Source: Verrucomicrobia bacterium S94 (lineage in GTDB: Bacteria > Verrucomicrobiota > Kiritimatiellia > Kiritimatiellales > Pontiellaceae). From it: DNA of 64,000 bases. The stretch covers positions 1,178,001 through 1,242,000 of the forward strand of contig CP036201.1 in NCBI GenBank assembly GCA_004299845.1, written 5' to 3'. A program made the translations under genes and the position numbers. The first letter of the stretch is position 1, and every line of letters begins with the position of its first letter. The notes under the pieces were generated by a model. The model worked only from the letters and a program-made list of their open reading frames with translations, did no database searches and was not told where the DNA came from. Shown here in pieces: positions 1 to 64,000 of this stretch.

Positions 1-1215
1 TAAAACGGTGTGTCGTTCCGCCGGTTTCCGCCCCTGGAAAACGGGGATTAAGTTGAGTGAATCTTTGATGAGATTGCGATCAACCGGCCGGCCGGCCAGC
101 GTGGCGACGGTTGCCACCATATCGTGGGAAACAATCGGCTCATCGCAAACCGAACCCGCTTTGATTTTTCCCGGCCAGACCGCAATGAACGGTACGCGGT
201 GTCCGCCTTCCATAATGGAACCTTTGCTGCCGCTGAGTCCGTTGGAAGTGTTATGTCCGGCTTTTTTCATATCCTTATCCCAGGACAGTCCGCCGTTATC
301 GGAGGTAAAGACAAAGAGCGTATTGTTGTATACCCCGGCCTCTTTCAGCGCGCGAACCAGCATGCCGACCTGTACATCGAGCTCTTTGATCATGTCACCG
401 TGTTTGCCCGGCGTGGTTCCCCTGATTCCGACCCCGTCCAGCTCTTCCGGCGGAGCGTGAGGGATGTGTACAGCCTGCGAACAGTAATAGATAAAAAAAG
501 GCGCGGCGGCATGAGTAGAGATGTAGGCGACGGCTTTTTCAGCCAGCATCGGTCCGGCCAGAGTCGGATCCCAGTTGGAGTCGGCTATGCCGCCGCGATC
601 GAGATGTTTTTTTGAGGTGGAATAATGTGTCTGGTCGGCATCAATTTCGGTGATGACCGAATCGTCGGCCAGTTTCATCCAGACCTGGTTTTCATAGAAG
701 GCAAAGGGAATGTTCTGAATGCCTTCGGGCAGTTCGAGCGCATAATCAAAACCGAAGTGAAGGGCTCCGCCGGACAGTTTTTTCCAGTCGATCGGATACC
801 TCAGCCAGGAACTGCCCAACCCCCACTTTCCGAAAAATGCAGTCTGGTATCCGCCCGCTTTAGCCAATCGGGCAATCGTGGTGAATCCACCCTTATCGAT
901 GCCGGATTTTTCTTCCGGCTTCCAGACGCCGAACGGTTTGTGATTCCGGTAGGAATAATTTCCGGTCAGCATTGAAAAGCGGGTGGGGGCGCATAGTGAT
1001 GCAGGAGAGTGAGCGTCGGTAAAGTGCATGCCTTCAGCAATCAGACGGTCAATGTTCGGCGTTTCCACCGTGGGGACTTTTCTGCCCTTCGAACGTTGGT
1101 AAAAGCTGATATCACCCAGACCGATATCATCGGCCATCACCAGAACCACATTCGGTTTTCCGTTTGCGAGCACTGCGCACAGAAGCACTGCCGTACCTAT
1201 TCCGATTCTAAACAT
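1..1215 (-). CDS. Secreted Cys-type sulfatase (partial, 3' end off window)
   Basis: Type I sulfatase of the alkaline-phosphatase fold that hydrolyses sulfate esters, here probably on an exported polysaccharide. The reading frame starts at the ATG at 1215 and is open to base 1, so at least 405 codons are present and the C-terminus is missing. A short Sec signal (MFRIGIGTAVLLCAVLANG) is followed by the metal-binding start KPNVVLVMADD. The maturation motif C-A-P-T-R is present with Cys75 as the residue converted to formylglycine. Downstream are GKWGLG near residue 125 and the DNGG metal site. The gene lies just downstream of, and on the same strand as, an IclR regulator, and backs onto the galactan-degrading run. 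The exact sulfatase subfamily and sulfate position are not decided. Confidence 0.93.
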   Translation of the reverse strand, partial: MFRIGIGTAVLLCAVLANGKPNVVLVMADDIGLGDISFYQRSKGRKVPTVETPNIDRLIAEGMHFTDAHSPASLCAPTRFSMLTGNYSYRNHKPFGVWKPEEKSGIDKGGFTTIARLAKAGGYQTAFFGKWGLGSSWLRYPIDWKKLSGGALHFGFDYALELPEGIQNIPFAFYENQVWMKLADDSVITEIDADQTHYSTSKKHLDRGGIADSNWDPTLAGPMLAEKAVAYISTHAAAPFFIYYCSQAVHIPHAPPEELDGVGIRGTTPGKHGDMIKELDVQVGMLVRALKEAGVYNNTLFVFTSDNGGLSWDKDMKKAGHNTSNGLSGSKGSIMEGGHRVPFIAVWPGKIKAGSVCDEPIVSHDMVATVATLAGRPVDRNLIKDSLNLIPVFQGRKPAERHTVL

Positions 1216-1234
1216 CCCGTTTTCTCGTTTAATG

Positions 1235-1261
1235 GTGTATATGTAACGCTATACGATACAC
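1235..1261. promoter_or_regulatory. Inverted repeat upstream of sulfatase gene
   Basis: GTGTAT and ATACAC are perfect 6-bp inverted half-sites separated by 15 bp, and they sit 20 bp before the sulfatase start codon. The position suits an operator. The neighbouring IclR-type regulator is the obvious candidate binder, but no binding evidence can be read from the sequence. Confidence 0.3.
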
Positions 1262-1338
1262 CAGCAGGACGGGAAATGGGTTCAATATTGCGGAAAAGAC
1301 ATGTGTTATTTCGTCACTTCAGGGACTTTGTTTTTCCG

Positions 1339-2108
1339 TTAACCCGGATAGCCGAATTTCCGTGAAATCGTTAGGGCGGATTCCACAACCTTTTTTCCAA
1401 CCATCGGGAATTTTTTCTCGGTGAGATTAAACGAAGTGCCCGTGGCCCAGATCATGGCAATCGGATAGCCGGCGTGGTCGCGGATGACGGTGCCGACGCA
1501 GTGACAGCCTTCGAATTCTTCGGCCAGATCTGTGGCGTAGCCTTTTTCCCGTATTCGGGCAATTTCGGCCATCATGGCTTTTCTGGTGGTGATGGTGCGT
1601 TCATTGAATTTGGTTAAGGTGATTTTTGAAAGGATTTCGTCGCGTTCGTCATCGGGCAGAAAGGCCAGCAGGGCTTTGCCCGGAGCACCGGAGTGCAGAT
1701 TGAAACGGGAGCCTAGATCGACGGAGAATTTAAAGGGGCTTCCTCCGGTAGCCTGTTCGAGAATGACGCCTTGTGTCCCTCGAGCACAGCGAGATAAACA
1801 GACGCGTTGACGGCATCGCGCAAGTGGAGCATTTCGCTGAACGATGCTTCGACAATTTTTCGGTCACCCATCGCGGTTGCTCCGAGCGACATCATTTTGC
1901 GGGTAAGAAAATAACGCCTCGTTGGCTCATCACGCGCAATATACCCATGATCAATCAGCGTTTCTGTAATTCGGTACACGCTGTTTTTTGAGATTTCGAG
2001 CGCATCAATCATCTCCTTTTGGGTCATTCCCTGAGGGTGATCCGCCAAGAGCTGAAAAATATGCAGAGCTCGTTCCAGATTGGGGACGTGGTATTTGCTG
2101 TCTGCCAT
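1339..2108 (-). pseudogene. IclR-family regulator split by a single-base frameshift
   Basis: IclR-type transcription factor with an N-terminal winged HTH and a C-terminal effector domain. The first frame starts at 2108 (MADSKYHVPNLERALHIF) and carries the HTH over about residues 5-70. It breaks after VLEGHKA. The effector domain then continues in a second frame (GVILEQATGGSPFKFSVDLG, then GAPGKALLAFLPDDE) down to the stop at 1339. Adding one base near 1767-1775 restores a 256-residue protein, the usual IclR length, so exactly one base seems to be missing. As written the product stops early, after 131 residues. It may be a real recent mutation or a sequencing/assembly error. It diverges from the dihaem gene at 2206 and precedes the sulfatase at 1215, so it is likely their regulator. 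Confidence 0.85.
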
Positions 2109-2146
2109 GGAAGTTGTCCTTTATGTATTTTATTTAAAATTGCGTC

Positions 2147-2175
2147 TTCAAAACGGGTGAACGTACGTCTATATT
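2147..2175 (+). promoter_or_regulatory. Candidate promoter of the dihaem/galactan run
   Basis: A possible -35 TTCAAA (2147-2152) and -10 TATATT (2170-2175) are separated by 17 bp in the divergent gap between the IclR gene and the gene at 2206. The self-complementary ACGTACGT at 2161-2168 lies inside the spacer and could be an operator. This is pattern matching only; sigma-factor preferences of this organism are unknown. Confidence 0.3.
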
Positions 2176-2205
2176 ATGAATGGTATTTAGACAGTAGGGA
2201 TATAT

Positions 2206-4884
2206 ATGAAACCAAAGGCATTATGGATAGGAAAATGCGTGCAAAAAACGGCACGCTTCGGGATGTTGATTTTTCTTGTTATTCCGATGGCAGGAAGTGG
2301 CCGGGAAAACTCTGCAGCCTCGCTTCGCGCTGCTATTGAATATCTATCCGCAACTTTTGGAGAGGAGTATCCGCATGGTGCAGAATATCTTCGCCGGTTG
2401 GAGCAGATTTCAGATGAAACAACCCCGGCTTTTACAAACCTGCAGCGAGAGGCATTGCTGAATCATCCTCATGTGAAGGGGTATGATTGGTTGGTAGAGG
2501 TGCGGAATCAGTATTGGGGCAGTCATGGGCCGATCAATACCATGTTCCAGAACGGGGATGTGAACAAAGGTGACCTTGCCGGTATTAAGCATTGGCACAG
2601 TCACGGCGGCCGTCTGGAAGTGATATCTATTCAGGATGACGGATCCGTTGTGCGTAAAGCCGTGCTGGCGGAGGAGCCTGAGGGGACGCTGCGTGATGTG
2701 GATGTGCATTTTGACGGGAAGAAAATTCTTTATTCGATGCGGCGCAATAAAGAGGATGATTATCACCTTTATGAAATGGATCTGGAGACCCGGGAAACCC
2801 GTCAGTTGACATTCGGTTCCATGATTTCCGACGTGGATCCCATCTATATGCCGGATGGAATGATTATTTTCAGTTCCACCCGCGATCCGAAGTTCTGTCA
2901 ATGCAACCGTCATATTTCCAACAATCTGTTTTCCATGGAAGGCGACGGAGCGAATATTCAGCAGATCAGTTTCAATGCTCTGGCTGATTTTCATTCCAGC
3001 CTGATGCCCGACGGCCGTGTACTTTACAGTCGCTGGGAGTATGTGGATCGACATTTCGGTCCGTCGCTGGGGCTGTGGACGACCAATCCCGATGGAACCC
3101 GCCATGCACTTTTTATGGGTAATAATGCCTGGAGCCCAGGGTTTATAGGGGATGCGCGGGTGATTCCGGGGACCGATCGGGTGGTCTGTATTTATGGGGC
3201 ATGCCATGATTTGCCGTGGGGGGCTTTGGCTGTTGTGGATCGTTCGAAAGGGCTGGAGGGTCCGGAATCCGTCATTCATATGTGGCCGGAATCGGGGCGT
3301 GCTCTGATTTCGCCGGATGATGAAAGTAATCAGGACATGAAGCATGCATGGCATATCGATAAATTCCGCAAACTGCCGGTGCGTTATGAGGATCCCTATC
3401 CGGTTCACCATGTGGAAGCCGGAGAGGGTGGCGGGTATTTCTTTCTGGTGGCGAAGGCGTTGGACGGGCCGTTGGTCGCCTATAAAAATGCATGGAAAAA
3501 GGATCCGGTCAATATGGCGATTGTTCTGGTGGATGTGTTCGGTAATGAGGTGGTGGTTTATGAACTTGATGAACCGCATCAGAGTCCGTACGGACCGGTG
3601 CCGCTGGCGGCGCGTCCGAAGCCGCCTGTAATACCGAATGCGGTTGATTTCTCCCGGGATTACGGACAGCTTTATGTGAACGATGTTTATCTGGGCACAG
3701 GTAACGAGATGACCGGGCTGAAACGCGGCGAAATTAAATATCTGCGTATTGTCGAAGCCCCGCCGCGCAGAATGTGGACGGAAGGACAGATCTGGGGTAT
3801 CGATGCCGCGCAGGTGACCGCAATGAACTGGAACCTGACCAATAATAAAAAGATTCTCGGGGATGTCCCCGTGGAAGAAGACGGATCGGCATTTTTCAGC
3901 ATTCCGGCAGATACTTTTGTGCAGATTCTTGCGTTGGATGAAAATAAACAGATGGTTCAGGCGATGCGATCCGGCACCGTGGTGCGTCCCGGGGAAACCC
4001 AGGGCTGTATCGGTTGTCATGAAAACCGGCTCGATGCTCCCTCGGCCACCAATCCGTTTCCGTTGGCCATGCGGCGCCCGCCGAGCCGGCTGGAACCCTG
4101 GCTGGATACGCCGAGTGTGGAGGACGCTAAACCCTTTAATTATCTTACCGATGTGCAGCCGGTTTTTGATCGGCACTGTGTCAGCTGCCACGACTACGGT
4201 ACCGAAGGGGGCGAAGTGCTGAATCTGTGCGGCGACCTGAGCTTGCCGTTTAATGTTTCCTATACTGAATTGATGGCTAAATCGGGATTACGTTATGAAG
4301 GCGTCGGCGAAAAGCTGGTGAATGCTGTACAGGACGGTCCGCCCGGCGTTTTACCTGCCTATGCCTGGGGATCGCATCGTAGCAAACTGGTTCGTGTGTT
4401 GCAGGAAGGGCATTATGATGTGAGTTTATCCGACGACGAGATGCACCGCATTATCAGCTGGATTGATGTGAATGCCGTCTATTATGGAGCCTATGCTTCG
4501 TATTACAACGGTCGGAATCCGATCCTTTCGCTGAAGGATGGATGGAACAAACAGAAAAAAGTGATGCTGGGCATGGAAAACCGGAAAAAAATTGCGGAAT
4601 ATTATGTGAAACATGGCCATTTGATTAATTTTTCGCGACCAGAGCTTAGTCCGGTTTTGAGAAAAATCCAGGATGAGACACAACGAGCGGAAGTGTTGGC
4701 CGTTTTACAGGAGGCATCTGCTCTTCTTGCAGAATATCCGCGGGAAGATCAGACGAATTCCAACGTGGCACAATCCGCAATCGACAAGCATAATGATGCG
4801 CGTTTTATGTCGACCCGCAGGGCTAAAGAAGAGGCCGTTAGGGCCATTCTTGAGGGCCGGAAGGTCTACCCGTTTAAAGAGTAG
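2206..4884 (+). CDS. Hydrazine-synthase-alpha-like dihaem cytochrome c protein
   Basis: Large exported protein (892 aa) resembling the HZS alpha subunit family: a TolB/WD40-like beta-propeller followed by c-type haem segments. A hydrophobic stretch near residues 20-33 (MLIFLVIPMAG) looks like a signal; the ATG coding residue 20 is an alternative start. Propeller-type repeats include DVDPIYMPDGMIIFSSTRD with a nearby C231-x-C233. Two CxxCH haem sites are seen at C601-C604-H605 and C658-C661-H662, and C-terminal histidines could be distal ligands. From memory, the catalytic haem of Kuenenia HZS-alpha uses a tyrosine four residues after the CxxCH histidine; here that position is Leu609, which argues against hydrazine synthesis. 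No anammox partner genes are nearby. A role in secreted redox chemistry beside the glycosidases is a guess. Confidence 0.8.
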   Translation: MKPKALWIGKCVQKTARFGMLIFLVIPMAGSGRENSAASLRAAIEYLSATFGEEYPHGAEYLRRLEQISDETTPAFTNLQREALLNHPHVKGYDWLVEVRNQYWGSHGPINTMFQNGDVNKGDLAGIKHWHSHGGRLEVISIQDDGSVVRKAVLAEEPEGTLRDVDVHFDGKKILYSMRRNKEDDYHLYEMDLETRETRQLTFGSMISDVDPIYMPDGMIIFSSTRDPKFCQCNRHISNNLFSMEGDGANIQQISFNALADFHSSLMPDGRVLYSRWEYVDRHFGPSLGLWTTNPDGTRHALFMGNNAWSPGFIGDARVIPGTDRVVCIYGACHDLPWGALAVVDRSKGLEGPESVIHMWPESGRALISPDDESNQDMKHAWHIDKFRKLPVRYEDPYPVHHVEAGEGGGYFFLVAKALDGPLVAYKNAWKKDPVNMAIVLVDVFGNEVVVYELDEPHQSPYGPVPLAARPKPPVIPNAVDFSRDYGQLYVNDVYLGTGNEMTGLKRGEIKYLRIVEAPPRRMWTEGQIWGIDAAQVTAMNWNLTNNKKILGDVPVEEDGSAFFSIPADTFVQILALDENKQMVQAMRSGTVVRPGETQGCIGCHENRLDAPSATNPFPLAMRRPPSRLEPWLDTPSVEDAKPFNYLTDVQPVFDRHCVSCHDYGTEGGEVLNLCGDLSLPFNVSYTELMAKSGLRYEGVGEKLVNAVQDGPPGVLPAYAWGSHRSKLVRVLQEGHYDVSLSDDEMHRIISWIDVNAVYYGAYASYYNGRNPILSLKDGWNKQKKVMLGMENRKKIAEYYVKHGHLINFSRPELSPVLRKIQDETQRAEVLAVLQEASALLAEYPREDQTNSNVAQSAIDKHNDARFMSTRRAKEEAVRAILEGRKVYPFKE

Positions 4885-4972
4885 TTTTCCGAGGGATAAA
4901 AAGAGCGGCCAATTACTGTCCCGAACGGGGAGCCGTGTTCGTCACCTGCAAAATAGATAAAGCGGGAAATAT

Positions 4973-6811
4973 ATGAAATACAGCTTGGTTTTGGGAATGA
5001 TTCTGCTGCCGGTAGTGCTGCCGGCCGAGGCTTTGGTAGAGGTAAAGTTACATCCGTCGGTGGTCCGAAATATCGGCGGGGTTACGGAATTTGACCGGAA
5101 TCAGTTTATTACGATTCACGAAGGCCCCCGGAATTCGCGGCTTAAGGAATATTACAGCTATCTTGAAGATGAACTGGATGTACGTTACGGCCGTGACGGA
5201 GGTTCTCTTTCCGGTGCGGCGCGCGGTGTTCCCGCTGATCCGGACCGGCCTGATTTTCCTGATATCGAGCAGATGAAATTGCGGGGAGCGAAGCATATCC
5301 AGCGTTCTGAATGGCGTCGGGATGCCGATCCTTTACAGATTAGGAATACGATTATATGCACGCATCCCGAACGGATGCATCCTATGCCGGAAAATGATTA
5401 TACGGAATGGGGACCGCGTACAATGGAGGGGGTGGCGGAATTTTATGCGCATTTTCTGAAATATTATTTTACCGATGAAACAAGGCCGGCATATCTGGAA
5501 GTGCTGAATGAACCTTTTGTGCATGCAGATGAAATCGGTACCACGGCGGAACGGATGGCGGAACAGCATGTGCATGTGGCCAAACGGGTGCGGGAGCTGA
5601 ATCCGGACGTTATGATCGGCGGGTATACCGCCGCCTGGATTGAAGTGGAGCAGCATGATTTCCGTCATTGGTTCAATTGGGAGAAGATGTTTATCGATAC
5701 GGCTGGGGAAGAGATGGACTTTTTCTCCTACCACACGTACGACGGGGTCAATGTGACCGGCGAACCGCGCAACCGCACCGGGGCGAATACTGAAGGCATC
5801 ATGGACCTGTTCGATACCTACAGTTTTCTCCGGCTGGGTGCGGCCAAACCGCAGGTGATTTCCGAATACGGGAAAATACCCGAAGGCGGCATGGCGAATC
5901 ATATCTACAGCTCCGAGCGCACCGCCGGGCAGCTGTATTCGCTCAACGGTCAGCTGATTATGTTTATGGATCATCCCGACCGGATCATGAAAACGGTTCC
6001 TTTTATTCTTGGAAAAGGACTCTGGACTTATCGGCCCGACCGTGAAAAGGAGGCCGCCAATCCGTTTCTGCTGTGGCGCATGAAATCCGACGGTTCATTT
6101 GTGGAGACGGAGCTCTCGCTGTTTTACCATTTCTGGAAGGGAGTTTCCGGGCAATGGAGATGGAGTTCGTCATCCAATCCAGACGTGCGGGTGCATCTTC
6201 TGGCGGATGGAAAGAAACTGAACCTGATTCTGGTCAATCTTGATTCAAAAGAGAAAAAGGTGAACCTGACCGGGCTTCCGGATATCGGAAACGGGCGGGT
6301 GTCTTTCCGAAGTCTGGAAACCCATGGTAAAGCGCCGCGTTTTCATGAAGGGGAACTGAAACGTGTTCCGGACACAGTGAAGCTGCACCCGGGACACAGC
6401 ATGCTGCTGAATCTGGAGTTGGAAAAAGCGATGCCGACGCGCCGGACCGTTCGGGAACACCGAGTCTATGCCACGGATTACATGAAGGATATTGTGGAAG
6501 GCGAAGCCGTCGCTTTTACATTTCCGGAAACCCCGACCGGAAAAGGATCGGCATTTCTCCGGATTACTCCGGGACGTGAAAAGGGCCTGGCGATTCTTCC
6601 GGATCAGGTGCGGTTCAATGGAGAGCCGCTGGAGGTTCCGGACAACTGGGCCGGAGATGAACAGAAGGGGCGTTCCACCTTTTTCGGAACCCTTGCTGTA
6701 CCGGTTCCGGTGAATCTTCTCCGGGAAGTCAACGAAGTGGAAATTGTTTATCCCGATTCCGGCGGCCGGCTTGCCTGTGCGGTTCTTCAGGTCAATCTGC
6801 TCGAAGAGTAG
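4973..6811 (+). CDS. Secreted clan GH-A endo-hydrolase, GH86-like (agarase/porphyranase type)
   Basis: Likely endo-acting glycosidase on algal galactan (612 aa). It begins with a Sec signal (MKYSLVLGMILLPVVLPAEA). The N-terminal part contains FITIHEGP and the RYGRDGGSLSG segment. The clan-A acid/base motif LEVLNEP has Glu180, and a later VISEYG supplies the probable nucleophile near residue 300. The last 200 residues look like accessory beta domains. Overall layout and motifs resemble GH86 beta-agarases/beta-porphyranases; this family call is from recognition, not alignment, and another clan-A endo-hydrolase is possible. It sits 88 bp after the dihaem gene and before a GH2 enzyme, consistent with endo- then exo-cleavage of the same polymer. 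Confidence 0.7.
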   Translation: MKYSLVLGMILLPVVLPAEALVEVKLHPSVVRNIGGVTEFDRNQFITIHEGPRNSRLKEYYSYLEDELDVRYGRDGGSLSGAARGVPADPDRPDFPDIEQMKLRGAKHIQRSEWRRDADPLQIRNTIICTHPERMHPMPENDYTEWGPRTMEGVAEFYAHFLKYYFTDETRPAYLEVLNEPFVHADEIGTTAERMAEQHVHVAKRVRELNPDVMIGGYTAAWIEVEQHDFRHWFNWEKMFIDTAGEEMDFFSYHTYDGVNVTGEPRNRTGANTEGIMDLFDTYSFLRLGAAKPQVISEYGKIPEGGMANHIYSSERTAGQLYSLNGQLIMFMDHPDRIMKTVPFILGKGLWTYRPDREKEAANPFLLWRMKSDGSFVETELSLFYHFWKGVSGQWRWSSSSNPDVRVHLLADGKKLNLILVNLDSKEKKVNLTGLPDIGNGRVSFRSLETHGKAPRFHEGELKRVPDTVKLHPGHSMLLNLELEKAMPTRRTVREHRVYATDYMKDIVEGEAVAFTFPETPTGKGSAFLRITPGREKGLAILPDQVRFNGEPLEVPDNWAGDEQKGRSTFFGTLAVPVPVNLLREVNEVEIVYPDSGGRLACAVLQVNLLEE

Positions 6812-6868
6812 CTGTCAATTTATCATATATCATTTACGCAAACGTATGTTTTCCGCCGGTCGTGCGGC

Positions 6869-6882
6869 ATCGTATAAACGAT
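6869..6882. promoter_or_regulatory. Operator-like palindrome before the GH2 gene
   Basis: ATCGT-ATAA-ACGAT is a perfect 5-bp inverted repeat with a 4-bp spacer, 27 bp before the chosen GH2 start. A GCAAACGT core lies about 30 bp further upstream. It could be a LacI/AraC-type site; no binder is identified. Confidence 0.25.
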
Positions 6883-6909
6883 CCTCAATTTACCGGGGAT
6901 TTTATATAC

Positions 6910-9900
6910 ATGAGATGGATCACGCTGATACTGGCGCTTTTCACGACAGCCGTTGCTCCGGCCGGACGAACCCGGCTGGGCTTTGATGAAAACTGGAAAT
7001 TTAAATGGGGTGACGGGGCCGGTCAGGAGGTCCCGGCGTTCAATGACAGCAGCTGGCGCACCCTGAATCTGCCGCACGACTGGAGCATCGAGGGCCAATA
7101 CAGCGAGAACCATCCCATGGGGGATCAGTGCGGTTATCTTCCCGCCGGCATCGGCTGGTACAGAAAAACCATTGATGTCGATCCCGCATGGAAGGGGCAG
7201 CATGTGGAGATTATTTTTGACGGCGTATTTATGAATTCCACTGTGTGGGCGAACGGCCGGAAACTCGGGACACGGCCTTACGGCTGGATCACATTTGCTT
7301 ATGATATCAGTGACCTCGTTCAGGAAGAGGATTCCATCACGTTTGCGGTGCGGGTGGATAATGAAAAACAGCCGTCAGCCCGCTGGTATACCGGAAGCGG
7401 AATTTATGCGCATACCTGGCTGGAAATCAAAGGGAAGGTGCATGCAGAACGCGATGGCATTTTTGTCCGCACTTCCGGCAATACCGTTTCGATAGATACC
7501 GAGGTGAATAACACCGATGAAACCGGCCGTGCCGTGAATCTGCAAACCTCTGTTTTTGATGCCGACGGAAAACAGGTTGCTCATATAAAGACCAGTTTTT
7601 TTGCCGTAGCCGGAGAACTTCAGGCAGTGGCAGGGACGATTTCGCTGGAGCAGCCTGCGATGTGGTCTCCGGAGTCGCCGTATCTCTATAAAGCGGTCAG
7701 CGAAATCTATGCGGATGGAACGTTGAGCGACCGCGTGGAAACCCGGTTCGGCTTTCGCGATATTGAGTGGAAACCGGAAAGCGGCATGTGGCTGAACGGG
7801 AAAAACATCAAACTGCGAGGAATCTGCAACCATCAGGATGCCGGTGCGCTGGGTGCCGCTGTTCCGGATAAAATCCTGCGTTTTCGGATTCAGCAGCTGA
7901 AGGATATGGGGGTGAACTGTTTCCGAACAGCGCATAATCCGCAGACGCCGACGTTTTATGAGCTGTGTGATGAAATGGGCATGATGGTGATGGATGAAAT
8001 TTTCGACGGCTGGGGACGAAAAGCCTATGAGGATTACGGGGCGCGGTTTTTTGATACGTGGTGGGAACGGGATCTGACCGACTGGATCCGACGCGACCGG
8101 AATCATCCGTCGGTGGTGCTATACAGTGTGGGCAACGAAACCCACGGCGATGTGGCTCCTGCGCTGGTGGCGAAATGCCATGAACTGGATCCGACGCGAC
8201 CGGTGACTTCCGGCCATTCCAATCAGGAGGATATGGATATTGCCGGCTTTAACGGGCACAGCGAAAAGATGGGCTGGTGGGACGAATTTGAAGAAATGAA
8301 TAAGGAAAATCCGCGGGTTTTCATCGGAACGGAAAATACACACACCTGGCAGGTGCGGGGATTCTACCGTACGAAAACCTGGTTCCGGGATGGATTCCCT
8401 AATGAAAAACAGAAACCTTATCCCTGTCCTGATCTCACGGAGGAGGAGATTTTCACGTATGACTGGATTCGGGATGGGGATCGCTCCAGCGGAAAACAGA
8501 TTTTCAATTCGAGTTATGATAATGCCATGGTCCGTCTGACCGCGCGGAAGAACATTGAGCAGCTGCGGGATATCCCGTATTATGCCGGTTCTTTCCGCTG
8601 GACGGGACATGATTATATCGGAGAAGCGGGATATGTGCATGGCGGATGGCCCTTTAAAGCATTCATGGGCGGGGCGATCGATCTGGCAAATTTTGAGAAA
8701 GATCTTTTTTATCTCTATCAGAGCCAGTGGACGGAATCGCCGATGGTGCATATTCTCCCGCACTGGACGCATCCGAATATGAAAGAGGGAACAAGGGTTC
8801 CGGTTCAGGTGTATTCTAACTGTGAAGAGGTTGAACTGTTTTTCAATGACCGTTCGCTCGGACGGCAGAAACCGGGCAGAACATGGGACAAAATGCAGTG
8901 TCAGTGGATGGTGCCGTGGAAGCCGGGTACGCTGCGTGCCGAGGGTTTTGCGGACGGGAAACCGGTGGCCCGGGAGACGATCCGGACGGCTGATGCGCCG
9001 GCTCGGATCAGGTTGTCGGTTGACGGGGAGCCGTTGAAGGAAACAGGCCGTGATCTGGTTCAGGTTCGTGTGACCACAACGGATGCAAAGGGCGAGTTTT
9101 ATCCGTATGGAGAAAACCGCACCTGGTTCAAAGTGATTGGCAACGGGCGGATTAAAGCGCTGGATAACGGCAGTCCGGTTGATGTGGAACCGCATTACGG
9201 TACGGACAACCGCATTGCATTTTATGGTTTAACGCGTGCCTATATTGAAGCTGTTGGCGATGGGGATGTGGCGCTGCTGGCCGCCTGTATTCTGGGAGAG
9301 AAAAAACTGAAGTTTTCTGATCAGGTGTCCATTGGTACGGATCTGCTCTCACTTCGCGGCCCGCTTCCGGAGATTGATACGGAGATTTTCTATACAACCG
9401 ACGGCCGGGAGCCGACGACAGAGTCAGTGCCCTATACCGGAGCGTTTAAGGTCGAACCCGGAACCACGGTGAAGGCGCTGGTTGTGGTGGACGGGAATCC
9501 GGTTTTAACACTGGAAGAACGTTTTGCCGACGATGAAGGATTTATCTGGGAAGGCGGAGGTCAGCCGACGACTTCTCCCGGAGCCCAGGCGGAAACCGCC
9601 CATTTCAGCGGTGCGTCGGTGGAGTCCTGGGGGGAATATTATCGCGGTAAAGGATATCTTAAATTCCGAAAGGAGGCCGGGGCCTATGTGGAATGGTATC
9701 AGGAAAATGATGGTGGAGCGGGTCCGGCGAAACTGGCTATTCGCTATGGAGGACGGATTAAAGATGAAAAAGGACATACCGTTAAACTGATGATCAATGG
9801 AGAAGTCGTCGACAAAGCACTGCTGCTGCCGAATACGCGCCGTATCGGAAAGGAATGGTCCACTATCAGCGTTCCGGTAGAAATCGGACGTGGAGCGAAT

Positions 9901-9963
9901 ACCATCCGGATTGAACCCAATGCCGGAGACGGTCTGTTAATAGACGAAATTATAATTCGATAA
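6910..9963 (+). CDS. GH2 beta-galactosidase with C-terminal accessory domains
   Basis: Secreted GH2 glycosidase (1017 aa), probably releasing beta-galactose from galactan oligomers. The start is taken at 6910 because a clean signal peptide (MRWITLILALFTTAVAPAG) begins there; an in-frame ATG at 6862 would add 16 non-signal residues. Order of domains: sugar-binding jelly roll (about 20-190), Ig-like domain (about 195-295), TIM barrel (about 300-600), then a DUF4982-like segment with VELFFNDRSLG. Further on is a chitobiase-type strand (IFYTTDGREPTTES), and the protein ends in a beta-sandwich resembling a carbohydrate-binding module. Acid/base Glu410 lies in SVGNETHG and the likely nucleophile is Glu475 in FIGTENTH. 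It is followed 57 bp later by the DUF1080 gene. Sugar specificity within GH2 is not certain. Confidence 0.93.
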   Translation: MRWITLILALFTTAVAPAGRTRLGFDENWKFKWGDGAGQEVPAFNDSSWRTLNLPHDWSIEGQYSENHPMGDQCGYLPAGIGWYRKTIDVDPAWKGQHVEIIFDGVFMNSTVWANGRKLGTRPYGWITFAYDISDLVQEEDSITFAVRVDNEKQPSARWYTGSGIYAHTWLEIKGKVHAERDGIFVRTSGNTVSIDTEVNNTDETGRAVNLQTSVFDADGKQVAHIKTSFFAVAGELQAVAGTISLEQPAMWSPESPYLYKAVSEIYADGTLSDRVETRFGFRDIEWKPESGMWLNGKNIKLRGICNHQDAGALGAAVPDKILRFRIQQLKDMGVNCFRTAHNPQTPTFYELCDEMGMMVMDEIFDGWGRKAYEDYGARFFDTWWERDLTDWIRRDRNHPSVVLYSVGNETHGDVAPALVAKCHELDPTRPVTSGHSNQEDMDIAGFNGHSEKMGWWDEFEEMNKENPRVFIGTENTHTWQVRGFYRTKTWFRDGFPNEKQKPYPCPDLTEEEIFTYDWIRDGDRSSGKQIFNSSYDNAMVRLTARKNIEQLRDIPYYAGSFRWTGHDYIGEAGYVHGGWPFKAFMGGAIDLANFEKDLFYLYQSQWTESPMVHILPHWTHPNMKEGTRVPVQVYSNCEEVELFFNDRSLGRQKPGRTWDKMQCQWMVPWKPGTLRAEGFADGKPVARETIRTADAPARIRLSVDGEPLKETGRDLVQVRVTTTDAKGEFYPYGENRTWFKVIGNGRIKALDNGSPVDVEPHYGTDNRIAFYGLTRAYIEAVGDGDVALLAACILGEKKLKFSDQVSIGTDLLSLRGPLPEIDTEIFYTTDGREPTTESVPYTGAFKVEPGTTVKALVVVDGNPVLTLEERFADDEGFIWEGGGQPTTSPGAQAETAHFSGASVESWGEYYRGKGYLKFRKEAGAYVEWYQENDGGAGPAKLAIRYGGRIKDEKGHTVKLMINGEVVDKALLLPNTRRIGKEWSTISVPVEIGRGANTIRIEPNAGDGLLIDEIIIR

Positions 9964-9980
9964 GTCAGGTGTCCTGTTTA

Positions 9981-9993
9981 GAATGTGACATTC
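9981..9993. promoter_or_regulatory. Short palindrome between GH2 and DUF1080 genes
   Basis: GAATGT-G-ACATTC is a perfect 6-bp inverted repeat with a 1-bp centre in the 57-bp gap. It has no T-tract and so is not a terminator. It may be an operator or chance; the following gene has its own strong ribosome site (CAGGAG). Confidence 0.2.
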
Positions 9994-10020
9994 ATTCTTT
10001 TAACCAACAGGAGATGAACC

Positions 10021-10878
10021 ATGAAACGATATTTCACTGCAACACTTGTAATCGGTCTGTCGCTGGTCTGCACAGGATTCGCCGGAAACTGGAAGACACT
10101 GTTTGATCAGGAGTTATCGAACTTTGAAGTCTGGATGGGGATTCCCCATGACTCAGTTGAGGGGCTGCCTCCGGGAACACCCACTTCGCCGGATTGTCAT
10201 AACGGGATCCCGATGGGGCTGAATAATGACGTTAAGAATGTTTTCAGCATAATTGAGGAAAACGGCGAACCGGTACTGCATGTCAGTGGTGAAATATACG
10301 GCGGCCTGACCACCCTTGAATCTTTTGAAAACTATCATCTGCAGATTATGGTGAAGTGGGGCGATAAACAATGGGCACCGCGAGAGAACACGTTACGTGA
10401 CAGCGGCATTCTCTACCATTGCCACGGTGAACACGGGGCCTTCTGGAAGGTCTGGAAATCGTGCCTGGAATGTCAGGTTCAGGAATCCGATCTGGGCGAC
10501 TTTATCCCGTTGGCCGGTCCGCGTGCGGAGGTCCGTACGGCGGTCGTCGAGGGAACAAAACGCCGGCGCTATGATGCCGAAAGCGAAGAGTATACCGGCG
10601 GCTATATCAGCGCCTGGCCGGAAATGGATAAACCGCATGGTGAATGGAACCTGATGGAAATTTATGCTCTGGGCGATACTTCCGTTCATGTGGTTAACGG
10701 CAAGGTCGTTATGGTGGTTGAAAATGCGCGTCGCGCTGATGGTAAACCACTGACTAAAGGACAGATCCAACTGCAGTCCGAGGCCGCTGAATGTTTTTAT
10801 AAAGGAATGCGCATCCGTTCAATCGATGTGCTGCCGATGGAAATTACAAAACAAATTCGCTTGAAAGGAACTGAATGA
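10021..10878 (+). CDS. Secreted DUF1080 (3-keto-glycoside hydrolase-like) protein
   Basis: Exported protein of 285 aa with a Sec signal (MKRYFTATLVIGLSLVCTG ending near AGN). The mature part starts NWKTLFDQELSNFEVW, the typical opening of the DUF1080/PF06439 concanavalin-like fold, and contains NYHLQIMVKWG, DSGILYHCHGE and CLECQVQE, all family landmarks. Members are reported as 3-keto-disaccharide hydrolases or occur as domains beside glycosidases. A CAGGAGATG ribosome site supports the start. The stop overlaps the next start by 4 bp (ATGA), so it is translationally coupled to the GH42-like enzyme. The FAD oxidoreductase at 27.2-29.1 kb could supply keto-sugars, but that is speculation. Confidence 0.88.
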   Translation: MKRYFTATLVIGLSLVCTGFAGNWKTLFDQELSNFEVWMGIPHDSVEGLPPGTPTSPDCHNGIPMGLNNDVKNVFSIIEENGEPVLHVSGEIYGGLTTLESFENYHLQIMVKWGDKQWAPRENTLRDSGILYHCHGEHGAFWKVWKSCLECQVQESDLGDFIPLAGPRAEVRTAVVEGTKRRRYDAESEEYTGGYISAWPEMDKPHGEWNLMEIYALGDTSVHVVNGKVVMVVENARRADGKPLTKGQIQLQSEAAECFYKGMRIRSIDVLPMEITKQIRLKGTE

Positions 10879-13202
10879 ATCGACGCCGCTTTACCGCATT
10901 GACCGCTGTGGGGGCCTGTATTTTCCCCGGAATTGGAACTGCTGCCCGGAATGAGTGGCTGGCCTTGAATCGTAGAGTTGAGGCCAAACAGCAGCAGCTC
11001 GGCCATTTAATTCGAGATGCGCAGCAAAGAGGGTACGTGGTGGACTATGCGGTGGCGTCGTATCAGATTATCGGTCTTTTTATTGTAGCGGCCAATCATG
11101 ATTATGAACATCGGGAACGAGCTGCCGAAATTTTTGCCCAGCGATGGCACTATCGGAAAATGGCCCCGGAATATGCGGCCGATTTTGCGATCAAAGAACT
11201 CAACAGCTGTATTGAGGTGGCGGATTATGCTATCGGTGAGTTACAGCGGCAGATGTCCGGGGAAATCAAACCGGTTTCGCCGCCGGATTTAACCGTTGGA
11301 ACCATGAAGCTGGAACGGAAAGCCTACGAGCTGGAAGGCAGAAAGGTATTTCCGAGCTCATTGGTCTGGACCCCTGCACGGAAAGAGGAGCTGAACTGTT
11401 TTGGACGTATTGGAGGAGGGTACCTGCAGATTACGCAGTTGCAGCAGGATGGGACTCCCGGGCCGCATTTGCATTCCAGACTGAAAGCGCTGGCCGAGCA
11501 GAACGCTTTCCATATGTCGCCGCGTGTGTTTCTGACCGGACATAATACGCCGGGCTGGATGAAAGAAAAGTATCCGGAAGTGCAGTACGGCGGGCGGAAC
11601 TTTACCACCTATGATATCGACAGTCCGCTGATCCGCGAATGGATCAGAAAACTCTATTCCTCTTTTCTTCCGGAATATGCAGAGGCCTGTAAATCGTTCC
11701 CCATGGTGCATCTGCTGGCTAACGAGCCGCATTTCGCTACGCGAAAAGGGGGATGGAAGGCGGGGAACGGTCTGTCGGATACCACCATGGAAAAATGGCA
11801 TCGCTGGCTGGAAAAGAAGTATTCCACAATTTCCGAATTGAACGGGATTTACGGTACGGACTATGCCGATTGGGATCAGGTGCTGTTTTATGGGCTGGAA
11901 CCGGAACAGCGGCAGATAGATCCGGCGTTGCGCGGAACTCCGGTTTGGTATGACTGGGTGCGGTTTAATCATGACCGGGTGAATGAGTGGTTTACATTCC
12001 TGAAAAGCGAAGCGCAGAAAAATGACAGCGGTCGTAATGCGCCGGTATCGATTAAGGTGCTCGGTTACAGCCTTTCCAAGAGCGAGCGTGATGGCGGAAT
12101 GGATATGGAATATCTGACCGACCTGCAGGAGGTGATGGGTGCAGATTTGCGCTGTGCACCGCAGGGCGCGCAGTTTTTCGGCAAGCATGAAGAGGGGATG
12201 GATCCGAAAACGGGATGGCAGGCGCATTTTGCCTATGAATGGTCGGAGCAGTCGATGTTTCTGGACTGGTCGAAATCGATGTATCCCGAAAAAGTTTTCT
12301 ACGATTCTGAATGGCATGGTTTCAGTGCAGTCAGCTGGCGCCATTTTAATATGAATCGTGACTATGTTCGGTCGGCCCTGTGGTTGGCGTTTACACATGG
12401 CATGGGCATGATCAATGCCTGGCTTTGGGGGCGGGGAACGGACGGAGCACTGAGAGCTCAGGGGGATCATATCGGTGAACTGTCGGTCCAGCCGATTGCC
12501 GTGGATGCGTTCAGCCGGACAATGAAAGAGCTGAATGCCCATGCGGAATATGTGGTGGGCATTCAGCCTGAACATCGTGATTTCTGGATTTATTACTGTG
12601 AGGAAACGGCCATTCAGGATGAAACCTATACCCACTTCATGCAACAGATTTATGAGGCATTGAAACTGCTCAATTTTACGGTCGGTTTCACAACGCCATC
12701 GAAGATCGGCGGGCTGGATGCCGAAACGCAGACGGTGATTGTTCCGCCGACAGCTTATATTCTCGATAGAAGTCTTGAAGCTCTGAAAGCGTTCGGCGGG
12801 CGGCTTGTTCTGATCGGTGCTGAAGAGAGTTTCCTAAAAGATGAATATGGGCGTGACCGTTCCGGGATTTGGCAGCCGGAACCGTTTTCCGTCATTCCTA
12901 AAGGAGAGTGGCCGGATCTGCTGCAGCCCCTGGAAACGGTACTGCGTCCCGTTTCCACTCCTCTTCTTCTGCCGGTTTCTGTTACCAACTTCAATGGTGA
13001 AAAGGCGATAGGGGTGAGCCTGTTCATGAAGAAGGACCCGGAAAGCGGCCGCATGATCATCGCCCTCAATAATATCAGCAAAGAGGTGCGTGTGGTTTCT
13101 CTTCCGGACAATTCAACAGCGGTGGATCTCGTTATTCAGCAACGTTGCGAAAACCGCCTTGTTCTGAAACCTTGTGATGTGCGGCTGATCATGGTTGCGT
13201 AA
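10875..13202 (+). CDS. GH42-like clan GH-A glycosidase, paralogue A
   Basis: Exported enzyme of 775 aa beginning MNRRRFTALTAVGACIFPG, a Tat-like twin-arginine leader. Residues about 25-130 form a helical N-terminal region, followed by a TIM barrel and a C-terminal flavodoxin-like (beta-galactosidase trimerisation type) domain around 600-700. The acid/base is Glu284 (LLANEPHF) and the nucleophile probably Glu479 (DSEWHGFS). The segment WHRWLEKKYSTISELNGIYG is typical of GH42. Two further copies of this architecture are encoded at 31.2-36.1 kb on the other strand. Likely acts on beta-galactosides or agar-type oligosaccharides, but the helical N-terminus is not standard GH42, so a newer clan-A family is possible. 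Confidence 0.85.
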   Translation: MNRRRFTALTAVGACIFPGIGTAARNEWLALNRRVEAKQQQLGHLIRDAQQRGYVVDYAVASYQIIGLFIVAANHDYEHRERAAEIFAQRWHYRKMAPEYAADFAIKELNSCIEVADYAIGELQRQMSGEIKPVSPPDLTVGTMKLERKAYELEGRKVFPSSLVWTPARKEELNCFGRIGGGYLQITQLQQDGTPGPHLHSRLKALAEQNAFHMSPRVFLTGHNTPGWMKEKYPEVQYGGRNFTTYDIDSPLIREWIRKLYSSFLPEYAEACKSFPMVHLLANEPHFATRKGGWKAGNGLSDTTMEKWHRWLEKKYSTISELNGIYGTDYADWDQVLFYGLEPEQRQIDPALRGTPVWYDWVRFNHDRVNEWFTFLKSEAQKNDSGRNAPVSIKVLGYSLSKSERDGGMDMEYLTDLQEVMGADLRCAPQGAQFFGKHEEGMDPKTGWQAHFAYEWSEQSMFLDWSKSMYPEKVFYDSEWHGFSAVSWRHFNMNRDYVRSALWLAFTHGMGMINAWLWGRGTDGALRAQGDHIGELSVQPIAVDAFSRTMKELNAHAEYVVGIQPEHRDFWIYYCEETAIQDETYTHFMQQIYEALKLLNFTVGFTTPSKIGGLDAETQTVIVPPTAYILDRSLEALKAFGGRLVLIGAEESFLKDEYGRDRSGIWQPEPFSVIPKGEWPDLLQPLETVLRPVSTPLLLPVSVTNFNGEKAIGVSLFMKKDPESGRMIIALNNISKEVRVVSLPDNSTAVDLVIQQRCENRLVLKPCDVRLIMVA

Positions 13203-13266
13203 TTACGAATATTTTATCCGCATTTCCGGGTATTCGCATAGCGGCATCTGTTGCAGTATAAATGGT

Positions 13267-14601
13267 ATGAATAAGCTTTTTGTACTGATCAGTTTGCTCC
13301 TGTGTTCCGGCTCCTTTGCTAAAGTTAATAAGTCGCAGTATGTGATCCCGGATGGTCTTGTGGAAGGCGGTGCATTCATTGACCGGTTTCTGCCGGTTCC
13401 TTATGTCGAGGAACCGCGGTCAGATCTCTGGGGTGGAGGAAATGTGCTTCCTCGGGACGCCGCAAATGGGATAGAGGATGCGGAATATTCCTATTGGGGG
13501 GGTAATATTGTTCGCGGGGATGATGGAAAGTTTCACCTGTTTGTCTGTCGATGGCCGGAAAACAATGTGAAAGGCGGCGGCAGAAAATCCGGACATCATA
13601 CCTGGTGGAGTTCAGTGATCGTACATGCGGTGAGTCCTCAGCCGCTCGGTCCGTATAAAGTGATCGATGAGGTTGGCAAGGGGCATAATCCGGAAATCTA
13701 CCGACGTAGCGACGGCTCGTACGTTGTCGGTGTGATGGGGGACAAAGCCTACACCGCGCCGACGCTGAGCGGGCCATGGGAGCAAACAGAAACCACCTTC
13801 GACTGGCAGGGTGAAAAGTTAAACACGAGCAATCGCACCTATGTCCCGCGTGAAGACGGCTCGTTGCTGATGATGAATAAAAATGGCTATATATTCGTCA
13901 GCGAAAATGGCGAGGAGCATTTCAAACAGGTCACTCAAAACTCTGTGTATCCGAAAATTAAAAAACATTTTGAAGATCCGGTTATCTGGAAGGATGAGGT
14001 GCAATACCATTTGGTGGTGAATGATTGGGACAAGCGGCACGCGTATTATATGCGCTCGCCGGACGGCATAAACTGGAAATGGGCACCGGGGTATGCCTAT
14101 GACCACAGAATTATGGTTCACGAGGATGGAATCTGCGAAGCGTGGTATAAACTGGAGCGTCCGAAAGTACTGCAGGATGAATTCGGGCGCGCGGCCTATA
14201 TGAATTTTGCGGCCATTGATTGCAGAAAAGATGATGATGTTGCGAATGATAATCACAGCTCGAAAAATATTGTCGTCCCGTTGCGGGTACCCCGCCGGAT
14301 TGAACTTTTAAACCGCGAGCCGATTACCGCTGAAACGGAGACGATCCGACTGCTGATCAAATCGGAGCCCGGATTCGATCCTCTGAATAATGTCGATGTA
14401 AATTCCTTGCGTCTCGGTGCTCCGGAAGCGGTCAATTTCGGGCGGGGGTGTAAAGCGATGAATCGGGAAGCATCCGGTCAGAATCTGGTGGTTACTTTTG
14501 ATGCCAGCGGGCATGAAATTACGGATGAAAATTTCACGGTAAAATTAATCGGCCGGGATACTGCCGGTGAATTGCTGTTTGGTTATGCACGGTTGCATTA
14601 G
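13267..14601 (+). CDS. Secreted five-bladed beta-propeller glycosidase-like protein (GH43/GH117-like)
   Basis: Protein of 444 aa from the ATG at 13267, chosen because a clear signal peptide (MNKLFVLISLLLCSGSFA) starts there; an upstream in-frame start at 13195 overlaps the previous gene and lacks signal character. Propeller-blade sequences include YWGGNIVRGDDGKFHLFVC, GHNPEIYRRSDGSYVVG, FEDPVIWKDEVQYHLVV and DGINWKW. The conserved acidic residues within such blades suit a GH43/GH32/GH117-type active site. GH117 enzymes remove terminal anhydro-L-galactose from agar oligomers, which would fit the locus, but I cannot assign the family firmly. It stops directly at the start region of the GH29 gene. 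Confidence 0.78.
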   Translation: MNKLFVLISLLLCSGSFAKVNKSQYVIPDGLVEGGAFIDRFLPVPYVEEPRSDLWGGGNVLPRDAANGIEDAEYSYWGGNIVRGDDGKFHLFVCRWPENNVKGGGRKSGHHTWWSSVIVHAVSPQPLGPYKVIDEVGKGHNPEIYRRSDGSYVVGVMGDKAYTAPTLSGPWEQTETTFDWQGEKLNTSNRTYVPREDGSLLMMNKNGYIFVSENGEEHFKQVTQNSVYPKIKKHFEDPVIWKDEVQYHLVVNDWDKRHAYYMRSPDGINWKWAPGYAYDHRIMVHEDGICEAWYKLERPKVLQDEFGRAAYMNFAAIDCRKDDDVANDNHSSKNIVVPLRVPRRIELLNREPITAETETIRLLIKSEPGFDPLNNVDVNSLRLGAPEAVNFGRGCKAMNREASGQNLVVTFDASGHEITDENFTVKLIGRDTAGELLFGYARLH

Positions 14602-14610
14602 GTGAAGAAG

Positions 14611-16227
14611 ATGAGAAAAATTCCGGTTACATGGTTAATGATATCCTCTGTTTCCGCATTGTTTGCGGGAGAAAAATATGAGCCGACCTGGGAATCGCTG
14701 GTGAACTATGAAGCGCCGGAGTGGTATGAAGATGCGAAACTCGGTTTCTGGGTGCACTGGGGCGTTTATTCGGTCCCTGCATTTATGGGAGATCATGCGG
14801 GCGAATGGTATGGCCGCTGGATGTATGTGCATGAAGGGCAGAGTACACGGCATGATCAGGGACTGGCGACGGCGCGGCACCATCGGGAAACCTACGGCGA
14901 CCCCGGTACGTTCGGCTATAAGGATTTTATTCCGATGTTCAAAGCGGAACATTTTGATCCGGATGAATGGGCCGATCTCTTTGTTATGGGCGGTGCCAGA
15001 TTTTTTACGATGATGGGCGCGCATCATGACTGTTTCCTTCTGTGGGACAGCAAACTCTCCAAATGGACTGCGGCCAAAATGGGGCCGAAAAGGGATCTGG
15101 TGGGTGAAATAGAAAAGGCCGTTCGGAAGAAGGGCCTGAAGTTCGGCGTTTCCAACCACACGGCATTTAATGTGCAGTTTTTTCAATGGAATCATATTAA
15201 CGGCTATGATGCGAAAGATCCGGCCAACCGGGATCTGTACGGAGAACCGGTTATTCTGGAAAAGGGGCTTGAACATGCCCGGGTTAAACCGGAAGAGCAG
15301 ACCGAAAATAAGGGCCGCTGGGCCTGGTTTGCGCGTACACGCGATAAGGTTCGGCCGAGCCCGCGTGATGTACAGCGCTGGATCGATCGCACCAAGGAGC
15401 TGGCGGATCTGTATCGTCCGGATCTCTACTACTTCGACTGGGGACATCGTCTGGAGGAATATGAGCCGGGACGCCGGGAGTTCGGCGCGCATTACTACAA
15501 CCAGGCGATTGAATGGGGAAAAGGTGAATACGGTGCTCCGGGTGTGGTGCTGAATTACAAGTCGCGCTGGTACAAACCCGGTTCGGCGGTGCGCGATTAT
15601 GAGCGCGGCGGAATGGATAAAATCGGGGATATGGTCTGGCAGACGGATGACTGCGTTTATGACGATCATAACTGGAGTTATGTCCCGGGTGTGGCCATCA
15701 AGCCGACGAATACCATTGTTGATCAGTTGATGGATATTATCAGCAAACGCGGCGTTCTGATGTTGTCGTTTGCGCCGAAAGCGGATGGCACGTTTCCGGA
15801 AGACCAGAAAAAAATGATGCGGGAGCTGGGCGACTGGCTGAACATTAACGGCGAGGCGGTTTACGGCACCCGGCCGTATGAAGTCTACGGAGAAGTCGGT
15901 GATCAGTGGTATGAAAAGGATGTGCATGGCCGAATAAAGATGGAGGCGACGAAAGAGGATATCCGGTTTACGCGAAATAAAGAGAATAACATCCTCTATG
16001 CCACGCTCCTGAAATGGCCGGGAGAACATGTGTTAATTGAAACATTGGCAGGAGCGGATCTTTCCGGGGTGGAGTCTGTCATGTTGCTCGGGAAGCAAAG
16101 GAAGCTTGATTGGACCGCTACTGAGCAGGGGATGTCGGTTTCATTGCCGCCAAGACCGGATTATGGTTTTGCTTATCCGATCCGTATTACATTCCGCGAC
16201 CGTATTGTTTCGCCAAAGAATCGCTAG
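14611..16227 (+). CDS. GH29 alpha-L-fucosidase (or alpha-L-galactosidase)
   Basis: Exported retaining GH29 enzyme of 538 aa. The start is put at ATG 14611 because AGGTG sits 6 bp before it; a GTG at 14602 is in frame but overlaps that ribosome site. Signal peptide is MRKIPVTWLMISSVSALFAG. The GH29 entrance motif KLGFWVHWGVYSVPAF is present, and YYFDWG gives the nucleophile Asp276. The C-terminus (from about 440) is a beta-sandwich. GH29 members may cleave alpha-L-fucose or its 6-hydroxy analogue alpha-L-galactose, a constituent of porphyran, so the neighbouring galactan enzymes make alpha-L-galactosidase activity plausible. The previous gene ends 9 bp upstream. Confidence 0.93.
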   Translation: MRKIPVTWLMISSVSALFAGEKYEPTWESLVNYEAPEWYEDAKLGFWVHWGVYSVPAFMGDHAGEWYGRWMYVHEGQSTRHDQGLATARHHRETYGDPGTFGYKDFIPMFKAEHFDPDEWADLFVMGGARFFTMMGAHHDCFLLWDSKLSKWTAAKMGPKRDLVGEIEKAVRKKGLKFGVSNHTAFNVQFFQWNHINGYDAKDPANRDLYGEPVILEKGLEHARVKPEEQTENKGRWAWFARTRDKVRPSPRDVQRWIDRTKELADLYRPDLYYFDWGHRLEEYEPGRREFGAHYYNQAIEWGKGEYGAPGVVLNYKSRWYKPGSAVRDYERGGMDKIGDMVWQTDDCVYDDHNWSYVPGVAIKPTNTIVDQLMDIISKRGVLMLSFAPKADGTFPEDQKKMMRELGDWLNINGEAVYGTRPYEVYGEVGDQWYEKDVHGRIKMEATKEDIRFTRNKENNILYATLLKWPGEHVLIETLAGADLSGVESVMLLGKQRKLDWTATEQGMSVSLPPRPDYGFAYPIRITFRDRIVSPKNR

Positions 16228-16253
16228 AACAAAAAAGTTTAAGGAGCTGTAAA

Positions 16254-17705
16254 ATGCAAAGCAGACGTTCGATGATCAAAGCGGCCGGAGCAGGATTTGC
16301 TGCGGCCGGTGTGGCCCGGGGAGCGGCCAAGGTGGAGCAGTCCGAGGATGGCTATGCCTCGGCATCGACCTTCAAAAGCGACCGAAGGCTGGAACGGATT
16401 AAGATCAGGGTCAAACCTCCTCTGTTCTGTCCATATCACAGTCTGTCCGGCGGCGGGGCGGAAAAGGGCGGCGGGGCGCATTATTACAAAAGCGTTCCGT
16501 TTGAACATAATCCATTTACGATTAATGCTTCCGGCATGTCAGGTTCGCCGGTGATTGTTGATGCGGCCGGGCAGTTTGTTGGATTCATGACGACCTTCGG
16601 GTTTGAACAGTCGACATTTGCTTTTGATGGAAAACAGACGCTGAGGGTTACTGTTCCTGAAGGACAGGAGCTTTTTGTGGAAAAAGGCGGCGATGCGGCG
16701 TGGAAAAAATATAATTCCATTATGATGCAGCGGCTGAACTTTCAGCCGCTGAAAGATTATCCGGATTTCTGGTCGGACGTGGAGTATTGCACGTGGGTGG
16801 AGCAGAAGGTACAGAGTAAGGTGCGGCGGGGTCATTTCAAACTGTTGAATCATGACTTTGTAAAAGCCTATATCGATAAGCTCATTGAATTCGATTATCC
16901 GAAAGGCAAGCTGACGCTCGATCACGGTTGGAGCATTTTTCCGGATGGGACTCTGGAATCCGGGTTCGGTTCGTGGGAGCCGGATCCGCAGACGTTCCCG
17001 AATTTTGAAAAGACCATGGGCATGATTGCCGAGGCCGGATTTACTCCGGGTCTCTGGATCGGGTTCCCGAAAGTCCATCACAACAGTATCATCGGAAAAC
17101 GTTATCCTGAAATTCTGGGGAATTGGAGTGCCGGCAAACCGGTGAAACCGAATGCAGAACGGTGGCTGAACCCGAAGGCCGATATTTTCAGTTATGCAAC
17201 CGAAGTGATCGGGCGTTACCGGAATATGGGTGTGAAAAAATTTAAAATCGATATGTCGTACAATACGAAGTCCGACATGCTTCACATTCATAAAGAGCTC
17301 TACCGTGCCGCCAAAGTGATTGATCCCGAGCTGGAAATGGAATTTCATGTGCCGGATATTTTCTTTGCTCCTTTTGCTGATGTAAACCGGACCAATGATA
17401 TCTGGATGAATCCGAAATATGACTGGCCGGGCCGTGTAAAATCACATTATACCGTGACCTATAAATCCGCCCCCGGCCGGGCGATCAATCTTGACCATAT
17501 CGGAGGGAATGACACCGGTCCCCAGGCGCTGACGGAAGAGAATTATCTGAAACATCTGGCAATGTACAAAGGGAAAACCGGTTATCCGCTGGTCTCCGTT
17601 CTTCCGCATCATATCAGCCGGAAATGTGTGGAGGCCACGGGTGAATATCTTTGGGATTACTGCCGTGGGAATCGTCAAATCGTTTCCGGTTTTTTCGGGG
17701 CATAA
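16254..17705 (+). CDS. Tat-exported GH31/GH36-like alpha-glycosidase
   Basis: Protein of 483 aa preceded by a strong ribosome site (AAGGAG). It begins MQSRRSMIKAAGAGFAAAG, a twin-arginine leader. A beta-rich N-terminal domain to about residue 160 is followed by a TIM barrel with FWSDVEYCTW, TPGLWIGFP and GVKKFKIDMSYN. The likely nucleophile is Asp333 in FKIDMS, and Asp382 in NRTNDIW is a candidate acid/base. This arrangement is shared by the GH31 and GH36 superfamilies of retaining alpha-glycosidases; alpha-galactosidase is the expected activity in this context. It is the last gene of the plus-strand run and faces the minus-strand genes starting at 17890. Confidence 0.8.
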   Translation: MQSRRSMIKAAGAGFAAAGVARGAAKVEQSEDGYASASTFKSDRRLERIKIRVKPPLFCPYHSLSGGGAEKGGGAHYYKSVPFEHNPFTINASGMSGSPVIVDAAGQFVGFMTTFGFEQSTFAFDGKQTLRVTVPEGQELFVEKGGDAAWKKYNSIMMQRLNFQPLKDYPDFWSDVEYCTWVEQKVQSKVRRGHFKLLNHDFVKAYIDKLIEFDYPKGKLTLDHGWSIFPDGTLESGFGSWEPDPQTFPNFEKTMGMIAEAGFTPGLWIGFPKVHHNSIIGKRYPEILGNWSAGKPVKPNAERWLNPKADIFSYATEVIGRYRNMGVKKFKIDMSYNTKSDMLHIHKELYRAAKVIDPELEMEFHVPDIFFAPFADVNRTNDIWMNPKYDWPGRVKSHYTVTYKSAPGRAINLDHIGGNDTGPQALTEENYLKHLAMYKGKTGYPLVSVLPHHISRKCVEATGEYLWDYCRGNRQIVSGFFGA

Positions 17706-17745
17706 AAAAACGGCGTAAGGAAAAAGAGGAGGAAACCTTACGCCG
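17704..17745 (-). terminator. Rho-independent terminator (minus strand)
   Basis: Perfect 10-bp stem CGGCGTAAGG (17711-17720) and CCTTACGCCG (17736-17745) with a 15-nt loop. On the minus strand it is followed by seven T residues, so it ends transcription arriving from the minus-strand gene at 17890-18630. The plus-strand side lacks a T-tract. Confidence 0.8.
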
Positions 17746-17889
17746 AGAAACAAGAACCCAACAAAAGCTTCTCGTTTTTGAGGAGATGAGACTCTTATGT
17801 GCCATCAAACTCGTTGCTGTAAATGTAGCGCTGAAGGTGTCATTGCGCCTATATGCCATTGCGTTTTAGATATACGTAATTTCTGCACG

Positions 17890-18630
17890 TTAAAGAATCA
17901 GGAACAACGTTTTAGAATCCTGGTCGCCGCTGAATGAAAAAAGATAAACGCAACGATTCCGGGTTCCGGTATCGCGATCCCCCCGAGAAGATGAAAATCC
18001 GGTATACCAGGTGTCGGTTTCATAGATAGATGTATCCAGAGTAACTCCGGTCTGAACCAGTCTGGACAGCGACTCTCCAGTGCGGGCATTCAGCAGTTCC
18101 ACCTCAACGGACCAGTCCGCTGGCGTGTCTCCTTTCTCCATGATCATCGTCATGGTCAGACGATCAGAAACGGCACTTTCTCCAAGGCCGATTTTCTCTT
18201 CAGGGACAGGACTGGAAAGATAGAGTTTGTTGTCACTGGACTTAAAACCGAATTTATAAACAGGAGAATCTAGTGTGCGGATAAAAAAACCGCGTAAAGC
18301 ACCTAATCCCGATGGTCGTTCATTGATCATCAGACTGAAAATGTCGGCACTTCCTCTTCCGTTCAATGTAAATCCGAAATCGGCTGAAATGCTGCAGGAT
18401 GTGTTTTTCTGTGCATCAACCGGTATTCCATAGAATGATGATTTCCAGGTTTCAGAACTCAGGATAAATCCTCCGCGGTTGAAATCAATGACACCGCCTT
18501 CTGAAAGCCATGATTGCTGCCCTTGCAGGTTGCCTTCGGTAAAACCGCCTTTTTTAGAAAAAAGGCTGGTTTCAGCCCCGGAGATTTCAGCCGTGCAGAT
18601 TATTGCTGCAAGTATATAAACTGATTTCAT
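17890..18630 (-). CDS. Secreted protein of unknown function, beta-sandwich-like
   Basis: 246 aa with a Sec signal (MKSVYILAAIICTAEISGA) and a good ribosome site (GAGGTAA). The remainder is rich in short beta-strand-like segments and polar residues (GGVIDFNRGGFILSS, SSFYGIPVDAQ, FGFTLNGRGSADIFSL), suggesting a lectin/concanavalin-type fold. I recognise no family and no catalytic motif. No PEP-CTERM or other sorting tail is seen. It sits between the two polysaccharide blocks, downstream of the AraC/LacI-type regulator on the same strand, and has its own terminator at 17704-17745. It may bind extracellular glycan, but that is inferred only from context. Confidence 0.65.
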   Translation of the reverse strand: MKSVYILAAIICTAEISGAETSLFSKKGGFTEGNLQGQQSWLSEGGVIDFNRGGFILSSETWKSSFYGIPVDAQKNTSCSISADFGFTLNGRGSADIFSLMINERPSGLGALRGFFIRTLDSPVYKFGFKSSDNKLYLSSPVPEEKIGLGESAVSDRLTMTMIMEKGDTPADWSVEVELLNARTGESLSRLVQTGVTLDTSIYETDTWYTGFSSSRGDRDTGTRNRCVYLFSFSGDQDSKTLFLIL

Positions 18631-18742
18631 TCTTACCTCGTTTTATAAACAGGTAAGGAGAATAGGAGCTCTGGCGGTGCGGTAACTAGAGGTGATTACG
18701 AAATATATATATTTGATTTTGCCACCAATAAAATACAGGGGT

Positions 18743-19891
18743 CTAAAATGCGCGCATTTTTTTGCGGTAGTCGCGCGGTGTTGTTCCGGTGACCTGTTTG
18801 AAAACGTGCGTCAGATAATTATAGGTGGCAAAACCGCAGGCTTCGGCAATATCCTGCATGGGCAGATCGGTTTCGGCCAGTAACTGGCGTGCTTTATTGA
18901 TACGAAGCCTTCGGATTTCATCAATGGGCGATCGTCCGAACATCTGCATGAACCGGCGTTCCAGCGAACGACGGGCCATGGGAACCTCTTTCAGGATGTC
19001 GGCCATCGTGATGGATTCAAACGCATGTTCTTTGATGAAGTTGACCACTTTGACGAGTTTTGGATCGTCGACGGCCAGCGTATCAGTGGATAGGCGGTCT
19101 ACAACACCGAGAGGCGGAATGTATATGGTTTCGGGCGTAACCTTTTCCCCCAGCAGCATACGGTGCATGAGCTCTGCGGCTTTGTAGCCGATCTGTTCCG
19201 TGGGACTGTTGATGCCGGAAAGAGTGGGGAAACAGGCGTGGCTGAGAAGTTCGTCGTAACTTCCGCATAGAATGGCGATATCGTGCGGGACGGAGATGCC
19301 GATGCTCATGCAGAGATCGACGACAAAGCGGCCGTTTCCGTGTCCCCAAACCAGAAGCCCGGTGGGTTTGGGCAGATCTTTAAGCCAGGCGCTCATGCGC
19401 TCGAGCTCCTCTTTTTGAGATTCTTCGCGATAATATTCGATGCTGTCGAGTCCGTATTTCTTCAGGGCCCGTTTAAATGCTTTCCCATACCAGATCGGGT
19501 TGGGGTTATGACATGAACCGACATAGGCGATTGACTTGAAGCCACGATTCACCAGATGGTCCGCGGCCATTTCGGTGGCTGCGGCATCATCAGTCCGGAC
19601 ACAGGGGAAGGTGTATCCTTCGAGCGGAACATCGCCGACATTGACAATGGGCAGATTCAGCGCTTTAAGCTGTTCAGCAAAATCATTGGAAGCCACACGG
19701 CCGATAATCCCGTCACCGCGCCAACCTTTCGGCAGTTCGTGCAGGTTACTTTCCGTGGAGGGGTTAACCCAGATGTGCCAGGGACCGACTTCGTTGGCAT
19801 AGGTCAGAATTCCTTTAACGATCCGTCGCCCCCATGCGCTGGAGGTGCTGACCATAATGGCCACCTGCAGAATTTCATCCTTTTTAGGCAT
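18743..19891 (-). CDS. XylR-type regulator: LacI-like sugar sensor fused to AraC HTH
   Basis: Cytoplasmic sugar-responsive transcription factor of 382 aa from ATG 19891 (MPKKDEILQVAIMVSTSSAW); an upstream TTG at 19927 is less likely. Residues about 8-270 form a periplasmic-binding-protein/LacI-like ligand domain (GIIGRVASNDFAEQ, RTDDAAATEMAADHL, YVGSCHN). The last 100 residues form a two-helix-turn-helix AraC domain (MARRSLERRFMQMFGRSPI, IAEACGFATYNYLTHVFK). This is the architecture of E. coli XylR, common in PVC bacteria. It lies 58 bp after the last gene of the ABC importer operon on the same strand and probably senses the imported sugar. Confidence 0.93.
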   Translation of the reverse strand: MPKKDEILQVAIMVSTSSAWGRRIVKGILTYANEVGPWHIWVNPSTESNLHELPKGWRGDGIIGRVASNDFAEQLKALNLPIVNVGDVPLEGYTFPCVRTDDAAATEMAADHLVNRGFKSIAYVGSCHNPNPIWYGKAFKRALKKYGLDSIEYYREESQKEELERMSAWLKDLPKPTGLLVWGHGNGRFVVDLCMSIGISVPHDIAILCGSYDELLSHACFPTLSGINSPTEQIGYKAAELMHRMLLGEKVTPETIYIPPLGVVDRLSTDTLAVDDPKLVKVVNFIKEHAFESITMADILKEVPMARRSLERRFMQMFGRSPIDEIRRLRINKARQLLAETDLPMQDIAEACGFATYNYLTHVFKQVTGTTPRDYRKKMRAF

Positions 19892-19949
19892 GTGACAAAA
19901 TATTGCATATAGAATGCGATGGATCAAGTTTTCCTCTCATTGAAATCAT

Positions 19950-20825
19950 TTATCCGGTTGAACCGGTAGTTGAAATTCCACGAATGAAAATTTTCTGCGC
20001 ACGGAAAAAGAGCAGAACAATAGGCAGGGTAAACAGGGTCGCCGCAGCCATCAGCTGGGTCCATTCACTGTCGTGGGTTCCCATAAACTGCTGAAGTCCG
20101 TAAGCGACGGTATAGTGCTGCGGATCATTCAGATAAAGCAGCGGTCCGAAAAAATCGTTCCAGGTGGAAAGAAACTGGAAGAGTGCGCAGGTCACCAGAG
20201 CCGGCTGTGCAAGGGGCAGCATGATCCGGGAGAAAATCCTGAATTCCCCCGCGCCGTCAATGGTTCCGGCTTCAGCAAGATTTGCCGGAATGGTCTGGAA
20301 GAACTGGCGCAGGAGAAAGACGTAAAACGGATTGGCGAAAAAGGCCGGGACAATCAGCGGAAGCATTGTTCCATACCAGCCGAGGCTTTTAAAAACAGTG
20401 AACAGCGGTATCATGGTTACATGTCGGGGAAGGGCCATGGAGGAGATCAGCAGAATAAATAGAAATTCCTTCCCTGGAAACCGCAGACGGGCAAATCCAT
20501 AGGCAACCAGCGCGCTGGAAAAGACGGAACCGATCACGTTCAGGGTGCAGAGCAGCAGTGTGTTGCGCAGATACAGCGCAAACGGACCGGTTTGCCAGGC
20601 GGCCTTGTAATTCGACCATTGCGGTTTTTCCGGTATGAAAGAGGAAAGGCTGAAAGTTACTGCAGCTTCATCGGCCTGTGGAAAAATATCCTTATTGGAT
20701 TTCAGCGAGGTGGAAACCATCCAGACCAGCGGCATGATGAAAGGAATGCAGAGCACAATGAGAATAAAATGCGTCAGAATTTTCTGCTTACGCGAAAGCT
20801 CCAGCGGAGATCTATTCCGGCTCAT
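19950..20825 (-). CDS. ABC sugar importer permease, MalG type
   Basis: Integral inner-membrane permease of 291 aa. Six predicted hydrophobic helices start with ILTHFILIVLCIPFIMPLVWMV. The cytoplasmic EAA loop EAGTIDGAGEFRIFSRIMLP docks the ATPase. ATG at 20825 overlaps the end of the binding-protein gene by 14 bp, so translation is coupled. Pairs with the MalF-type permease at 22214-23083. Substrate is presumably an oligosaccharide from the adjacent degradative genes. Confidence 0.96.
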   Translation of the reverse strand: MSRNRSPLELSRKQKILTHFILIVLCIPFIMPLVWMVSTSLKSNKDIFPQADEAAVTFSLSSFIPEKPQWSNYKAAWQTGPFALYLRNTLLLCTLNVIGSVFSSALVAYGFARLRFPGKEFLFILLISSMALPRHVTMIPLFTVFKSLGWYGTMLPLIVPAFFANPFYVFLLRQFFQTIPANLAEAGTIDGAGEFRIFSRIMLPLAQPALVTCALFQFLSTWNDFFGPLLYLNDPQHYTVAYGLQQFMGTHDSEWTQLMAAATLFTLPIVLLFFRAQKIFIRGISTTGSTG

Positions 20826-22224
20826 GGTTCACCGCCTCTCTCCGCCTGATCTCGGCCTGTATGTCTTCTTCCAGTATAGCGAGTGCCTGTTTCGGTGTAA
20901 TGTTTCCGCGCGATGCAGATTCGTCGGCGCGCTTAATCATATCGAACAGCAGAAGCTGATAGGGAACGGGAGGCGTCGGTTCCATATTCGGACTGTCGAG
21001 CAGGTTAATGAAGGTTTCAAACTGCGGATGCTTTTCAACATAGCGGGTAAAGACTTCTGATTTTGCAATCTGGGGCAGCGGCGGGAGCCAGCCGGCCCTG
21101 GTATAATGCACCGCAGCGTCTTCGGGATCATCGAAACCGATCCAGAATTTGATAAACGCCCAGGCGCCTTCAGGATTGGCAGCACCGACGGGAATAATCA
21201 TAAAATTTCCGTGGACCCACCCGGCATTTTCTCTGCCCCCTTCACGCGGAGGAGGGAATGGAGCGGTCATGTAGGGAAGATCGGGGGTATATTTTTCCAG
21301 CTGGGCAACCCGCCACTGACCGTCAATCGTGATGGAGCGTTTGCCCACGGCAAAAGGCCAGTCGGCTCCGTGTTTTCCCGTCAGAGACGAACGGAAGCGA
21401 AGCAACCGATCGAAACCGAGCACCTTGTTCTGTTCCGTGATATATTCCAGTGCCCGGAGATTTTCCGGCGTGTTCAGAGTCAGTTCACCGGTTTCCCAGT
21501 CATAAAAACCGCCGCCGAAAACCGGGGCCATCATGCGGAACCACTGGGGGATGAATCCCAGTCGGGCCAGCCGTCCTTTGTCGTCGAATCGGTTGAGTTT
21601 CCAGCCCCAGGAAACCATTTCCTCCATGGTGCGGGGCATATATTTGAGCATCTCCTGATATTCGGCTTTGGTGGTTACCCGCGCCGGTGCGGAATCGGGC
21701 AGAAGTCCTGCATCACGCAGATGATCAAGCCGGAAATAACAGGCCCGGACATCAAGTGCAAGCGGTACGCAATAGTGCCGTCCCTCAAAGTAGGCGATTT
21801 TCTGTGCAATCGGAAAGGCGTGATCCAGAAAAAACTGATACTCTGCGGAAGACATAAATTCATCCAGCGGCATGATCAGCCGGCTGTCCGCAAACTGGGG
21901 CACAACCTGATTCCACTGGGCCATACAATCCGGCGGATCACCGCCCGCCGTTGCCAGCAGAAATTTGGAGTCTGCCACATTGGCAGGAATGGAAAGAGGG
22001 ATAACCTCATACCGGTCCTGGCTCCGATTGAAATCATCACAGATATCCTCCACGATTTTTTTCCATCCGGACGTCCACATGTGCCAGAAATAGACCGGTT
22101 CGCGGTCCGGATAATTCCGGCCCGAGGGTGTTTTGAGGAACCAGCCCATGAGAAAAGCAAATAGAAGGAGCAGACTCAGGAGGGTGCCGGTGGTTTTCAG
22201 ATGTTTCCTGAAATCAGCCCCCAT
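20812..22224 (-). CDS. ABC sugar importer extracellular binding protein
   Basis: Family 1 solute-binding protein of 470 aa. A single N-terminal hydrophobic segment (about 12-30, GTLLSLLLLFAFLMGWFL) is a signal or membrane anchor; no lipobox Cys follows. Typical family segments are VYFWHMWTSGWKKIVEDI, ATAGGDPPDCMAQWN and the late ANPEGAWAFIKFWIG. The gene overlaps the upstream permease by 11 bp and the downstream permease by 14 bp, and lies between the two permeases rather than first in the operon. It likely delivers oligosaccharides to the permease pair. Confidence 0.94.
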   Translation of the reverse strand: MGADFRKHLKTTGTLLSLLLLFAFLMGWFLKTPSGRNYPDREPVYFWHMWTSGWKKIVEDICDDFNRSQDRYEVIPLSIPANVADSKFLLATAGGDPPDCMAQWNQVVPQFADSRLIMPLDEFMSSAEYQFFLDHAFPIAQKIAYFEGRHYCVPLALDVRACYFRLDHLRDAGLLPDSAPARVTTKAEYQEMLKYMPRTMEEMVSWGWKLNRFDDKGRLARLGFIPQWFRMMAPVFGGGFYDWETGELTLNTPENLRALEYITEQNKVLGFDRLLRFRSSLTGKHGADWPFAVGKRSITIDGQWRVAQLEKYTPDLPYMTAPFPPPREGGRENAGWVHGNFMIIPVGAANPEGAWAFIKFWIGFDDPEDAAVHYTRAGWLPPLPQIAKSEVFTRYVEKHPQFETFINLLDSPNMEPTPPVPYQLLLFDMIKRADESASRGNITPKQALAILEEDIQAEIRRREAVNHEPE

Positions 22225-23083
22225 AATGCACCCACTTTCGATGAGTCAGAAACAGGACGACAGTAATGGTCATCACGATCACAAAAAGAATCCAGGCCAT
22301 AGCACTGGCATAGCCCATATCCAGATAGCGCCAGGAGCGTTTGAAAAGATAGAGGGCATAAAAACTGGTACTGTCCTCAGGACCGCCCTGTGTCATGATA
22401 TACGCCTGAGCGAAATACTGGAACGCATTGATGGTTCCCATGATCAGATTGAAAAAAATGACCGGCGTAAGCATAGGCAGGGTGATATGTACCGTACGGT
22501 GCCAGGCGTTAGCTCCGTCGACCACCGCCGCCTCATAAAGTGAAGCCGGAATATTCTTCAGACCTGCCAGATAGATCACCATGCTTCCGCCGACGGACCA
22601 GAGGGACATCAGCACCAGCGAATAAAACGCCCACGGTTCACTCGATAACCATGCCGGTCCCTCAATGCCGATGAGCCGCAGTATGCTGTTCATCAGCCCG
22701 ATCTGCGGATTCAGAACCCAGGAAAATACGGCACAGGTGGCTACCATGGGAACAATGGAGGGAAGGTAAAATGCGGTGCGATAAAAACGTATACCTCTGA
22801 TATTGAGATTCAGCAGCAGCGAAAGTCCGACTCCAACCACGGTTCCGAGCGGAACGGCAATGAGCGCATATTTTAGTGTGACGGCCAGCGATTTCCAAAA
22901 AACAGGATCATCGAAAAACAGGCGCCGGTAGTTTTCAGCTCCCACCCAGACCGGCGGAGAGACGATGTCATATTTGGTGCAGGCCAGATAAATACTGGCT
23001 ACAAAAGGAATCAGCACAAAAATAATAAATCCGATGAGCCACGGGCTTATGAAAAGATATCCTTTTATCGTTTCGCGCTTCAT
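22214..23083 (-). CDS. ABC sugar importer permease, MalF type
   Basis: Inner-membrane permease of 289 aa with about six helices, opening [20 protein letters not shown]. The EAA coupling loop is [20 protein letters not shown]. Its ATG overlaps the ATPase stop by 4 bp (ATGA). Forms the heterodimeric channel with the permease at 19950-20825. The family resembles UgpA/MsmF-like oligosaccharide permeases. Confidence 0.96.
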
Positions 23084-24225
23084 GATGCAGATGGAGGAAT
23101 CAGTGTTTCTCGGGCAACCTGTTCCGGCAGGGTGATATTACGCCCGGTTTCAGCATCGAAGAAATGAGCAAAGCGCAGATCAAGACCGAAGCGGATTTCG
23201 GGGGGATCCGTTTCTCTGAACTGATGCGGATGTATACTGGCTACAAAATCATGTCCTCCGCTCTTCATATGAAGCAGAATTTCCTCACCGATCATTTCTG
23301 AAATTTCAAGCGTACCATTCAGCATATACTCAGCGGTTTCTTCTGCATTTAATTTTTTCAGCGCCCGCGGCCGAATGCCGAAGCAGACGGATTTTCCGAT
23401 ATACCTTTTCATTACATCGGTATGTTCCTGCAAAACAGGTATGCGGAAGGTGCCGCCGTCGAAAACGAGACATTTCCCGGAAGCAATTGTACCTCTGAAG
23501 ATATTCATGGCCGGAGTCCCGATAAAACCGGCGACAAACAGCGTAGCAGGATAATCAAAAATGGTTCTCGGTCGGCCAACCTGCTCAATCACCCCCTGAT
23601 TCATCACACATATCCGGTCACCGAGCGTCATCGCTTCTACCTGATCGTGGGTAACATAGATCATGGTGGTTGCCACGCGGGTATGCAGTTGAATGATTTC
23701 CTTACGCATTTCCACACGCATTTTGGCATCAAGATTTGACAGAGGTTCGTCAAATAGAAAAACCGCCGGCTTGCGTACAATGGCCCGTCCCATAGCCACG
23801 CGCTGCCGCTGTCCGCCGGACAAGGCTTTCGGTTTGCGCTTCAGCAGTTTTTCGAGGCCCAGTATTTTTGCCGCCCGATTGACCCGTTCTTCAATCTCCT
23901 GCTTCGAGATTTTACGCAATTTCAGTCCAAACGCCATATTGTCGTATACAGACATATGCGGATAGAGCGCATAATTCTGAAACACCATGGCAATGTCGCG
24001 ATCTTTCGGCGGGATTTCATTCACACAGCGGTCGCCGATATAAATGCGGCCCTCCGTGACATCCTCAAGACCGGCAATCATCCGCAGCGTCGTTGATTTT
24101 CCGCAGCCTGAAGGCCCCACAAGTACAAGAAATTCGCCGTTGGAAACCTCGAGGTTTAAGCCGGATACCACCGACTGTCCGTCCTCAAATTTTTTACTGA
24201 CTTTCTCCAGTCTGACCTGAGCCAT
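23080..24225 (-). CDS. ABC sugar importer ATPase, MalK/UgpC type
   Basis: Cytoplasmic ATPase of 381 aa and first gene of the importer operon, with a good ribosome site (GGAGG). Walker A is GPSGCGKST (residues about 38-46), signature LSGGQRQR, Walker [14 protein letters not shown] and the switch His in [11 protein letters not shown]-terminal TOBE/MalK regulatory domain occupies about 240-380. ATPases of this group often serve several importers; here a dedicated pair of permeases and a binding protein are coupled behind it. Confidence 0.96.
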
Positions 24226-24530
24226 GACGCCTCCGAAACGTGCGGATTACAAACCGCCTCACAAGATAGCAGAATTCGTGGATGCCGGTACAGCAAAACA
24301 GCTGAATCGTTGAAGTATATTCTGTTGGTTCTACCGGTTGAACGCTCTGGGGTGATCCGTCGTTTTTTGAATTTTCTGTCTCCGGAAACCTTCCAGCAGT
24401 CTGGAAAGGACACACCCTTATAAAAACTGAACGGGCCGAAGCCGGATCTGTTTGGATTTCAATTTTACAGTGGAAAAAATAAGCGGCCGGAATCCGCCTC
24501 CCAGGCCAAAGCCCCTCGTGTCGGAATCAT
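24226..24530. other. 305-bp intergenic region before the ABC operon
   Basis: No credible gene is seen. This gap separates the AraC regulator's end from the importer start, so it should contain the importer promoter. The only clear structure is the inverted repeat at 24391-24406 described separately. Confidence 0.5.
24391..24406. promoter_or_regulatory. Inverted-repeat operator candidate upstream of ABC importer
   Basis: TTCCAG-CAGT-CTGGAA is a perfect 6-bp inverted repeat with a 4-bp spacer, and it extends imperfectly to CCTTCCAG/CTGGAAAGG. It lies about 165 bp upstream of the ATPase start and has no T-tract, so a protein-binding site is more likely than a terminator. Candidate binders are the LacI/AraC fusion at 18743 or the AraC protein at 24531. 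Confidence 0.35.
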
Positions 24531-25475
24531 TCAGGTTTCACGAAAGCGGCGGATATGCGGATTCTGTTTGCGGTAATCCGCGGGTGACATGCCGACATGT
24601 TTTTTGAACTGCCGTCCGAAGTGTGTGTAATCGTTGAAGCCGACCTCGTAGCAGATATCAAGAGCATTGTCTGTGGTATCGCGCAGCAGCACACAGGCCC
24701 GTTCAATCCGCAGTCCATTGAGGTAGTTCAGAAACGTCATACCGGTTTCATGTTTGAAAAGCCGGCAGAAATAGGTTTCCGATGCTCCGCTCATGGCCGC
24801 CATATTCTCGAGGGCCAGTGGCTCTGTATAGTGGTCGTGAATATAGTTCAATGTTTTGCGCAATCCTTCGAGATAACGAGAAACGGGAACAGACAGATCG
24901 GCCTGAACAGTCTGGTCCACGCCCTCGTTCCGTTCATACTCTTCGGTGAGAAAAGAGAGCAGGGCGAGAAAATGATAGCGGGTGAGGGCGGCACCACGTT
25001 CGGAGATGTCCTGAGCCTGCTCTTTCAGTAGTGCGAAAAGTTCTGCCACTTTTTTCCGGTTTTCCGCGTCGAATTTCAACTGCACTGCGGATATGCCTTC
25101 GTCCGCCAACGAGATGAACGGTTTGAAAAAATAGCGGTTCGGTGAACTGGATCCTTTCAGCACTTCCAGGGAGTGAATCTCGGAATCGACAGCCTGAGGC
25201 AGAAAACTGCAGCAATAGGCCTTTCTTCCTTTTTTCTGAAGAGTGTCGTCCAGAAGGTGAAGAACATAGGGTTTCATAATGAGCATATCGCCCGGCTTCA
25301 TCACCACTTCCGTACCCTTGAATTTGTTAATCAGCGAACCCCTCTCAACAAACAGCATTTCAAAATACTCGTGACGGTGGAGCTCTTTCTGGATCAGGGT
25401 TCGATCAACTACGGTTTCCACAGTAATGGGAAATGCAGCTTCGCCAAACAGCTCTCTGGATTTTACCAACGACAT
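24531..25475 (-). CDS. AraC-family regulator with cupin sensor domain
   Basis: Transcription factor of 314 aa. N-terminal cupin-like sensor (about 20-110: HRHEYFEMLFVERGSLINKF, PGDMLIMKPYVLHLL) and a C-terminal double HTH (about 215-310: MAAMSGASETYFCRLFKHET, DICYEVGFNDYTHFGRQFKK). It stands between the importer operon and the sulfatase/GH127/GH42 block, on the same strand as both, with an 88-bp gap to the sulfatase stop. It probably activates one or both blocks in response to a sugar. Confidence 0.93.
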   Translation of the reverse strand: MSLVKSRELFGEAAFPITVETVVDRTLIQKELHRHEYFEMLFVERGSLINKFKGTEVVMKPGDMLIMKPYVLHLLDDTLQKKGRKAYCCSFLPQAVDSEIHSLEVLKGSSSPNRYFFKPFISLADEGISAVQLKFDAENRKKVAELFALLKEQAQDISERGAALTRYHFLALLSFLTEEYERNEGVDQTVQADLSVPVSRYLEGLRKTLNYIHDHYTEPLALENMAAMSGASETYFCRLFKHETGMTFLNYLNGLRIERACVLLRDTTDNALDICYEVGFNDYTHFGRQFKKHVGMSPADYRKQNPHIRRFRET

Positions 25476-25563
25476 AAATCAGCTTCAGTTTAATGTGTGC
25501 TCAGTATGCAAATTTTTCTAATAAAGACACCGGTTCCGGTTAAATAAGAATTTCTTTGCGGGG

Positions 25564-27165
25564 TTAACACTCCGGCCGCGCGGCTTCCCATCCTTCTGAA
25601 AAGTGTTTCATCATCATTTCTACTACCTCGGGGTGACTCCTTGCAATATTGACTGTTTCAAGTGGATCCGTTTTATGGTCATACAGCTCAATGAACAGCG
25701 GTTCTCTATCGGGGTGTGCCGCGTCTTTCCACACGGTTAAACGGTAACGGTCAGTTCGCATGGCATAACCGGTCAAATTTTCTTCGAACAGCTTGCGGTC
25801 CCACTGACCTGGCAGCTGTTTTTGAATCCGTTTTTCCATTTCATCGGCCAACGGACCGAAATAAGTTTCCCGCATTCCGGGCCGAAGTGCAATCGAGCCC
25901 CATTCGCGCAGAGCGGGGGTGGGGAATTGACTGAAAGCTGCTTTTTTCCATGGACGGGAAGGGTTGGTGAGCAACGGTCTGAAACTGCTTCCTTCAACAT
26001 GTTCCGGAATCTGAAGGCCTGCTAGGTCGGAAAGGGTGGGATACATATCAATCAGTTCCACCAGCGCATCTGTTTTCTGACCGCGGGTTTCCTGCGGCAT
26101 GTCCGGAGTCCAGATAATCAAGGGGACACGTGTTGCAACTTCATACGTGGTTGCTTTTCCCCAGGTTCCCATTTCTCCGAGATGCCAGCCGTGATCGGCC
26201 CATACAATGATGATGGTGTGATCGCGCAGCCCGGCTTCATCCAGTGCATGTATCATTTTCCCGATCTGGGCATCCACATAGCTGACACAGGCCAGATAAG
26301 CATGCTTAAGCGTTCGTGCAAGTTCCTCATCAAATGGTTTCCCATCGGTTGGAATACCCTGCCGCACTCTGAGTTCGAATGAGGGATGAAGTCCCATAGA
26401 GGCACCGCCAACCGGTGCTTCGGTATTCTGTGCCAGCGGAATTTTATCCCGGTCGTAGAGATCCCAGTATCGTTTAGGGGCCACCCAGTTGAGATGAGGT
26501 TTTTTAAAGCCAATAGCCAGAAAAAAAGGTTTTTCCTCCTGCGCTAACTCTTTGAGAGTTTCAATGGCAATCAGCGTGTTGCGACCGTCGGAATAGGTTT
26601 CATCCGGTACATCGGCACATTCCCAGGCCGGTCCGCTGGCCAGACCGTATTTGGCCATCTCGCCATACCGGGCAAACATTTCTTTCCGAGCATTCTGCTG
26701 AATTTCAATATTTTCCGCCAATGCAAATCCTTTAGGTTTAGGTAGATCGGTTTTAGCAGGCTTCCTGCTCCACGAAAATGCATCATCGGTGTGTTTTCCA
26801 TGAAAAATTTTCCCATGGTAAACGGTTTCATATCCGTTGTTTTTGAAATGCTGAGCAAGGGTGATGACATCCGGCCGGAGATCGCGGAATTCCAGATAGT
26901 TGTGAGTTACACCGCTGGAATCCGGCCGCAGTCCGGTCATCAGACTGGCCCGGGACGGGCCGCAGATCGATTGCTGACAATAGGCCCGGTTAAAAAGCAG
27001 GCCATCCGCCGCCAGCCGGTCGATATTCGGTGTAACCGCAATCGGAGAGCCGTAACAGCCCAGTTCCGGCCGCAGATCGTCAACACCGATGAACAGAATA
27101 TTCGGTTGTTTCGCGAAAGCGGAAAGTGCGGTAAGCAGAAAGAAACAGAAGGATAGTATTTTCAT
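25564..27165 (-). CDS. Secreted sulfatase, iduronate-2-sulfatase-like
   Basis: Type I sulfatase of 533 aa with a Sec signal (MKILSFCFFLLTALSAFA) and metal motif PNILFIGVDDLRPELG. Formylglycine motif C68-G-P-S-R with context QQSICGPSRASLMTGLRP, then YHGKIFHG, and IIIVWADHGWHLGEMG later. This is the pattern of the iduronate-2-sulfatase-like subfamily, which in marine bacteria acts on varied algal sulfated sugars, so the iduronate name should not be taken as substrate. The FAD oxidoreductase upstream ends 4 bp before, implying an operon. Confidence 0.93.
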   Translation of the reverse strand: MKILSFCFFLLTALSAFAKQPNILFIGVDDLRPELGCYGSPIAVTPNIDRLAADGLLFNRAYCQQSICGPSRASLMTGLRPDSSGVTHNYLEFRDLRPDVITLAQHFKNNGYETVYHGKIFHGKHTDDAFSWSRKPAKTDLPKPKGFALAENIEIQQNARKEMFARYGEMAKYGLASGPAWECADVPDETYSDGRNTLIAIETLKELAQEEKPFFLAIGFKKPHLNWVAPKRYWDLYDRDKIPLAQNTEAPVGGASMGLHPSFELRVRQGIPTDGKPFDEELARTLKHAYLACVSYVDAQIGKMIHALDEAGLRDHTIIIVWADHGWHLGEMGTWGKATTYEVATRVPLIIWTPDMPQETRGQKTDALVELIDMYPTLSDLAGLQIPEHVEGSSFRPLLTNPSRPWKKAAFSQFPTPALREWGSIALRPGMRETYFGPLADEMEKRIQKQLPGQWDRKLFEENLTGYAMRTDRYRLTVWKDAAHPDREPLFIELYDHKTDPLETVNIARSHPEVVEMMMKHFSEGWEAARPEC

Positions 27166-27169
27166 CTAA

Positions 27170-29089
27170 TCAGGCCTCGTAACAGCGGATTTCAAACAGT
27201 TTTGCATTAGGAGCCCCATAGGTTTCCTTCAGGTTGATGCGGATGCCGGAAGTGCGGATTTGATCAAAATGGAATTTGATTAAACGCCGGCGGTTATCAT
27301 CATTGGAACCGACTCTGATCCATTTCCCGTCAATACGGGCTTCCACGTCGAGCGATTTGAGCAATTCAGTCGGGACATCATTCCAATAGTTGAAACTGAC
27401 TTTGGAGTCTTTACGCATGCAGATGTTGCGCTTCAGATTCGTATCGCACTTAATCTCGACTTTCGACAGGTTAATCGGCTCCTCCCATTCCATGATTACT
27501 TCGGCGGGAAGTCCATGCGATTCCCATCCGTGTTCAACGCCTTCAAAATCGCGGGCAACGCCGTCGTTCAAAAGAGCGGCATCACCGCTGACCGTGGATG
27601 AGGCGGCAATAAGCGCGGCTTTTCGCGCCAGATCCTTTTCGTCTTTTGCCGGGCGATGGGGCAGAAAAGAATCTTCACGCAGCAGGTTTTCCTGAAGTTC
27701 GTTGATATGCTTCTGCGCAATGTCACGGGGATTGCAGTTTTTATCGATGCACATCGCCGCTGCGGTTCCGACCGCCATGCCCATAGTGGAGCAGGTGGCC
27801 ATCAGCCGGGTTGATGAAAGAGCAATGTGCGTCTGACTGATATTGCGTCCGGCAAAGGAAAGATTGGTAATGTTTTTGGAATAGAGCGAGCGATAGGGGA
27901 TCTCGTAAACCTTCCGGAAATGGTGATGGAAATAACTGGGCGGATCCTCGAGATTTTCAATACCGGCCCAGCAATGTTCGTCCAGCGACCAACCGCCATA
28001 CCCGACGGTATCTTCAAAGTGTGTATGGTTGAGCAGATCGCCTTCGCGCAGAATATAATCCCCGATAAACCTTCGGGATTCGCGTTTGCCCGGCAGCGAC
28101 TGCACCCAGGTCAGTGCATGATTTTCAACATTCGGAATCTTTCCGGAGTTTTTAATGTAATCCCACACTCCGTAGGCATAGCACATCAGTTTATGGCGGA
28201 TCTCCTCCTGTTCGCCGATAATATCGGCATCGCTGCCGACCTCCATCCACCAGATACCGTTATGAAAACCATTGAAGCTACGTTTCGGATGAGATTTTTC
28301 CGCATCATAAGGAATGGCCCAGGAGGGGGCCTCAAACGGCATCGGCCGGCCCATGTCCTCAGAATGCATCAGCAGAGTGGCTCCCATCTGCCAGCCATCG
28401 GGTTCATCCGGTGCAAACTGTTCGCCGAACTCTTTTTTACCTTCACGTCCGGTACGATAAAGAGCACCCGCCGTAGCGGCAAGCAGACCGTCGCCGGAAC
28501 AGTCGATAAACTGCTCGGCCTCAATCATAATTTCGGTTTCGGTCGTCAACTGCCAGCATCTGGCGGCTTTGATCGTACTCCCGTTCATAACCGCTTTTGT
28601 CGCCTGGGTATTCAGCAGCAGCTCAAGGTTGGGTTCAGAGGTAACAAAGTCGTAGAGGAGATGATCCCACACCGGCCAGGATTCCTGCTTGTTGTGAAAA
28701 CGGTTATGCAGCAGCAGTTCTTCAATAATTCCGGTTTCGCGTTCTGCATAATTATCGGGACGGAGGTGATTCACGCCATTCACATGAACGCGCATTTCAC
28801 TCGACGAGTTTCCTCCCAGCACCGGACGGTCCTGTACCAGTATGGTTTTAGCCCCGTTGCGGGCAGATGCAACCGCTGCGCAGATCCCGGCCAGTCCGCC
28901 GCCCAGCACAGCAACGTCAACGTTTTTTGTGATATGACGGATCGGCAAACCGCGTTTACCGCCGGCAACCTGATACCAATTATCCATAATACGTTCGCCC
29001 TGGAGACCCTGATCCTCGGATGCTTTTCCGACTATGGGAATGCTTACCGCGGCTGCGGCACCGGTTTTAAAATAATCCCGCCTTTTCAT
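27170..29089 (-). CDS. Tat-type FAD-dependent oxidoreductase (FAD_oxidored family)
   Basis: 639 aa starting MKRRDYFKTGAAAAVSIPIVG, a Tat-like leader. The FAD-binding Rossmann motif VAVLGGGLAGICAAVASA (about residues 57-75) is followed by PVLGGNSSSEMRVHVNG, a hallmark of the PF12831 group. The C-terminal 120 residues resemble a discoidin-like beta-sandwich (EEPINLSKVEIKCD, SGIRINLKE). Reaction unknown; such proteins often neighbour secreted glycosidases in PVC genomes, and oxidation of sugars to keto forms is one possibility. Operonic with GH127 upstream (16-34 bp) and sulfatase downstream (4 bp). Confidence 0.88.
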   Translation of the reverse strand: MKRRDYFKTGAAAAVSIPIVGKASEDQGLQGERIMDNWYQVAGGKRGLPIRHITKNVDVAVLGGGLAGICAAVASARNGAKTILVQDRPVLGGNSSSEMRVHVNGVNHLRPDNYAERETGIIEELLLHNRFHNKQESWPVWDHLLYDFVTSEPNLELLLNTQATKAVMNGSTIKAARCWQLTTETEIMIEAEQFIDCSGDGLLAATAGALYRTGREGKKEFGEQFAPDEPDGWQMGATLLMHSEDMGRPMPFEAPSWAIPYDAEKSHPKRSFNGFHNGIWWMEVGSDADIIGEQEEIRHKLMCYAYGVWDYIKNSGKIPNVENHALTWVQSLPGKRESRRFIGDYILREGDLLNHTHFEDTVGYGGWSLDEHCWAGIENLEDPPSYFHHHFRKVYEIPYRSLYSKNITNLSFAGRNISQTHIALSSTRLMATCSTMGMAVGTAAAMCIDKNCNPRDIAQKHINELQENLLREDSFLPHRPAKDEKDLARKAALIAASSTVSGDAALLNDGVARDFEGVEHGWESHGLPAEVIMEWEEPINLSKVEIKCDTNLKRNICMRKDSKVSFNYWNDVPTELLKSLDVEARIDGKWIRVGSNDDNRRRLIKFHFDQIRTSGIRINLKETYGAPNAKLFEIRCYEA

Positions 29090-29105
29090 ATTTTTTCACC
29101 TCGCT

Positions 29106-31124
29106 TTATTTCCAAACGATCGGCAACCAGACTGTCATTTCAGCAGTGCCTCGATTGCTCCATGCATAATATGGAACAAATTGGGTTTCGATTTTATCCC
29201 ATTCCGGTTTTTCAAGTATACTGTACATCTGTCCCATCTGCGATTTCTGAATCAGCACTTCGCCTTTCAGCGTGACTGCTCCATCGATCAGCTGTTTATC
29301 GGTTGCGGGTTCCAGTTTGATATCCGAAGGAAGATAAACGTCCAGAACCGAGGTATTTTCCGGAAGGTCGGGCGTTTCAATGCAGTAAACCACCGGTCCC
29401 CGTTTGATGGCAGCCTGGTTGCGGGTCTCTTCAATCAGCGCATGACCTGCCAGCAGTTTGGCTTCCAGCGGAAGGTTCAGCTCAACTGTGTCTCCGGATT
29501 TCCATTTTCTGGAAACAATGGAATATGATCCCGGAATAACGCGAACATCCGCTTGCTTCCCGTTCACTTTCAGCGAAGCGCCTTCCGCCCATTCAGGGAT
29601 ACGCAGCATGACATCAAAGGGTTCCTTTTTGCATTCAACGATTGAGATTTTCACTGCACCGTCCCACGGATAGCCGCTTTCCTGTTTCAGTTTAAGCGCA
29701 GAACCGTCGAGCAGTTCCGTATCGAGCTGATTGCCGCCGTAGAGGTTTACGGCCACACCATTGGGTGACAGGCTGTAGGCCCAGTTCGAAACCTTGGCAA
29801 TGGTGCGCACGAGATTCGGTGGACAGCAGAAGCAGGGGATGTACGCTGCGCGGTTTTCATAATCGGTAATGCCCATTTTTTTGTCGAAGGTCCGGCGCAG
29901 CGGATTGGTGTAGAAATAATGCGTTCCCTCCTGGCTGATACCGGAGAGGGCGGAGTTGTAAAGCACCAGTTCCATGATATCGGCATATTTTGATTCACCG
30001 TGAATACCGAGCATGCGATAGGAGAACATGGCATTGCAGATGTTGGCGCAGGTTTCATTATAGGCTGTAGAGTTGGGCATCATATAATCACCGATGAAAC
30101 CTTCGTGAATCATGTCGACTTTTGAAGATACACCGTGGTGTGTCTGACCGCAGGCGCCGGTCACATACATTTTATGGTTCACCACACTGTCCCACATACG
30201 GTCGAGTGCGTCGACCAGTGCCTGTTCGCCGGTTTCCATATAAATATCAGCCGCACCGGCATAGTAGTACAAGGCCAGCACCGAGTGCCCTGCCGCTTCT
30301 TTGGCTTTGCGCAATGGAGTGCGTTCCTGAACCATGTCACCGATAAACTTATAATTTGCTTCGGGAGCCGGATTCATTCCGCTCTTTCCACGGCGGTTTA
30401 CGAAGTCCTCTGCCAGCTGAAGATATTTTTCATTTCCGGTTTCCCGGTACATTTCCACGAGTCCCATGATCTGGGTCTGATTGAAACCGAAACGTTTCAG
30501 ATGGTCGGGGCAGGGCATAAAGGTTTTTACCAGAAAGTCGGCATGTTTTTTTGCAATGTTAAAGAAGTTTTCCTGCCCGGTTACTCTCTTGTGGATGCAG
30601 GCGGCTGTCAGCAGATGACCGGAATTATACATTTCGTGCAGCTGACGGTTCGCCCAGCGTTCCTGTTTTCCGCGCTTGATATCGGGGATCTGCGTTTGTG
30701 TTGATAGGTAGCCGTCATCACATTGGGCCTTGGCAATGACTTCGATGATTTCATCCAGCTCCTTCAGAATTTCCGGATCCTTATTGATGGAATAAACGTA
30801 GGTGGCAGCCTCCATCCATTTATAAAAATCGCCGTCGTGCCAGTTCATGCCCTGGTGCATGCCCTCTTTCAGTCCGGCAGCGATCTTGAAATTATCGTAC
30901 GCGAACCCGATGTCACCTTTCAGAATTTCACCCATGTGCGGAACCATGACTTCTTCGCACAGTTTGAATTTATCCGCCCAGAATCCCTCGGTCCACCGGC
31001 AGTCACCAATGTCGGTGTTTTTGAATTGAACGTATTCCGTGCAGGCCATATTCATAAGCCCATTCTGCTGGCCTGAAACAGCTGTCGCCACAGTTATGAT
31101 GGTTAAAGCAATTGTCGATTTCAT
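29106..31124 (-). CDS. GH127 (DUF1680) beta-L-arabinofuranosidase-like enzyme
   Basis: 672 aa from ATG 31124 (AGGAG 9 bp upstream; the preceding GTG at 31127 is less likely). Signal MKSTIALTIITVATAVSG. The alpha/alpha barrel includes WTEGFWADKF, GMNWHDGDFYKWMEA and DGYLSTQ. Catalytic/zinc residues match GH127: E357-T-C359 in YNETCANIC and C433-C434 in CFCCPPN, where one Cys is the nucleophile in the family. Substrate in the family is beta-L-arabinofuranoside, but marine members are diverse. It lies 27 bp after the GH42-like paralogue B and 17 bp before the FAD oxidoreductase. Confidence 0.92.
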   Translation of the reverse strand: MKSTIALTIITVATAVSGQQNGLMNMACTEYVQFKNTDIGDCRWTEGFWADKFKLCEEVMVPHMGEILKGDIGFAYDNFKIAAGLKEGMHQGMNWHDGDFYKWMEAATYVYSINKDPEILKELDEIIEVIAKAQCDDGYLSTQTQIPDIKRGKQERWANRQLHEMYNSGHLLTAACIHKRVTGQENFFNIAKKHADFLVKTFMPCPDHLKRFGFNQTQIMGLVEMYRETGNEKYLQLAEDFVNRRGKSGMNPAPEANYKFIGDMVQERTPLRKAKEAAGHSVLALYYYAGAADIYMETGEQALVDALDRMWDSVVNHKMYVTGACGQTHHGVSSKVDMIHEGFIGDYMMPNSTAYNETCANICNAMFSYRMLGIHGESKYADIMELVLYNSALSGISQEGTHYFYTNPLRRTFDKKMGITDYENRAAYIPCFCCPPNLVRTIAKVSNWAYSLSPNGVAVNLYGGNQLDTELLDGSALKLKQESGYPWDGAVKISIVECKKEPFDVMLRIPEWAEGASLKVNGKQADVRVIPGSYSIVSRKWKSGDTVELNLPLEAKLLAGHALIEETRNQAAIKRGPVVYCIETPDLPENTSVLDVYLPSDIKLEPATDKQLIDGAVTLKGEVLIQKSQMGQMYSILEKPEWDKIETQFVPYYAWSNRGTAEMTVWLPIVWK

Positions 31125-31150
31125 CACGCTTTTTCTCCTGTCAATATTAA

Positions 31151-33445
31151 TCAGTCAGTTAAGGGATCCGCCGATAATATCGGCTGAATTTCGATAAAAA
31201 GAATGTCGTAAGGATGCATTAGCGGAACGGTTTTCAGGGCGGTCCCATCCAGCAGGTTCCGGCAGATAAACCGGCGGCTTCCGTTTTTTAAGCGAAGATC
31301 AAGTGCAGCATCGGTGTTGCCCAGATTCACAATTGATACGACATAGTTCCCGGCATTGTTTTTAATACATTTCCAGGTGCAGCCGGGAACGGTATTCCCG
31401 TTGGTTTCCACGAGTTCCACCTCCGGCATGAGATTGCGAGATTCCAGCAGAGTCAGCGCGGCAGCTTTCATAGCTGGCAGCGAATCAACCGTCAGCAGGA
31501 TTCCTTTTCCCTGTTTCAGCGGTGCGAGTGGTTCTCCATATTCATTTTCCAGACCGCCTGCGCGGTCCGTGATGATGCAGCCGCCGCCGTTCAGATATTC
31601 CTGCAGAATGCTGTGCTCATTTTCGGTGATTCGATTTGTCTTATACAGCAGGACCGCATCCCAATTGCTGCGATCCTGCCGTCTGATGATGTTTTCTGTG
31701 GCAAACCCGAGAGACAATCCTTCAAAATTCAGGGCTTCATACAGATCGAAAATTTCATCCATGTAGTCCAGGTTCTGGATGGCAGAGGTTTTGGAATAGA
31801 AAATGCGTAGCGGTTTGCGTTGTCGCTGCATGGCCGTAATCGCTTCGCTGTGGGCATTAAGGTCGATCATAGTGGAGTGAATCGCTTGCGTGACGCGGGG
31901 CTGCTGATTGTTCGACCCTGCATATCCGTTGCCAACATTTCTGCGGATAGAACCGTCTTCACGTCGTGGCCAGAACCAGATCTGGGATGCATTCAGGCCT
32001 AACGTGTGCGCCGCCCAGGTCACTGCGCGGGGATAGGCCGGGTCCATATAGAGATCACGGGAATAGCCGGTTGAAAGAAAATGACTTTCCGTGTTGAAAA
32101 TAATCTGATCGGGACTGACCGATTTCAGGAAATCATACGACATATACAGTTCCCGCCATCCGAAACTATACCGTTCTTTCCAATCCGGTGTTTCCCTGAG
32201 ATTATTATATTCTGCCGCGCAGTCGTTGCCGATGATATCGCTTAATTCTGTAAGGGCCTCGAGATCAATTCCGGTACAGGGGTCATTATTGCTGAAAAAT
32301 GACGGCATGATTTTCAGATGGGCTTTAGCTGCAGGGTCGTACCGGCGCAGTTCTTTTTTCATAAAACGATACCAGTCCGTGACCCGCTCATCATTAAACG
32401 CATTCCAGTCATACCACCGGGGGGTTCCAACCATTGCAATGTCAATCGGGATGTCCAGCTTCACTTCACTGAATCCGGAAAAATCAGAAGCCCAGAGGTG
32501 ATTAAGCCTGTTGATCGAGCCGTGTTTCTGTTTCAGCCAGCTCCGGAATTTGTTCATCGTGAATTCCGAAACCCCGCCATTATACCAGACTTTCTTTTTC
32601 CCATCCCGATATGTAATCCAGCGAGGCTCATTGCAAAGCATATAACCCAGTTCTGTATATTTTTTTCCGGCCATTTGCGGAACAGTGCCCGCCAGCAGTG
32701 CGCTCATCATTTTGCGAGCTCCGGGGTGGTCAATATCGTAGGCATGAAACGGCGCGCCTTCGTATTGTGTAAATTCCTTGCCGTAGACATCGGTGGCCCA
32801 TCGGGGCACGGCATTGTTATTGATGAAGATGAATCCCAGTCTGCCGTCCGGTTTTCCTCTCAGCTGATGCAGAATGTTCGGTGCAATATTTCCGTCTTTA
32901 TCCAGCAGGTGGGTGGGGCTGATGTAAAAGCCGTCCTGTTGCCCGAAATATTCCATCAGCCGGGGAGTTTCGGGTTTCCAGGTATAATCGGCCAGAAAGA
33001 CCGGCCGGTTTTTATAGGTCAGCTGATCTCCTTCATGTAACACTTCCGCCCAGTCGATCCGGGGGGATGGCTTACGGACCACGGTGCCGTCGATCAGCTT
33101 CTTCAGGTAGGCTTCGGATTCGTTCAGCATTTTAATGATATCATTCCGCTCAAAATCAGGCAGGGTTTCCGCCATTTCCGCAGCGTTGTTTTTATACAGG
33201 CCGACCTGCTTGAAATAGGCGGTGTTTTCCTCGACATGTGCTTCATCCCAGTCGGCATACTCCAGAAAAACCTCTGCCACCCGAACAGTCATTTTTTCTT
33301 TCTGAATATCGATTCCTCTTTTTTCAGCAACCGTGATCAGCGATTTAAGATTGTCGATTTTGTTGCGGGCAATCTGATCCGGCATGTTTTCAGCCAGTAT
33401 AATCGATGCGTTTAAAGCCGCAGTCATGATCATCCATCGTTTCAT
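31151..33445 (-). CDS. GH42-like clan GH-A glycosidase, paralogue B
   Basis: 764 aa with signal MKRWMIMTAALNASIILA and ribosome site AGGGGAA. Same architecture as the enzymes at 10875 and 33640: helical N-terminus (about 25-140), clan-A barrel, C-terminal flavodoxin-like domain with LNGGGCIITDRAGG near 600. Acid/base Glu273 (LCNEPRW) and nucleophile Glu453 (NTESHFLS). Family-typical FRSWLKQKHGSINRLNHLW is present. First gene of the tight run GH42-like, GH127, FAD oxidoreductase, sulfatase. Exact CAZy family not decided. Confidence 0.86.
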   Translation of the reverse strand: MKRWMIMTAALNASIILAENMPDQIARNKIDNLKSLITVAEKRGIDIQKEKMTVRVAEVFLEYADWDEAHVEENTAYFKQVGLYKNNAAEMAETLPDFERNDIIKMLNESEAYLKKLIDGTVVRKPSPRIDWAEVLHEGDQLTYKNRPVFLADYTWKPETPRLMEYFGQQDGFYISPTHLLDKDGNIAPNILHQLRGKPDGRLGFIFINNNAVPRWATDVYGKEFTQYEGAPFHAYDIDHPGARKMMSALLAGTVPQMAGKKYTELGYMLCNEPRWITYRDGKKKVWYNGGVSEFTMNKFRSWLKQKHGSINRLNHLWASDFSGFSEVKLDIPIDIAMVGTPRWYDWNAFNDERVTDWYRFMKKELRRYDPAAKAHLKIMPSFFSNNDPCTGIDLEALTELSDIIGNDCAAEYNNLRETPDWKERYSFGWRELYMSYDFLKSVSPDQIIFNTESHFLSTGYSRDLYMDPAYPRAVTWAAHTLGLNASQIWFWPRREDGSIRRNVGNGYAGSNNQQPRVTQAIHSTMIDLNAHSEAITAMQRQRKPLRIFYSKTSAIQNLDYMDEIFDLYEALNFEGLSLGFATENIIRRQDRSNWDAVLLYKTNRITENEHSILQEYLNGGGCIITDRAGGLENEYGEPLAPLKQGKGILLTVDSLPAMKAAALTLLESRNLMPEVELVETNGNTVPGCTWKCIKNNAGNYVVSIVNLGNTDAALDLRLKNGSRRFICRNLLDGTALKTVPLMHPYDILFIEIQPILSADPLTD

Positions 33446-33639
33446 CGGTTCCCCTTGTTCAATTGACGCTGTTCCAAGAGACGCCAGACAAAGCCGAAAC
33501 GGGATAGCCGATCCTCCAAAACAGTATGCTGATTTTGTCTTTTCGGGTGTGCGAACATGAACATCCGGAAGATAGTCTTTATGGGCTGGAAGTTTCTGGA
33601 GCGGGTCGGTTGCAAAACGGTCACAGAGGAGCTCTGCTG

Positions 33640-36069
33640 TTATCGTACGTCAACGCGTAGCAGCAACACACCTTTGGGAGCCATACTGAACTCCGGCCGG
33701 AGCGGTTTACCTGTAAACAGATCGGTAATTTTAAGCGGTCTGCCGTTCTGCAGACCGAGCGTAATCTCGGCATCGTTTTTTCCGAGATTCAGCATGCTGA
33801 CGAGATAATGTCCATCCTCCTGCTTAATTGAACGCCAGTAAACGCCCTTATGTTTTGTGCCGTTGTTCTCTGTGAGAATAATCTTCGGCCGGCCGGTCTC
33901 TATTTCTGCCAATGCACGTTCCCGGATCTGATCGATAGATTCGGATCCGTTGAGCACGATCAGTTTTCCCTTGCCCGGATTCAGGTGTTTTCCATGCGGC
34001 TGCCCGTATTCGTTTTTAGACAGACTTGCTGCACTGTCAACCATCAGCGTTCCTCCCTGATCGAGATAGGCCTGAAGAGCGTCTAATTCGGATTCCGTTA
34101 CAAATTCGGTTTTATAAACAAGGATGGCGTTCCACGAACTGCAGTCCTGTTTCCGGATTATCTTCTCCGTGGCAAAACCCATTGGAAAACCGTCGAAAAA
34201 GAACTTTTCATACATCGAAAACTGTTCGGACATATGCGTTTTTTTATTAATGGCCGACGTTTCGGAATGGAACAGGCGCAACGGTCGGCGCTGCCGGCGA
34301 AGTTCGATAATTTCTTCGGAAAAACTGTTCAGGTCATACATGACCTGTGTATAGGCGTTGGCAATATGCGGCTGCTGATTGACGGAGCCCGCAAAGGAAC
34401 CGGCAAGCGCAAGATCGGCGAAATTCAGCTCGCCTTCCAGACGGTCCTCGGGTGAGCCGTCGGGGTCTCTTGCCCAGAACCAGGTCATATTGGCATCCAT
34501 GCCCAGAAGCGTGGCCAGCCAGTAGACACTTTCCACATATTCAACCGAAGTATCGAGTTTTCTCCAGTGAGCGGAAGAGAGAAAATGCGACTCTGAATTG
34601 ATGTGGATTTTTTCCGGCGATACCGATTCCATAAAATCGTAGGACATGGCCAGCTCTCCCCAGAAATAACTATAGTGCTCCTCCCATGGCTCTGCTTTTT
34701 TGGATAGGCGGGTTCGTGTTTCCCTCGCTTTGGCATCGTCGCCGATCATCGAAGTGAGTTCGGTGAGCGTTTCCAGATCAATCCCATGTGATCGGGCATT
34801 ATCGGTATAGTGATGTGTGCTGTGTTTGATGTGCGTATCCGCATCCGGGTTGCCTTTCAGGAGTTCCCCCTGAATGAAGGTGAACCAATCGATGGCCCGG
34901 TCCATATTATAGCGCGCCCAGTCGTAGTACATCGGCGTACCCTGTATTTTTGCCGGAATCGGGAATTCGATTTCGATCGCATCGAATTCCTGGAAACCGG
35001 TTTTCCAGTTGCTGTTCAAGGCATCAAGGTCGCCGTCATATTTCCGCTTCAGCCATTGCCGGAATTTATCCAGCGTGTACGTCGAGAGCTGCTGCATTTC
35101 ACCGGTTCTGCGGGTCCAGCCACTGGCGATGGAGTGCCAGTGCGGTTCGTTGGCGAGAATATAACCGAGCTGCGTCACTTTTCTGCCCCGGGTCAGTCTT
35201 CCGGTTTCGCGGGCAATGGTTCCCCAGACCTCCCGCACCAGCGGATTATCAACATCGAATCCGATAAACGTAGAACGGCCGTAGCAGGCCTGTGGTTCCT
35301 GTTTCTTAACCCATTCCGCCATGCCCTGGTTCCAGAACATCAGAAAGCCGACGTTGGTATCGGAAATATCAGTGACCTTGCGCAGCAGTTCCTGATCAAA
35401 GGTGCGGTCCTCCTTCAAAAGGAAGGAATTGATTGCCCGGTCATGTTCCGGTTCATACAGGTTTTCGCCGCCGTGGAAAATTGCACCGAGGTGGTCGTTG
35501 TAAACCGCGCTGTTTGTCAGCGGCTGACCGACGGATTTCGAAAAATAGTCATACAGAAAAACGGGTTTTCCGTTGCTCAGCAGCATGTTGTCGCCGACTT
35601 CAATATGCTGCCAGTCCACTTTATTCACCGGGCGCCGCCGGATCTCTCCGCGGATGACACTGGAAAGCTCTGCAATTCCGTCATCGAGAATTTTAACGAC
35701 CATCCGTCGCTGAAAGTCAGGAATTTCAGCCGCAAGTTTTTCCTCTTCGCCGGCATAGATGCTGTATCTCCCGAAAAGATAGGCAATCTCTTCCGGGTGA
35801 TTTTCATCCCAGTCCGCGTATTTCAGGAATTCCCCGGCAAACCAGAGCACTGTTTCCTCCCGGGTGACATCGATGTTTTCGACCTGCGCCTTCTGCATCA
35901 GGGACTTCAGCTGATCAATCTTTAACCGGGCTTCCTTGGCGATGGCATTCTCAGCGGTCGCTTCCGTATCCGGGGAAGAACCGAGCTCCGTATTTTCCGT
36001 CCCGGCAGACGCAGACCTAACGGATATAAAAACGGCGGCGGCCAATGAAATCAGCATGAGTTTCTTCAT
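33640..36069 (-). CDS. GH42-like clan GH-A glycosidase, paralogue C
   Basis: 809 aa from ATG 36069, chosen because AAGGAG ends 6 bp upstream (another ATG at 36075 abuts the ribosome site). Signal MKKLMLISLAAAVFISVRSA is followed by an acidic linker. It is closest to paralogue B: shared strings include FLKYADWDENHPEE versus EYADWDEAHVEE and QRRPLRLFHSETSAIN versus QRKPLRIFYSKTSAIQ. Acid/base Glu308 (LANEPHW) and nucleophile Glu493 (NSESHFLS). A 194-bp gap separates it from paralogue B, suggesting tandem duplication with its own control. Confidence 0.86.
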   Translation of the reverse strand: MKKLMLISLAAAVFISVRSASAGTENTELGSSPDTEATAENAIAKEARLKIDQLKSLMQKAQVENIDVTREETVLWFAGEFLKYADWDENHPEEIAYLFGRYSIYAGEEEKLAAEIPDFQRRMVVKILDDGIAELSSVIRGEIRRRPVNKVDWQHIEVGDNMLLSNGKPVFLYDYFSKSVGQPLTNSAVYNDHLGAIFHGGENLYEPEHDRAINSFLLKEDRTFDQELLRKVTDISDTNVGFLMFWNQGMAEWVKKQEPQACYGRSTFIGFDVDNPLVREVWGTIARETGRLTRGRKVTQLGYILANEPHWHSIASGWTRRTGEMQQLSTYTLDKFRQWLKRKYDGDLDALNSNWKTGFQEFDAIEIEFPIPAKIQGTPMYYDWARYNMDRAIDWFTFIQGELLKGNPDADTHIKHSTHHYTDNARSHGIDLETLTELTSMIGDDAKARETRTRLSKKAEPWEEHYSYFWGELAMSYDFMESVSPEKIHINSESHFLSSAHWRKLDTSVEYVESVYWLATLLGMDANMTWFWARDPDGSPEDRLEGELNFADLALAGSFAGSVNQQPHIANAYTQVMYDLNSFSEEIIELRRQRRPLRLFHSETSAINKKTHMSEQFSMYEKFFFDGFPMGFATEKIIRKQDCSSWNAILVYKTEFVTESELDALQAYLDQGGTLMVDSAASLSKNEYGQPHGKHLNPGKGKLIVLNGSESIDQIRERALAEIETGRPKIILTENNGTKHKGVYWRSIKQEDGHYLVSMLNLGKNDAEITLGLQNGRPLKITDLFTGKPLRPEFSMAPKGVLLLRVDVR

Positions 36070-36276
36070 CAACATCTCCTTCGTGTGTGGTGTGGCTTAT
36101 CCCGCTCCTGCATAGGAAATCACATCGAAGAAATAACTTAAACAGTCGATCTTGCATTATTATGGGTATATATTGCACTTCGGAATGATCGGGATTTATG
36201 CGAAGAGACGTCGCCGGAACGGCACAGTGAAAAGCCGATCCTGTATAATTAAATGCAGAAATTGTATGATGCAGTA

Positions 36277-37707
36277 CTAAACGCCGTGTTCGATATACTG
36301 TTTGGTCACCGCCACCACCGTATCATAACAGCCGCCGCACAAACCGGCGGCATAGGTTTTGGCCATCACGCCTGCGGCATCCGTCAGATTATGGGTATCA
36401 ATGGCTTTGCAGATATCCCCTTTGGTGACGTGATTGCAGAAACAGACCAGGTCATCGTCCTCAAGTTCGATATCGAGCTCAATGGGCCGTCCAATCGGCG
36501 CCAGCAGTTCGCGCGGATGGTCGGGCATTTCGAGCCCTTTTTCAATATATTTGCGCAGACGTTCAAATTCAGAGCATTCACCGACAAGAATGGCGCCGTA
36601 GAGTGTTTTCCAGTCTTTGGATATCAGCAGCTTTTTATACACGCCGTTTTGAATGTCCTGATCGTAGAAATAATCGACTTCGCCGTCTTCCGGGAGGTGG
36701 ATATTTCCGATGCTGGCTACCTGCAGGTCGAGCAGTTTCAGTTTTGAAGCCGGTTTCTGAAGTGTAAAAATTTTATTGATTCCGCCGAGATGGGCCGCGC
36801 AGGCTTCGGCCATGGCATAGCAGGGGGCAACGAGACCGAAAAGGGTGTCCTTGTATGAAGCGCATTCCCCAATGGCATAAATGTCGGGATCGGAGGTCTG
36901 GGTGGTTTTACAGACCGAAATTCCGCCGTACGCACCACGTTCCAGTCCCGCCTCAATACCGACTTTATCATTCGGGGTAATTCCGGCCGTGACCACAACG
37001 AGATCGGCCTCGAACGCATCACCGTTTTCGAGCACCACACGCTCAACGTGCCGTTCGCCTTCCAGAGTCTGGACGTGTGCGCCGAGCTTGAGATGAATGC
37101 CTAATTCCTCGATTTTCATGTCGAGCAGCCGGCCGGCCATTTTGTCGAGCTGTTCCGGCATCAGAAATTCTTCGCGTTCAAGAATGGTGGTTTCCAGCCC
37201 CAGTTCGCGACAGGCCTCGGCGATTTCCAGTCCCAGCAGGCCGCCGCCGATCACCACTGCATTTTTGGCGTTCCGGGCTTCCTCCCGGATAGCGTTCACA
37301 TCCTCAACAGTCCGGTAAACGTATACGCCGCTGAGTGCCGTATTTCCAAAAGGCGGAAGTCTGGGACGTGAACCGGTCGCGATTACCAGTTTATCATAGG
37401 GATATTCAGTACCGTCTTCCGCCGCGACGGTTTTGGCTTTACGGTCGATCGAAACGGCCCGGGTTCCGAGATTCAGGTCGATTTTATAATAGTCGTACCA
37501 GCGCTGCTCCGCAAAATACAGTTCTGTCTGCCTGCGCCCGGAAAAGAGCGTGGAAAGCGAAATGCGATCATAAGCCGGTACCGGTTCGTCTCCCAGAACG
37601 GTCAGGGTATATTGATGATGTGCATCATATTCGAGCAGTTTTTCGCAGAAGCGGTAGCCCGCCATTCCATTGCCGATCACCACAACCTGTTTTTTATCTT
37701 CCGCCAT
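36277..37707 (-). CDS. FAD/NAD(P) oxidoreductase with BFD-type [2Fe-2S] domain, NirB N-terminal-like
   Basis: 476 aa from ATG 37707, where AAGGA is well spaced. N-terminal FAD motif VVVIGNGMAGYRFCEKLLE, NAD(P) motif AVVIGGGLLGLEIAEACREL near residue 140, and IYAIGECASY of the pyridine-nucleotide disulfide family. The C-terminus carries C-x-C and C-x2-C (LVCFCNHVT, GLCGGCYD), a bacterioferritin-associated-ferredoxin-like [2Fe-2S] site. This matches the N-terminal half of assimilatory/dissimilatory nitrite reductase NirB but stops before the sirohaem domains. No nitrite/nitrate genes are nearby, so it may serve as a reductase for another partner. Divergent from hemW. Confidence 0.87.
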   Translation of the reverse strand: MAEDKKQVVVIGNGMAGYRFCEKLLEYDAHHQYTLTVLGDEPVPAYDRISLSTLFSGRRQTELYFAEQRWYDYYKIDLNLGTRAVSIDRKAKTVAAEDGTEYPYDKLVIATGSRPRLPPFGNTALSGVYVYRTVEDVNAIREEARNAKNAVVIGGGLLGLEIAEACRELGLETTILEREEFLMPEQLDKMAGRLLDMKIEELGIHLKLGAHVQTLEGERHVERVVLENGDAFEADLVVVTAGITPNDKVGIEAGLERGAYGGISVCKTTQTSDPDIYAIGECASYKDTLFGLVAPCYAMAEACAAHLGGINKIFTLQKPASKLKLLDLQVASIGNIHLPEDGEVDYFYDQDIQNGVYKKLLISKDWKTLYGAILVGECSEFERLRKYIEKGLEMPDHPRELLAPIGRPIELDIELEDDDLVCFCNHVTKGDICKAIDTHNLTDAAGVMAKTYAAGLCGGCYDTVVAVTKQYIEHGV

Positions 37708-37829
37708 CTTCATCCTTGATTCGGTACCGAAAAAGTCCGGTATGCATACCCGAGAGAACCCGGAGTGTCCAATAGTTGTTCACTTTTTATTGTTGGCTGC
37801 TTAAAAGGGAAAGGCCATCTTCTGCGTTT

Positions 37830-38951
37830 ATGACCGGTCTCTATATCCATGTTCCGCTGTGTGAAAAGCGATGCCGCTACTGTGATTTCTATAAACTGAC
37901 CCCCGGTGAAATCGACAGCATGGATCTGTATCTCCAATGCCTGGAAATCGAACTCCGCCGGCTTCCGTCCGATTTTGCGCCCAATACGGTATTTATCGGC
38001 GGAGGAACGCCCACGGCACTCAGTCCGTCCGAATACCGGAAAATGCTCGAAGCTATCGATCGGCGCATTAATCTGTCGCAGGTTGTTGAATTCACCAGCG
38101 AGGCCAATCCCGGAACGCTGACGCCGGACAAGCTGAAGGCGATGCGCGACGGCGGTGTGAACCGGGTATCGATCGGCGTGCAGTCCTTTAACAACCGTGC
38201 CCTGCAGCTGCTCGGCCGCATCCACGATGCGAAAACCGCAATTGCCGGTTACCATATGCTGCGCGATGCCGGTTTCGACAATGTGAATATTGATCTGATT
38301 CAGAGCATCCCCGGTATGAAACCGGCGGACGTGCTGGCCGATGCCGAAAAAGCAGCCGGGCTGGAACCCGATCATATTTCCTATTACAACCTGATTTATG
38401 AGCCCGGCACGCCTCTGACCAAAGCAAAAGATGAGGGCAGGGTGGTTCCGCCGGGCGATGATGAAGAGGCGGACAACTATTTTATGGTGAAGGAATATCT
38501 GGAACATGCCGGTTACGGGCATTACGAAATTTCGAACTTTTCCAAAGAGGACCGGGAATGCCGGCATAATGTGCTCTACTGGCAGGGCGGCGAATATTTC
38601 GGGTGTGGACCGTCGGGGGCATCGCACTGGCATGGCAGGCGGTTCAGCAATATTCCGGATCTGAATACTTATACGAACCGCCTGCTGAAAGATCAGCGTC
38701 CTTTCGACGAAGTGGAACATCTGTCGAAAGAAGACAAAGCCCGCGAAACGCTGGTGATGTGGCTGCGTATGACCGCCGGGGTTGATCTGGATGGATTTAA
38801 AAAAGTCACCGGATTTGAGGTATATGATTTATGCGGAGCCGGCATTGAATCGATGCTTGAGGAAAATCTGCTCCAGCGTCAGGATAATCGGATCAGCTTA
38901 TCCCGCGAGGCGTTGTTTATCAGCAATGCCGTATTCAGCGAGCTTCTGTGA
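37830..38951 (+). CDS. hemW: HemW-like radical SAM protein (haem chaperone)
   Basis: 373 aa. Start at ATG 37830 gives the conserved beginning MTGLYIHVPLCEKRCRYCDF, with the [4Fe-4S] motif C-x3-C-x2-C; an upstream start at 37776 would add non-conserved residues. Other landmarks are FIGGGTPTAL, EANPGTL, RVSIGVQSFNNRAL and the C-terminal HemW domain (DGFKKVTGFEVYDL). HemW proteins were named coproporphyrinogen oxidase-like but act in haem delivery. The c-type haem protein at 2206 is a possible consumer, though the link is only circumstantial. Confidence 0.9.
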   Translation: MTGLYIHVPLCEKRCRYCDFYKLTPGEIDSMDLYLQCLEIELRRLPSDFAPNTVFIGGGTPTALSPSEYRKMLEAIDRRINLSQVVEFTSEANPGTLTPDKLKAMRDGGVNRVSIGVQSFNNRALQLLGRIHDAKTAIAGYHMLRDAGFDNVNIDLIQSIPGMKPADVLADAEKAAGLEPDHISYYNLIYEPGTPLTKAKDEGRVVPPGDDEEADNYFMVKEYLEHAGYGHYEISNFSKEDRECRHNVLYWQGGEYFGCGPSGASHWHGRRFSNIPDLNTYTNRLLKDQRPFDEVEHLSKEDKARETLVMWLRMTAGVDLDGFKKVTGFEVYDLCGAGIESMLEENLLQRQDNRISLSREALFISNAVFSELL

Positions 38952-39082
38952 GACCGCAATATGTTGTGTGTTAACATGAAAAAAGGCGGATTTAGTCTTG
39001 CAAAGCAGACGGGAATCCTTAGATTAACGCGCTCTTATTGATTAGAGGGAATTTTTGAAACCGAGCAATTGAGGTATTTGAG

Positions 39083-39313
39083 ATGGGTAGAGAATGTGCA
39101 GTTACAGGAAAGAAGACCACGGTTGGTCGTCGCATTGTACGCAAAGGTTTATCGAAGAAAAAAGGCGGTATCGGTCTTCATGTGACCAGTGCCACGAAGC
39201 GTAAATTCAAACCGAACCTGCAGCGCGTTAAAATCCGCACCGAAAACGGAACGGTTAAACGGGTCTGGGTTTCCACCAAAGCACTGCGTTCCGGTGCTGT
39301 GAAAAAAGCCTAG
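39083..39313 (+). CDS. rpmB: 50S ribosomal protein L28
   Basis: 76 aa, standard length. MGRECAVTGKKTTVGRRI opens the protein, then HVTSATKRKFKPNLQ and a basic tail, all typical of L28. It stands alone rather than beside rpmG, and has its own rho-independent terminator 30 bp downstream. The convergent rpsN gene ends just beyond. Confidence 0.97.
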   Translation: MGRECAVTGKKTTVGRRIVRKGLSKKKGGIGLHVTSATKRKFKPNLQRVKIRTENGTVKRVWVSTKALRSGAVKKA

Positions 39314-39340
39314 TTTCCATCCAGCTGGAACCGCTGAGAT

Positions 39341-39369
39341 AAACCGTCCTTCATGAGGACGGTTTTTTT
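39341..39369 (+). terminator. Rho-independent terminator of rpmB
   Basis: AAACCGTCCT (39341-39350) pairs with AGGACGGTTT (39356-39365) over a 5-nt loop and runs into seven T residues. Confidence 0.92.
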
Positions 39370-39524
39370 GTGCCTATGAAGGAGACGCAATGAATAAAAG
39401 TCGGCCGCTTTTATGACAGAGCATTTGAATCTGCATGAATGCGGTTTTAGAAATACAGTCCGTTACGGGCAGCTTAAAATTATCGCCACGGATTTCGCAG
39501 TTTCTGTTTCATTTTGTTGACCAA

Positions 39525-39552
39525 CAAAAAACGCTCTCCGGGAGGAGAGCGT
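39525..39552 (-). terminator. Rho-independent terminator of rpsN (minus strand)
   Basis: ACGCTCTCC (39531-39539) and GGAGAGCGT (39544-39552) form a 9-bp stem with a 4-nt loop. On the minus strand a run of T residues follows, 30 bp past the rpsN stop. Confidence 0.9.
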
Positions 39553-39579
39553 TTCGTCTTTCAACAAAATGGATAAAGT

Positions 39580-39885
39580 TTACCAGCTGGCCTTCGTCAT
39601 GCCCGGGATCTTGCCTTCGGAAGCCATTTCGCGAAGGGTGATACGGGAGAGGCCGAACTTGCGGTATACCGCGTGAGGACGTCCGGTGACGGAACAGCGG
39701 TTCATGATGCGGTTCGGGTTGGAGTCAACCGGAAGTGAGCGGAGCTTGCGTACGGCCGCCATGCGATCTGCCGGTTCAGTCGACGGATCAGCGATAATTT
39801 TTTTCAGTTCCTGACGCTTCGCGTAGTATTTGGAAGCCAACGCGATGCGTTTGTTGTTTTTCGCGACTTTGCTTTTCTTAGCCAT
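39580..39885 (-). CDS. rpsN: 30S ribosomal protein S14 (long, zinc-free form)
   Basis: 101 aa. Begins [20 protein letters not shown] and ends [20 protein letters not shown], both diagnostic of S14. It is the long form and lacks the C-x2-C pairs of the short zinc-binding form. It is encoded away from the large spc ribosomal operon, convergent with rpmB and divergent from gltA, with its own terminator. Confidence 0.97.
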
Positions 39886-40096
39886 ATATATTCAGTTCCT
39901 TTTTGTTGAAAGACCCGTGGATAAAACATATTCAGGGAAGGGGGTGCAATATAAATAGTCGAAAAAATGCACTCGGCCGCACTGCTGAATCTAAGGATTA
40001 TAAAAGCGGGCAGGTTTTTTAATCTTGAAAGCATATCTCCATACCGTATTTTTACGGCCAACCGAAACGAATTAAGAACGCCAAAAGGAAAATATA

Positions 40097-41386
40097 ATGT
40101 CCAAAATTAACGATCTAGGCACAGCAACGCTGACGTACAATAACGAATCTCTTGAGCTTCCGGTTTTTGAAGGAACTGAAAAGGAGAAGGCTATTGATAT
40201 CCGCGCACTGCGGGCGAAGACCGGAATGATCACATACGATCCCGGTTTTGTGAACACCGGCTGCTGTCGATCTGATGTAACTTATATTGACGGTGAAAAA
40301 GGCATTCTGCGTTATCGTGGGTACGACATCAACGAACTGGCCGAGAAGTGTGAGTTTATCGATGTGGCCTATCTGTTGGTTCATGGTGTATTGCCGAGTA
40401 AGGAGCAGCACGAGGAATTTTCAGATCATCTGAACTACCACTCACTGCTTCATGAAGACATGCGCCATTTCTTCGATGCCTATCCGGACCATGCCCACCC
40501 GATGGCTACGCTGTCGGCTATGGCGGTTTCACTTTCCACGTTCTATCCGGAACTGGAGGATGCAACGCTTCAGGAAAACATCGACTATAAGGTCACGCGC
40601 CTGCTTTCAAAAATGCGCACCGCTGCCGCTTTTGCCTATAAGAAGTCGATTGGTCATCCCATTGTTTATCCTACATCGAAACTGAAATACTGTGAAAATT
40701 TCCTGAACATGATGTTCTGGACCCCGGTGAATGATTTTGAGGTGGATCCGGTGGTTGCCCGAGCGCTTAACAAGCTGCTGATTCTGCATGCGGACCATGA
40801 ACAGAACTGCTCGGCCTCCGTTGTGAAAATGGTCGGTTCCGCCGGAGCCAACCTGTACGCATCCATTTCAGCAGGAATCTGCGCGCTTTGGGGACCGCTT
40901 CATGGCGGAGCAAACCAGCATGTTATCGAAATGCTTGAACGCATTATCACCGAGGATGACGGCGACGTTAAAAGGGTAATTGCGCGGGCCAAGGATAAAA
41001 ATGATCCGTTCCGTCTGATGGGCGTCGGTCATCGCGTTTACAAATCCTATGATCCGCGTGCCAAAGTGGCGAAACAGATGTGTAAAGATGTGCTGTCAGC
41101 ACTGGGTGTAAATGATCCGCTTGTGGATCTTGCACAGGAACTCGAAGATGCTGTATTGGCGGATGATTATTTCGTGGAACGCAATCTTTACCCGAATATT
41201 GATTTCTATACCGGACTGACCTACCGTGCCATGGGTATCCCGACGGATATGTTCACTGTGATGTTTGCGATTGGACGTATACCGGGCTGGATTGCCCAGT
41301 GGCTTGAAATGCGTGAGGATCCGCACGGGCGCATCGGACGTCCCCGTCAGATCTATACCGGCCACACCCAGCGCCCGGTTGAATAG
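40097..41386 (+). CDS. gltA: Citrate synthase (type II)
   Basis: Condenses acetyl-CoA and oxaloacetate at TCA-cycle entry; cytoplasmic. 429 aa, the usual type II length. Conserved GILRYRGYDINELAE, the catalytic His in GPLHGGANQ, the second His in GVGHRVYKSYDPRAK, and the active-site Asp in NIDFYTGLTY are present. Divergent from rpsN; the TPR protein gene follows after 11 bp and may be co-transcribed. Confidence 0.98.
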   Translation: MSKINDLGTATLTYNNESLELPVFEGTEKEKAIDIRALRAKTGMITYDPGFVNTGCCRSDVTYIDGEKGILRYRGYDINELAEKCEFIDVAYLLVHGVLPSKEQHEEFSDHLNYHSLLHEDMRHFFDAYPDHAHPMATLSAMAVSLSTFYPELEDATLQENIDYKVTRLLSKMRTAAAFAYKKSIGHPIVYPTSKLKYCENFLNMMFWTPVNDFEVDPVVARALNKLLILHADHEQNCSASVVKMVGSAGANLYASISAGICALWGPLHGGANQHVIEMLERIITEDDGDVKRVIARAKDKNDPFRLMGVGHRVYKSYDPRAKVAKQMCKDVLSALGVNDPLVDLAQELEDAVLADDYFVERNLYPNIDFYTGLTYRAMGIPTDMFTVMFAIGRIPGWIAQWLEMREDPHGRIGRPRQIYTGHTQRPVE

Positions 41387-41397
41387 CAGGATATATA

Positions 41398-41790
41398 ATG
41401 AGTAAAAACAGAAACACCTTCCGTCATCAGGCGGTCGAGTTGAGCTTTCTTGAAAAGGTCGCAGAACGTCTGCCGGAGGATGTTGAAATCCTCCAGGCGC
41501 TGGCGGATCTCTACACCAAAACCGGAAAATTTCAGGAAGGCTTGAAAATTGATGAAAAATTGAGTCATCAACGTCCGAATGACGATCTGGTCTGGTATAA
41601 TCTGGGCTGTTCCTATTCGCTGACAAATCAGTCCGATCTTGCATTTGAAGCGCTTACCCGGGCGGTCGAGCTGGGCTATTCAGATTATGACTGGATGAAA
41701 ACCGATCCCGACCTGAATAATCTGCACGCGGACCCGCGTTTTGAATCGTTGCTCAGCTGGCTTTATACCGCCTGCAACGAAGAGGAATGA
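41398..41790 (+). CDS. Small TPR-repeat protein
   Basis: 130 aa, no signal peptide. Tetratricopeptide-like helices: ILQALADLYTKTGKFQEGLK (about 40-60) and LVWYNLGCSYSLTNQSDLAF (about 75-95), ending with the TPR-associated DPDLNNLHADPRFESLL. Probably a cytoplasmic protein-protein interaction module; partner unknown. It begins 11 bp after gltA, so likely co-transcribed. Confidence 0.85.
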   Translation: MSKNRNTFRHQAVELSFLEKVAERLPEDVEILQALADLYTKTGKFQEGLKIDEKLSHQRPNDDLVWYNLGCSYSLTNQSDLAFEALTRAVELGYSDYDWMKTDPDLNNLHADPRFESLLSWLYTACNEEE

Positions 41791-41904
41791 TGAAGCGAAT
41801 GCGCCATGTCTGATCGGTTCTGATTCGTAAGAAGCGGGTGGAACGCCCATTCGTGACGATTAGTGATTTTAAAACTGCTCGCTTCTGAGTTACATTTGCG
41901 GCTC

Positions 41905-41925
41905 ATTTTCCAGAGGTTGGAAAAT
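41905..41925. repeat. Short palindromic element TTTTCCA-gaggt-TGGAAAA
   Basis: ATTTTCCA and TGGAAAAT form a perfect 8-bp inverted repeat with a 5-bp loop, 18 bp before the beta-helix gene. The 16-mer TCCAGAGGTTGGAAAA recurs exactly at 50536-50551, and TTCCAGGGGTTGGA at 50608-50621 is a variant. A repeat family or a binding site are both possible; no T-tract follows, so it is not a simple terminator. Confidence 0.45.
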
Positions 41926-41943
41926 TTGCTGCGGAGTTATTGA

Positions 41944-43092
41944 ATGCACTCAAAATCGGATAAATTATCTCAGGGCGTTTATATCGGTGACGAGGTGGAT
42001 TGTTCCCGAATTGCTTCAGATGCGGTAATTTATCCGGGTTGCCGTATTCGGGGGCCGGAAACCTCTATCGGCCCGGGATCAGTGCTTGGCGCGGAATCGC
42101 CGGTCACACTGGACAACTGTCAGTTGGGCCGAGGGGTAAAACTTAAAGGCGGCTTTTTTTCCGGTGCTGTATTTTTCGATGGCGCTAATATGGGCGATGG
42201 TGCCCATGTTCGGGCTGGCACCATTCTGGAGGAAGAGGCCGGTGGCGCGCATACAGTCGGATTGAAACAAAGTATTTTTCTGCCGTTTGTGACAGCCGGC
42301 AGTCTGATCAATTTCTGTGATGCGCTGATGGCGGGAGGCACAAGCCGAAAAGATCATTCTGAAATCGGATCGTCCTACGTTCACTTTAATTTTACTCCGC
42401 ATCAGGATAAAGCTACTCCCTCACTGATCGGCGATGTGCCCGACGGCGTTTTTCTGGATCAGAAACCGATTTTTCTCGGCGGTCAGGGCGGACTGGTCGG
42501 CCCGGCGCGGATCGCTTTCGGCACAGTAATCGCCGCCGGCGGAATCTGCCGCGAAGATATTCTGAAGCCGGAAAAACTGCATATTCCTGAAGCCCCGAAA
42601 TCCGGAATCCGCGATTACCGGACCGGAATATATCGCCGGGCGCAGCGAATTGTGACCAACAATCTGTGCTATATCGGCAATATTCTGGCTCTGCGGGCGT
42701 GGTATGAAAATGTGCGGTTGAAATGTATACGCGATGAATTTGATGAAGCTGTACTGGAAGGCGGCAAAAAAAATCTGGATCTGATTCTGACGGAACGTAT
42801 CCGGAGGCTGGATGATCTCTGCCGGAAATTTGAGTTCTCTTTCCAATGGCTGGAAAACAACAACGGGGCGGAGCGGGAAATCAGCGTTCAGAAACGCTTT
42901 GCTCGCGAATGGCCTGAGATAAAACTGAAACTTCAGGGCTTAAGTTCTCAGCCGCCGGACGCCTTTTTTCAGGGGCTGTACATTAAAACTTCATATATCG
43001 AAACAATTCAGTCGCTGTCGCCGACGGTTCGGGAATCCGGCCGGATGTGGCTGCAGTCGATTGTAGATAAAACAACAGGGCTTTGGGCATAG
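41944..43092 (+). CDS. Left-handed beta-helix (hexapeptide) protein, GlmU C-terminal-like
   Basis: 382 aa without signal. The first 200 residues are built from hexapeptide-type turns (GVYIGDEVDCSRIASDAVIY, ISFLPF-type stretches, PARIAFGTVIAAGGICRED), typical of sugar-nucleotide acyl/uridylyl-transferase beta-helices. The C-terminal 150 residues are helical and charged. No nucleotidyltransferase Rossmann domain is present. It ends 2 bp before the glmM start, so it is probably co-translated with phosphoglucosamine mutase and acts in amino-sugar metabolism; the actual reaction is not known. Confidence 0.8.
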   Translation: MHSKSDKLSQGVYIGDEVDCSRIASDAVIYPGCRIRGPETSIGPGSVLGAESPVTLDNCQLGRGVKLKGGFFSGAVFFDGANMGDGAHVRAGTILEEEAGGAHTVGLKQSIFLPFVTAGSLINFCDALMAGGTSRKDHSEIGSSYVHFNFTPHQDKATPSLIGDVPDGVFLDQKPIFLGGQGGLVGPARIAFGTVIAAGGICREDILKPEKLHIPEAPKSGIRDYRTGIYRRAQRIVTNNLCYIGNILALRAWYENVRLKCIRDEFDEAVLEGGKKNLDLILTERIRRLDDLCRKFEFSFQWLENNNGAEREISVQKRFAREWPEIKLKLQGLSSQPPDAFFQGLYIKTSYIETIQSLSPTVRESGRMWLQSIVDKTTGLWA

Positions 43093-43094
43093 TT

Positions 43095-44447
43095 ATGGGC
43101 AGACTGTTCGGAACAGACGGTGTGCGCGACCGCGCGAACCAGGGAAATATGACCGTTGAAACAGCGGTTAAGCTGGGACGCGCTGTGGCGCTTAAATTTA
43201 AACATGAAAATGATCCGGAAGAATGGCCGGCGGTGGTCATCGGCCGCGATCCGCGACTAAGCGGAGCGATGCTGGAGTCGGCACTTGCCGCCGGCGTCTG
43301 TTCGGCGGGGGTGGATGCCCATCTGCTCGGGATTGTTCCTACGCCGGCAGTTGCGGCCATTGCGGCGCAGACCGGCGCAGTGGCCGGCCTGATGGTTTCG
43401 GCATCGCACAATCCCTATTCTGATAACGGAATCAAGGTATTCAAAGGCGATGGCTTTAAACTCTCGGATGCCGAAGAGGCGGAAATTGAAAGCCTGTTTT
43501 TTGAGGAGTCATTGGACCTTCCGGTCGATGACGGCGTCGGAACCGTTTTTCAGCTGGGGAATTCAACAAAGATTTATTCCGATTTCTGTCTCGATACTGT
43601 GAAAACGGAAAAACCGTTTGCCGGTTTAAAGCTGGTGCTCGATTGTTCCAATGGGGCTACCAGCGAATGTGCTGAGCATATTTTCACGGAACTCGGCGCG
43701 GAAGTGACGATAATTCATAATCAGCCCGACGGCATAAATATTAATGCCGCCTGCGGGTCGCAGCATACGGAAGATCTTCAACGGAAGGTGAAAAAGCTCA
43801 ACGCCAATGCCGGGCTGGCTTTTGATGGCGACGGCGACCGGCTGATTGCCGTGGATGAAACCGGAAAAGAACTCACCGGCGATCAGATTATGGCTATCTG
43901 TGCCCGATCGTATAAAAAAACCGGCGATCTGAAAAACAATACGGTGATTGCCACGGTAATGAGTAATGTCGGCTTCCATGCGGCCATGAAGGCCAACGGA
44001 ATTCAAACGGAATCTGCGGGCGTCGGTGACCGTAAGGTGCTTGAGCTGATGCAGAAAAAAGGGGCGGTACTCGGTGGTGAGGATTCGGGGCATATGATCT
44101 TTCTGGATTGCCATACGACCGGTGACGGGATCATTTCGGGAATCAAGCTGGTGCAGACCTTGAAGCAGTCCGGCAAAAAACTTTCGGAGCTGGCGGAAAT
44201 TATGACGCCGTTTCCGCAGCAGCTGATTAATGTGGATGTAAAACAGAAACCGGAAATCAGCGAGGTGCCGGAGCTGAAAAAGGCCATTGAGGCGGCAGAG
44301 GCGGAACTGGGCGATGAAGGTCGCGTGCTGATCCGCTATTCCGGAACGCAGCCGATGTGCCGTGTGATGGTGGAGGGACCGACGGAAGAGCGGACCCGTG
44401 CACTGGCGGAAAAGCTGGCTGAAGTGGTTAAAAGTGAGCTTGGCTGA
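43095..44447 (+). CDS. glmM: Phosphoglucosamine mutase
   Basis: Interconverts glucosamine-6-phosphate and glucosamine-1-phosphate for UDP-GlcNAc and cell-envelope synthesis. 450 aa from ATG 43095, which gives the canonical MGRLFGTDGVRDRAN; an upstream TTG at 43083 is in frame. Active-site Ser104 is in SASHNPYSDNGIK, the Mg loop in FDGDGDRLIAVDE, the sugar-binding GGEDSGH, and the phosphate loop RYSGTQP. TGATG overlap couples it to the LolD-type ATPase. Confidence 0.97.
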   Translation: MGRLFGTDGVRDRANQGNMTVETAVKLGRAVALKFKHENDPEEWPAVVIGRDPRLSGAMLESALAAGVCSAGVDAHLLGIVPTPAVAAIAAQTGAVAGLMVSASHNPYSDNGIKVFKGDGFKLSDAEEAEIESLFFEESLDLPVDDGVGTVFQLGNSTKIYSDFCLDTVKTEKPFAGLKLVLDCSNGATSECAEHIFTELGAEVTIIHNQPDGININAACGSQHTEDLQRKVKKLNANAGLAFDGDGDRLIAVDETGKELTGDQIMAICARSYKKTGDLKNNTVIATVMSNVGFHAAMKANGIQTESAGVGDRKVLELMQKKGAVLGGEDSGHMIFLDCHTTGDGIISGIKLVQTLKQSGKKLSELAEIMTPFPQQLINVDVKQKPEISEVPELKKAIEAAEAELGDEGRVLIRYSGTQPMCRVMVEGPTEERTRALAEKLAEVVKSELG

Positions 44448-45115
44448 TGGAAAAGGTTCTGGTTGCAAAACAGATTGAACGCACTTACCGGGTCGGGAAA
44501 ACGTCACTGAATGTGCTGAAACAGGTTTCGCTTGATGTCGCGGCCGGTGAAATGCTGGCTATTATGGGGCAGAGCGGGTCCGGGAAAAGCACGCTGCTGC
44601 ATGTGCTCGGCGGACTGGATCGGCCAAAATCCGGAACGGTATCATTCCGGGGACAGGATGTGTACAGCATGTCGCCCAGAAAACTGGCCAAGTTCCGTGC
44701 CGGGAATGTGGGCTATGTTTTCCAGTCATTTCACCTTCTTCCTGAGTTGGATGTTGTTGAAAATGTGGCGCTTCCGGCGATGTCTATCCGTCCGGCCAAA
44801 GAGGCGAAAGAGCGGGCGAGGGAACTGCTGGAGGAAGTCGGACTGGGCGAGCGGATCGATCATCGACCGCAGGAGCTTTCCGGCGGCGAGCAGCAGCGCG
44901 TGGCCATTGCCCGGGCGCTGATTAACGAGCCGGATATTATCTTTGCCGATGAACCTACCGGAAATCTGGATTCGACGACCGGAGAAAAAGTGTTGAATTA
45001 TTTGTTTCAACTACTCGCGGCAAGGAGGCATACTCTCGTGCTCGTTACCCATTCCCAGGAAGTGGCTTCCCGCTGTTCCCGTGAACTTTTTCTAAAGGAT
45101 GGGATTTTAGTATAG
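44447..45115 (+). CDS. lolD: LolD-type ABC transporter ATPase
   Basis: 222 aa ATPase with Walker [10 protein letters not shown], signature [15 protein letters not shown], Walker [14 protein letters not shown] and switch His VLVTHSQE. The sequence is of the LolD/MacB/FtsE-like o228 group used for lipoprotein release in two-membrane bacteria. No LolC/E-type permease adjoins; ilvE follows. The symbol reflects the subgroup and could be another export system. Confidence 0.82.
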
Positions 45116-45133
45116 TAAGGATTGAGTTTTGAA

Positions 45134-46003
45134 ATGAAGATTTTTTTGAGTGATAAGCTGGTTGATGAAAAAGATGCGGTAGTTTCTGTTTTTGACCATG
45201 GACTGTTGTACGGCGACGGGGTGTTTGAAGGGATCCGTGCGTATAACGGCAGGGTATTTCTGCTGGATGAGCATATTGAACGTCTGTACGACTCGGCTCA
45301 GGCAATTGCGCTGAAGATTCCGATGTCGCGCGAAGAGATGACGCAGGCTGTTGTGGATACCTGTAAAGCGAATGATATTTCGGACGGCTATATCCGGCTG
45401 GTGGTCACCCGCGGAAAAGGCACTCTGGGACTGAACCCGTATCTGTGCGATAAGGCCGAAGTGATCATCATTGCGGCAAAAATTCAGCTCTATCCGCAGG
45501 AGCTTTACGATAACGGGCTTAAACTTGTAACCGTTGGCACCATCCGGAATCACCCGGAGGCCATTAATCCGCGCATTAAGAGCCTGAATTATCTGAATAA
45601 CATCATGGCGAAAATCGAAGCCATCAATGCCGGTTGCATGGAATGTCTGATGCTGAATCACAAAGGTGAGGTGGCCGAAGCTTCGGGCGACAATGTTTTT
45701 GTGGTTAAAAACAGTGTAATTACCACACCGCCGAGCACCTGCGGAGCGCTGGAAGGGCTGACCCGCAACAAGGTGATGCAGCTGGCGCGTGGGGCCGGTT
45801 ATGAGGTTCGCGAAGCACCGCTGGCCCGGTATGATCTTTATGTGGCCGATGAGGTGTTTCTAAGCGGAACCGCCGCCGAAATTATTGCGGTGGTTGATGT
45901 AGATAAACGTGAAATCGGCAGTGGGGAACCGGGAGAAATTACCCGAAAACTTGCAGCGCTTTACCATGAGGCGGCACGATCCGAAGGAACCCCGATCGGG
46001 TAA
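45134..46003 (+). CDS. ilvE: Branched-chain amino acid aminotransferase
   Basis: PLP fold-type IV transaminase, 289 aa from ATG 45134 (a TTG at 45122 is in frame but abuts the AAGGA site). Conserved FDHGLLYGDGVFEGIRAYNG, the PLP lysine in NPRIKSLNYLNNI, and the acidic-cofactor region EASGDNVFVVK and FLSGTAAEIIAV. Transfers amino groups to and from Leu/Ile/Val ketoacids; D-amino-acid transaminase relatives cannot be fully excluded. Followed by a terminator. Confidence 0.92.
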   Translation: MKIFLSDKLVDEKDAVVSVFDHGLLYGDGVFEGIRAYNGRVFLLDEHIERLYDSAQAIALKIPMSREEMTQAVVDTCKANDISDGYIRLVVTRGKGTLGLNPYLCDKAEVIIIAAKIQLYPQELYDNGLKLVTVGTIRNHPEAINPRIKSLNYLNNIMAKIEAINAGCMECLMLNHKGEVAEASGDNVFVVKNSVITTPPSTCGALEGLTRNKVMQLARGAGYEVREAPLARYDLYVADEVFLSGTAAEIIAVVDVDKREIGSGEPGEITRKLAALYHEAARSEGTPIG

Positions 46004-46026
46004 GTTACGTTTCAGACGTACTTTGC

Positions 46027-46070
46027 AAAACCACGGCGTGCGGCCTTTGTTTCTGCGCGGCGTGGTTTTT
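46027..46070 (+). terminator. Rho-independent terminator of ilvE
   Basis: AAAACCACG (46027-46035) pairs with CGTGGTTTT (46061-46069), with extra inner GC pairing, then a T run. Closes the glmM-lolD-ilvE stretch before the mcsA operon. Confidence 0.8.
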
Positions 46071-46149
46071 ACGTTCATCAAAAAGTTTGCACACCGATAA
46101 TCCAACGAATTACCCTAGAGTTTGTCTTAGAGGAAAACAGGATTTTTTA

Positions 46150-46677
46150 ATGAAATGTGAATGTTGCAATGAGAAAGAGGCCACCATCCACCTGACACAG
46201 GTGATTGACGGCGAGGTGAAAAAGCTCAACCTCTGTCAGGCGTGTGCACAGAAAAACGGAATCGATCTAAATTCTCCGATTTCGATTACAGATGTACTTC
46301 TGGGGCTCGGAAATCAGCCGAGCGGTAGTACGCCGCCCACGGACGATTCGGTTTTTGACCTGAGCTGCAGCCGCTGTCAGATGACCCGAGCTGAATTTAA
46401 AAAACGCGCCCGGTTAGGCTGTCCGGAATGTTACAACGCTTTTATGGGCGAACTCAATGCGATCACCCAGGCTATGCATCACAGCCGGCAGCATGTCGGC
46501 AAGATTCCTGCCCGCCAGGGGAATGAAGCGCGTGTTACTGCTCAGATTGCCGCTTTGCAGAAGGATATTGAAACTGCCATTGCCAAAGAAGAATACGAGG
46601 TTGCTGCCACACTGCGCGATAAAATCCGGCAGTTGAAGGAGAGCACCGGCATTGCACCCGAAGGAGGCAAATCGTGA
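46150..46677 (+). CDS. mcsA: McsA-like zinc-finger/UVR protein, McsB activator
   Basis: 175 aa from ATG 46150 with a CAGGA site 9 bp upstream; an in-frame start at 46087 adds non-conserved sequence. Paired zinc-binding motifs: KCECCNEKEAT, LNLCQACAQ, CSRCQMT and GCPECYNAF. The C-terminus is a UVR helix (IETAIAKEEYEVAATLRDKI). This is the McsA layout, the activator of protein-arginine kinase McsB. Its stop overlaps the mcsB GTG start by 4 bp. No CtsR repressor gene precedes it, unlike the Firmicute operon. Confidence 0.93.
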   Translation: MKCECCNEKEATIHLTQVIDGEVKKLNLCQACAQKNGIDLNSPISITDVLLGLGNQPSGSTPPTDDSVFDLSCSRCQMTRAEFKKRARLGCPECYNAFMGELNAITQAMHHSRQHVGKIPARQGNEARVTAQIAALQKDIETAIAKEEYEVAATLRDKIRQLKESTGIAPEGGKS

Positions 46678-47729
46678 CGTTGGACGATATGGTAAAACGC
46701 CATGGAAGCTGGCTTGAGGCCGGTATTGATGAAGGACCGGTGATCAGCAGCCGTATCCGGCTTGCGCGAAATGTTGATGATTACTGTTTTCCGGGATGGG
46801 CCAGCGAAGAGGAAAATTATGCAGTATGGAAACAGGTGTCGGAAATTTTCCGGACCTTGGAACAGCCGTTTCTTTCATGGAACATGCACGACACCGATAC
46901 GCTGGATAAGGAAATTCTTTTTGAACGGCACCTGATCAGTCAGGAACTGGCCCAGCAGGACGACAGTTGCGGCGTTTTTGTGACGCGTGATGAGTGTCTG
47001 TCGATTATGGTCAATGAAGAGGATCATATCCGGATTCAGTCGTTGCAGCCCGGTCTGAATCTGCAGGGAGCCTGGGCCGCGGCCGACAAAATTGACGATG
47101 AGCTGGAATCAAAACTGACGTATGCATTTTCGCCTAAACTCGGTTATCTGACTTCGTGTCCGTCTAATGTGGGTACCGGTATGCGGGCTTCAGTGATGCT
47201 TCACCTGCCGGCTTTGGTGCTGATGGAGGAAATGGACCCGGTGATTAACGGAATTTCAAAAATCGGTCTGGCGGTTCGCGGCATGTGGGGCGAGGGCACA
47301 GAAGCCGCCGGGAACATGTTTCAGGTGTCCAACCAGATTACGCTGGGGCGGCGTGAAGATGAAATAATCGGACACCTTGAGCAGATTGTTCTTGAGCTGA
47401 TTGAACACGAAAACAATGCGCGGATACGCCTGATGAATGAACGCTCCATTGTGGTACAGGACCATGTGTCGCGGGCATTCGGCATCCTGTCCAACGCCAA
47501 ACTGATGACCAGTGGGGAGGCGCTTAATCTGCTCTCAACACTGCGCCTCGGACTTGATCTTGGGATGCTCACGCAGTTTTCCCGGCGCGAATTGGATATG
47601 ATGTTCATTTCCATCCAGCCGGCCCATCTCCAGAAGCTGGAAACAAAGGGGCTGGAGCCGGAAGAACGCGATGTTGTGCGTGCACGGATGTTGCGGGATT
47701 TTATGAAAAATGCTACGGATTCCAAATAA
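46674..47729 (+). CDS. mcsB: Protein-arginine kinase McsB
   Basis: Phosphorylates arginine residues of proteins, tagging them for ClpC. 351 aa, family length. Start GTG at 46674 in a GTGA overlap with mcsA. Guanido-kinase motifs: VISSRIRLARNVDDYCFP, the catalytic-region CPSNVGTGMRASV, VRGMWGEG and RLMNERSIVVQDH. The C-terminal RDVVRA matches the RDxxRA allosteric phosphoarginine-binding motif described in McsB. clpC starts 17 bp downstream. Confidence 0.96.
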   Translation: MTLDDMVKRHGSWLEAGIDEGPVISSRIRLARNVDDYCFPGWASEEENYAVWKQVSEIFRTLEQPFLSWNMHDTDTLDKEILFERHLISQELAQQDDSCGVFVTRDECLSIMVNEEDHIRIQSLQPGLNLQGAWAAADKIDDELESKLTYAFSPKLGYLTSCPSNVGTGMRASVMLHLPALVLMEEMDPVINGISKIGLAVRGMWGEGTEAAGNMFQVSNQITLGRREDEIIGHLEQIVLELIEHENNARIRLMNERSIVVQDHVSRAFGILSNAKLMTSGEALNLLSTLRLGLDLGMLTQFSRRELDMMFISIQPAHLQKLETKGLEPEERDVVRARMLRDFMKNATDSK

Positions 47730-47746
47730 ACTAAAGGTAGAAGAAA

Positions 47747-50263
47747 ATGGATAATTTTACACCACGGGCGCAACAGGTGCTCCAGCTGGCTCGGAAAGAA
47801 GCGGATCGCTTTAACCACGGCTATGTTGGTACAGAGCATATTCTTCTGGGATTGATTGCATTGGGTCACGGTGTTGCCGTGAATGCACTGCAGGCACTGG
47901 GTATTGATCTCGCTTCTGTCCGACTCGAGGTTGAAAAGGCCGTCGGTACCGGACCGGAAACTAAAACCATCGGAAACATCCCGTTCACACCGCGGGCGAA
48001 GAAAGTGCTGGCACTTTCAGCCAGCGAAGCCCGCGGGCTGGGTCACAGTTATGTAGGCACTGAGCATATTCTGCTGGGGCTGCTGCGTGAAGGCGAAGGG
48101 ATTGCCGCGCGTGTGCTGGAGAATCTCGGTGTGGATCTGGATGAAACCCGCTATGAAATTATGAAAACCCTCGATCCGGATTACGACCCGGCATCGGAAG
48201 GAGAATATGAAGATGATGGCGGCGAACCGGAACCGCCGCCGATGGGGAGTGGACAGGCCCGGGGCAAGGGAAAAACCAAAACGCCGGCGCTCAACACCTT
48301 CGGGCGCGATCTGACCAAACTGGCCAAGGATGGTGAACTGGACCCGGTGATTGGACGGAAAGACGAAATTGAACGGGTGATTCAGATTCTCTGCCGCCGC
48401 ACGAAAAACAATCCGGTGCTGCTGGGTGAAGCCGGTGTGGGCAAAACAGCCATTGCCGAGGGACTCGCACAGATTATTCAGGAAGGCAATGTGCCGGATC
48501 TGTTGATCGATAAAAAAGTGATTACACTTGATCTTGCGCTGATGGTGGCCGGAACCAAATACCGCGGACAGTTCGAAGAGCGTATCAAGGCCGTCATGGA
48601 TGAAATCCGCAAAGAAAAGAATATCATTCTGTTTCTTGATGAGTTGCATACAATTGTCGGTGCCGGCTCCGCAGAAGGTACGATGGATGCCGCAAATATC
48701 ATTAAACCGGCGCTTTCACGCGGCGAGTTGCAGTGCATCGGGGCCACTACGCTGAAAGAATATCGCAAATACATTGAAAAAGACGCTGCGCTGGAACGGC
48801 GTTTCCAGACGGTGAATGTAAAAGAACCGTCTGTCGAGGATGCGGTTGAAATTCTCAAGGGGCTGCGTGGAAAATATGAAGAACACCATCATGCCAGGTT
48901 CACCGACGAAGCGATGAAGGCGGCGGTGGAATGTTCTGCCCGTTATCTGCCGGACCGTTTTCTTCCGGACAAGGCCATTGACCTGATTGATGAAGCCGGC
49001 GCACGTGCCCGCATCAACAGCATGAGTCGTCCACCGGAGCTGAAGCAACTGGAAGAGCAGATTCTTGATTTTGAAACCAAGAAGAATAATGCTATTCACG
49101 AACAGAAGTTTGAAGATGCGGCTAATTTCCGGGATCAGGAGCGGCAGAGCAAAGAGAAGCTTGAGCAGCTGCTTGAAGAATGGCGGAAAACGCGTGATGA
49201 AAACCGGTCGGTCGTGGACGATGAGGACATTATGGTTGTCGTATCCAAATGGACCGGTATCCCTGTGATGAAGATGGGCGAAAAAGAGATGGAACGCCTG
49301 CTTCGCATTGAAGAGGTCGTCGGATCTCAGGTCGTCGGTCAAGGCGAAGCGGTCAGCGCAATCTCCCGTGCACTGCGTCGCTCGCGGGCGGATCTGAAAG
49401 ACCCGAAACGGCCGATCGGCTCCTTCATTTTCCTTGGACCGACCGGTGTCGGAAAAACAATGCTGGCCAAAACGCTGGCAGAATTCATGTTCGATGATCC
49501 CGAATCGTTCATTCAGATCGATATGTCGGAATACATGGAAAAATTCAATGCGTCACGTCTGGTCGGTTCGCCTCCGGGCTACGTCGGCCACGAAGAGGGC
49601 GGTCAGCTGACCGAACGCGTGCGACGTCGGCCGTATTCGGTCGTACTGTTCGACGAAGTTGAGAAGGCCCATCCGGATGTCATGCATATGCTGCTTCAGA
49701 TTCTGGAAGAAGGACGCCTGACCGACAGCCTCGGCCGCAGTGTGGATTTCCGGAACACCGTCGTCATCATGACCTCCAATCTCGGTGCCCAGGAAGTTAA
49801 AAAATCCGGTTCGCTCGGATTTTCTCCTTCGAATGATGAGGCCGATTTTGCCAAGCTGAAGGAAATGATGATCGGTGTGGCGAAAAAGACCTTTAAACCG
49901 GAGCTGCTGAACCGTCTGGATGATATGATTGTGTTCCGTGAACTGACGAGAAAAGATCTGGAAACGATCATCAATCTCGAACTGGCCAATATCCAGAACC
50001 GGGTTCTTGGCCGGAACATCGAGTTGAAAATCACCAAATCGGCACGTGAGTTCCTGCTGGAAAAAGGATACGACAAAGCCTACGGTGCGCGGCAGCTTCG
50101 CCGTACCGTTGAGCGTTATCTGGAGGATCCGCTGGCCGAGGAAATTCTTCGCGGAACCATCGAAAGCAATTCGGTCGTGACGGTTAAGGCCAATAAAGAA
50201 GGGCTCACTTTTAAGGGAGTTCCGGTAGTTGAAGAAGCCGCTGCGGACGGAGAGCAGGGCTGA
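47747..50263 (+). CDS. clpC: ClpC-type AAA+ unfoldase
   Basis: 838 aa. Double Clp_N repeat (about 1-145, [12 protein letters not shown] twice), first AAA module with [13 protein letters not shown] and ILFLDELHT, a middle domain with a UVR-like helix ([14 protein letters not shown]), second AAA module with [12 protein letters not shown] and [11 protein letters not shown], and a C-terminal D2 region. Works with ClpP to degrade proteins. Operon mcsA-mcsB-clpC indicates a phosphoarginine-dependent proteolysis system. A terminator follows 37 bp after the stop. Confidence 0.97.
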
Positions 50264-50299
50264 GACAGCCATAGCTGCGACACGACTTCGCTGAAAAAT

Positions 50300-50337
50300 A
50301 AGAGCCACCCGCAATCGCGCTGTGGCTCTTTTGCTTT
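50300..50337 (+). terminator. Rho-independent terminator of clpC
   Basis: AAGAGCCAC (50300-50308) and GTGGCTCTT (50322-50330) make a 9-bp stem with a 13-nt loop followed by a T-rich tail. Confidence 0.85.
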
Positions 50338-50393
50338 TGCAGGAAAAGCTTTGTCTCTGTTCATCATAACAGATAAATTGTGGCCTCTTTTAA

Positions 50394-50693
50394 ATGGGAG
50401 AGAAACCGGATATGCCGACGGAAGCGGATACCAGAGCAATTCCTATGACAAGTCTGAAGGCTTTTGAAATCCCTCTTCCCCCATTGGATAAACAACAACG
50501 CATCGTAGACCTTCTCGATGCGTTATCGGCCCGCATCCAGAGGTTGGAAAAACGACGCGCGCTCGCCTCGCTCACCTCGACGCCGCCTTCCGGGGAAAGC
50601 TCTGATGTTCCAGGGGTTGGAGGGGCACACTTTGTACCGCAGGCGTCCCGCCTGCCTCGCCGTACCGCCGGCATCCTACCGGTGGCCGGATAA
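50394..50693 (+). pseudogene. Remnant of type I restriction specificity subunit (HsdS)
   Basis: A short open stretch encodes FEIPLPPLDKQQRIVDLLDA followed by an LSARIQRLEKRRALA helix. This is the conserved motif plus coiled-coil that closes a target-recognition domain in HsdS. Full HsdS is about 400 aa; only about 45 recognisable residues remain, and the rest of the frame reads through repeat-like DNA (RLPRRTAGILPV). No hsdR or hsdM is nearby. Most likely the decayed end of a lost R-M locus; an unrelated short protein is less likely. Confidence 0.6.
50640..50690. repeat. GC-rich palindromic intergenic repeat
   Basis: CAGGCG-TCC-CGCCTG (50640-50654) is a perfect inverted repeat, followed by CCGGCATCCTACCGGTGGCC (50669-50688), which is also partly self-complementary. 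Its translation reads RLPRRTAGILPV, a phrase I associate with dispersed non-coding repeats in PVC genomes. It directly abuts the HsdS remnant and the ribosome site of the next gene. Confidence 0.5.
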
Positions 50694-50705
50694 AAAGGAG
50701 TGGAC

Positions 50706-52448
50706 ATGAGCGATCTTGAAAAACTGAAAAAGCTGCTGACCGCCGGCAATCTCGTTGCCGCGGCGGGCAATACCTATTTCGAGCGCGGCGAGGCCTATTG
50801 TTCGGACGGGCTGGTGCATCATCTTCGTTTTGAAGAGGATGAATTATGCGCGGTGGTGGAGGGGAGCAAGCCGTACCGCACATCGCTCTATGAAATCGAC
50901 GGCAAACTGGAAGGGGAGTGCGACTGCCCTTTGGGCCAGCGCATGAAGTTCTGCAAACACCTGGTTGCCACGGGGCTGGCCTTTGTCAACGGGGATTCAA
51001 CGGACGGCACCAAACGTATGCCGCCGAAAAAGACGGGGCGATCAGATTCGGAAATCCTGCAGGCCTGGCTCAAAAAACAGAAGAAGGCGGATCTGGTTGC
51101 GTTGCTCTATGATCAATGCGTGGAAGATCCCGACTTTTTTGACCGTCTGCTGGTGAAAGCGGCGGCGGCGAATCCCGCGGACCTCTCAGAGATGAAGCGA
51201 ATGATCCAGCAGAGTTATGCCATCCATGGCTTTGTCGATTGGCGCAACACCCGCGGATATTATTATAAGCTGAATCAGGTGGCGGATTCTCTGCGCGGTC
51301 TGCTGAAAAAAGGCGAATCGTCGGCCGTGATTGAGCTGACCGAATATGCCATGAAGCGCTGGGAGACGGCGATCAACCATATCGATGATTCGGACGGCGG
51401 CATGGGTATGGCGCGCGATGAGCTGCATGAACTGCACCTTCAGGCCTGCCGGGCCGCAAAGCCCGATCCGTTGAAGTTGGCGGAGCGTCTATTCAGAATC
51501 ACGCTGAACAGCGAATGGGAAATGTTCTACACGGCGTATGAAACCTATGCACCGATCTGGGGAACCGCCGGGCGGAATCGCTATCGTGAACGGGTGGAAG
51601 CGGAATGGAACAAACTGCCGCGCCTACTTGCCGGGGATGACGATCCAAACCGATACGGAAATTCCTGCTGGCTGGAAAACCTGATGCTGACGTTTGCGCG
51701 CGAGGACGGCGATTTTGAACAGGAGCTGGAAATCCTGCAGCGCGACCTTTCACATGCTTCCAGCTATTCCAAACTAGCCCGTCGCTGTGCGGAGGAAAAC
51801 CAGCTCGACCGCGCGGTCCAATGGCTGGAAAAGGGAAGGGCGGCTTCGAAAGGGGCCTGGCAGCTTGAAGAGCAGTGTGCGGAACTCTATTGGAAACAGC
51901 GGCGCTATGATGAAGCGCTGGCGTTATACTGGAAGCTGTTTGAACGCCGGCAGATGCTTGAACGCTATAAGACGCTGATCGGGCACGCAAAAAAACGTAA
52001 GGCGCTCGACACGTGGCGCGAAAAAGCGCTGTCCGCAATCCGTGCGGATATTGATGTGCGGAAAAAAGAGGGGAAAAAGCGGTACTGGGCGGTGGCCGAC
52101 CATTCCTTGCTGGTAGAGATTTTTCTCTGGGAAAAGGATGTTGAGCAGGCCTGGCGCGAGGCGGTTGAGGGCGGCTGCTCACAAATGCTCTGGATGCGTG
52201 TCTGTAAAAAACGGGAAGCGGACTTTCCGGCCGAGGTCTATCCGATCTACCTCCGGCTCGCGCACAAAAACGCCGCGCAACGCAATAACGATGCCTACCG
52301 GGAAGCCGTCAAAAAAATCAAGGCCGCCGGGAAGCTGGCTCTTCAGTGTGGTGAGCGGGAAGCGTTCGATACCGCACTTGAAGCCATACGCAAAGAGCAC
52401 AAACCGAAGCGCAATTTAATGAAATACCTCACTGAAGCCGGGCTTTAG
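50706..52448 (+). CDS. SWIM zinc-finger protein with TPR-like region
   Basis: 580 aa, cytoplasmic. Start at ATG 50706 with AAGGAG 5 bp before; GTG 50700 overlaps that site. The SWIM motif C-x-C-x7-C-x-H is in GECDCPLGQRMKFCKHLVA (about residues 67-85). The long helical remainder includes repeat-like segments (LDRAVQWLEKGRAASKGAWQ, RYDEALALYWKLFERR). SWIM domains bind DNA or protein; similar stand-alone proteins are of unknown role. It sits between an R-M remnant and argS, so it could be part of a lost or partial defence locus, but nothing proves this. Confidence 0.85.
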   Translation: MSDLEKLKKLLTAGNLVAAAGNTYFERGEAYCSDGLVHHLRFEEDELCAVVEGSKPYRTSLYEIDGKLEGECDCPLGQRMKFCKHLVATGLAFVNGDSTDGTKRMPPKKTGRSDSEILQAWLKKQKKADLVALLYDQCVEDPDFFDRLLVKAAAANPADLSEMKRMIQQSYAIHGFVDWRNTRGYYYKLNQVADSLRGLLKKGESSAVIELTEYAMKRWETAINHIDDSDGGMGMARDELHELHLQACRAAKPDPLKLAERLFRITLNSEWEMFYTAYETYAPIWGTAGRNRYRERVEAEWNKLPRLLAGDDDPNRYGNSCWLENLMLTFAREDGDFEQELEILQRDLSHASSYSKLARRCAEENQLDRAVQWLEKGRAASKGAWQLEEQCAELYWKQRRYDEALALYWKLFERRQMLERYKTLIGHAKKRKALDTWREKALSAIRADIDVRKKEGKKRYWAVADHSLLVEIFLWEKDVEQAWREAVEGGCSQMLWMRVCKKREADFPAEVYPIYLRLAHKNAAQRNNDAYREAVKKIKAAGKLALQCGEREAFDTALEAIRKEHKPKRNLMKYLTEAGL

Positions 52449-52516
52449 ATCCGATTCAGGATTGATTTTTATGTGGGCGGGAAATAATGTCCGCCTCTTT
52501 TTACGGAGTTGAAGAT

Positions 52517-54244
52517 ATGCGCGAGTTTGCCACTTTTGAAGAACGTCTGTCCGCCTGGACGGAAGAAGCCATGCAGTCGATTTTTGATCTGAGCGGTGCC
52601 GAGGTCAATCTGGGGGTTTCTCCAACCAATAATGAAAAATTCGGTGATTACCAGTGTAATGCGGCGATGGTGCTCTCAAAACAGCTGAAGAAAGCTCCTC
52701 GTGAAATTGCCCGGCAGTTTGTCGATTCGGCCGAACTTCCCGATTTTGTGGAAAAGATTGAAATCGCGGGACCGGGATTCATTAATTTTTTCCTGTCGAA
52801 TCGTGCACTGGCCGATTATATCCAGGCGCTGGAAAAAGATCCGAATCTGGGTGCTGAGCAGGTGGGAGAGGGGAAGAAAGTCATTATCGACTATTCAAGC
52901 CCCAATGTTGCAAAATCGATGCACATCGGCCACATCCGTTCTACGGTGATCGGTAATGCTATTGACCGCCTTTTCCGTTTTCTGGGCTATGACGTTATTG
53001 CTGACAATCATCTTGGCGACTGGGGCACCCAGTTCGGGCTGATGCTGGTGGGATACCGTGAATTTGTGAATGAAGCAGTACTGGCGGTTTCGCCGGTTGA
53101 AGAGCTCGAACGAATTTATGTGGCCAGTTATAACCGCTCGAAAGAGGATGAATCCTGGCGTGACCGGGCTAAAGCCGAGCTGGTGAAGCTGCAGCAGGGC
53201 GATGTGGAAAACCGTAAACTGTGGGAAAAATTCATCGAACTTTCCATCGGCGAGTTCAATACCATTTACGACCGCCTGGGCGTCAAATTCGACCTGTATC
53301 GCGGCGAAAGTTTTTACAATGATCGCTTGCCCGAAATCATTCGTGCTCTAGAGGAGAAGGGGCTGGCAAAAGAGAGCGAAGGCGCACTGATTGTCGATCT
53401 TGAAGATGACGGTATGCCGGTCTGCATTGTCCGGAAAAGCGATGGAGGATACAATTATGCCACCACCGACCTTGCTACTGTAGAGTCGCGCATTGAAGAG
53501 TTCGATCCTGATCGGATTATTTATGTGACTGATGAACGCCAGCAACTGCATTTCAAGCAGTTTTTCACAATTGCGGAAAAACTTGGAATGAAGGCCAATC
53601 TGGTACACGTCTGGTTCGGGCTGATGCGCCTTCCGGAAGCCACATTTTCCACCCGAGAAGGTAATGTCATTAAATTGTCCGCCATGCTGGATGAGGCCGA
53701 GGCCCGTGCGCTGGAGATGGTTAAATCCAGCAGTCCCGAAATGCCGGAAGAACAGCAGAAAGACCTTGCAAAAGCCATCGGCATCGGGGCAGTCAAGTAC
53801 ACGGATCTGAGCCAGAATCCGCAGAGTCTGGTTACTTTCACCTGGGAAAAAGCGTTGAATATGGAAGGAAATTCCGCGCCGTATCTGCAATATGCGTACG
53901 CTCGAATTTCTTCGGTATATGATAAATGGAAGGACCAGTATCCCGGCATTCAGCTGGATGACTGTTCAATAAATATTGAACACGAAATCGAGCGTCGGCT
54001 TGCGGTTAAACTGACCCGTTTTCCGGCTGCTGTACGCGCTGCCGCCGACAACTATCGTCCCAATATCATGGCGGACTATCTGTACGACCTGGCGCAGATC
54101 TACAGCAGTTTTTATCAGAATGTACCTTTTCTTAAGGCAGAGGAAGGCATTCGCGAAAGCCGTATTCGGCTGTGCAGAAACACTGCACGCATTCTAAAAC
54201 AGGGGCTGGAACTTCTGGGGATCGAAACCCGCGAACGAATCTGA
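52517..54244 (+). CDS. argS: Arginyl-tRNA synthetase
   Basis: Charges tRNA-Arg. 575 aa from ATG 52517, preceded by GGAG at 8 bp; an ATG at 52487 is in frame. N-terminal Arg_S domain (FGDYQCNAAMVLSKQLKK), class I signature SPNVAKSMHIGHIRSTVIG with HIGH, the KMSK-equivalent STREGNVIKLSAML, and the C-terminal anticodon domain (ending LLGIETRERI). The downstream terminator contains an IS relic. Confidence 0.98.
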   Translation: MREFATFEERLSAWTEEAMQSIFDLSGAEVNLGVSPTNNEKFGDYQCNAAMVLSKQLKKAPREIARQFVDSAELPDFVEKIEIAGPGFINFFLSNRALADYIQALEKDPNLGAEQVGEGKKVIIDYSSPNVAKSMHIGHIRSTVIGNAIDRLFRFLGYDVIADNHLGDWGTQFGLMLVGYREFVNEAVLAVSPVEELERIYVASYNRSKEDESWRDRAKAELVKLQQGDVENRKLWEKFIELSIGEFNTIYDRLGVKFDLYRGESFYNDRLPEIIRALEEKGLAKESEGALIVDLEDDGMPVCIVRKSDGGYNYATTDLATVESRIEEFDPDRIIYVTDERQQLHFKQFFTIAEKLGMKANLVHVWFGLMRLPEATFSTREGNVIKLSAMLDEAEARALEMVKSSSPEMPEEQQKDLAKAIGIGAVKYTDLSQNPQSLVTFTWEKALNMEGNSAPYLQYAYARISSVYDKWKDQYPGIQLDDCSINIEHEIERRLAVKLTRFPAAVRAAADNYRPNIMADYLYDLAQIYSSFYQNVPFLKAEEGIRESRIRLCRNTARILKQGLELLGIETRERI

Positions 54245-54274
54245 TAGAGAACGCATTTTGTGCAAACTAAACCA

Positions 54275-54302
54275 AACCGGTACTCGTGTGTGCCGGTTTT
54301 TT
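54275..54302 (+). terminator. Rho-independent terminator of argS, interrupted by IS relic
   Basis: AACCGG (54275-54280) and CCGGTT (54293-54298) form the stem, followed by T residues. The T-tract GGTTTTTT is the exact 8-bp target duplicated on the far side of the IS relic (54781-54788), so the element inserted into this terminator. Six Ts remain next to the stem. Confidence 0.85.
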
Positions 54303-54780
54303 GGTTCTTCTCGGAAGAGCGTCTTTTAGAGGCTTCGCCTTGTCGATAGATTTGGCAGATCGTAGATCTTCAGATGAAGGTAGCGTTCGTCGCGGTAGCC
54401 GTAGGCCTGCCGTGTCAGCCATCCGATTTTGTTGTTGAAGCCTTCCTGGCTGGCGCTGGTGAGGCAGCCGTGGTTCCAGTAGGCCAGCAGGCCGTTCATT
54501 CGTTGCCGGATTGTTTTGGCCATGGTTTTCAGGCAGGCAATGCCGGATTCTTCGGCCATGGCGCACCATTTCTCAAATGCCAACTTTGCGATGCTTGCCC
54601 CCGGAGCCATCCGATAAATATTGCGCAGGTATTCTTTCATGGCGGAGGCGGTACCGAGGTCTTCAAAGCGTTCGCGCAGTTCACCAAGTTCCTCTTTAGC
54701 CTCTCTTTTGTGTAGGAGCTTTAGAAAGAAACGACAACCAGCTGTTTATTTCAACTCAAGACGCTCTTCCGTGAAGAGGC
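54303..54780 (-). mobile_element. Internally deleted ISL3-family insertion sequence
   Basis: A 478-bp element bounded by 23-bp inverted ends (54303-54325 and 54758-54780) that match at 20 of 23 positions and share GGAAGAGCGTCTT. It is flanked by perfect 8-bp direct repeats GGTTTTTT (54295-54302, 54781-54788). The 8-bp duplication and a GGTTCTTC-type tip fit the ISL3 family. Only the C-terminal part of the transposase remains inside. It is thus a defective, MITE-like derivative that a full-length relative could have mobilised. Confidence 0.9.
54326..54733 (-). pseudogene. ISL3 transposase C-terminal fragment
   Basis: About 135 codons, open from about 54733 to the stop at 54326 directly inside the left inverted repeat. 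Contains FFLKLLHKREAKEELGEL, then MNGLLAYWNHGCLT and EGFNNKIGWLTRQAYGYRDE, the C-terminal DDE_Tnp_ISL3 signature. ISL3 transposases are about 400-440 aa, so the N-terminal two thirds, including most of the catalytic DDE triad, are gone. An ATG at 54640 could give a 104-residue peptide, but no function is expected. Confidence 0.9.
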
Positions 54781-54788
54781 GGTTTTTT

Positions 54789-55296
54789 TGCCTTTAAATA
54801 ACCCGTTACGTTTTCGCTTAATTGTCAGTAGATTCCCGCTAACGACAATCGGGGCTTTGATAATCTCGCGCAGCTATGCGCTGACACCGCTTTCGTAAGC
54901 CTATTTATGACTGAATTTCTCTGCGTCCTAAGCGCCTCTGTGAGGAATCAAATTTATACCGAAGGATAATTTTAACGTTTGGAATAAGAACGCCTAAAAA
55001 ACGGGGAGGCCGGAGCATTCCGCAAGCCAGTTATCCACAGTTATGCACATTTTTATCAACAATTGCAACGTCGCATAATATATCTTATGTCTATAACGAT
55101 TGTTTAAAAACATCTATATGTAGCGCTTTAACAAGTGGTTATAAAATATAGCCACTATAATGGTTCCTTGAATTCTGCAAATTTTCAATTCGAGCTGTCT
55201 TGAGAATAGCCCGGATGGTGCCTCACTCATTTCAGCTACTGTTTGTCTGGTAATAATGCATATCTTTAGTTTATCAGTTGTACACCGAAGAGCGGA
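54789..55296. other. 508-bp gene-poor AT-rich intergenic region
   Basis: No convincing coding sequence: the longest minus-strand stretch (55114-55338) has no recognisable domain and overlaps the next gene start. ATTGTC (54831-54836) and GACAAT (54844-54849) form a small inverted repeat. The main content is the DnaA-box-like cluster at 55031-55061 and the A/T-rich tract after it. Confidence 0.5.
55031..55061 (+). promoter_or_regulatory. Cluster of three DnaA-box-like 9-mers
   Basis: TTATCCACA (55031-55039) is the consensus DnaA box; TTATGCACA (55041-55049) and TTATCAACA (55053-55061) each differ by one base. All are on the same strand at 10- and 12-bp steps. An AT-rich tract (about 55073-55165) follows. 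This could be a replication-origin part or a DnaA-titration or regulatory site. The flanking genes (argS, CorC-type) are not classical origin neighbours. Confidence 0.45.
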
Positions 55297-56586
55297 ATGA
55301 ATCAGGAAAGGCCGCTCGAATTTATGAACCAGTTGCACAGTGAATATTTTTTATACGGTCTTTTTACGCTGAGTGCGGCCTGTCTGCTGGCCTCTGTTTA
55401 CACCTCTTTGAAAGCCACGGGTGACGCCGGTCTCCCCCGTCTGATCGAGCGTGATGCCCGACACATCCAGCTGCTTAAATTCTGGCAGAATCGCTGGGAT
55501 CTTCTTTGCAAGAGTTCAAGGCTGTTATTGACACTATCAGCAATCGGAACATTCACGCTCAGCTATCTTGCACTACGGGACTGTACGGCGTGGATACAGC
55601 TTGGCGGACTGTTTGTTCTTTCGCTGGTTTATATGTTTGCTGCCCGAATCGTGCCGCATGTTCTGTCGGAAAGTTATGCCGACCGGATTTCGATTGCAGT
55701 ATTGCCGGTTGCCGGAGTGCTTACGCTGCTGCTTTATGTCTTTGTGTGGCCGCTTCAGTTTATTGAAGATCAACTGCTCAGACATGCCATGAAGACGTCG
55801 GATGAAGATGACCGCCCCTCAACGGAGGATGAAATCAAAAGTCTTATTGACGAAACCGACGAAGAGGCACTCGAAGAGGAAGAGCGCGAAATTATCCGAA
55901 GCGTGTTTGAATTCGGCGATACGGTTGCCCGCGAAATTATGACGCCGAGAATTGATATTCACGGCCTTAAAGACACGCTGAGTATTGATGAATGTATTGC
56001 CGAAGTACGGGAATCCCGTTTTTCCCGCTTTCCGGTATACCATGAAAATATTGACGATGTAGTCGGCATGGTGCACGTGAAAGATCTGCTCAAACTCATC
56101 TCCTCCGAACATTCCGATGAAAAAATATCCATCAGCCAGCTGGCGAAGAGAATTGAGTATATTCCGGAAACGATGCCGATTAATGACGTGCTGCAGCTGA
56201 TGAAAAAAAGCCGTTCCCAGATGGTGCTTGTTGTTGATGAGTACGGTGGGACCGAGGGATTGGTGACCATGGAGGATGTCATTGAAGAACTGGTTGGAGA
56301 AATCGAGGATGAATACGACCTCCGGGAAAAAATACTTCATCGCCGTCCGGATGGATCGATTATGGTCCTGGCGCGCATGCCGATTTATGAATTGAACGAA
56401 GAGCTTTCGGCCCGACTTCCGGAAAGTGATGAATACGATTCGCTCGGCGGCTATATTTTTTCAATGCTCGGCCGTATACCCCGTACAGGCGAACGGCTGA
56501 ATATTCCCGGATACGAACTCCGGATTCATTCCGCCACACAGCGGCAGATTCAGGTTGTCCATATGATCCCGGCTGAGGGCGTCTGA
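55297..56586 (+). CDS. CorC/HlyC-type membrane protein (CNNM + CBS + transporter-associated domain)
   Basis: 429 aa. Three or four hydrophobic helices in the first 170 residues (FTLSAACLLASVYTSL, GGLFVLSLVYMFAARIV, VLPVAGVLTLLLYVFVWPL) form a degenerate DUF21/CNNM domain. Then REIMTPRIDIHGL starts a CBS pair (about 210-330) with VVDEYGGTEGLVTMEDVIEE, and a CorC_HlyC domain ends the protein. Family members are linked to Mg/Co efflux; 'haemolysin' is a historical label. ATG 55297 is used; ATG 55324 is an alternative. Confidence 0.9.
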   Translation: MNQERPLEFMNQLHSEYFLYGLFTLSAACLLASVYTSLKATGDAGLPRLIERDARHIQLLKFWQNRWDLLCKSSRLLLTLSAIGTFTLSYLALRDCTAWIQLGGLFVLSLVYMFAARIVPHVLSESYADRISIAVLPVAGVLTLLLYVFVWPLQFIEDQLLRHAMKTSDEDDRPSTEDEIKSLIDETDEEALEEEEREIIRSVFEFGDTVAREIMTPRIDIHGLKDTLSIDECIAEVRESRFSRFPVYHENIDDVVGMVHVKDLLKLISSEHSDEKISISQLAKRIEYIPETMPINDVLQLMKKSRSQMVLVVDEYGGTEGLVTMEDVIEELVGEIEDEYDLREKILHRRPDGSIMVLARMPIYELNEELSARLPESDEYDSLGGYIFSMLGRIPRTGERLNIPGYELRIHSATQRQIQVVHMIPAEGV

Positions 56587-56614
56587 TACTGTATAAAGAA
56601 TGAGGAAACTTTCA

Positions 56615-57541
56615 ATGAAACAGGGATTTTTTAAATATATGCCAATATTGACACTGCTGTCCGTCAGTGTGATGGCGGCAGATGACCTGAAAACCTACTA
56701 CGAAAGACAGAAAGCCGAAATGATGACTCAATTCATTGCTCCACAACTCGGCTCTCAGGTTTCATTCCGTATTGCCAATGGCGAACCACGCAGCGGTATT
56801 CTGATGAAACTGGGTAGGGATTCAATCACTCTCATGTCGGAAACCGGGGCCACAATCAATTATAAACGAACGGCTCTGCACGAAAGTTCCCGGGCTCAGT
56901 TTTTTGCCGCCGATTACGCCCACGTGAAAGCACTTGAACAAACCCGGCTCTACAAAGATCAACTACGCAAAGACTACATGGAACAGCAGGCAGCCGGTGT
57001 GCACGACGGGCGGATTTCAGTAACCGCAGATACAGAGAAAAGCTCCCGGAAGGATGTGGAGAAAGAGGAGCGTGAGCTGAAAAACAGCGGTGAAAAACGG
57101 GTGTTCACCACAACAACCAGAACCTACACCGATGTAGTGAAGCTTGAAGTCGACGTCTACAATCTGGCGACACATCCGGATACCTTTTCGCTGAAATATT
57201 ATTTCTTCAGTCAGCGTGTAATCAAAGGCGATGCTCAACAGAATAAACAGAAGACCGATGAGGTTCCACCAGGAACGGTGACGGTGAAAAATGACGGAGT
57301 TCGCAAAGTGACGGTTGATTCACGGGAGCGAATAACCGTTGAACTGACTTCAGAACCCTTTATTATTACCAAAACCGAAATTGATAACGGCAGCAACTAT
57401 TCCTCGAACCGCGAACCGGTCGTCAAAGGCGACGAAACTGCCGGCTGGTTGGTTCTTCTGATGTACGATGGCCGTATACTTGACCGGAAAGCCAGCAGTA
57501 ATACCTACCTGAGTGACGACTGGATTCGTAAATACCTCTAA
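56615..57541 (+). CDS. Secreted protein of unknown function
   Basis: 308 aa from ATG 56615, which has AGGA 8 bp upstream; ATG 56600 is also in frame. Signal peptide MKQGFFKYMPILTLLSVSVMA. An N-terminal SH3/Sm-like beta stretch (QVSFRIANGEPRSGILMKLG) is followed by a charged coiled-coil-prone segment (EKSSRKDVEKEERELKNSGE) and a beta-rich C-terminal half. I recognise no family. Probably periplasmic. It ends before a terminator and is separate from mutY. Confidence 0.7.
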   Translation: MKQGFFKYMPILTLLSVSVMAADDLKTYYERQKAEMMTQFIAPQLGSQVSFRIANGEPRSGILMKLGRDSITLMSETGATINYKRTALHESSRAQFFAADYAHVKALEQTRLYKDQLRKDYMEQQAAGVHDGRISVTADTEKSSRKDVEKEERELKNSGEKRVFTTTTRTYTDVVKLEVDVYNLATHPDTFSLKYYFFSQRVIKGDAQQNKQKTDEVPPGTVTVKNDGVRKVTVDSRERITVELTSEPFIITKTEIDNGSNYSSNREPVVKGDETAGWLVLLMYDGRILDRKASSNTYLSDDWIRKYL

Positions 57542-57580
57542 TCCGTGCTCGACCCGGCTTTCAGTCTCTGGAAAATACGC

Positions 57581-57614
57581 CCCGGTTTCCAATGAATAGA
57601 AACCGGGTTTATTT
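57581..57614 (+). terminator. Hairpin terminator before mutY
   Basis: CCCGGTTT (57581-57588) pairs with AAACCGGG (57600-57607) over an 11-nt loop, followed by TTTATTTA. It ends the preceding gene's transcript just 1 bp before the mutY start codon, so it may also influence mutY translation. Confidence 0.65.
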
Positions 57615-58697
57615 ATGGATCAGTTTCAGAAAATAAAACGTGCCGTGCCGAACCGTCTGCTGCCCTGGTTTGCCGAAAACCGCCGCAGTATGCCGTGGCG
57701 CAGCAACCGCACGCCTTACCGCGTGTGGATTTCTGAGCTGATGCTGCAGCAGACGCGCGTCGATCAGGCCACGCCCTACTTTCATCGTTTTATGAAGCGC
57801 TTCCCCTCGCTTAAATCGCTTGCGGCCGCATCGCAGGAAGAGGTCCTGAAAATGTGGGAAGGTCTCGGCTATTATTCACGTGCACGCAATCTGCATAAAG
57901 CGGCCCGCATTATTGTTTCTGAATACGGAGGACGATTCCCGGCGACCGCTGAGGAGATAATTAAGCTTCCCGGTGTTGGAGGCTACACCGCCGCCGCCAT
58001 CGGCTCGCTGGCTTTCAATCTTGATCTGGCGGTACTCGACGGCAATGTGATTCGTGTGCTTTCACGCCTTTTCGCCTATAAGAAGGATACCCGCTCAACC
58101 ATCGCGAAAAAGGAACTGCAGGAATGGGCTGACAATCTGCTGGTACGCGGCCGCGCCGGCGATTTTAATGAAGCCATGATGGAACTCGGGGCTACGGTGT
58201 GCCAGCCGAAAAATCCGGACTGCCCTGCCTGTCCCCTCTCCCGCTGCTGTGCGGCTAAAGCAGAGGGTAATCCGCTCGATTATCCGAAAAAAGCGCCGAA
58301 AAAGAAAGTGCCGCATATTCTGGTTGGAGCTGCTGTAGTGACCAATTCGAAAGGCGAAGTTCTTATTGCCCAGCGTCGCCCAGAGGATATGCTGGGCGGT
58401 CTATGGGAATTTCCCGGCGGAAAACTTGAAGATGGCGAAACCTTTGAGGACTGCGTGGCCCGGGAGCTGAAGGAAGAACTCGGCATTGAAGTGGAAGTCG
58501 GTGATTTTCTGATTAAAGTGAAGCACGCCTACAGTCATTTTACGATGGATCTGCATGCCTATTTTGCAACCATCAAAGCGGGTCATCCTCGTGCTATCGA
58601 GTGCCAGAATTTCCAATGGCTGGATATTTCGAGTCTGCGGAATGTGCCGTATTCGAAGGCTGATCTGAAAATAATTGAAGCATTGGAAAAACAATGA
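57615..58697 (+). CDS. mutY: A/G-specific adenine DNA glycosylase
   Basis: Removes adenine mispaired with 8-oxoguanine. 360 aa. Catalytic Glu41 in WISELMLQQTRVDQA, HhH motif LPGVGGYTAAAI, catalytic Asp in VLDGNVIRVL, [4Fe-4S] cysteines C-x6-C-x2-C-x5-C in VCQPKNPDCPACPL, and a C-terminal NUDIX-like 8-oxoG recognition domain with FPGGKLEDGETF and ELKEELGIE. The next gene overlaps by 4 bp. Confidence 0.97.
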   Translation: MDQFQKIKRAVPNRLLPWFAENRRSMPWRSNRTPYRVWISELMLQQTRVDQATPYFHRFMKRFPSLKSLAAASQEEVLKMWEGLGYYSRARNLHKAARIIVSEYGGRFPATAEEIIKLPGVGGYTAAAIGSLAFNLDLAVLDGNVIRVLSRLFAYKKDTRSTIAKKELQEWADNLLVRGRAGDFNEAMMELGATVCQPKNPDCPACPLSRCCAAKAEGNPLDYPKKAPKKKVPHILVGAAVVTNSKGEVLIAQRRPEDMLGGLWEFPGGKLEDGETFEDCVARELKEELGIEVEVGDFLIKVKHAYSHFTMDLHAYFATIKAGHPRAIECQNFQWLDISSLRNVPYSKADLKIIEALEKQ

Positions 58698-59908
58698 AAC
58701 AGCTGTTGATCATTCTATGTTTGTGCGCCTCCGCTCTGGCTGAACCGTTCGGCTTTACACTGGTAGTAACGCGGCAGGATCCGTCGTTGGACTGGTGGTA
58801 TGCCGTACCGGATAATTTCGAGCCGCAGATCACAAATATTGATAGTGTTCATAAGGGTGAATATTTCAGTATTTTCCCGGTGTTCAGAAATTACGGAACA
58901 GATCCCGGCGGATCGGCCGGCATTACCTTTGATCTGAAACTCACCGGACCGGACGGTAAAACCCAACTGGATCTTGAAGCGCTGGAAGGACACGTCGGCC
59001 TGGCTTCGGCTCCCGATCCGCTGCCGGCACAGGCGGTGGTGAATCTGAATTTTGATCAGGAGGATGATTTCGGTGAATATACGATTGAAATTACGGCGGT
59101 CGATAAAGTCAGCCGCCAGACCAATGTGCAGCATCGGGTGATTACACTGAAAGAATTTGAAGTGGAAAAACTGACAAAACAGGATCGGGAAAATCTGTTT
59201 TTCTCCTATCCGACTGCTCCGGATCCCGCAAAGGCCCTGGCGTCATTTCTGCAGATTGAACGATCGTTTTTCAATGAAGAGAAGGAACCGGTCTGGTCCG
59301 CGATCTGGTTTTTTAAAACGGTGTTTGAAAGAAATGAGTTTCTGATTCCGCATCTGATGAAGGAATACGGTTTTCTGAACCCCAAACAGCAGAAGGATAT
59401 TATTTTCCTGATGACGCTGCTCGGGAAGACAGAAAAGCTGCCGCGCCTTTCCGGTGATATGAAGCGGTTCGAGCGCCTGATGGCTGCTGGCCGCATTCCG
59501 GATCCGTACGACGGGATCACCATGCCGAAACAGCTGGATATGCTCTGGGCTGAATTTTTCGCCACAGGAACGGTTCGTCCCGTCCGGGAGATTGCCGGCT
59601 CACTGGCCCTGGTTGAGCATGTGGGGACGCTGGAGCGCATTCAGTCCGGCGAGCTGGACCCGAATGAGCTTGAGGTTTACCGCGAAGGGATGCTCGAGGC
59701 GGTTTTTCAGGCGGCCCTCTGGTCGCTGAAAAGTAACTGCGCACAGGTTCCGCTGGTGAAACAGTATTGCATCGGCCTGCTGCTTTCTGACGAACTTCCG
59801 AAACCGGCAGCCACCACACTTGCCCTGTTGCTCCGGTCTTTGGAAAATCCATCCTCTGTTGAAAACGAAAAGGAAACAACCAATGAAACAGATCATAAGC
59901 ACAAATAA
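58694..59908 (+). CDS. Secreted protein of unknown function in mutY-apbE operon
   Basis: 404 aa with signal MKQLLIILCLCASALAEP. N-terminal 150 residues are an Ig-like beta domain (FPVFRNYGTDPGGSAGITFD, DFGEYTIEITAVDKVS); the C-terminal part is helical (SFLQIERSFFNEEKEPVWSA, ending in a charged tail). No family recognised. It overlaps mutY by 4 bp (ATGA) and ridA by 26 bp, so it is translationally embedded in the run to the LysM lipoprotein, suggesting a conserved but uncharacterised envelope role. Confidence 0.8.
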   Translation: MKQLLIILCLCASALAEPFGFTLVVTRQDPSLDWWYAVPDNFEPQITNIDSVHKGEYFSIFPVFRNYGTDPGGSAGITFDLKLTGPDGKTQLDLEALEGHVGLASAPDPLPAQAVVNLNFDQEDDFGEYTIEITAVDKVSRQTNVQHRVITLKEFEVEKLTKQDRENLFFSYPTAPDPAKALASFLQIERSFFNEEKEPVWSAIWFFKTVFERNEFLIPHLMKEYGFLNPKQQKDIIFLMTLLGKTEKLPRLSGDMKRFERLMAAGRIPDPYDGITMPKQLDMLWAEFFATGTVRPVREIAGSLALVEHVGTLERIQSGELDPNELEVYREGMLEAVFQAALWSLKSNCAQVPLVKQYCIGLLLSDELPKPAATTLALLLRSLENPSSVENEKETTNETDHKHK

Positions 59909-60266
59909 TGCCCCTGAACCCATCGGCCCCTATAACCAGGCTGTACAATGTGGAAACCTGCTTTACACCTCCGGGCAGATTCCGGTGAACCCTGAAACCG
60001 GCACGAAAGTTGAGGGCGGAATCAAAGAACAGACGATTCAGGTGCTGGAAAATCTCAAGGCGGTTCTGACCGAAGCGGGAACTTCGCTCGACCGCGTCAT
60101 CAAGACCACGGTTTTTCTGCAGGATATGGGTGACTTTGCTGAATTCAACAGCGTTTATGCCGCGTATTTCGATGAAGAAACTGCGCCGGCGCGTTCGACC
60201 GTACAGGTGGCTGCTCTGCCTGTCGGCGCCCGGGTTGAAATTGAACTGGTGGCTGAACTCGGATGA
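59883..60266 (+). CDS. ridA: RidA-family enamine/imine deaminase
   Basis: 127 aa from ATG 59883 (AAGGAA upstream), inside the tail of the previous gene by 26 bp. Typical NNAPEPIGPYNQAVQCGNLL and the conserved arginine in APARSTVQVAALPVGARVEI. RidA hydrolyses reactive 2-aminoacrylate produced by PLP enzymes. Overlaps apbE by 4 bp. Confidence 0.97.
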   Translation: MKQIISTNNAPEPIGPYNQAVQCGNLLYTSGQIPVNPETGTKVEGGIKEQTIQVLENLKAVLTEAGTSLDRVIKTTVFLQDMGDFAEFNSVYAAYFDEETAPARSTVQVAALPVGARVEIELVAELG

Positions 60267-61321
60267 CCCCGAAACAGGTCAGACAATCGCTGTTTGCGCT
60301 GGTCGTTATTCTGGTGCTGACGATCGGCGGCATGCTGCGTTCAGGAACCATTGAAAACCCCGCTACCGGCGGGGAGACGATGGGCACGGGATACAGCGTA
60401 AAAATTACCGGTAAGGTAAAGCAGAAAACGCTGCGGCACATCTATGAACAGATTGAGGCCCGGCTGACGGAAATCAATCGTCAGATGTCGACCTGGGACC
60501 CCGAAAGTGAAATTTCACGCTTCAATCATTACCGATCGCTGGACGCGTTTCAGTGTTCAGAAGAATTTGCGCAGGTTGTGCGTCGTGCGCTGGAGCTGAG
60601 CGAGGAATCGGGAGGAGCGTTCGACCCCACCCTGCAGCCTCTGCTGAACCTCTGGGGCTTCGGCAGTGAGGCCGACGCGCGGAATGTGCCGGACGATGAG
60701 GCCATCCGGATTGTGAAAGAGACAACAGGTGCGGACAAGCTGCGCATTGATGATTCAGCGAGACTCCGGAAAACCGAGCCGGAAATTTCGCTGGCACTCG
60801 GTGCCATTGCCAAGGGCTATGGCGTGGATGCAGTGGGCCGGATTCTCAGCGAAGCCGGACTGGAAAACTGGTTTGTTGAAATCGGCGGCGAGGTGCTGGC
60901 CCAGGGTGTAAACCCGGATGGCGTACCGTGGCGTATCGGCATTCAGTTTCCGACAACCAATCCGCTGAGCGAAAAGCTGCAGGGTATTGTCCATGTGAAC
61001 GGCGGTGCCATTGCAACGTCGGGCAATTACCGTAATTACATCAAAGAAAACGGCATGGTGTATTCGCATATTCTCGATCCGCGGACCGGGCGTGCCGTGA
61101 AATCGAATACGGCCAGTGTAACGGTCAGCGCGTCGAGCTGCATGGATGCGGACGGTCTGGCAACGGCACTTTTTGTGATGGGTCCCGATGAAGGCATCGC
61201 TTGGGTGGAGACACTGGAAAATGTGGAAACCATGTTTCTGATCCGCGATGAAAACGGAAAAATTGTCGAACGATTTAGTTCGGGTTTCAGGCAGGCCACA
61301 GGCTATAGTTCTGAACTTTAA
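60263..61321 (+). CDS. apbE: FAD:protein FMN transferase
   Basis: 352 aa, periplasmic, anchored by helix SLFALVVILVLTIGGML. ApbE motifs: MGTGYSVKITG, STWDPESEISRFN, GALAKGY-like LGAIAKGYGVDA, GGAIATSGNYRNY, HILDPRTG and MDADGLATALFVMG. Transfers FMN from FAD to threonines of Nqr/Rnf-type redox subunits, none of which is in the window. Overlaps ridA by 4 bp (ATGA). Confidence 0.97.
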   Translation: MTPKQVRQSLFALVVILVLTIGGMLRSGTIENPATGGETMGTGYSVKITGKVKQKTLRHIYEQIEARLTEINRQMSTWDPESEISRFNHYRSLDAFQCSEEFAQVVRRALELSEESGGAFDPTLQPLLNLWGFGSEADARNVPDDEAIRIVKETTGADKLRIDDSARLRKTEPEISLALGAIAKGYGVDAVGRILSEAGLENWFVEIGGEVLAQGVNPDGVPWRIGIQFPTTNPLSEKLQGIVHVNGGAIATSGNYRNYIKENGMVYSHILDPRTGRAVKSNTASVTVSASSCMDADGLATALFVMGPDEGIAWVETLENVETMFLIRDENGKIVERFSSGFRQATGYSSEL

Positions 61322-61343
61322 TTTTGAAAAGACAGGAGTACGA

Positions 61344-62144
61344 ATGAACAGGTTCATTCCGATATTATTGGTTGGTATCATGGCCCTAACGGGATGCGAA
61401 AAGGATGCGGGATCGATTGAAGAACGCGAAGAGCGTGATCCGAATGTTCTGTCGGGGCAGCAGTACATGGAACAAGGCAATTATGACGCGGCGATTCAGG
61501 AGTTTAAGACAGCGCTTGAACAGGAACCCCGAATGGCCCGGCCGCATCTGGATCTGGCAATCATTTATCAGCAACACAAAATCAATTATATCCATGCCAT
61601 CTATCATTACGACCGCTATCTGGAATTGCGGCCCAATGCGGAGAAAGCCGACTTCATTGAAGAGCAGAAAATGAAGGTGGCGCAGGCCCTTGCCAACACG
61701 CTGGTGAATAATTCGCCGGAAGTTAAAAAAGTGATTCAGCAGCGGAATACATTGATTCAGCAGAATAACGACCTGAAACGGCAGTTGGCAGATGCCCTGA
61801 AGAAAAAAGCGGAGGAACCTGTGGTTAAAACGGTATCCGCTGACAAACCGATATCCGCTGACAAACCGGAAAATACTGCTCCGGCACCGTCTCCTGAAAC
61901 GATCACAAAAACAGCCCCAAAATCAGCTTCCATTGCTCCGGCCGGAACCAGCCAGGTACCGACCAAACCGAAACATCAGATTTATCATGTGGTCGCCGGC
62001 GACACGCTCACGAAAATCGCTACAAGATATTACGGCGATTCCGGCAAGTGGGATATTATCTACGAAGCCAACAAAGGTATGATGCGCAGTCCAGGTGACC
62101 TGAGGGTGGGACAGACCTTGGTCATTCCCTCCATTCAGAACTGA
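61344..62144 (+). CDS. Lipoprotein with TPR, coiled coil and LysM domain
   Basis: 266 aa from ATG 61344 (CAGGAG upstream); an in-frame start at 61248 lies inside apbE. Lipobox LTGC places Cys17 after signal MNRFIPILLVGIMAL. A TPR pair (NYDAAIQEFKTALEQEPRMA) is followed by a coiled coil (QQRNTLIQQNNDLKRQLADA), a Pro/Ala/Lys linker with a repeated VSADKP/ISADKP, and a C-terminal LysM domain (YHVVAGDTLTKIATRYYGD). Probably tethers a membrane complex to peptidoglycan. Confidence 0.92.
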   Translation: MNRFIPILLVGIMALTGCEKDAGSIEEREERDPNVLSGQQYMEQGNYDAAIQEFKTALEQEPRMARPHLDLAIIYQQHKINYIHAIYHYDRYLELRPNAEKADFIEEQKMKVAQALANTLVNNSPEVKKVIQQRNTLIQQNNDLKRQLADALKKKAEEPVVKTVSADKPISADKPENTAPAPSPETITKTAPKSASIAPAGTSQVPTKPKHQIYHVVAGDTLTKIATRYYGDSGKWDIIYEANKGMMRSPGDLRVGQTLVIPSIQN

Positions 62145-62170
62145 TTTTACCAACTTTCGAAAATTCATAA

Positions 62171-62205
62171 ACGGAGTCCGGATGCGGACTCCGTTGTCTG
62201 TTTTC
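62171..62205 (+). terminator. Rho-independent terminator of LysM-lipoprotein operon
   Basis: ACGGAGTCCG (62171-62180) and CGGACTCCGT (62185-62194) form a perfect 10-bp stem with a GATG loop, then a T-rich tail (TGTCTGTTTT). Ends the mutY-to-LysM operon. Confidence 0.88.
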
Positions 62206-62360
62206 AGACTGCTTTTCCACGTGCCCGGACAATTCAGCATCCGGGTTCCGGTTTGCTGTGAATCACGACGGTCTTTTAGCTTCAACGGGCTTGCATCCCA
62301 TGAGGGGCTGGGCTATCAAAGGTCTCAGTTGCAAACAAAACATGAAGGGTTAAAAATAAA

Positions 62361-64000
62361 ATGTCACACTTCAAAGACAACATAACCGCTGAACAACTGG
62401 CCGAACGGTCCCTCTTCCACCTCAAGTACAGCCGGGGTAAAGATCTGCGCGCCGCCACCACATTCGATAAAATGATGTGTTTTTCCCATGCTGTGCGCGA
62501 CATGGCTGTGGATGGGTTTATTGCAACTCAACGTCAGTATCTCGATCAGGACGTACGCCGCGTTAACTATCTTTCCATGGAATACCTGATCGGTAAAATG
62601 CTTTGTAATAATGTCTATGCATTGGGCATTGAAAATATATACGGCGAGGCCCTGAAAGCCCTCAACATCACTGCAGAGGAAATTCTTGCACTTGATGTCG
62701 AAGCCGGACTCGGAAACGGCGGTCTGGGGCGTCTTGCGGCCTGCTACCTCGATTCGCTGGCCACCATGGAGCTGCCAGCCTTCGGATACGGCATCCGTTA
62801 TGAACACGGTATCTTTCGTCAGGAATTTGATCACGGCTGGCAGAAAGAACGGCCTGATGAATGGCTTGCCCTTGGATACCCCTGGGAACTCATCCGCCCT
62901 GAATACACCCTTCCGGTCTGCGTCTACGGCCGTGTAAAGAAAAACTTCAGACCCGGCCAGGGAACGGCGGATGTCTGGGAAGACTTCCAGGTTTTTGAAG
63001 CAGTACCCTACGATGTGCCGATTATCGGATATCACGTTAATACGGTAAACATGCTTCGCCTGTGGAAATCGCAGCCTGCCGAAGGATTCCGCCTCGATGT
63101 TTTTAATCAGGGCGACTACGTGCGTGCGGTTGAGGAAAAGAACTGGGCGGAGAATGTTTCGAAGGTACTTTATCCCTCCGACTATACCTATGCCGGAAAA
63201 GAGCTGCGTCTGATTCAGGAATATTTTCTGGCTTCCTGCTCTGTGCGGGACATCATCCGCCGGTATAAAAAGAACCACAGGGATTACGCAAAATTTGCCG
63301 AGAAAAACGTAATCCAGCTCAACGACACCCACCCCACCCTGGCGATCGTTGAGCTGATGCGCGTGCTGCATGATGAAGAGCATATTCCGTGGGATGATGC
63401 ATGGGACATCACGGTCAATACCTTCTGCTATACCAACCATACGCTGCTGGCTGAAGCGCTGGAAAAATGGACGGTTGATCTACTGCAGCGGGTGTTGCCG
63501 CGCCATATGCAGATTATTTTCGAAATCAATCACCGCTTCCTGCAGAAAGTCGAACTCAACCACCCGGGCGACGGCGAACTGATGCGTAAGGTGTCGCTGA
63601 TTGAAGAAGGGCAGCATAAGCAGGTGCGCATGGCCAATCTCTGCGTGATCGGAAGTAATAAGGTCAACGGAGTATCCGCGCTCCATTCCAACCTGCTCAA
63701 AACCAACACCATGCCGGAATTCGATAAAATCTATCCCGGTAAATTCACCAATGTGACGAACGGTATTACACATCGTCGCTGGCTGATCAAAGCCAATCCG
63801 GAACTTTCTGAACTGATATCGGAAAACATCGGTGAAGACTGGAAGCTGGATCTTGCACAACTGAAAGCATTCGAGGCTTTTGCTTCAAAACGATCCGTTC
63901 AGAAAAAATTCATGGAAATCAAGCGGCAGAAAAAAGTTGAACTGTGCCAGACCATCAGGGAGCTGACCGGCTATCTGGTGAGTCCCGATTCTGTGTTTGA
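62361..64000 (+). CDS. glgP: Glycogen/starch phosphorylase (partial, 3' end off window)
   Basis: Releases glucose-1-phosphate from alpha-1,4-glucans. Open from ATG 62361 to base 64000, at least 546 codons of a roughly 800-residue family. Conserved RRVNYLSMEYLIGKML, GLGNGGLGRLAACYLDS, GYGIRYEHGIF, the substrate loop QLNDTHPT, and VTNGITHRRWL. The PLP-lysine region lies beyond the window. It follows a terminator and so is likely a separate unit. Confidence 0.97.
   Translation, partial: MSHFKDNITAEQLAERSLFHLKYSRGKDLRAATTFDKMMCFSHAVRDMAVDGFIATQRQYLDQDVRRVNYLSMEYLIGKMLCNNVYALGIENIYGEALKALNITAEEILALDVEAGLGNGGLGRLAACYLDSLATMELPAFGYGIRYEHGIFRQEFDHGWQKERPDEWLALGYPWELIRPEYTLPVCVYGRVKKNFRPGQGTADVWEDFQVFEAVPYDVPIIGYHVNTVNMLRLWKSQPAEGFRLDVFNQGDYVRAVEEKNWAENVSKVLYPSDYTYAGKELRLIQEYFLASCSVRDIIRRYKKNHRDYAKFAEKNVIQLNDTHPTLAIVELMRVLHDEEHIPWDDAWDITVNTFCYTNHTLLAEALEKWTVDLLQRVLPRHMQIIFEINHRFLQKVELNHPGDGELMRKVSLIEEGQHKQVRMANLCVIGSNKVNGVSALHSNLLKTNTMPEFDKIYPGKFTNVTNGITHRRWLIKANPELSELISENIGEDWKLDLAQLKAFEAFASKRSVQKKFMEIKRQKKVELCQTIRELTGYLVSPDSVF

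Follow-up and report, generated by a model that had tools for sequence, protein, structure and literature searches.

The gene at 2206-4884 and its surroundings

The window (the whole 64,000-nucleotide stretch of DNA analysed here) carries a complete open reading frame with exact bounds at 2206-4884, whose 892-residue product is related to the alpha subunit of hydrazine synthase (HZS); we refer to it as the window alpha (Table 1). It heads an eight-gene run of porphyran/agar type, in which the seven genes behind it (4973-17705) are co-directional, with spacing that ranges from overlap to 88 bp; the first six genes of this operon occur in identical order in a sister genome (G002, L033). Shared direction, tight spacing with glycan enzymes and conserved order together mark this as a polysaccharide locus. 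The first-pass annotation had described the neighbours as galactan enzymes rather than anammox genes, and the families identified here (GH86-type, GH2, PF06439, a weak GH42 and GH29) bear this out. Scans for promoters and terminators gave no more matches than were obtained in shuffles.

Table 1. Features at the head of the window (positions are those of the window; residues are those of the window alpha)
Feature	Position	Strand	Evidence or remark
Sulfatase (PF00884)	1-1215	-	Extends past window edge; first of upstream sulfatase run
IclR-family regulator	1348-2108	-	Divergent from alpha; frameshifted near 1752-1779
Palindrome GTCTA-N16-TAGAC	2167-2192	+	Just 5' of alpha start codon, between alpha and IclR
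HZS-alpha-like dihaem c protein, 892 aa	2206-4884	+	ORF, Pfam, profile, AlphaFold2, Foldseek
Beta-propeller part (about residues 130-470)	2593-3615	+	Model secondary structure, TolB-type propeller matches, conservation
PF18582 HZS_alpha middle domain (residues 508-606)	3727-4023	+	Pfam E 1.6e-35
Haem alpha-I motif C601-I-G-C604-H605; His+4 = Leu609	4006-4020	+	Aligned to CSGCH (His587) of 5c2v
Haem alpha-II motif C658-V-S-C661-H662; probable distal ligand His736	4177-4191	+	His736 aligned with alphaHis772
GH86-type beta-porphyranase-like	4973-6811	+	PF18206, PF18040
GH2-family beta-galactosidase-like	6862-9963	+
PF06439 (3-keto-disaccharide hydrolase / DUF1080) protein	10021-10878	+
Weak GH42-like protein	10875-13202	+	E 1.3e-6
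Secreted protein	13195-14601	+	No Pfam/NCBIfam match; nearby sulfatase loci repeatedly encode similar proteins
GH29-type alpha-L-fucosidase	14602-16227	+
Final gene of co-directional run	16254-17705	+	No Pfam match

The PF06439 gene of the operon suggested a 3-keto-sugar pathway, in which the window alpha would act as the electron acceptor from a glycoside 3-dehydrogenase; this idea was set aside because PF06439 does not rank among the 25 families most often seen beside alphas. Further along the window, a second gene cluster includes a strong match to the NCBIfam aceric acid hydrolase (29106-31127, minus strand; 745 bits, below the cut-off of 950) alongside a sulfatase at 25564-27165. A separate gene at 36277-37713 (minus strand) encodes 478 residues that match only the first 464 residues of the nitrite reductase large subunit NirB, that is, its reductase part without the sirohaem part.

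The divergent IclR gene is split, its N-terminal half lying at 1713-2108 and its C-terminal half in a different frame, and the orthologue in G002 is intact (256 aa); the window copy is either a pseudogene or the product of a sequencing error. The palindrome in front of the alpha start codon is the sole exact copy in the window genome and is conserved in G002 (with one change) and in G019. Written as GTYTA-N16-TAGACA, it occurs once in the window genome and once in G019, both times in an alpha promoter. The G019 alpha belongs to a separate alpha clade and is only ~47% identical to the window alpha, whereas its IclR is 88% identical over 114 residues, so that regulator and operator are better conserved than the alpha under their control. 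We propose that the palindrome is a candidate operator to which the IclR protein would bind. More widely, an IclR gene lies within three genes of an alpha at 10 of 40 Kiritimatiellales loci, as against none of 303 control genes.

Relation to hydrazine synthase

A hydrophobic signal segment at the N-terminus predicts that the window alpha is secreted, and a cytochrome c assembly gene is found in the window genome. The PF18582 match scores 122 bits (Pfam gathering cut-off, 26.6), and a profile built from relatives of the window alpha matches 5c2v_A, the alpha chain of Kuenenia HZS, at E 2.8e-44. The AlphaFold2 model (pLDDT 86.5, pTM 0.90) has the same chain as its top solved match in Foldseek (E 5.9e-28), and VIA-align superposes model residues 87-773 on the 5C2V alpha with Z 32.3 and an rmsd of 3.0 over 580 residues; lower-ranked structure matches are to TolB and other propellers, and cover the propeller part only. 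The window alpha thus has the arrangement of Kuenenia stuttgartiensis HzsA (5C2V/5C2W), with a propeller, PF18582 and a C-terminal cytochrome domain carrying two c-haem sites (CxxCH). The first-pass annotation had proposed this layout from the propeller and the two CxxCH motifs, and both the profile comparison and the structure prediction that it called for agree. Its suggestion that the fold is widely reused also holds, with at least 569 tblastn-confirmed relatives among GTDB representatives. A comparison with an 84% orthologue (dN 0.097, dS 1.60, dN/dS about 0.06) indicates that the window alpha is under strong purifying selection.

Some alphas carry accessory domains (F5/8 type C, FGE-sulfatase-like and similar). 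Two HZS-alpha-like proteins, at L039:6958-10665 and L040:12610-15726, have a C-terminal part that is apparently an FGE-sulfatase domain (PF03781), a domain matched by 2 of 21 alphas; both genes are preceded by another alpha and followed by a beta-gamma gene.

In HZS, haem alpha-I is ligated by a tyrosine, and His587 sits on zinc (PMC12607021, PMC12758564). Using literature numbering (5c2v chain number plus 27), the profile alignment pairs His587 with His605, Cys303 with Asn307, and His772 (chain residue 745) with His736 of the window alpha. The zinc ligand Cys303 is therefore absent, with Asn307 at its position; it is likewise missing in Scalinduaceae (PMC12758564). The profile alignment to 5c2v ends at the CxxCH, so that for the Ser590-Tyr591 region we can speak of position +4 after the histidine, where tyrosine is absent. 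The first-pass annotation was correct in reading Leu609 at this position, and the ligand tyrosine that would have counted against it was found in none of the 65 + 21 aligned homologues. The special alpha-I site of HZS is thus absent from the window alpha, for which we infer a canonical His-ligated haem alpha-I. At the second haem, a histidine occupies the alphaHis772 position in 62 of 65 homologues, and with His736 as predicted distal ligand haem alpha-II of the window alpha would be bis-His.

In the propeller part, C233, R276-W277, Y279 and H334 are invariant across all aligned sequences of both sets, and D281 is nearly so (Glu in two aligned sequences); Kuenenia HZS alpha (5C2V) has different residues at the C233, R276-W277, Y279 and H334 positions. 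Going by the alignment, two of the stretches that hold these residues flank the Cys303 position, and hence may line the alpha-I pocket. The window alpha scores 52.9 bits against the NCBIfam hydrazine_alpha equivalog (NF052339; cut-off 800), lacks a tyrosine at His+4, carries Asn307 where Kuenenia HZS has Cys303, and has no anammox setting; as judged from its sequence, it is an HZS-alpha homologue but not a hydrazine synthase.

The fused beta-gamma protein, a probable partner

Beside several alphas lies a gene for a second dihaem protein of about 600 residues, in which HZS beta-like and gamma-like parts are fused: a single protein at L034 12945-14753 matches both 5c2v_B (E 1.1e-25) and 5c2v_C (E 9.9e-17). 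These proteins match NCBIfam hydrazine_BC at 126-173 bits, below the cut-off of 1250, and consist of a YVTN propeller followed by a CCP/MauG-type dihaem domain (PF03150). The C-terminal half thus resembles the MauG/MbnH/bacterial di-haem cytochrome c peroxidase family, from which beta-gamma differs in its fusion to a YVTN propeller and its link to HZS-alpha-like proteins.

There is no beta-gamma gene in the 64-kb window, and the window alpha is accordingly not co-localised with one; unlike in Kuenenia HZS, beta-gamma is here both fused and unlinked to alpha. A single beta-gamma gene is present in the window genome, at C1:1794898-1796673; it lies 614 kb from the alpha and belongs to a block also present in G002, G019 and G003. 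The first-pass annotation had overlooked this partner. The palindrome was not found beside beta-gamma genes, and co-regulation through it is thus unsupported. A 67%-identical orthologue of the window alpha (G028, L034) does adjoin its own beta-gamma, one of eight loci at which we see such adjacency (L034, L039, L040, L045, L113, L153, L154 and L157); by a quick tree method, beta-gamma-adjacent alphas are scattered over the alpha tree, with at least 10 forced label changes. In a Phycisphaerales MAG (L139:9356-13801, plus strand) the two are joined in one 1481-residue protein, with alpha at residues 137-881, beta-gamma at 901-1481 and four CxxCH motifs.

At the level of the order, beta-gamma is found in all 14 genomes with an alpha and in 3 of the 29 others (P 9e-9); in a sample of 195 genomes from the phylum the figures are 36/37 and 3/158 (P 1e-34), and collapsed by genus they are 15/15 and 2/92 (P 2e-16), counts that are phylogenetically non-independent, a dependence which the collapse to genera lessens but does not remove. 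The exceptions in the phylum sample are G067 (94% complete), with an alpha and no detected beta-gamma, and G122 and G126, with the reverse. Copy numbers are strikingly unequal: genomes with both hold at least 179 alphas and 42 beta-gammas, with alphas reaching at least 24 per genome and beta-gammas numbering one to three, usually one. Fifteen genomes combine a single beta-gamma with two or more alphas, and in no genome with both does beta-gamma outnumber alpha. Other PF03150 dihaem proteins number at most one per genome in the nine searched (none in the window genome), which leaves few alternative partners for many alphas. Taken together, co-occurrence, adjacency, fusion and copy numbers argue strongly, though indirectly, that alpha and beta-gamma act together.

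Two further observations concern the surroundings of beta-gamma genes. In the window genome, some 7 kb separate the beta-gamma gene (L062, 9366-11177) from a pair of small multihaem genes (17763-19773) with five and four CxxCH motifs, which look like NrfA/NrfH and are also near in L063. A gene for ~370 residues adjoins the alpha/beta-gamma pair in members of two separate families within the phylum (L181:10652-11776 and L186:2921-4027); judged by eye only, the two proteins seem to start alike and to be of Rid/chorismatase type.

Possible function and wider significance

Synthesising these findings, we favour a reading in which the window alpha serves as one of several exchangeable alpha subunits in a common, predicted HZS-like tetrahaem complex, and on balance we consider this probable. 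Most likely, the secreted dihaem alpha would dock on the fused beta-gamma as alpha does in HZS, and we infer such binding for the window organism too. Many PVC bacteria would seem to possess one conserved beta-gamma 'engine' together with several divergent alpha 'heads', of which some belong to polysaccharide operons and others have an IclR regulator to themselves. The window alpha would be made alongside the porphyran/agar enzymes, which suggests that the redox step of the complex takes place at the cell surface or in the periplasm during the breakdown of red-algal galactan, presumably with a redox substrate that derives from the glycan, or by acting on the glycan.

How far the glycan connection extends is a separate matter. 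Among operon neighbours of Kiritimatiellales alphas, 34 of 97 are sulfatases, as against 8 of 110 control genes drawn at random from four of these genomes, an enrichment whose gene-level P of 6e-7 is inflated by runs of sulfatases; counted per locus, it is 14/32 against 24/103 control genes (P 0.04). In other phyla only 7 of 121 neighbours are sulfatases, and a general polysaccharide association is rejected there. The repeated association with glycosidases and sulfatases that the first-pass annotation anticipated is consequently upheld for some Kiritimatiellales loci and fails elsewhere. As the link is modest per locus and absent outside the Kiritimatiellales, a polysaccharide role may be limited to some paralogues: it is real for the window operon and plausible for the Kiritimatiellales, but is not a property of the family as a whole.

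The strongest competing explanation is a peroxidase-type complex, or one detoxifying a small molecule (H2O2, NO or hydroxylamine), that leaves the glycan untouched and is co-induced with the operon as algal surfaces are oxidative. The CCP/MauG-like gamma part would fit such a role, as would the cultured Pontiella species, which are anaerobes listed as catalase-negative (PMC10880615), and the simple alpha-beta-gamma pair outside polysaccharide loci in genus g42 (L181; genomes of 2.7-3.3 Mb); we nevertheless think it somewhat unlikely, in that it leaves unexplained both the diverged alphas, up to at least 24 per genome, and the separate polysaccharide operons. Less likely again is the first-pass proposal that alpha alone, without beta-gamma, oxidises or senses polysaccharide: its position at the head of an operon conserved in two species, the accessory domains of some alphas and the invariant propeller residues are all in keeping with it, but it must contend with an almost complete dependence on beta-gamma throughout the phylum sample, with adjacency and fusion, and with the lack of polysaccharide association outside the Kiritimatiellales. 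That the window system is an overlooked hydrazine synthase, or carries out related N-N chemistry, we regard as scarcely credible: the three-part architecture and four haems do recall HZS, but both NCBIfam scores fall below their cut-offs, the Tyr591 and Cys303 equivalents are missing and the relatives of the window organism are sugar-using anaerobes (PMC10880615). The same conclusion is reached for other homologues in PMC12758564.

Returning to the exchangeable subunit, part of its background is already established. Non-anammox HZS-alpha homologues lacking Tyr591 (clades I-IV), occurring as alpha plus beta-gamma and mostly in Planctomycetota and Desulfobacterota, have been described (Hagglund et al. 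2025, December; PMC12758564), and they share with the window system PF18582, the absence of the ligand tyrosine (at His+4 in the window alpha), a fused beta-gamma partner and anaerobic hosts. The pairs treated there are co-localised, whereas the window alpha sits in a porphyran operon, unlinked from a single beta-gamma; clade I is reported to lack His772, the equivalent of which (His736) the window alpha keeps. Its text makes no mention of Kiritimatiellota or polysaccharide operons and, in the sections consulted, does not discuss the many alphas per beta-gamma seen in relatives of the window organism; to this extent the porphyran-operon and many-to-one setting is new. The paper on Pontiella agarivorans reports no transcriptome and leaves cytochromes unmentioned. 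Among the papers searched, none pairs Kiritimatiellota with hydrazine synthase.

To our knowledge, hydrazine synthase was long believed to be without relatives, and its origin is debated. Our data indicate that its architecture is common in PVC bacteria, where alpha subunits have proliferated against a single beta-gamma. We tentatively raise the possibility, towards which we lean less than towards the complex itself, that HZS represents one specialised form within a large, modular family of secreted tetrahaem complexes. In such a family a common beta-gamma engine would serve numerous alpha heads able to replace one another, each coupled to its own glycan operon or environmental signal, and the complexes would perform a hitherto undescribed redox step as anaerobes degrade polysaccharide. 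The one-to-one version in g42 offers a simple setting in which the question would be testable. Should the alphas prove to be exchangeable heads on one engine, this would give direct access to the ancestral chemistry behind HZS, and would point to a redox step in the breakdown of seaweed polysaccharides by anaerobes.
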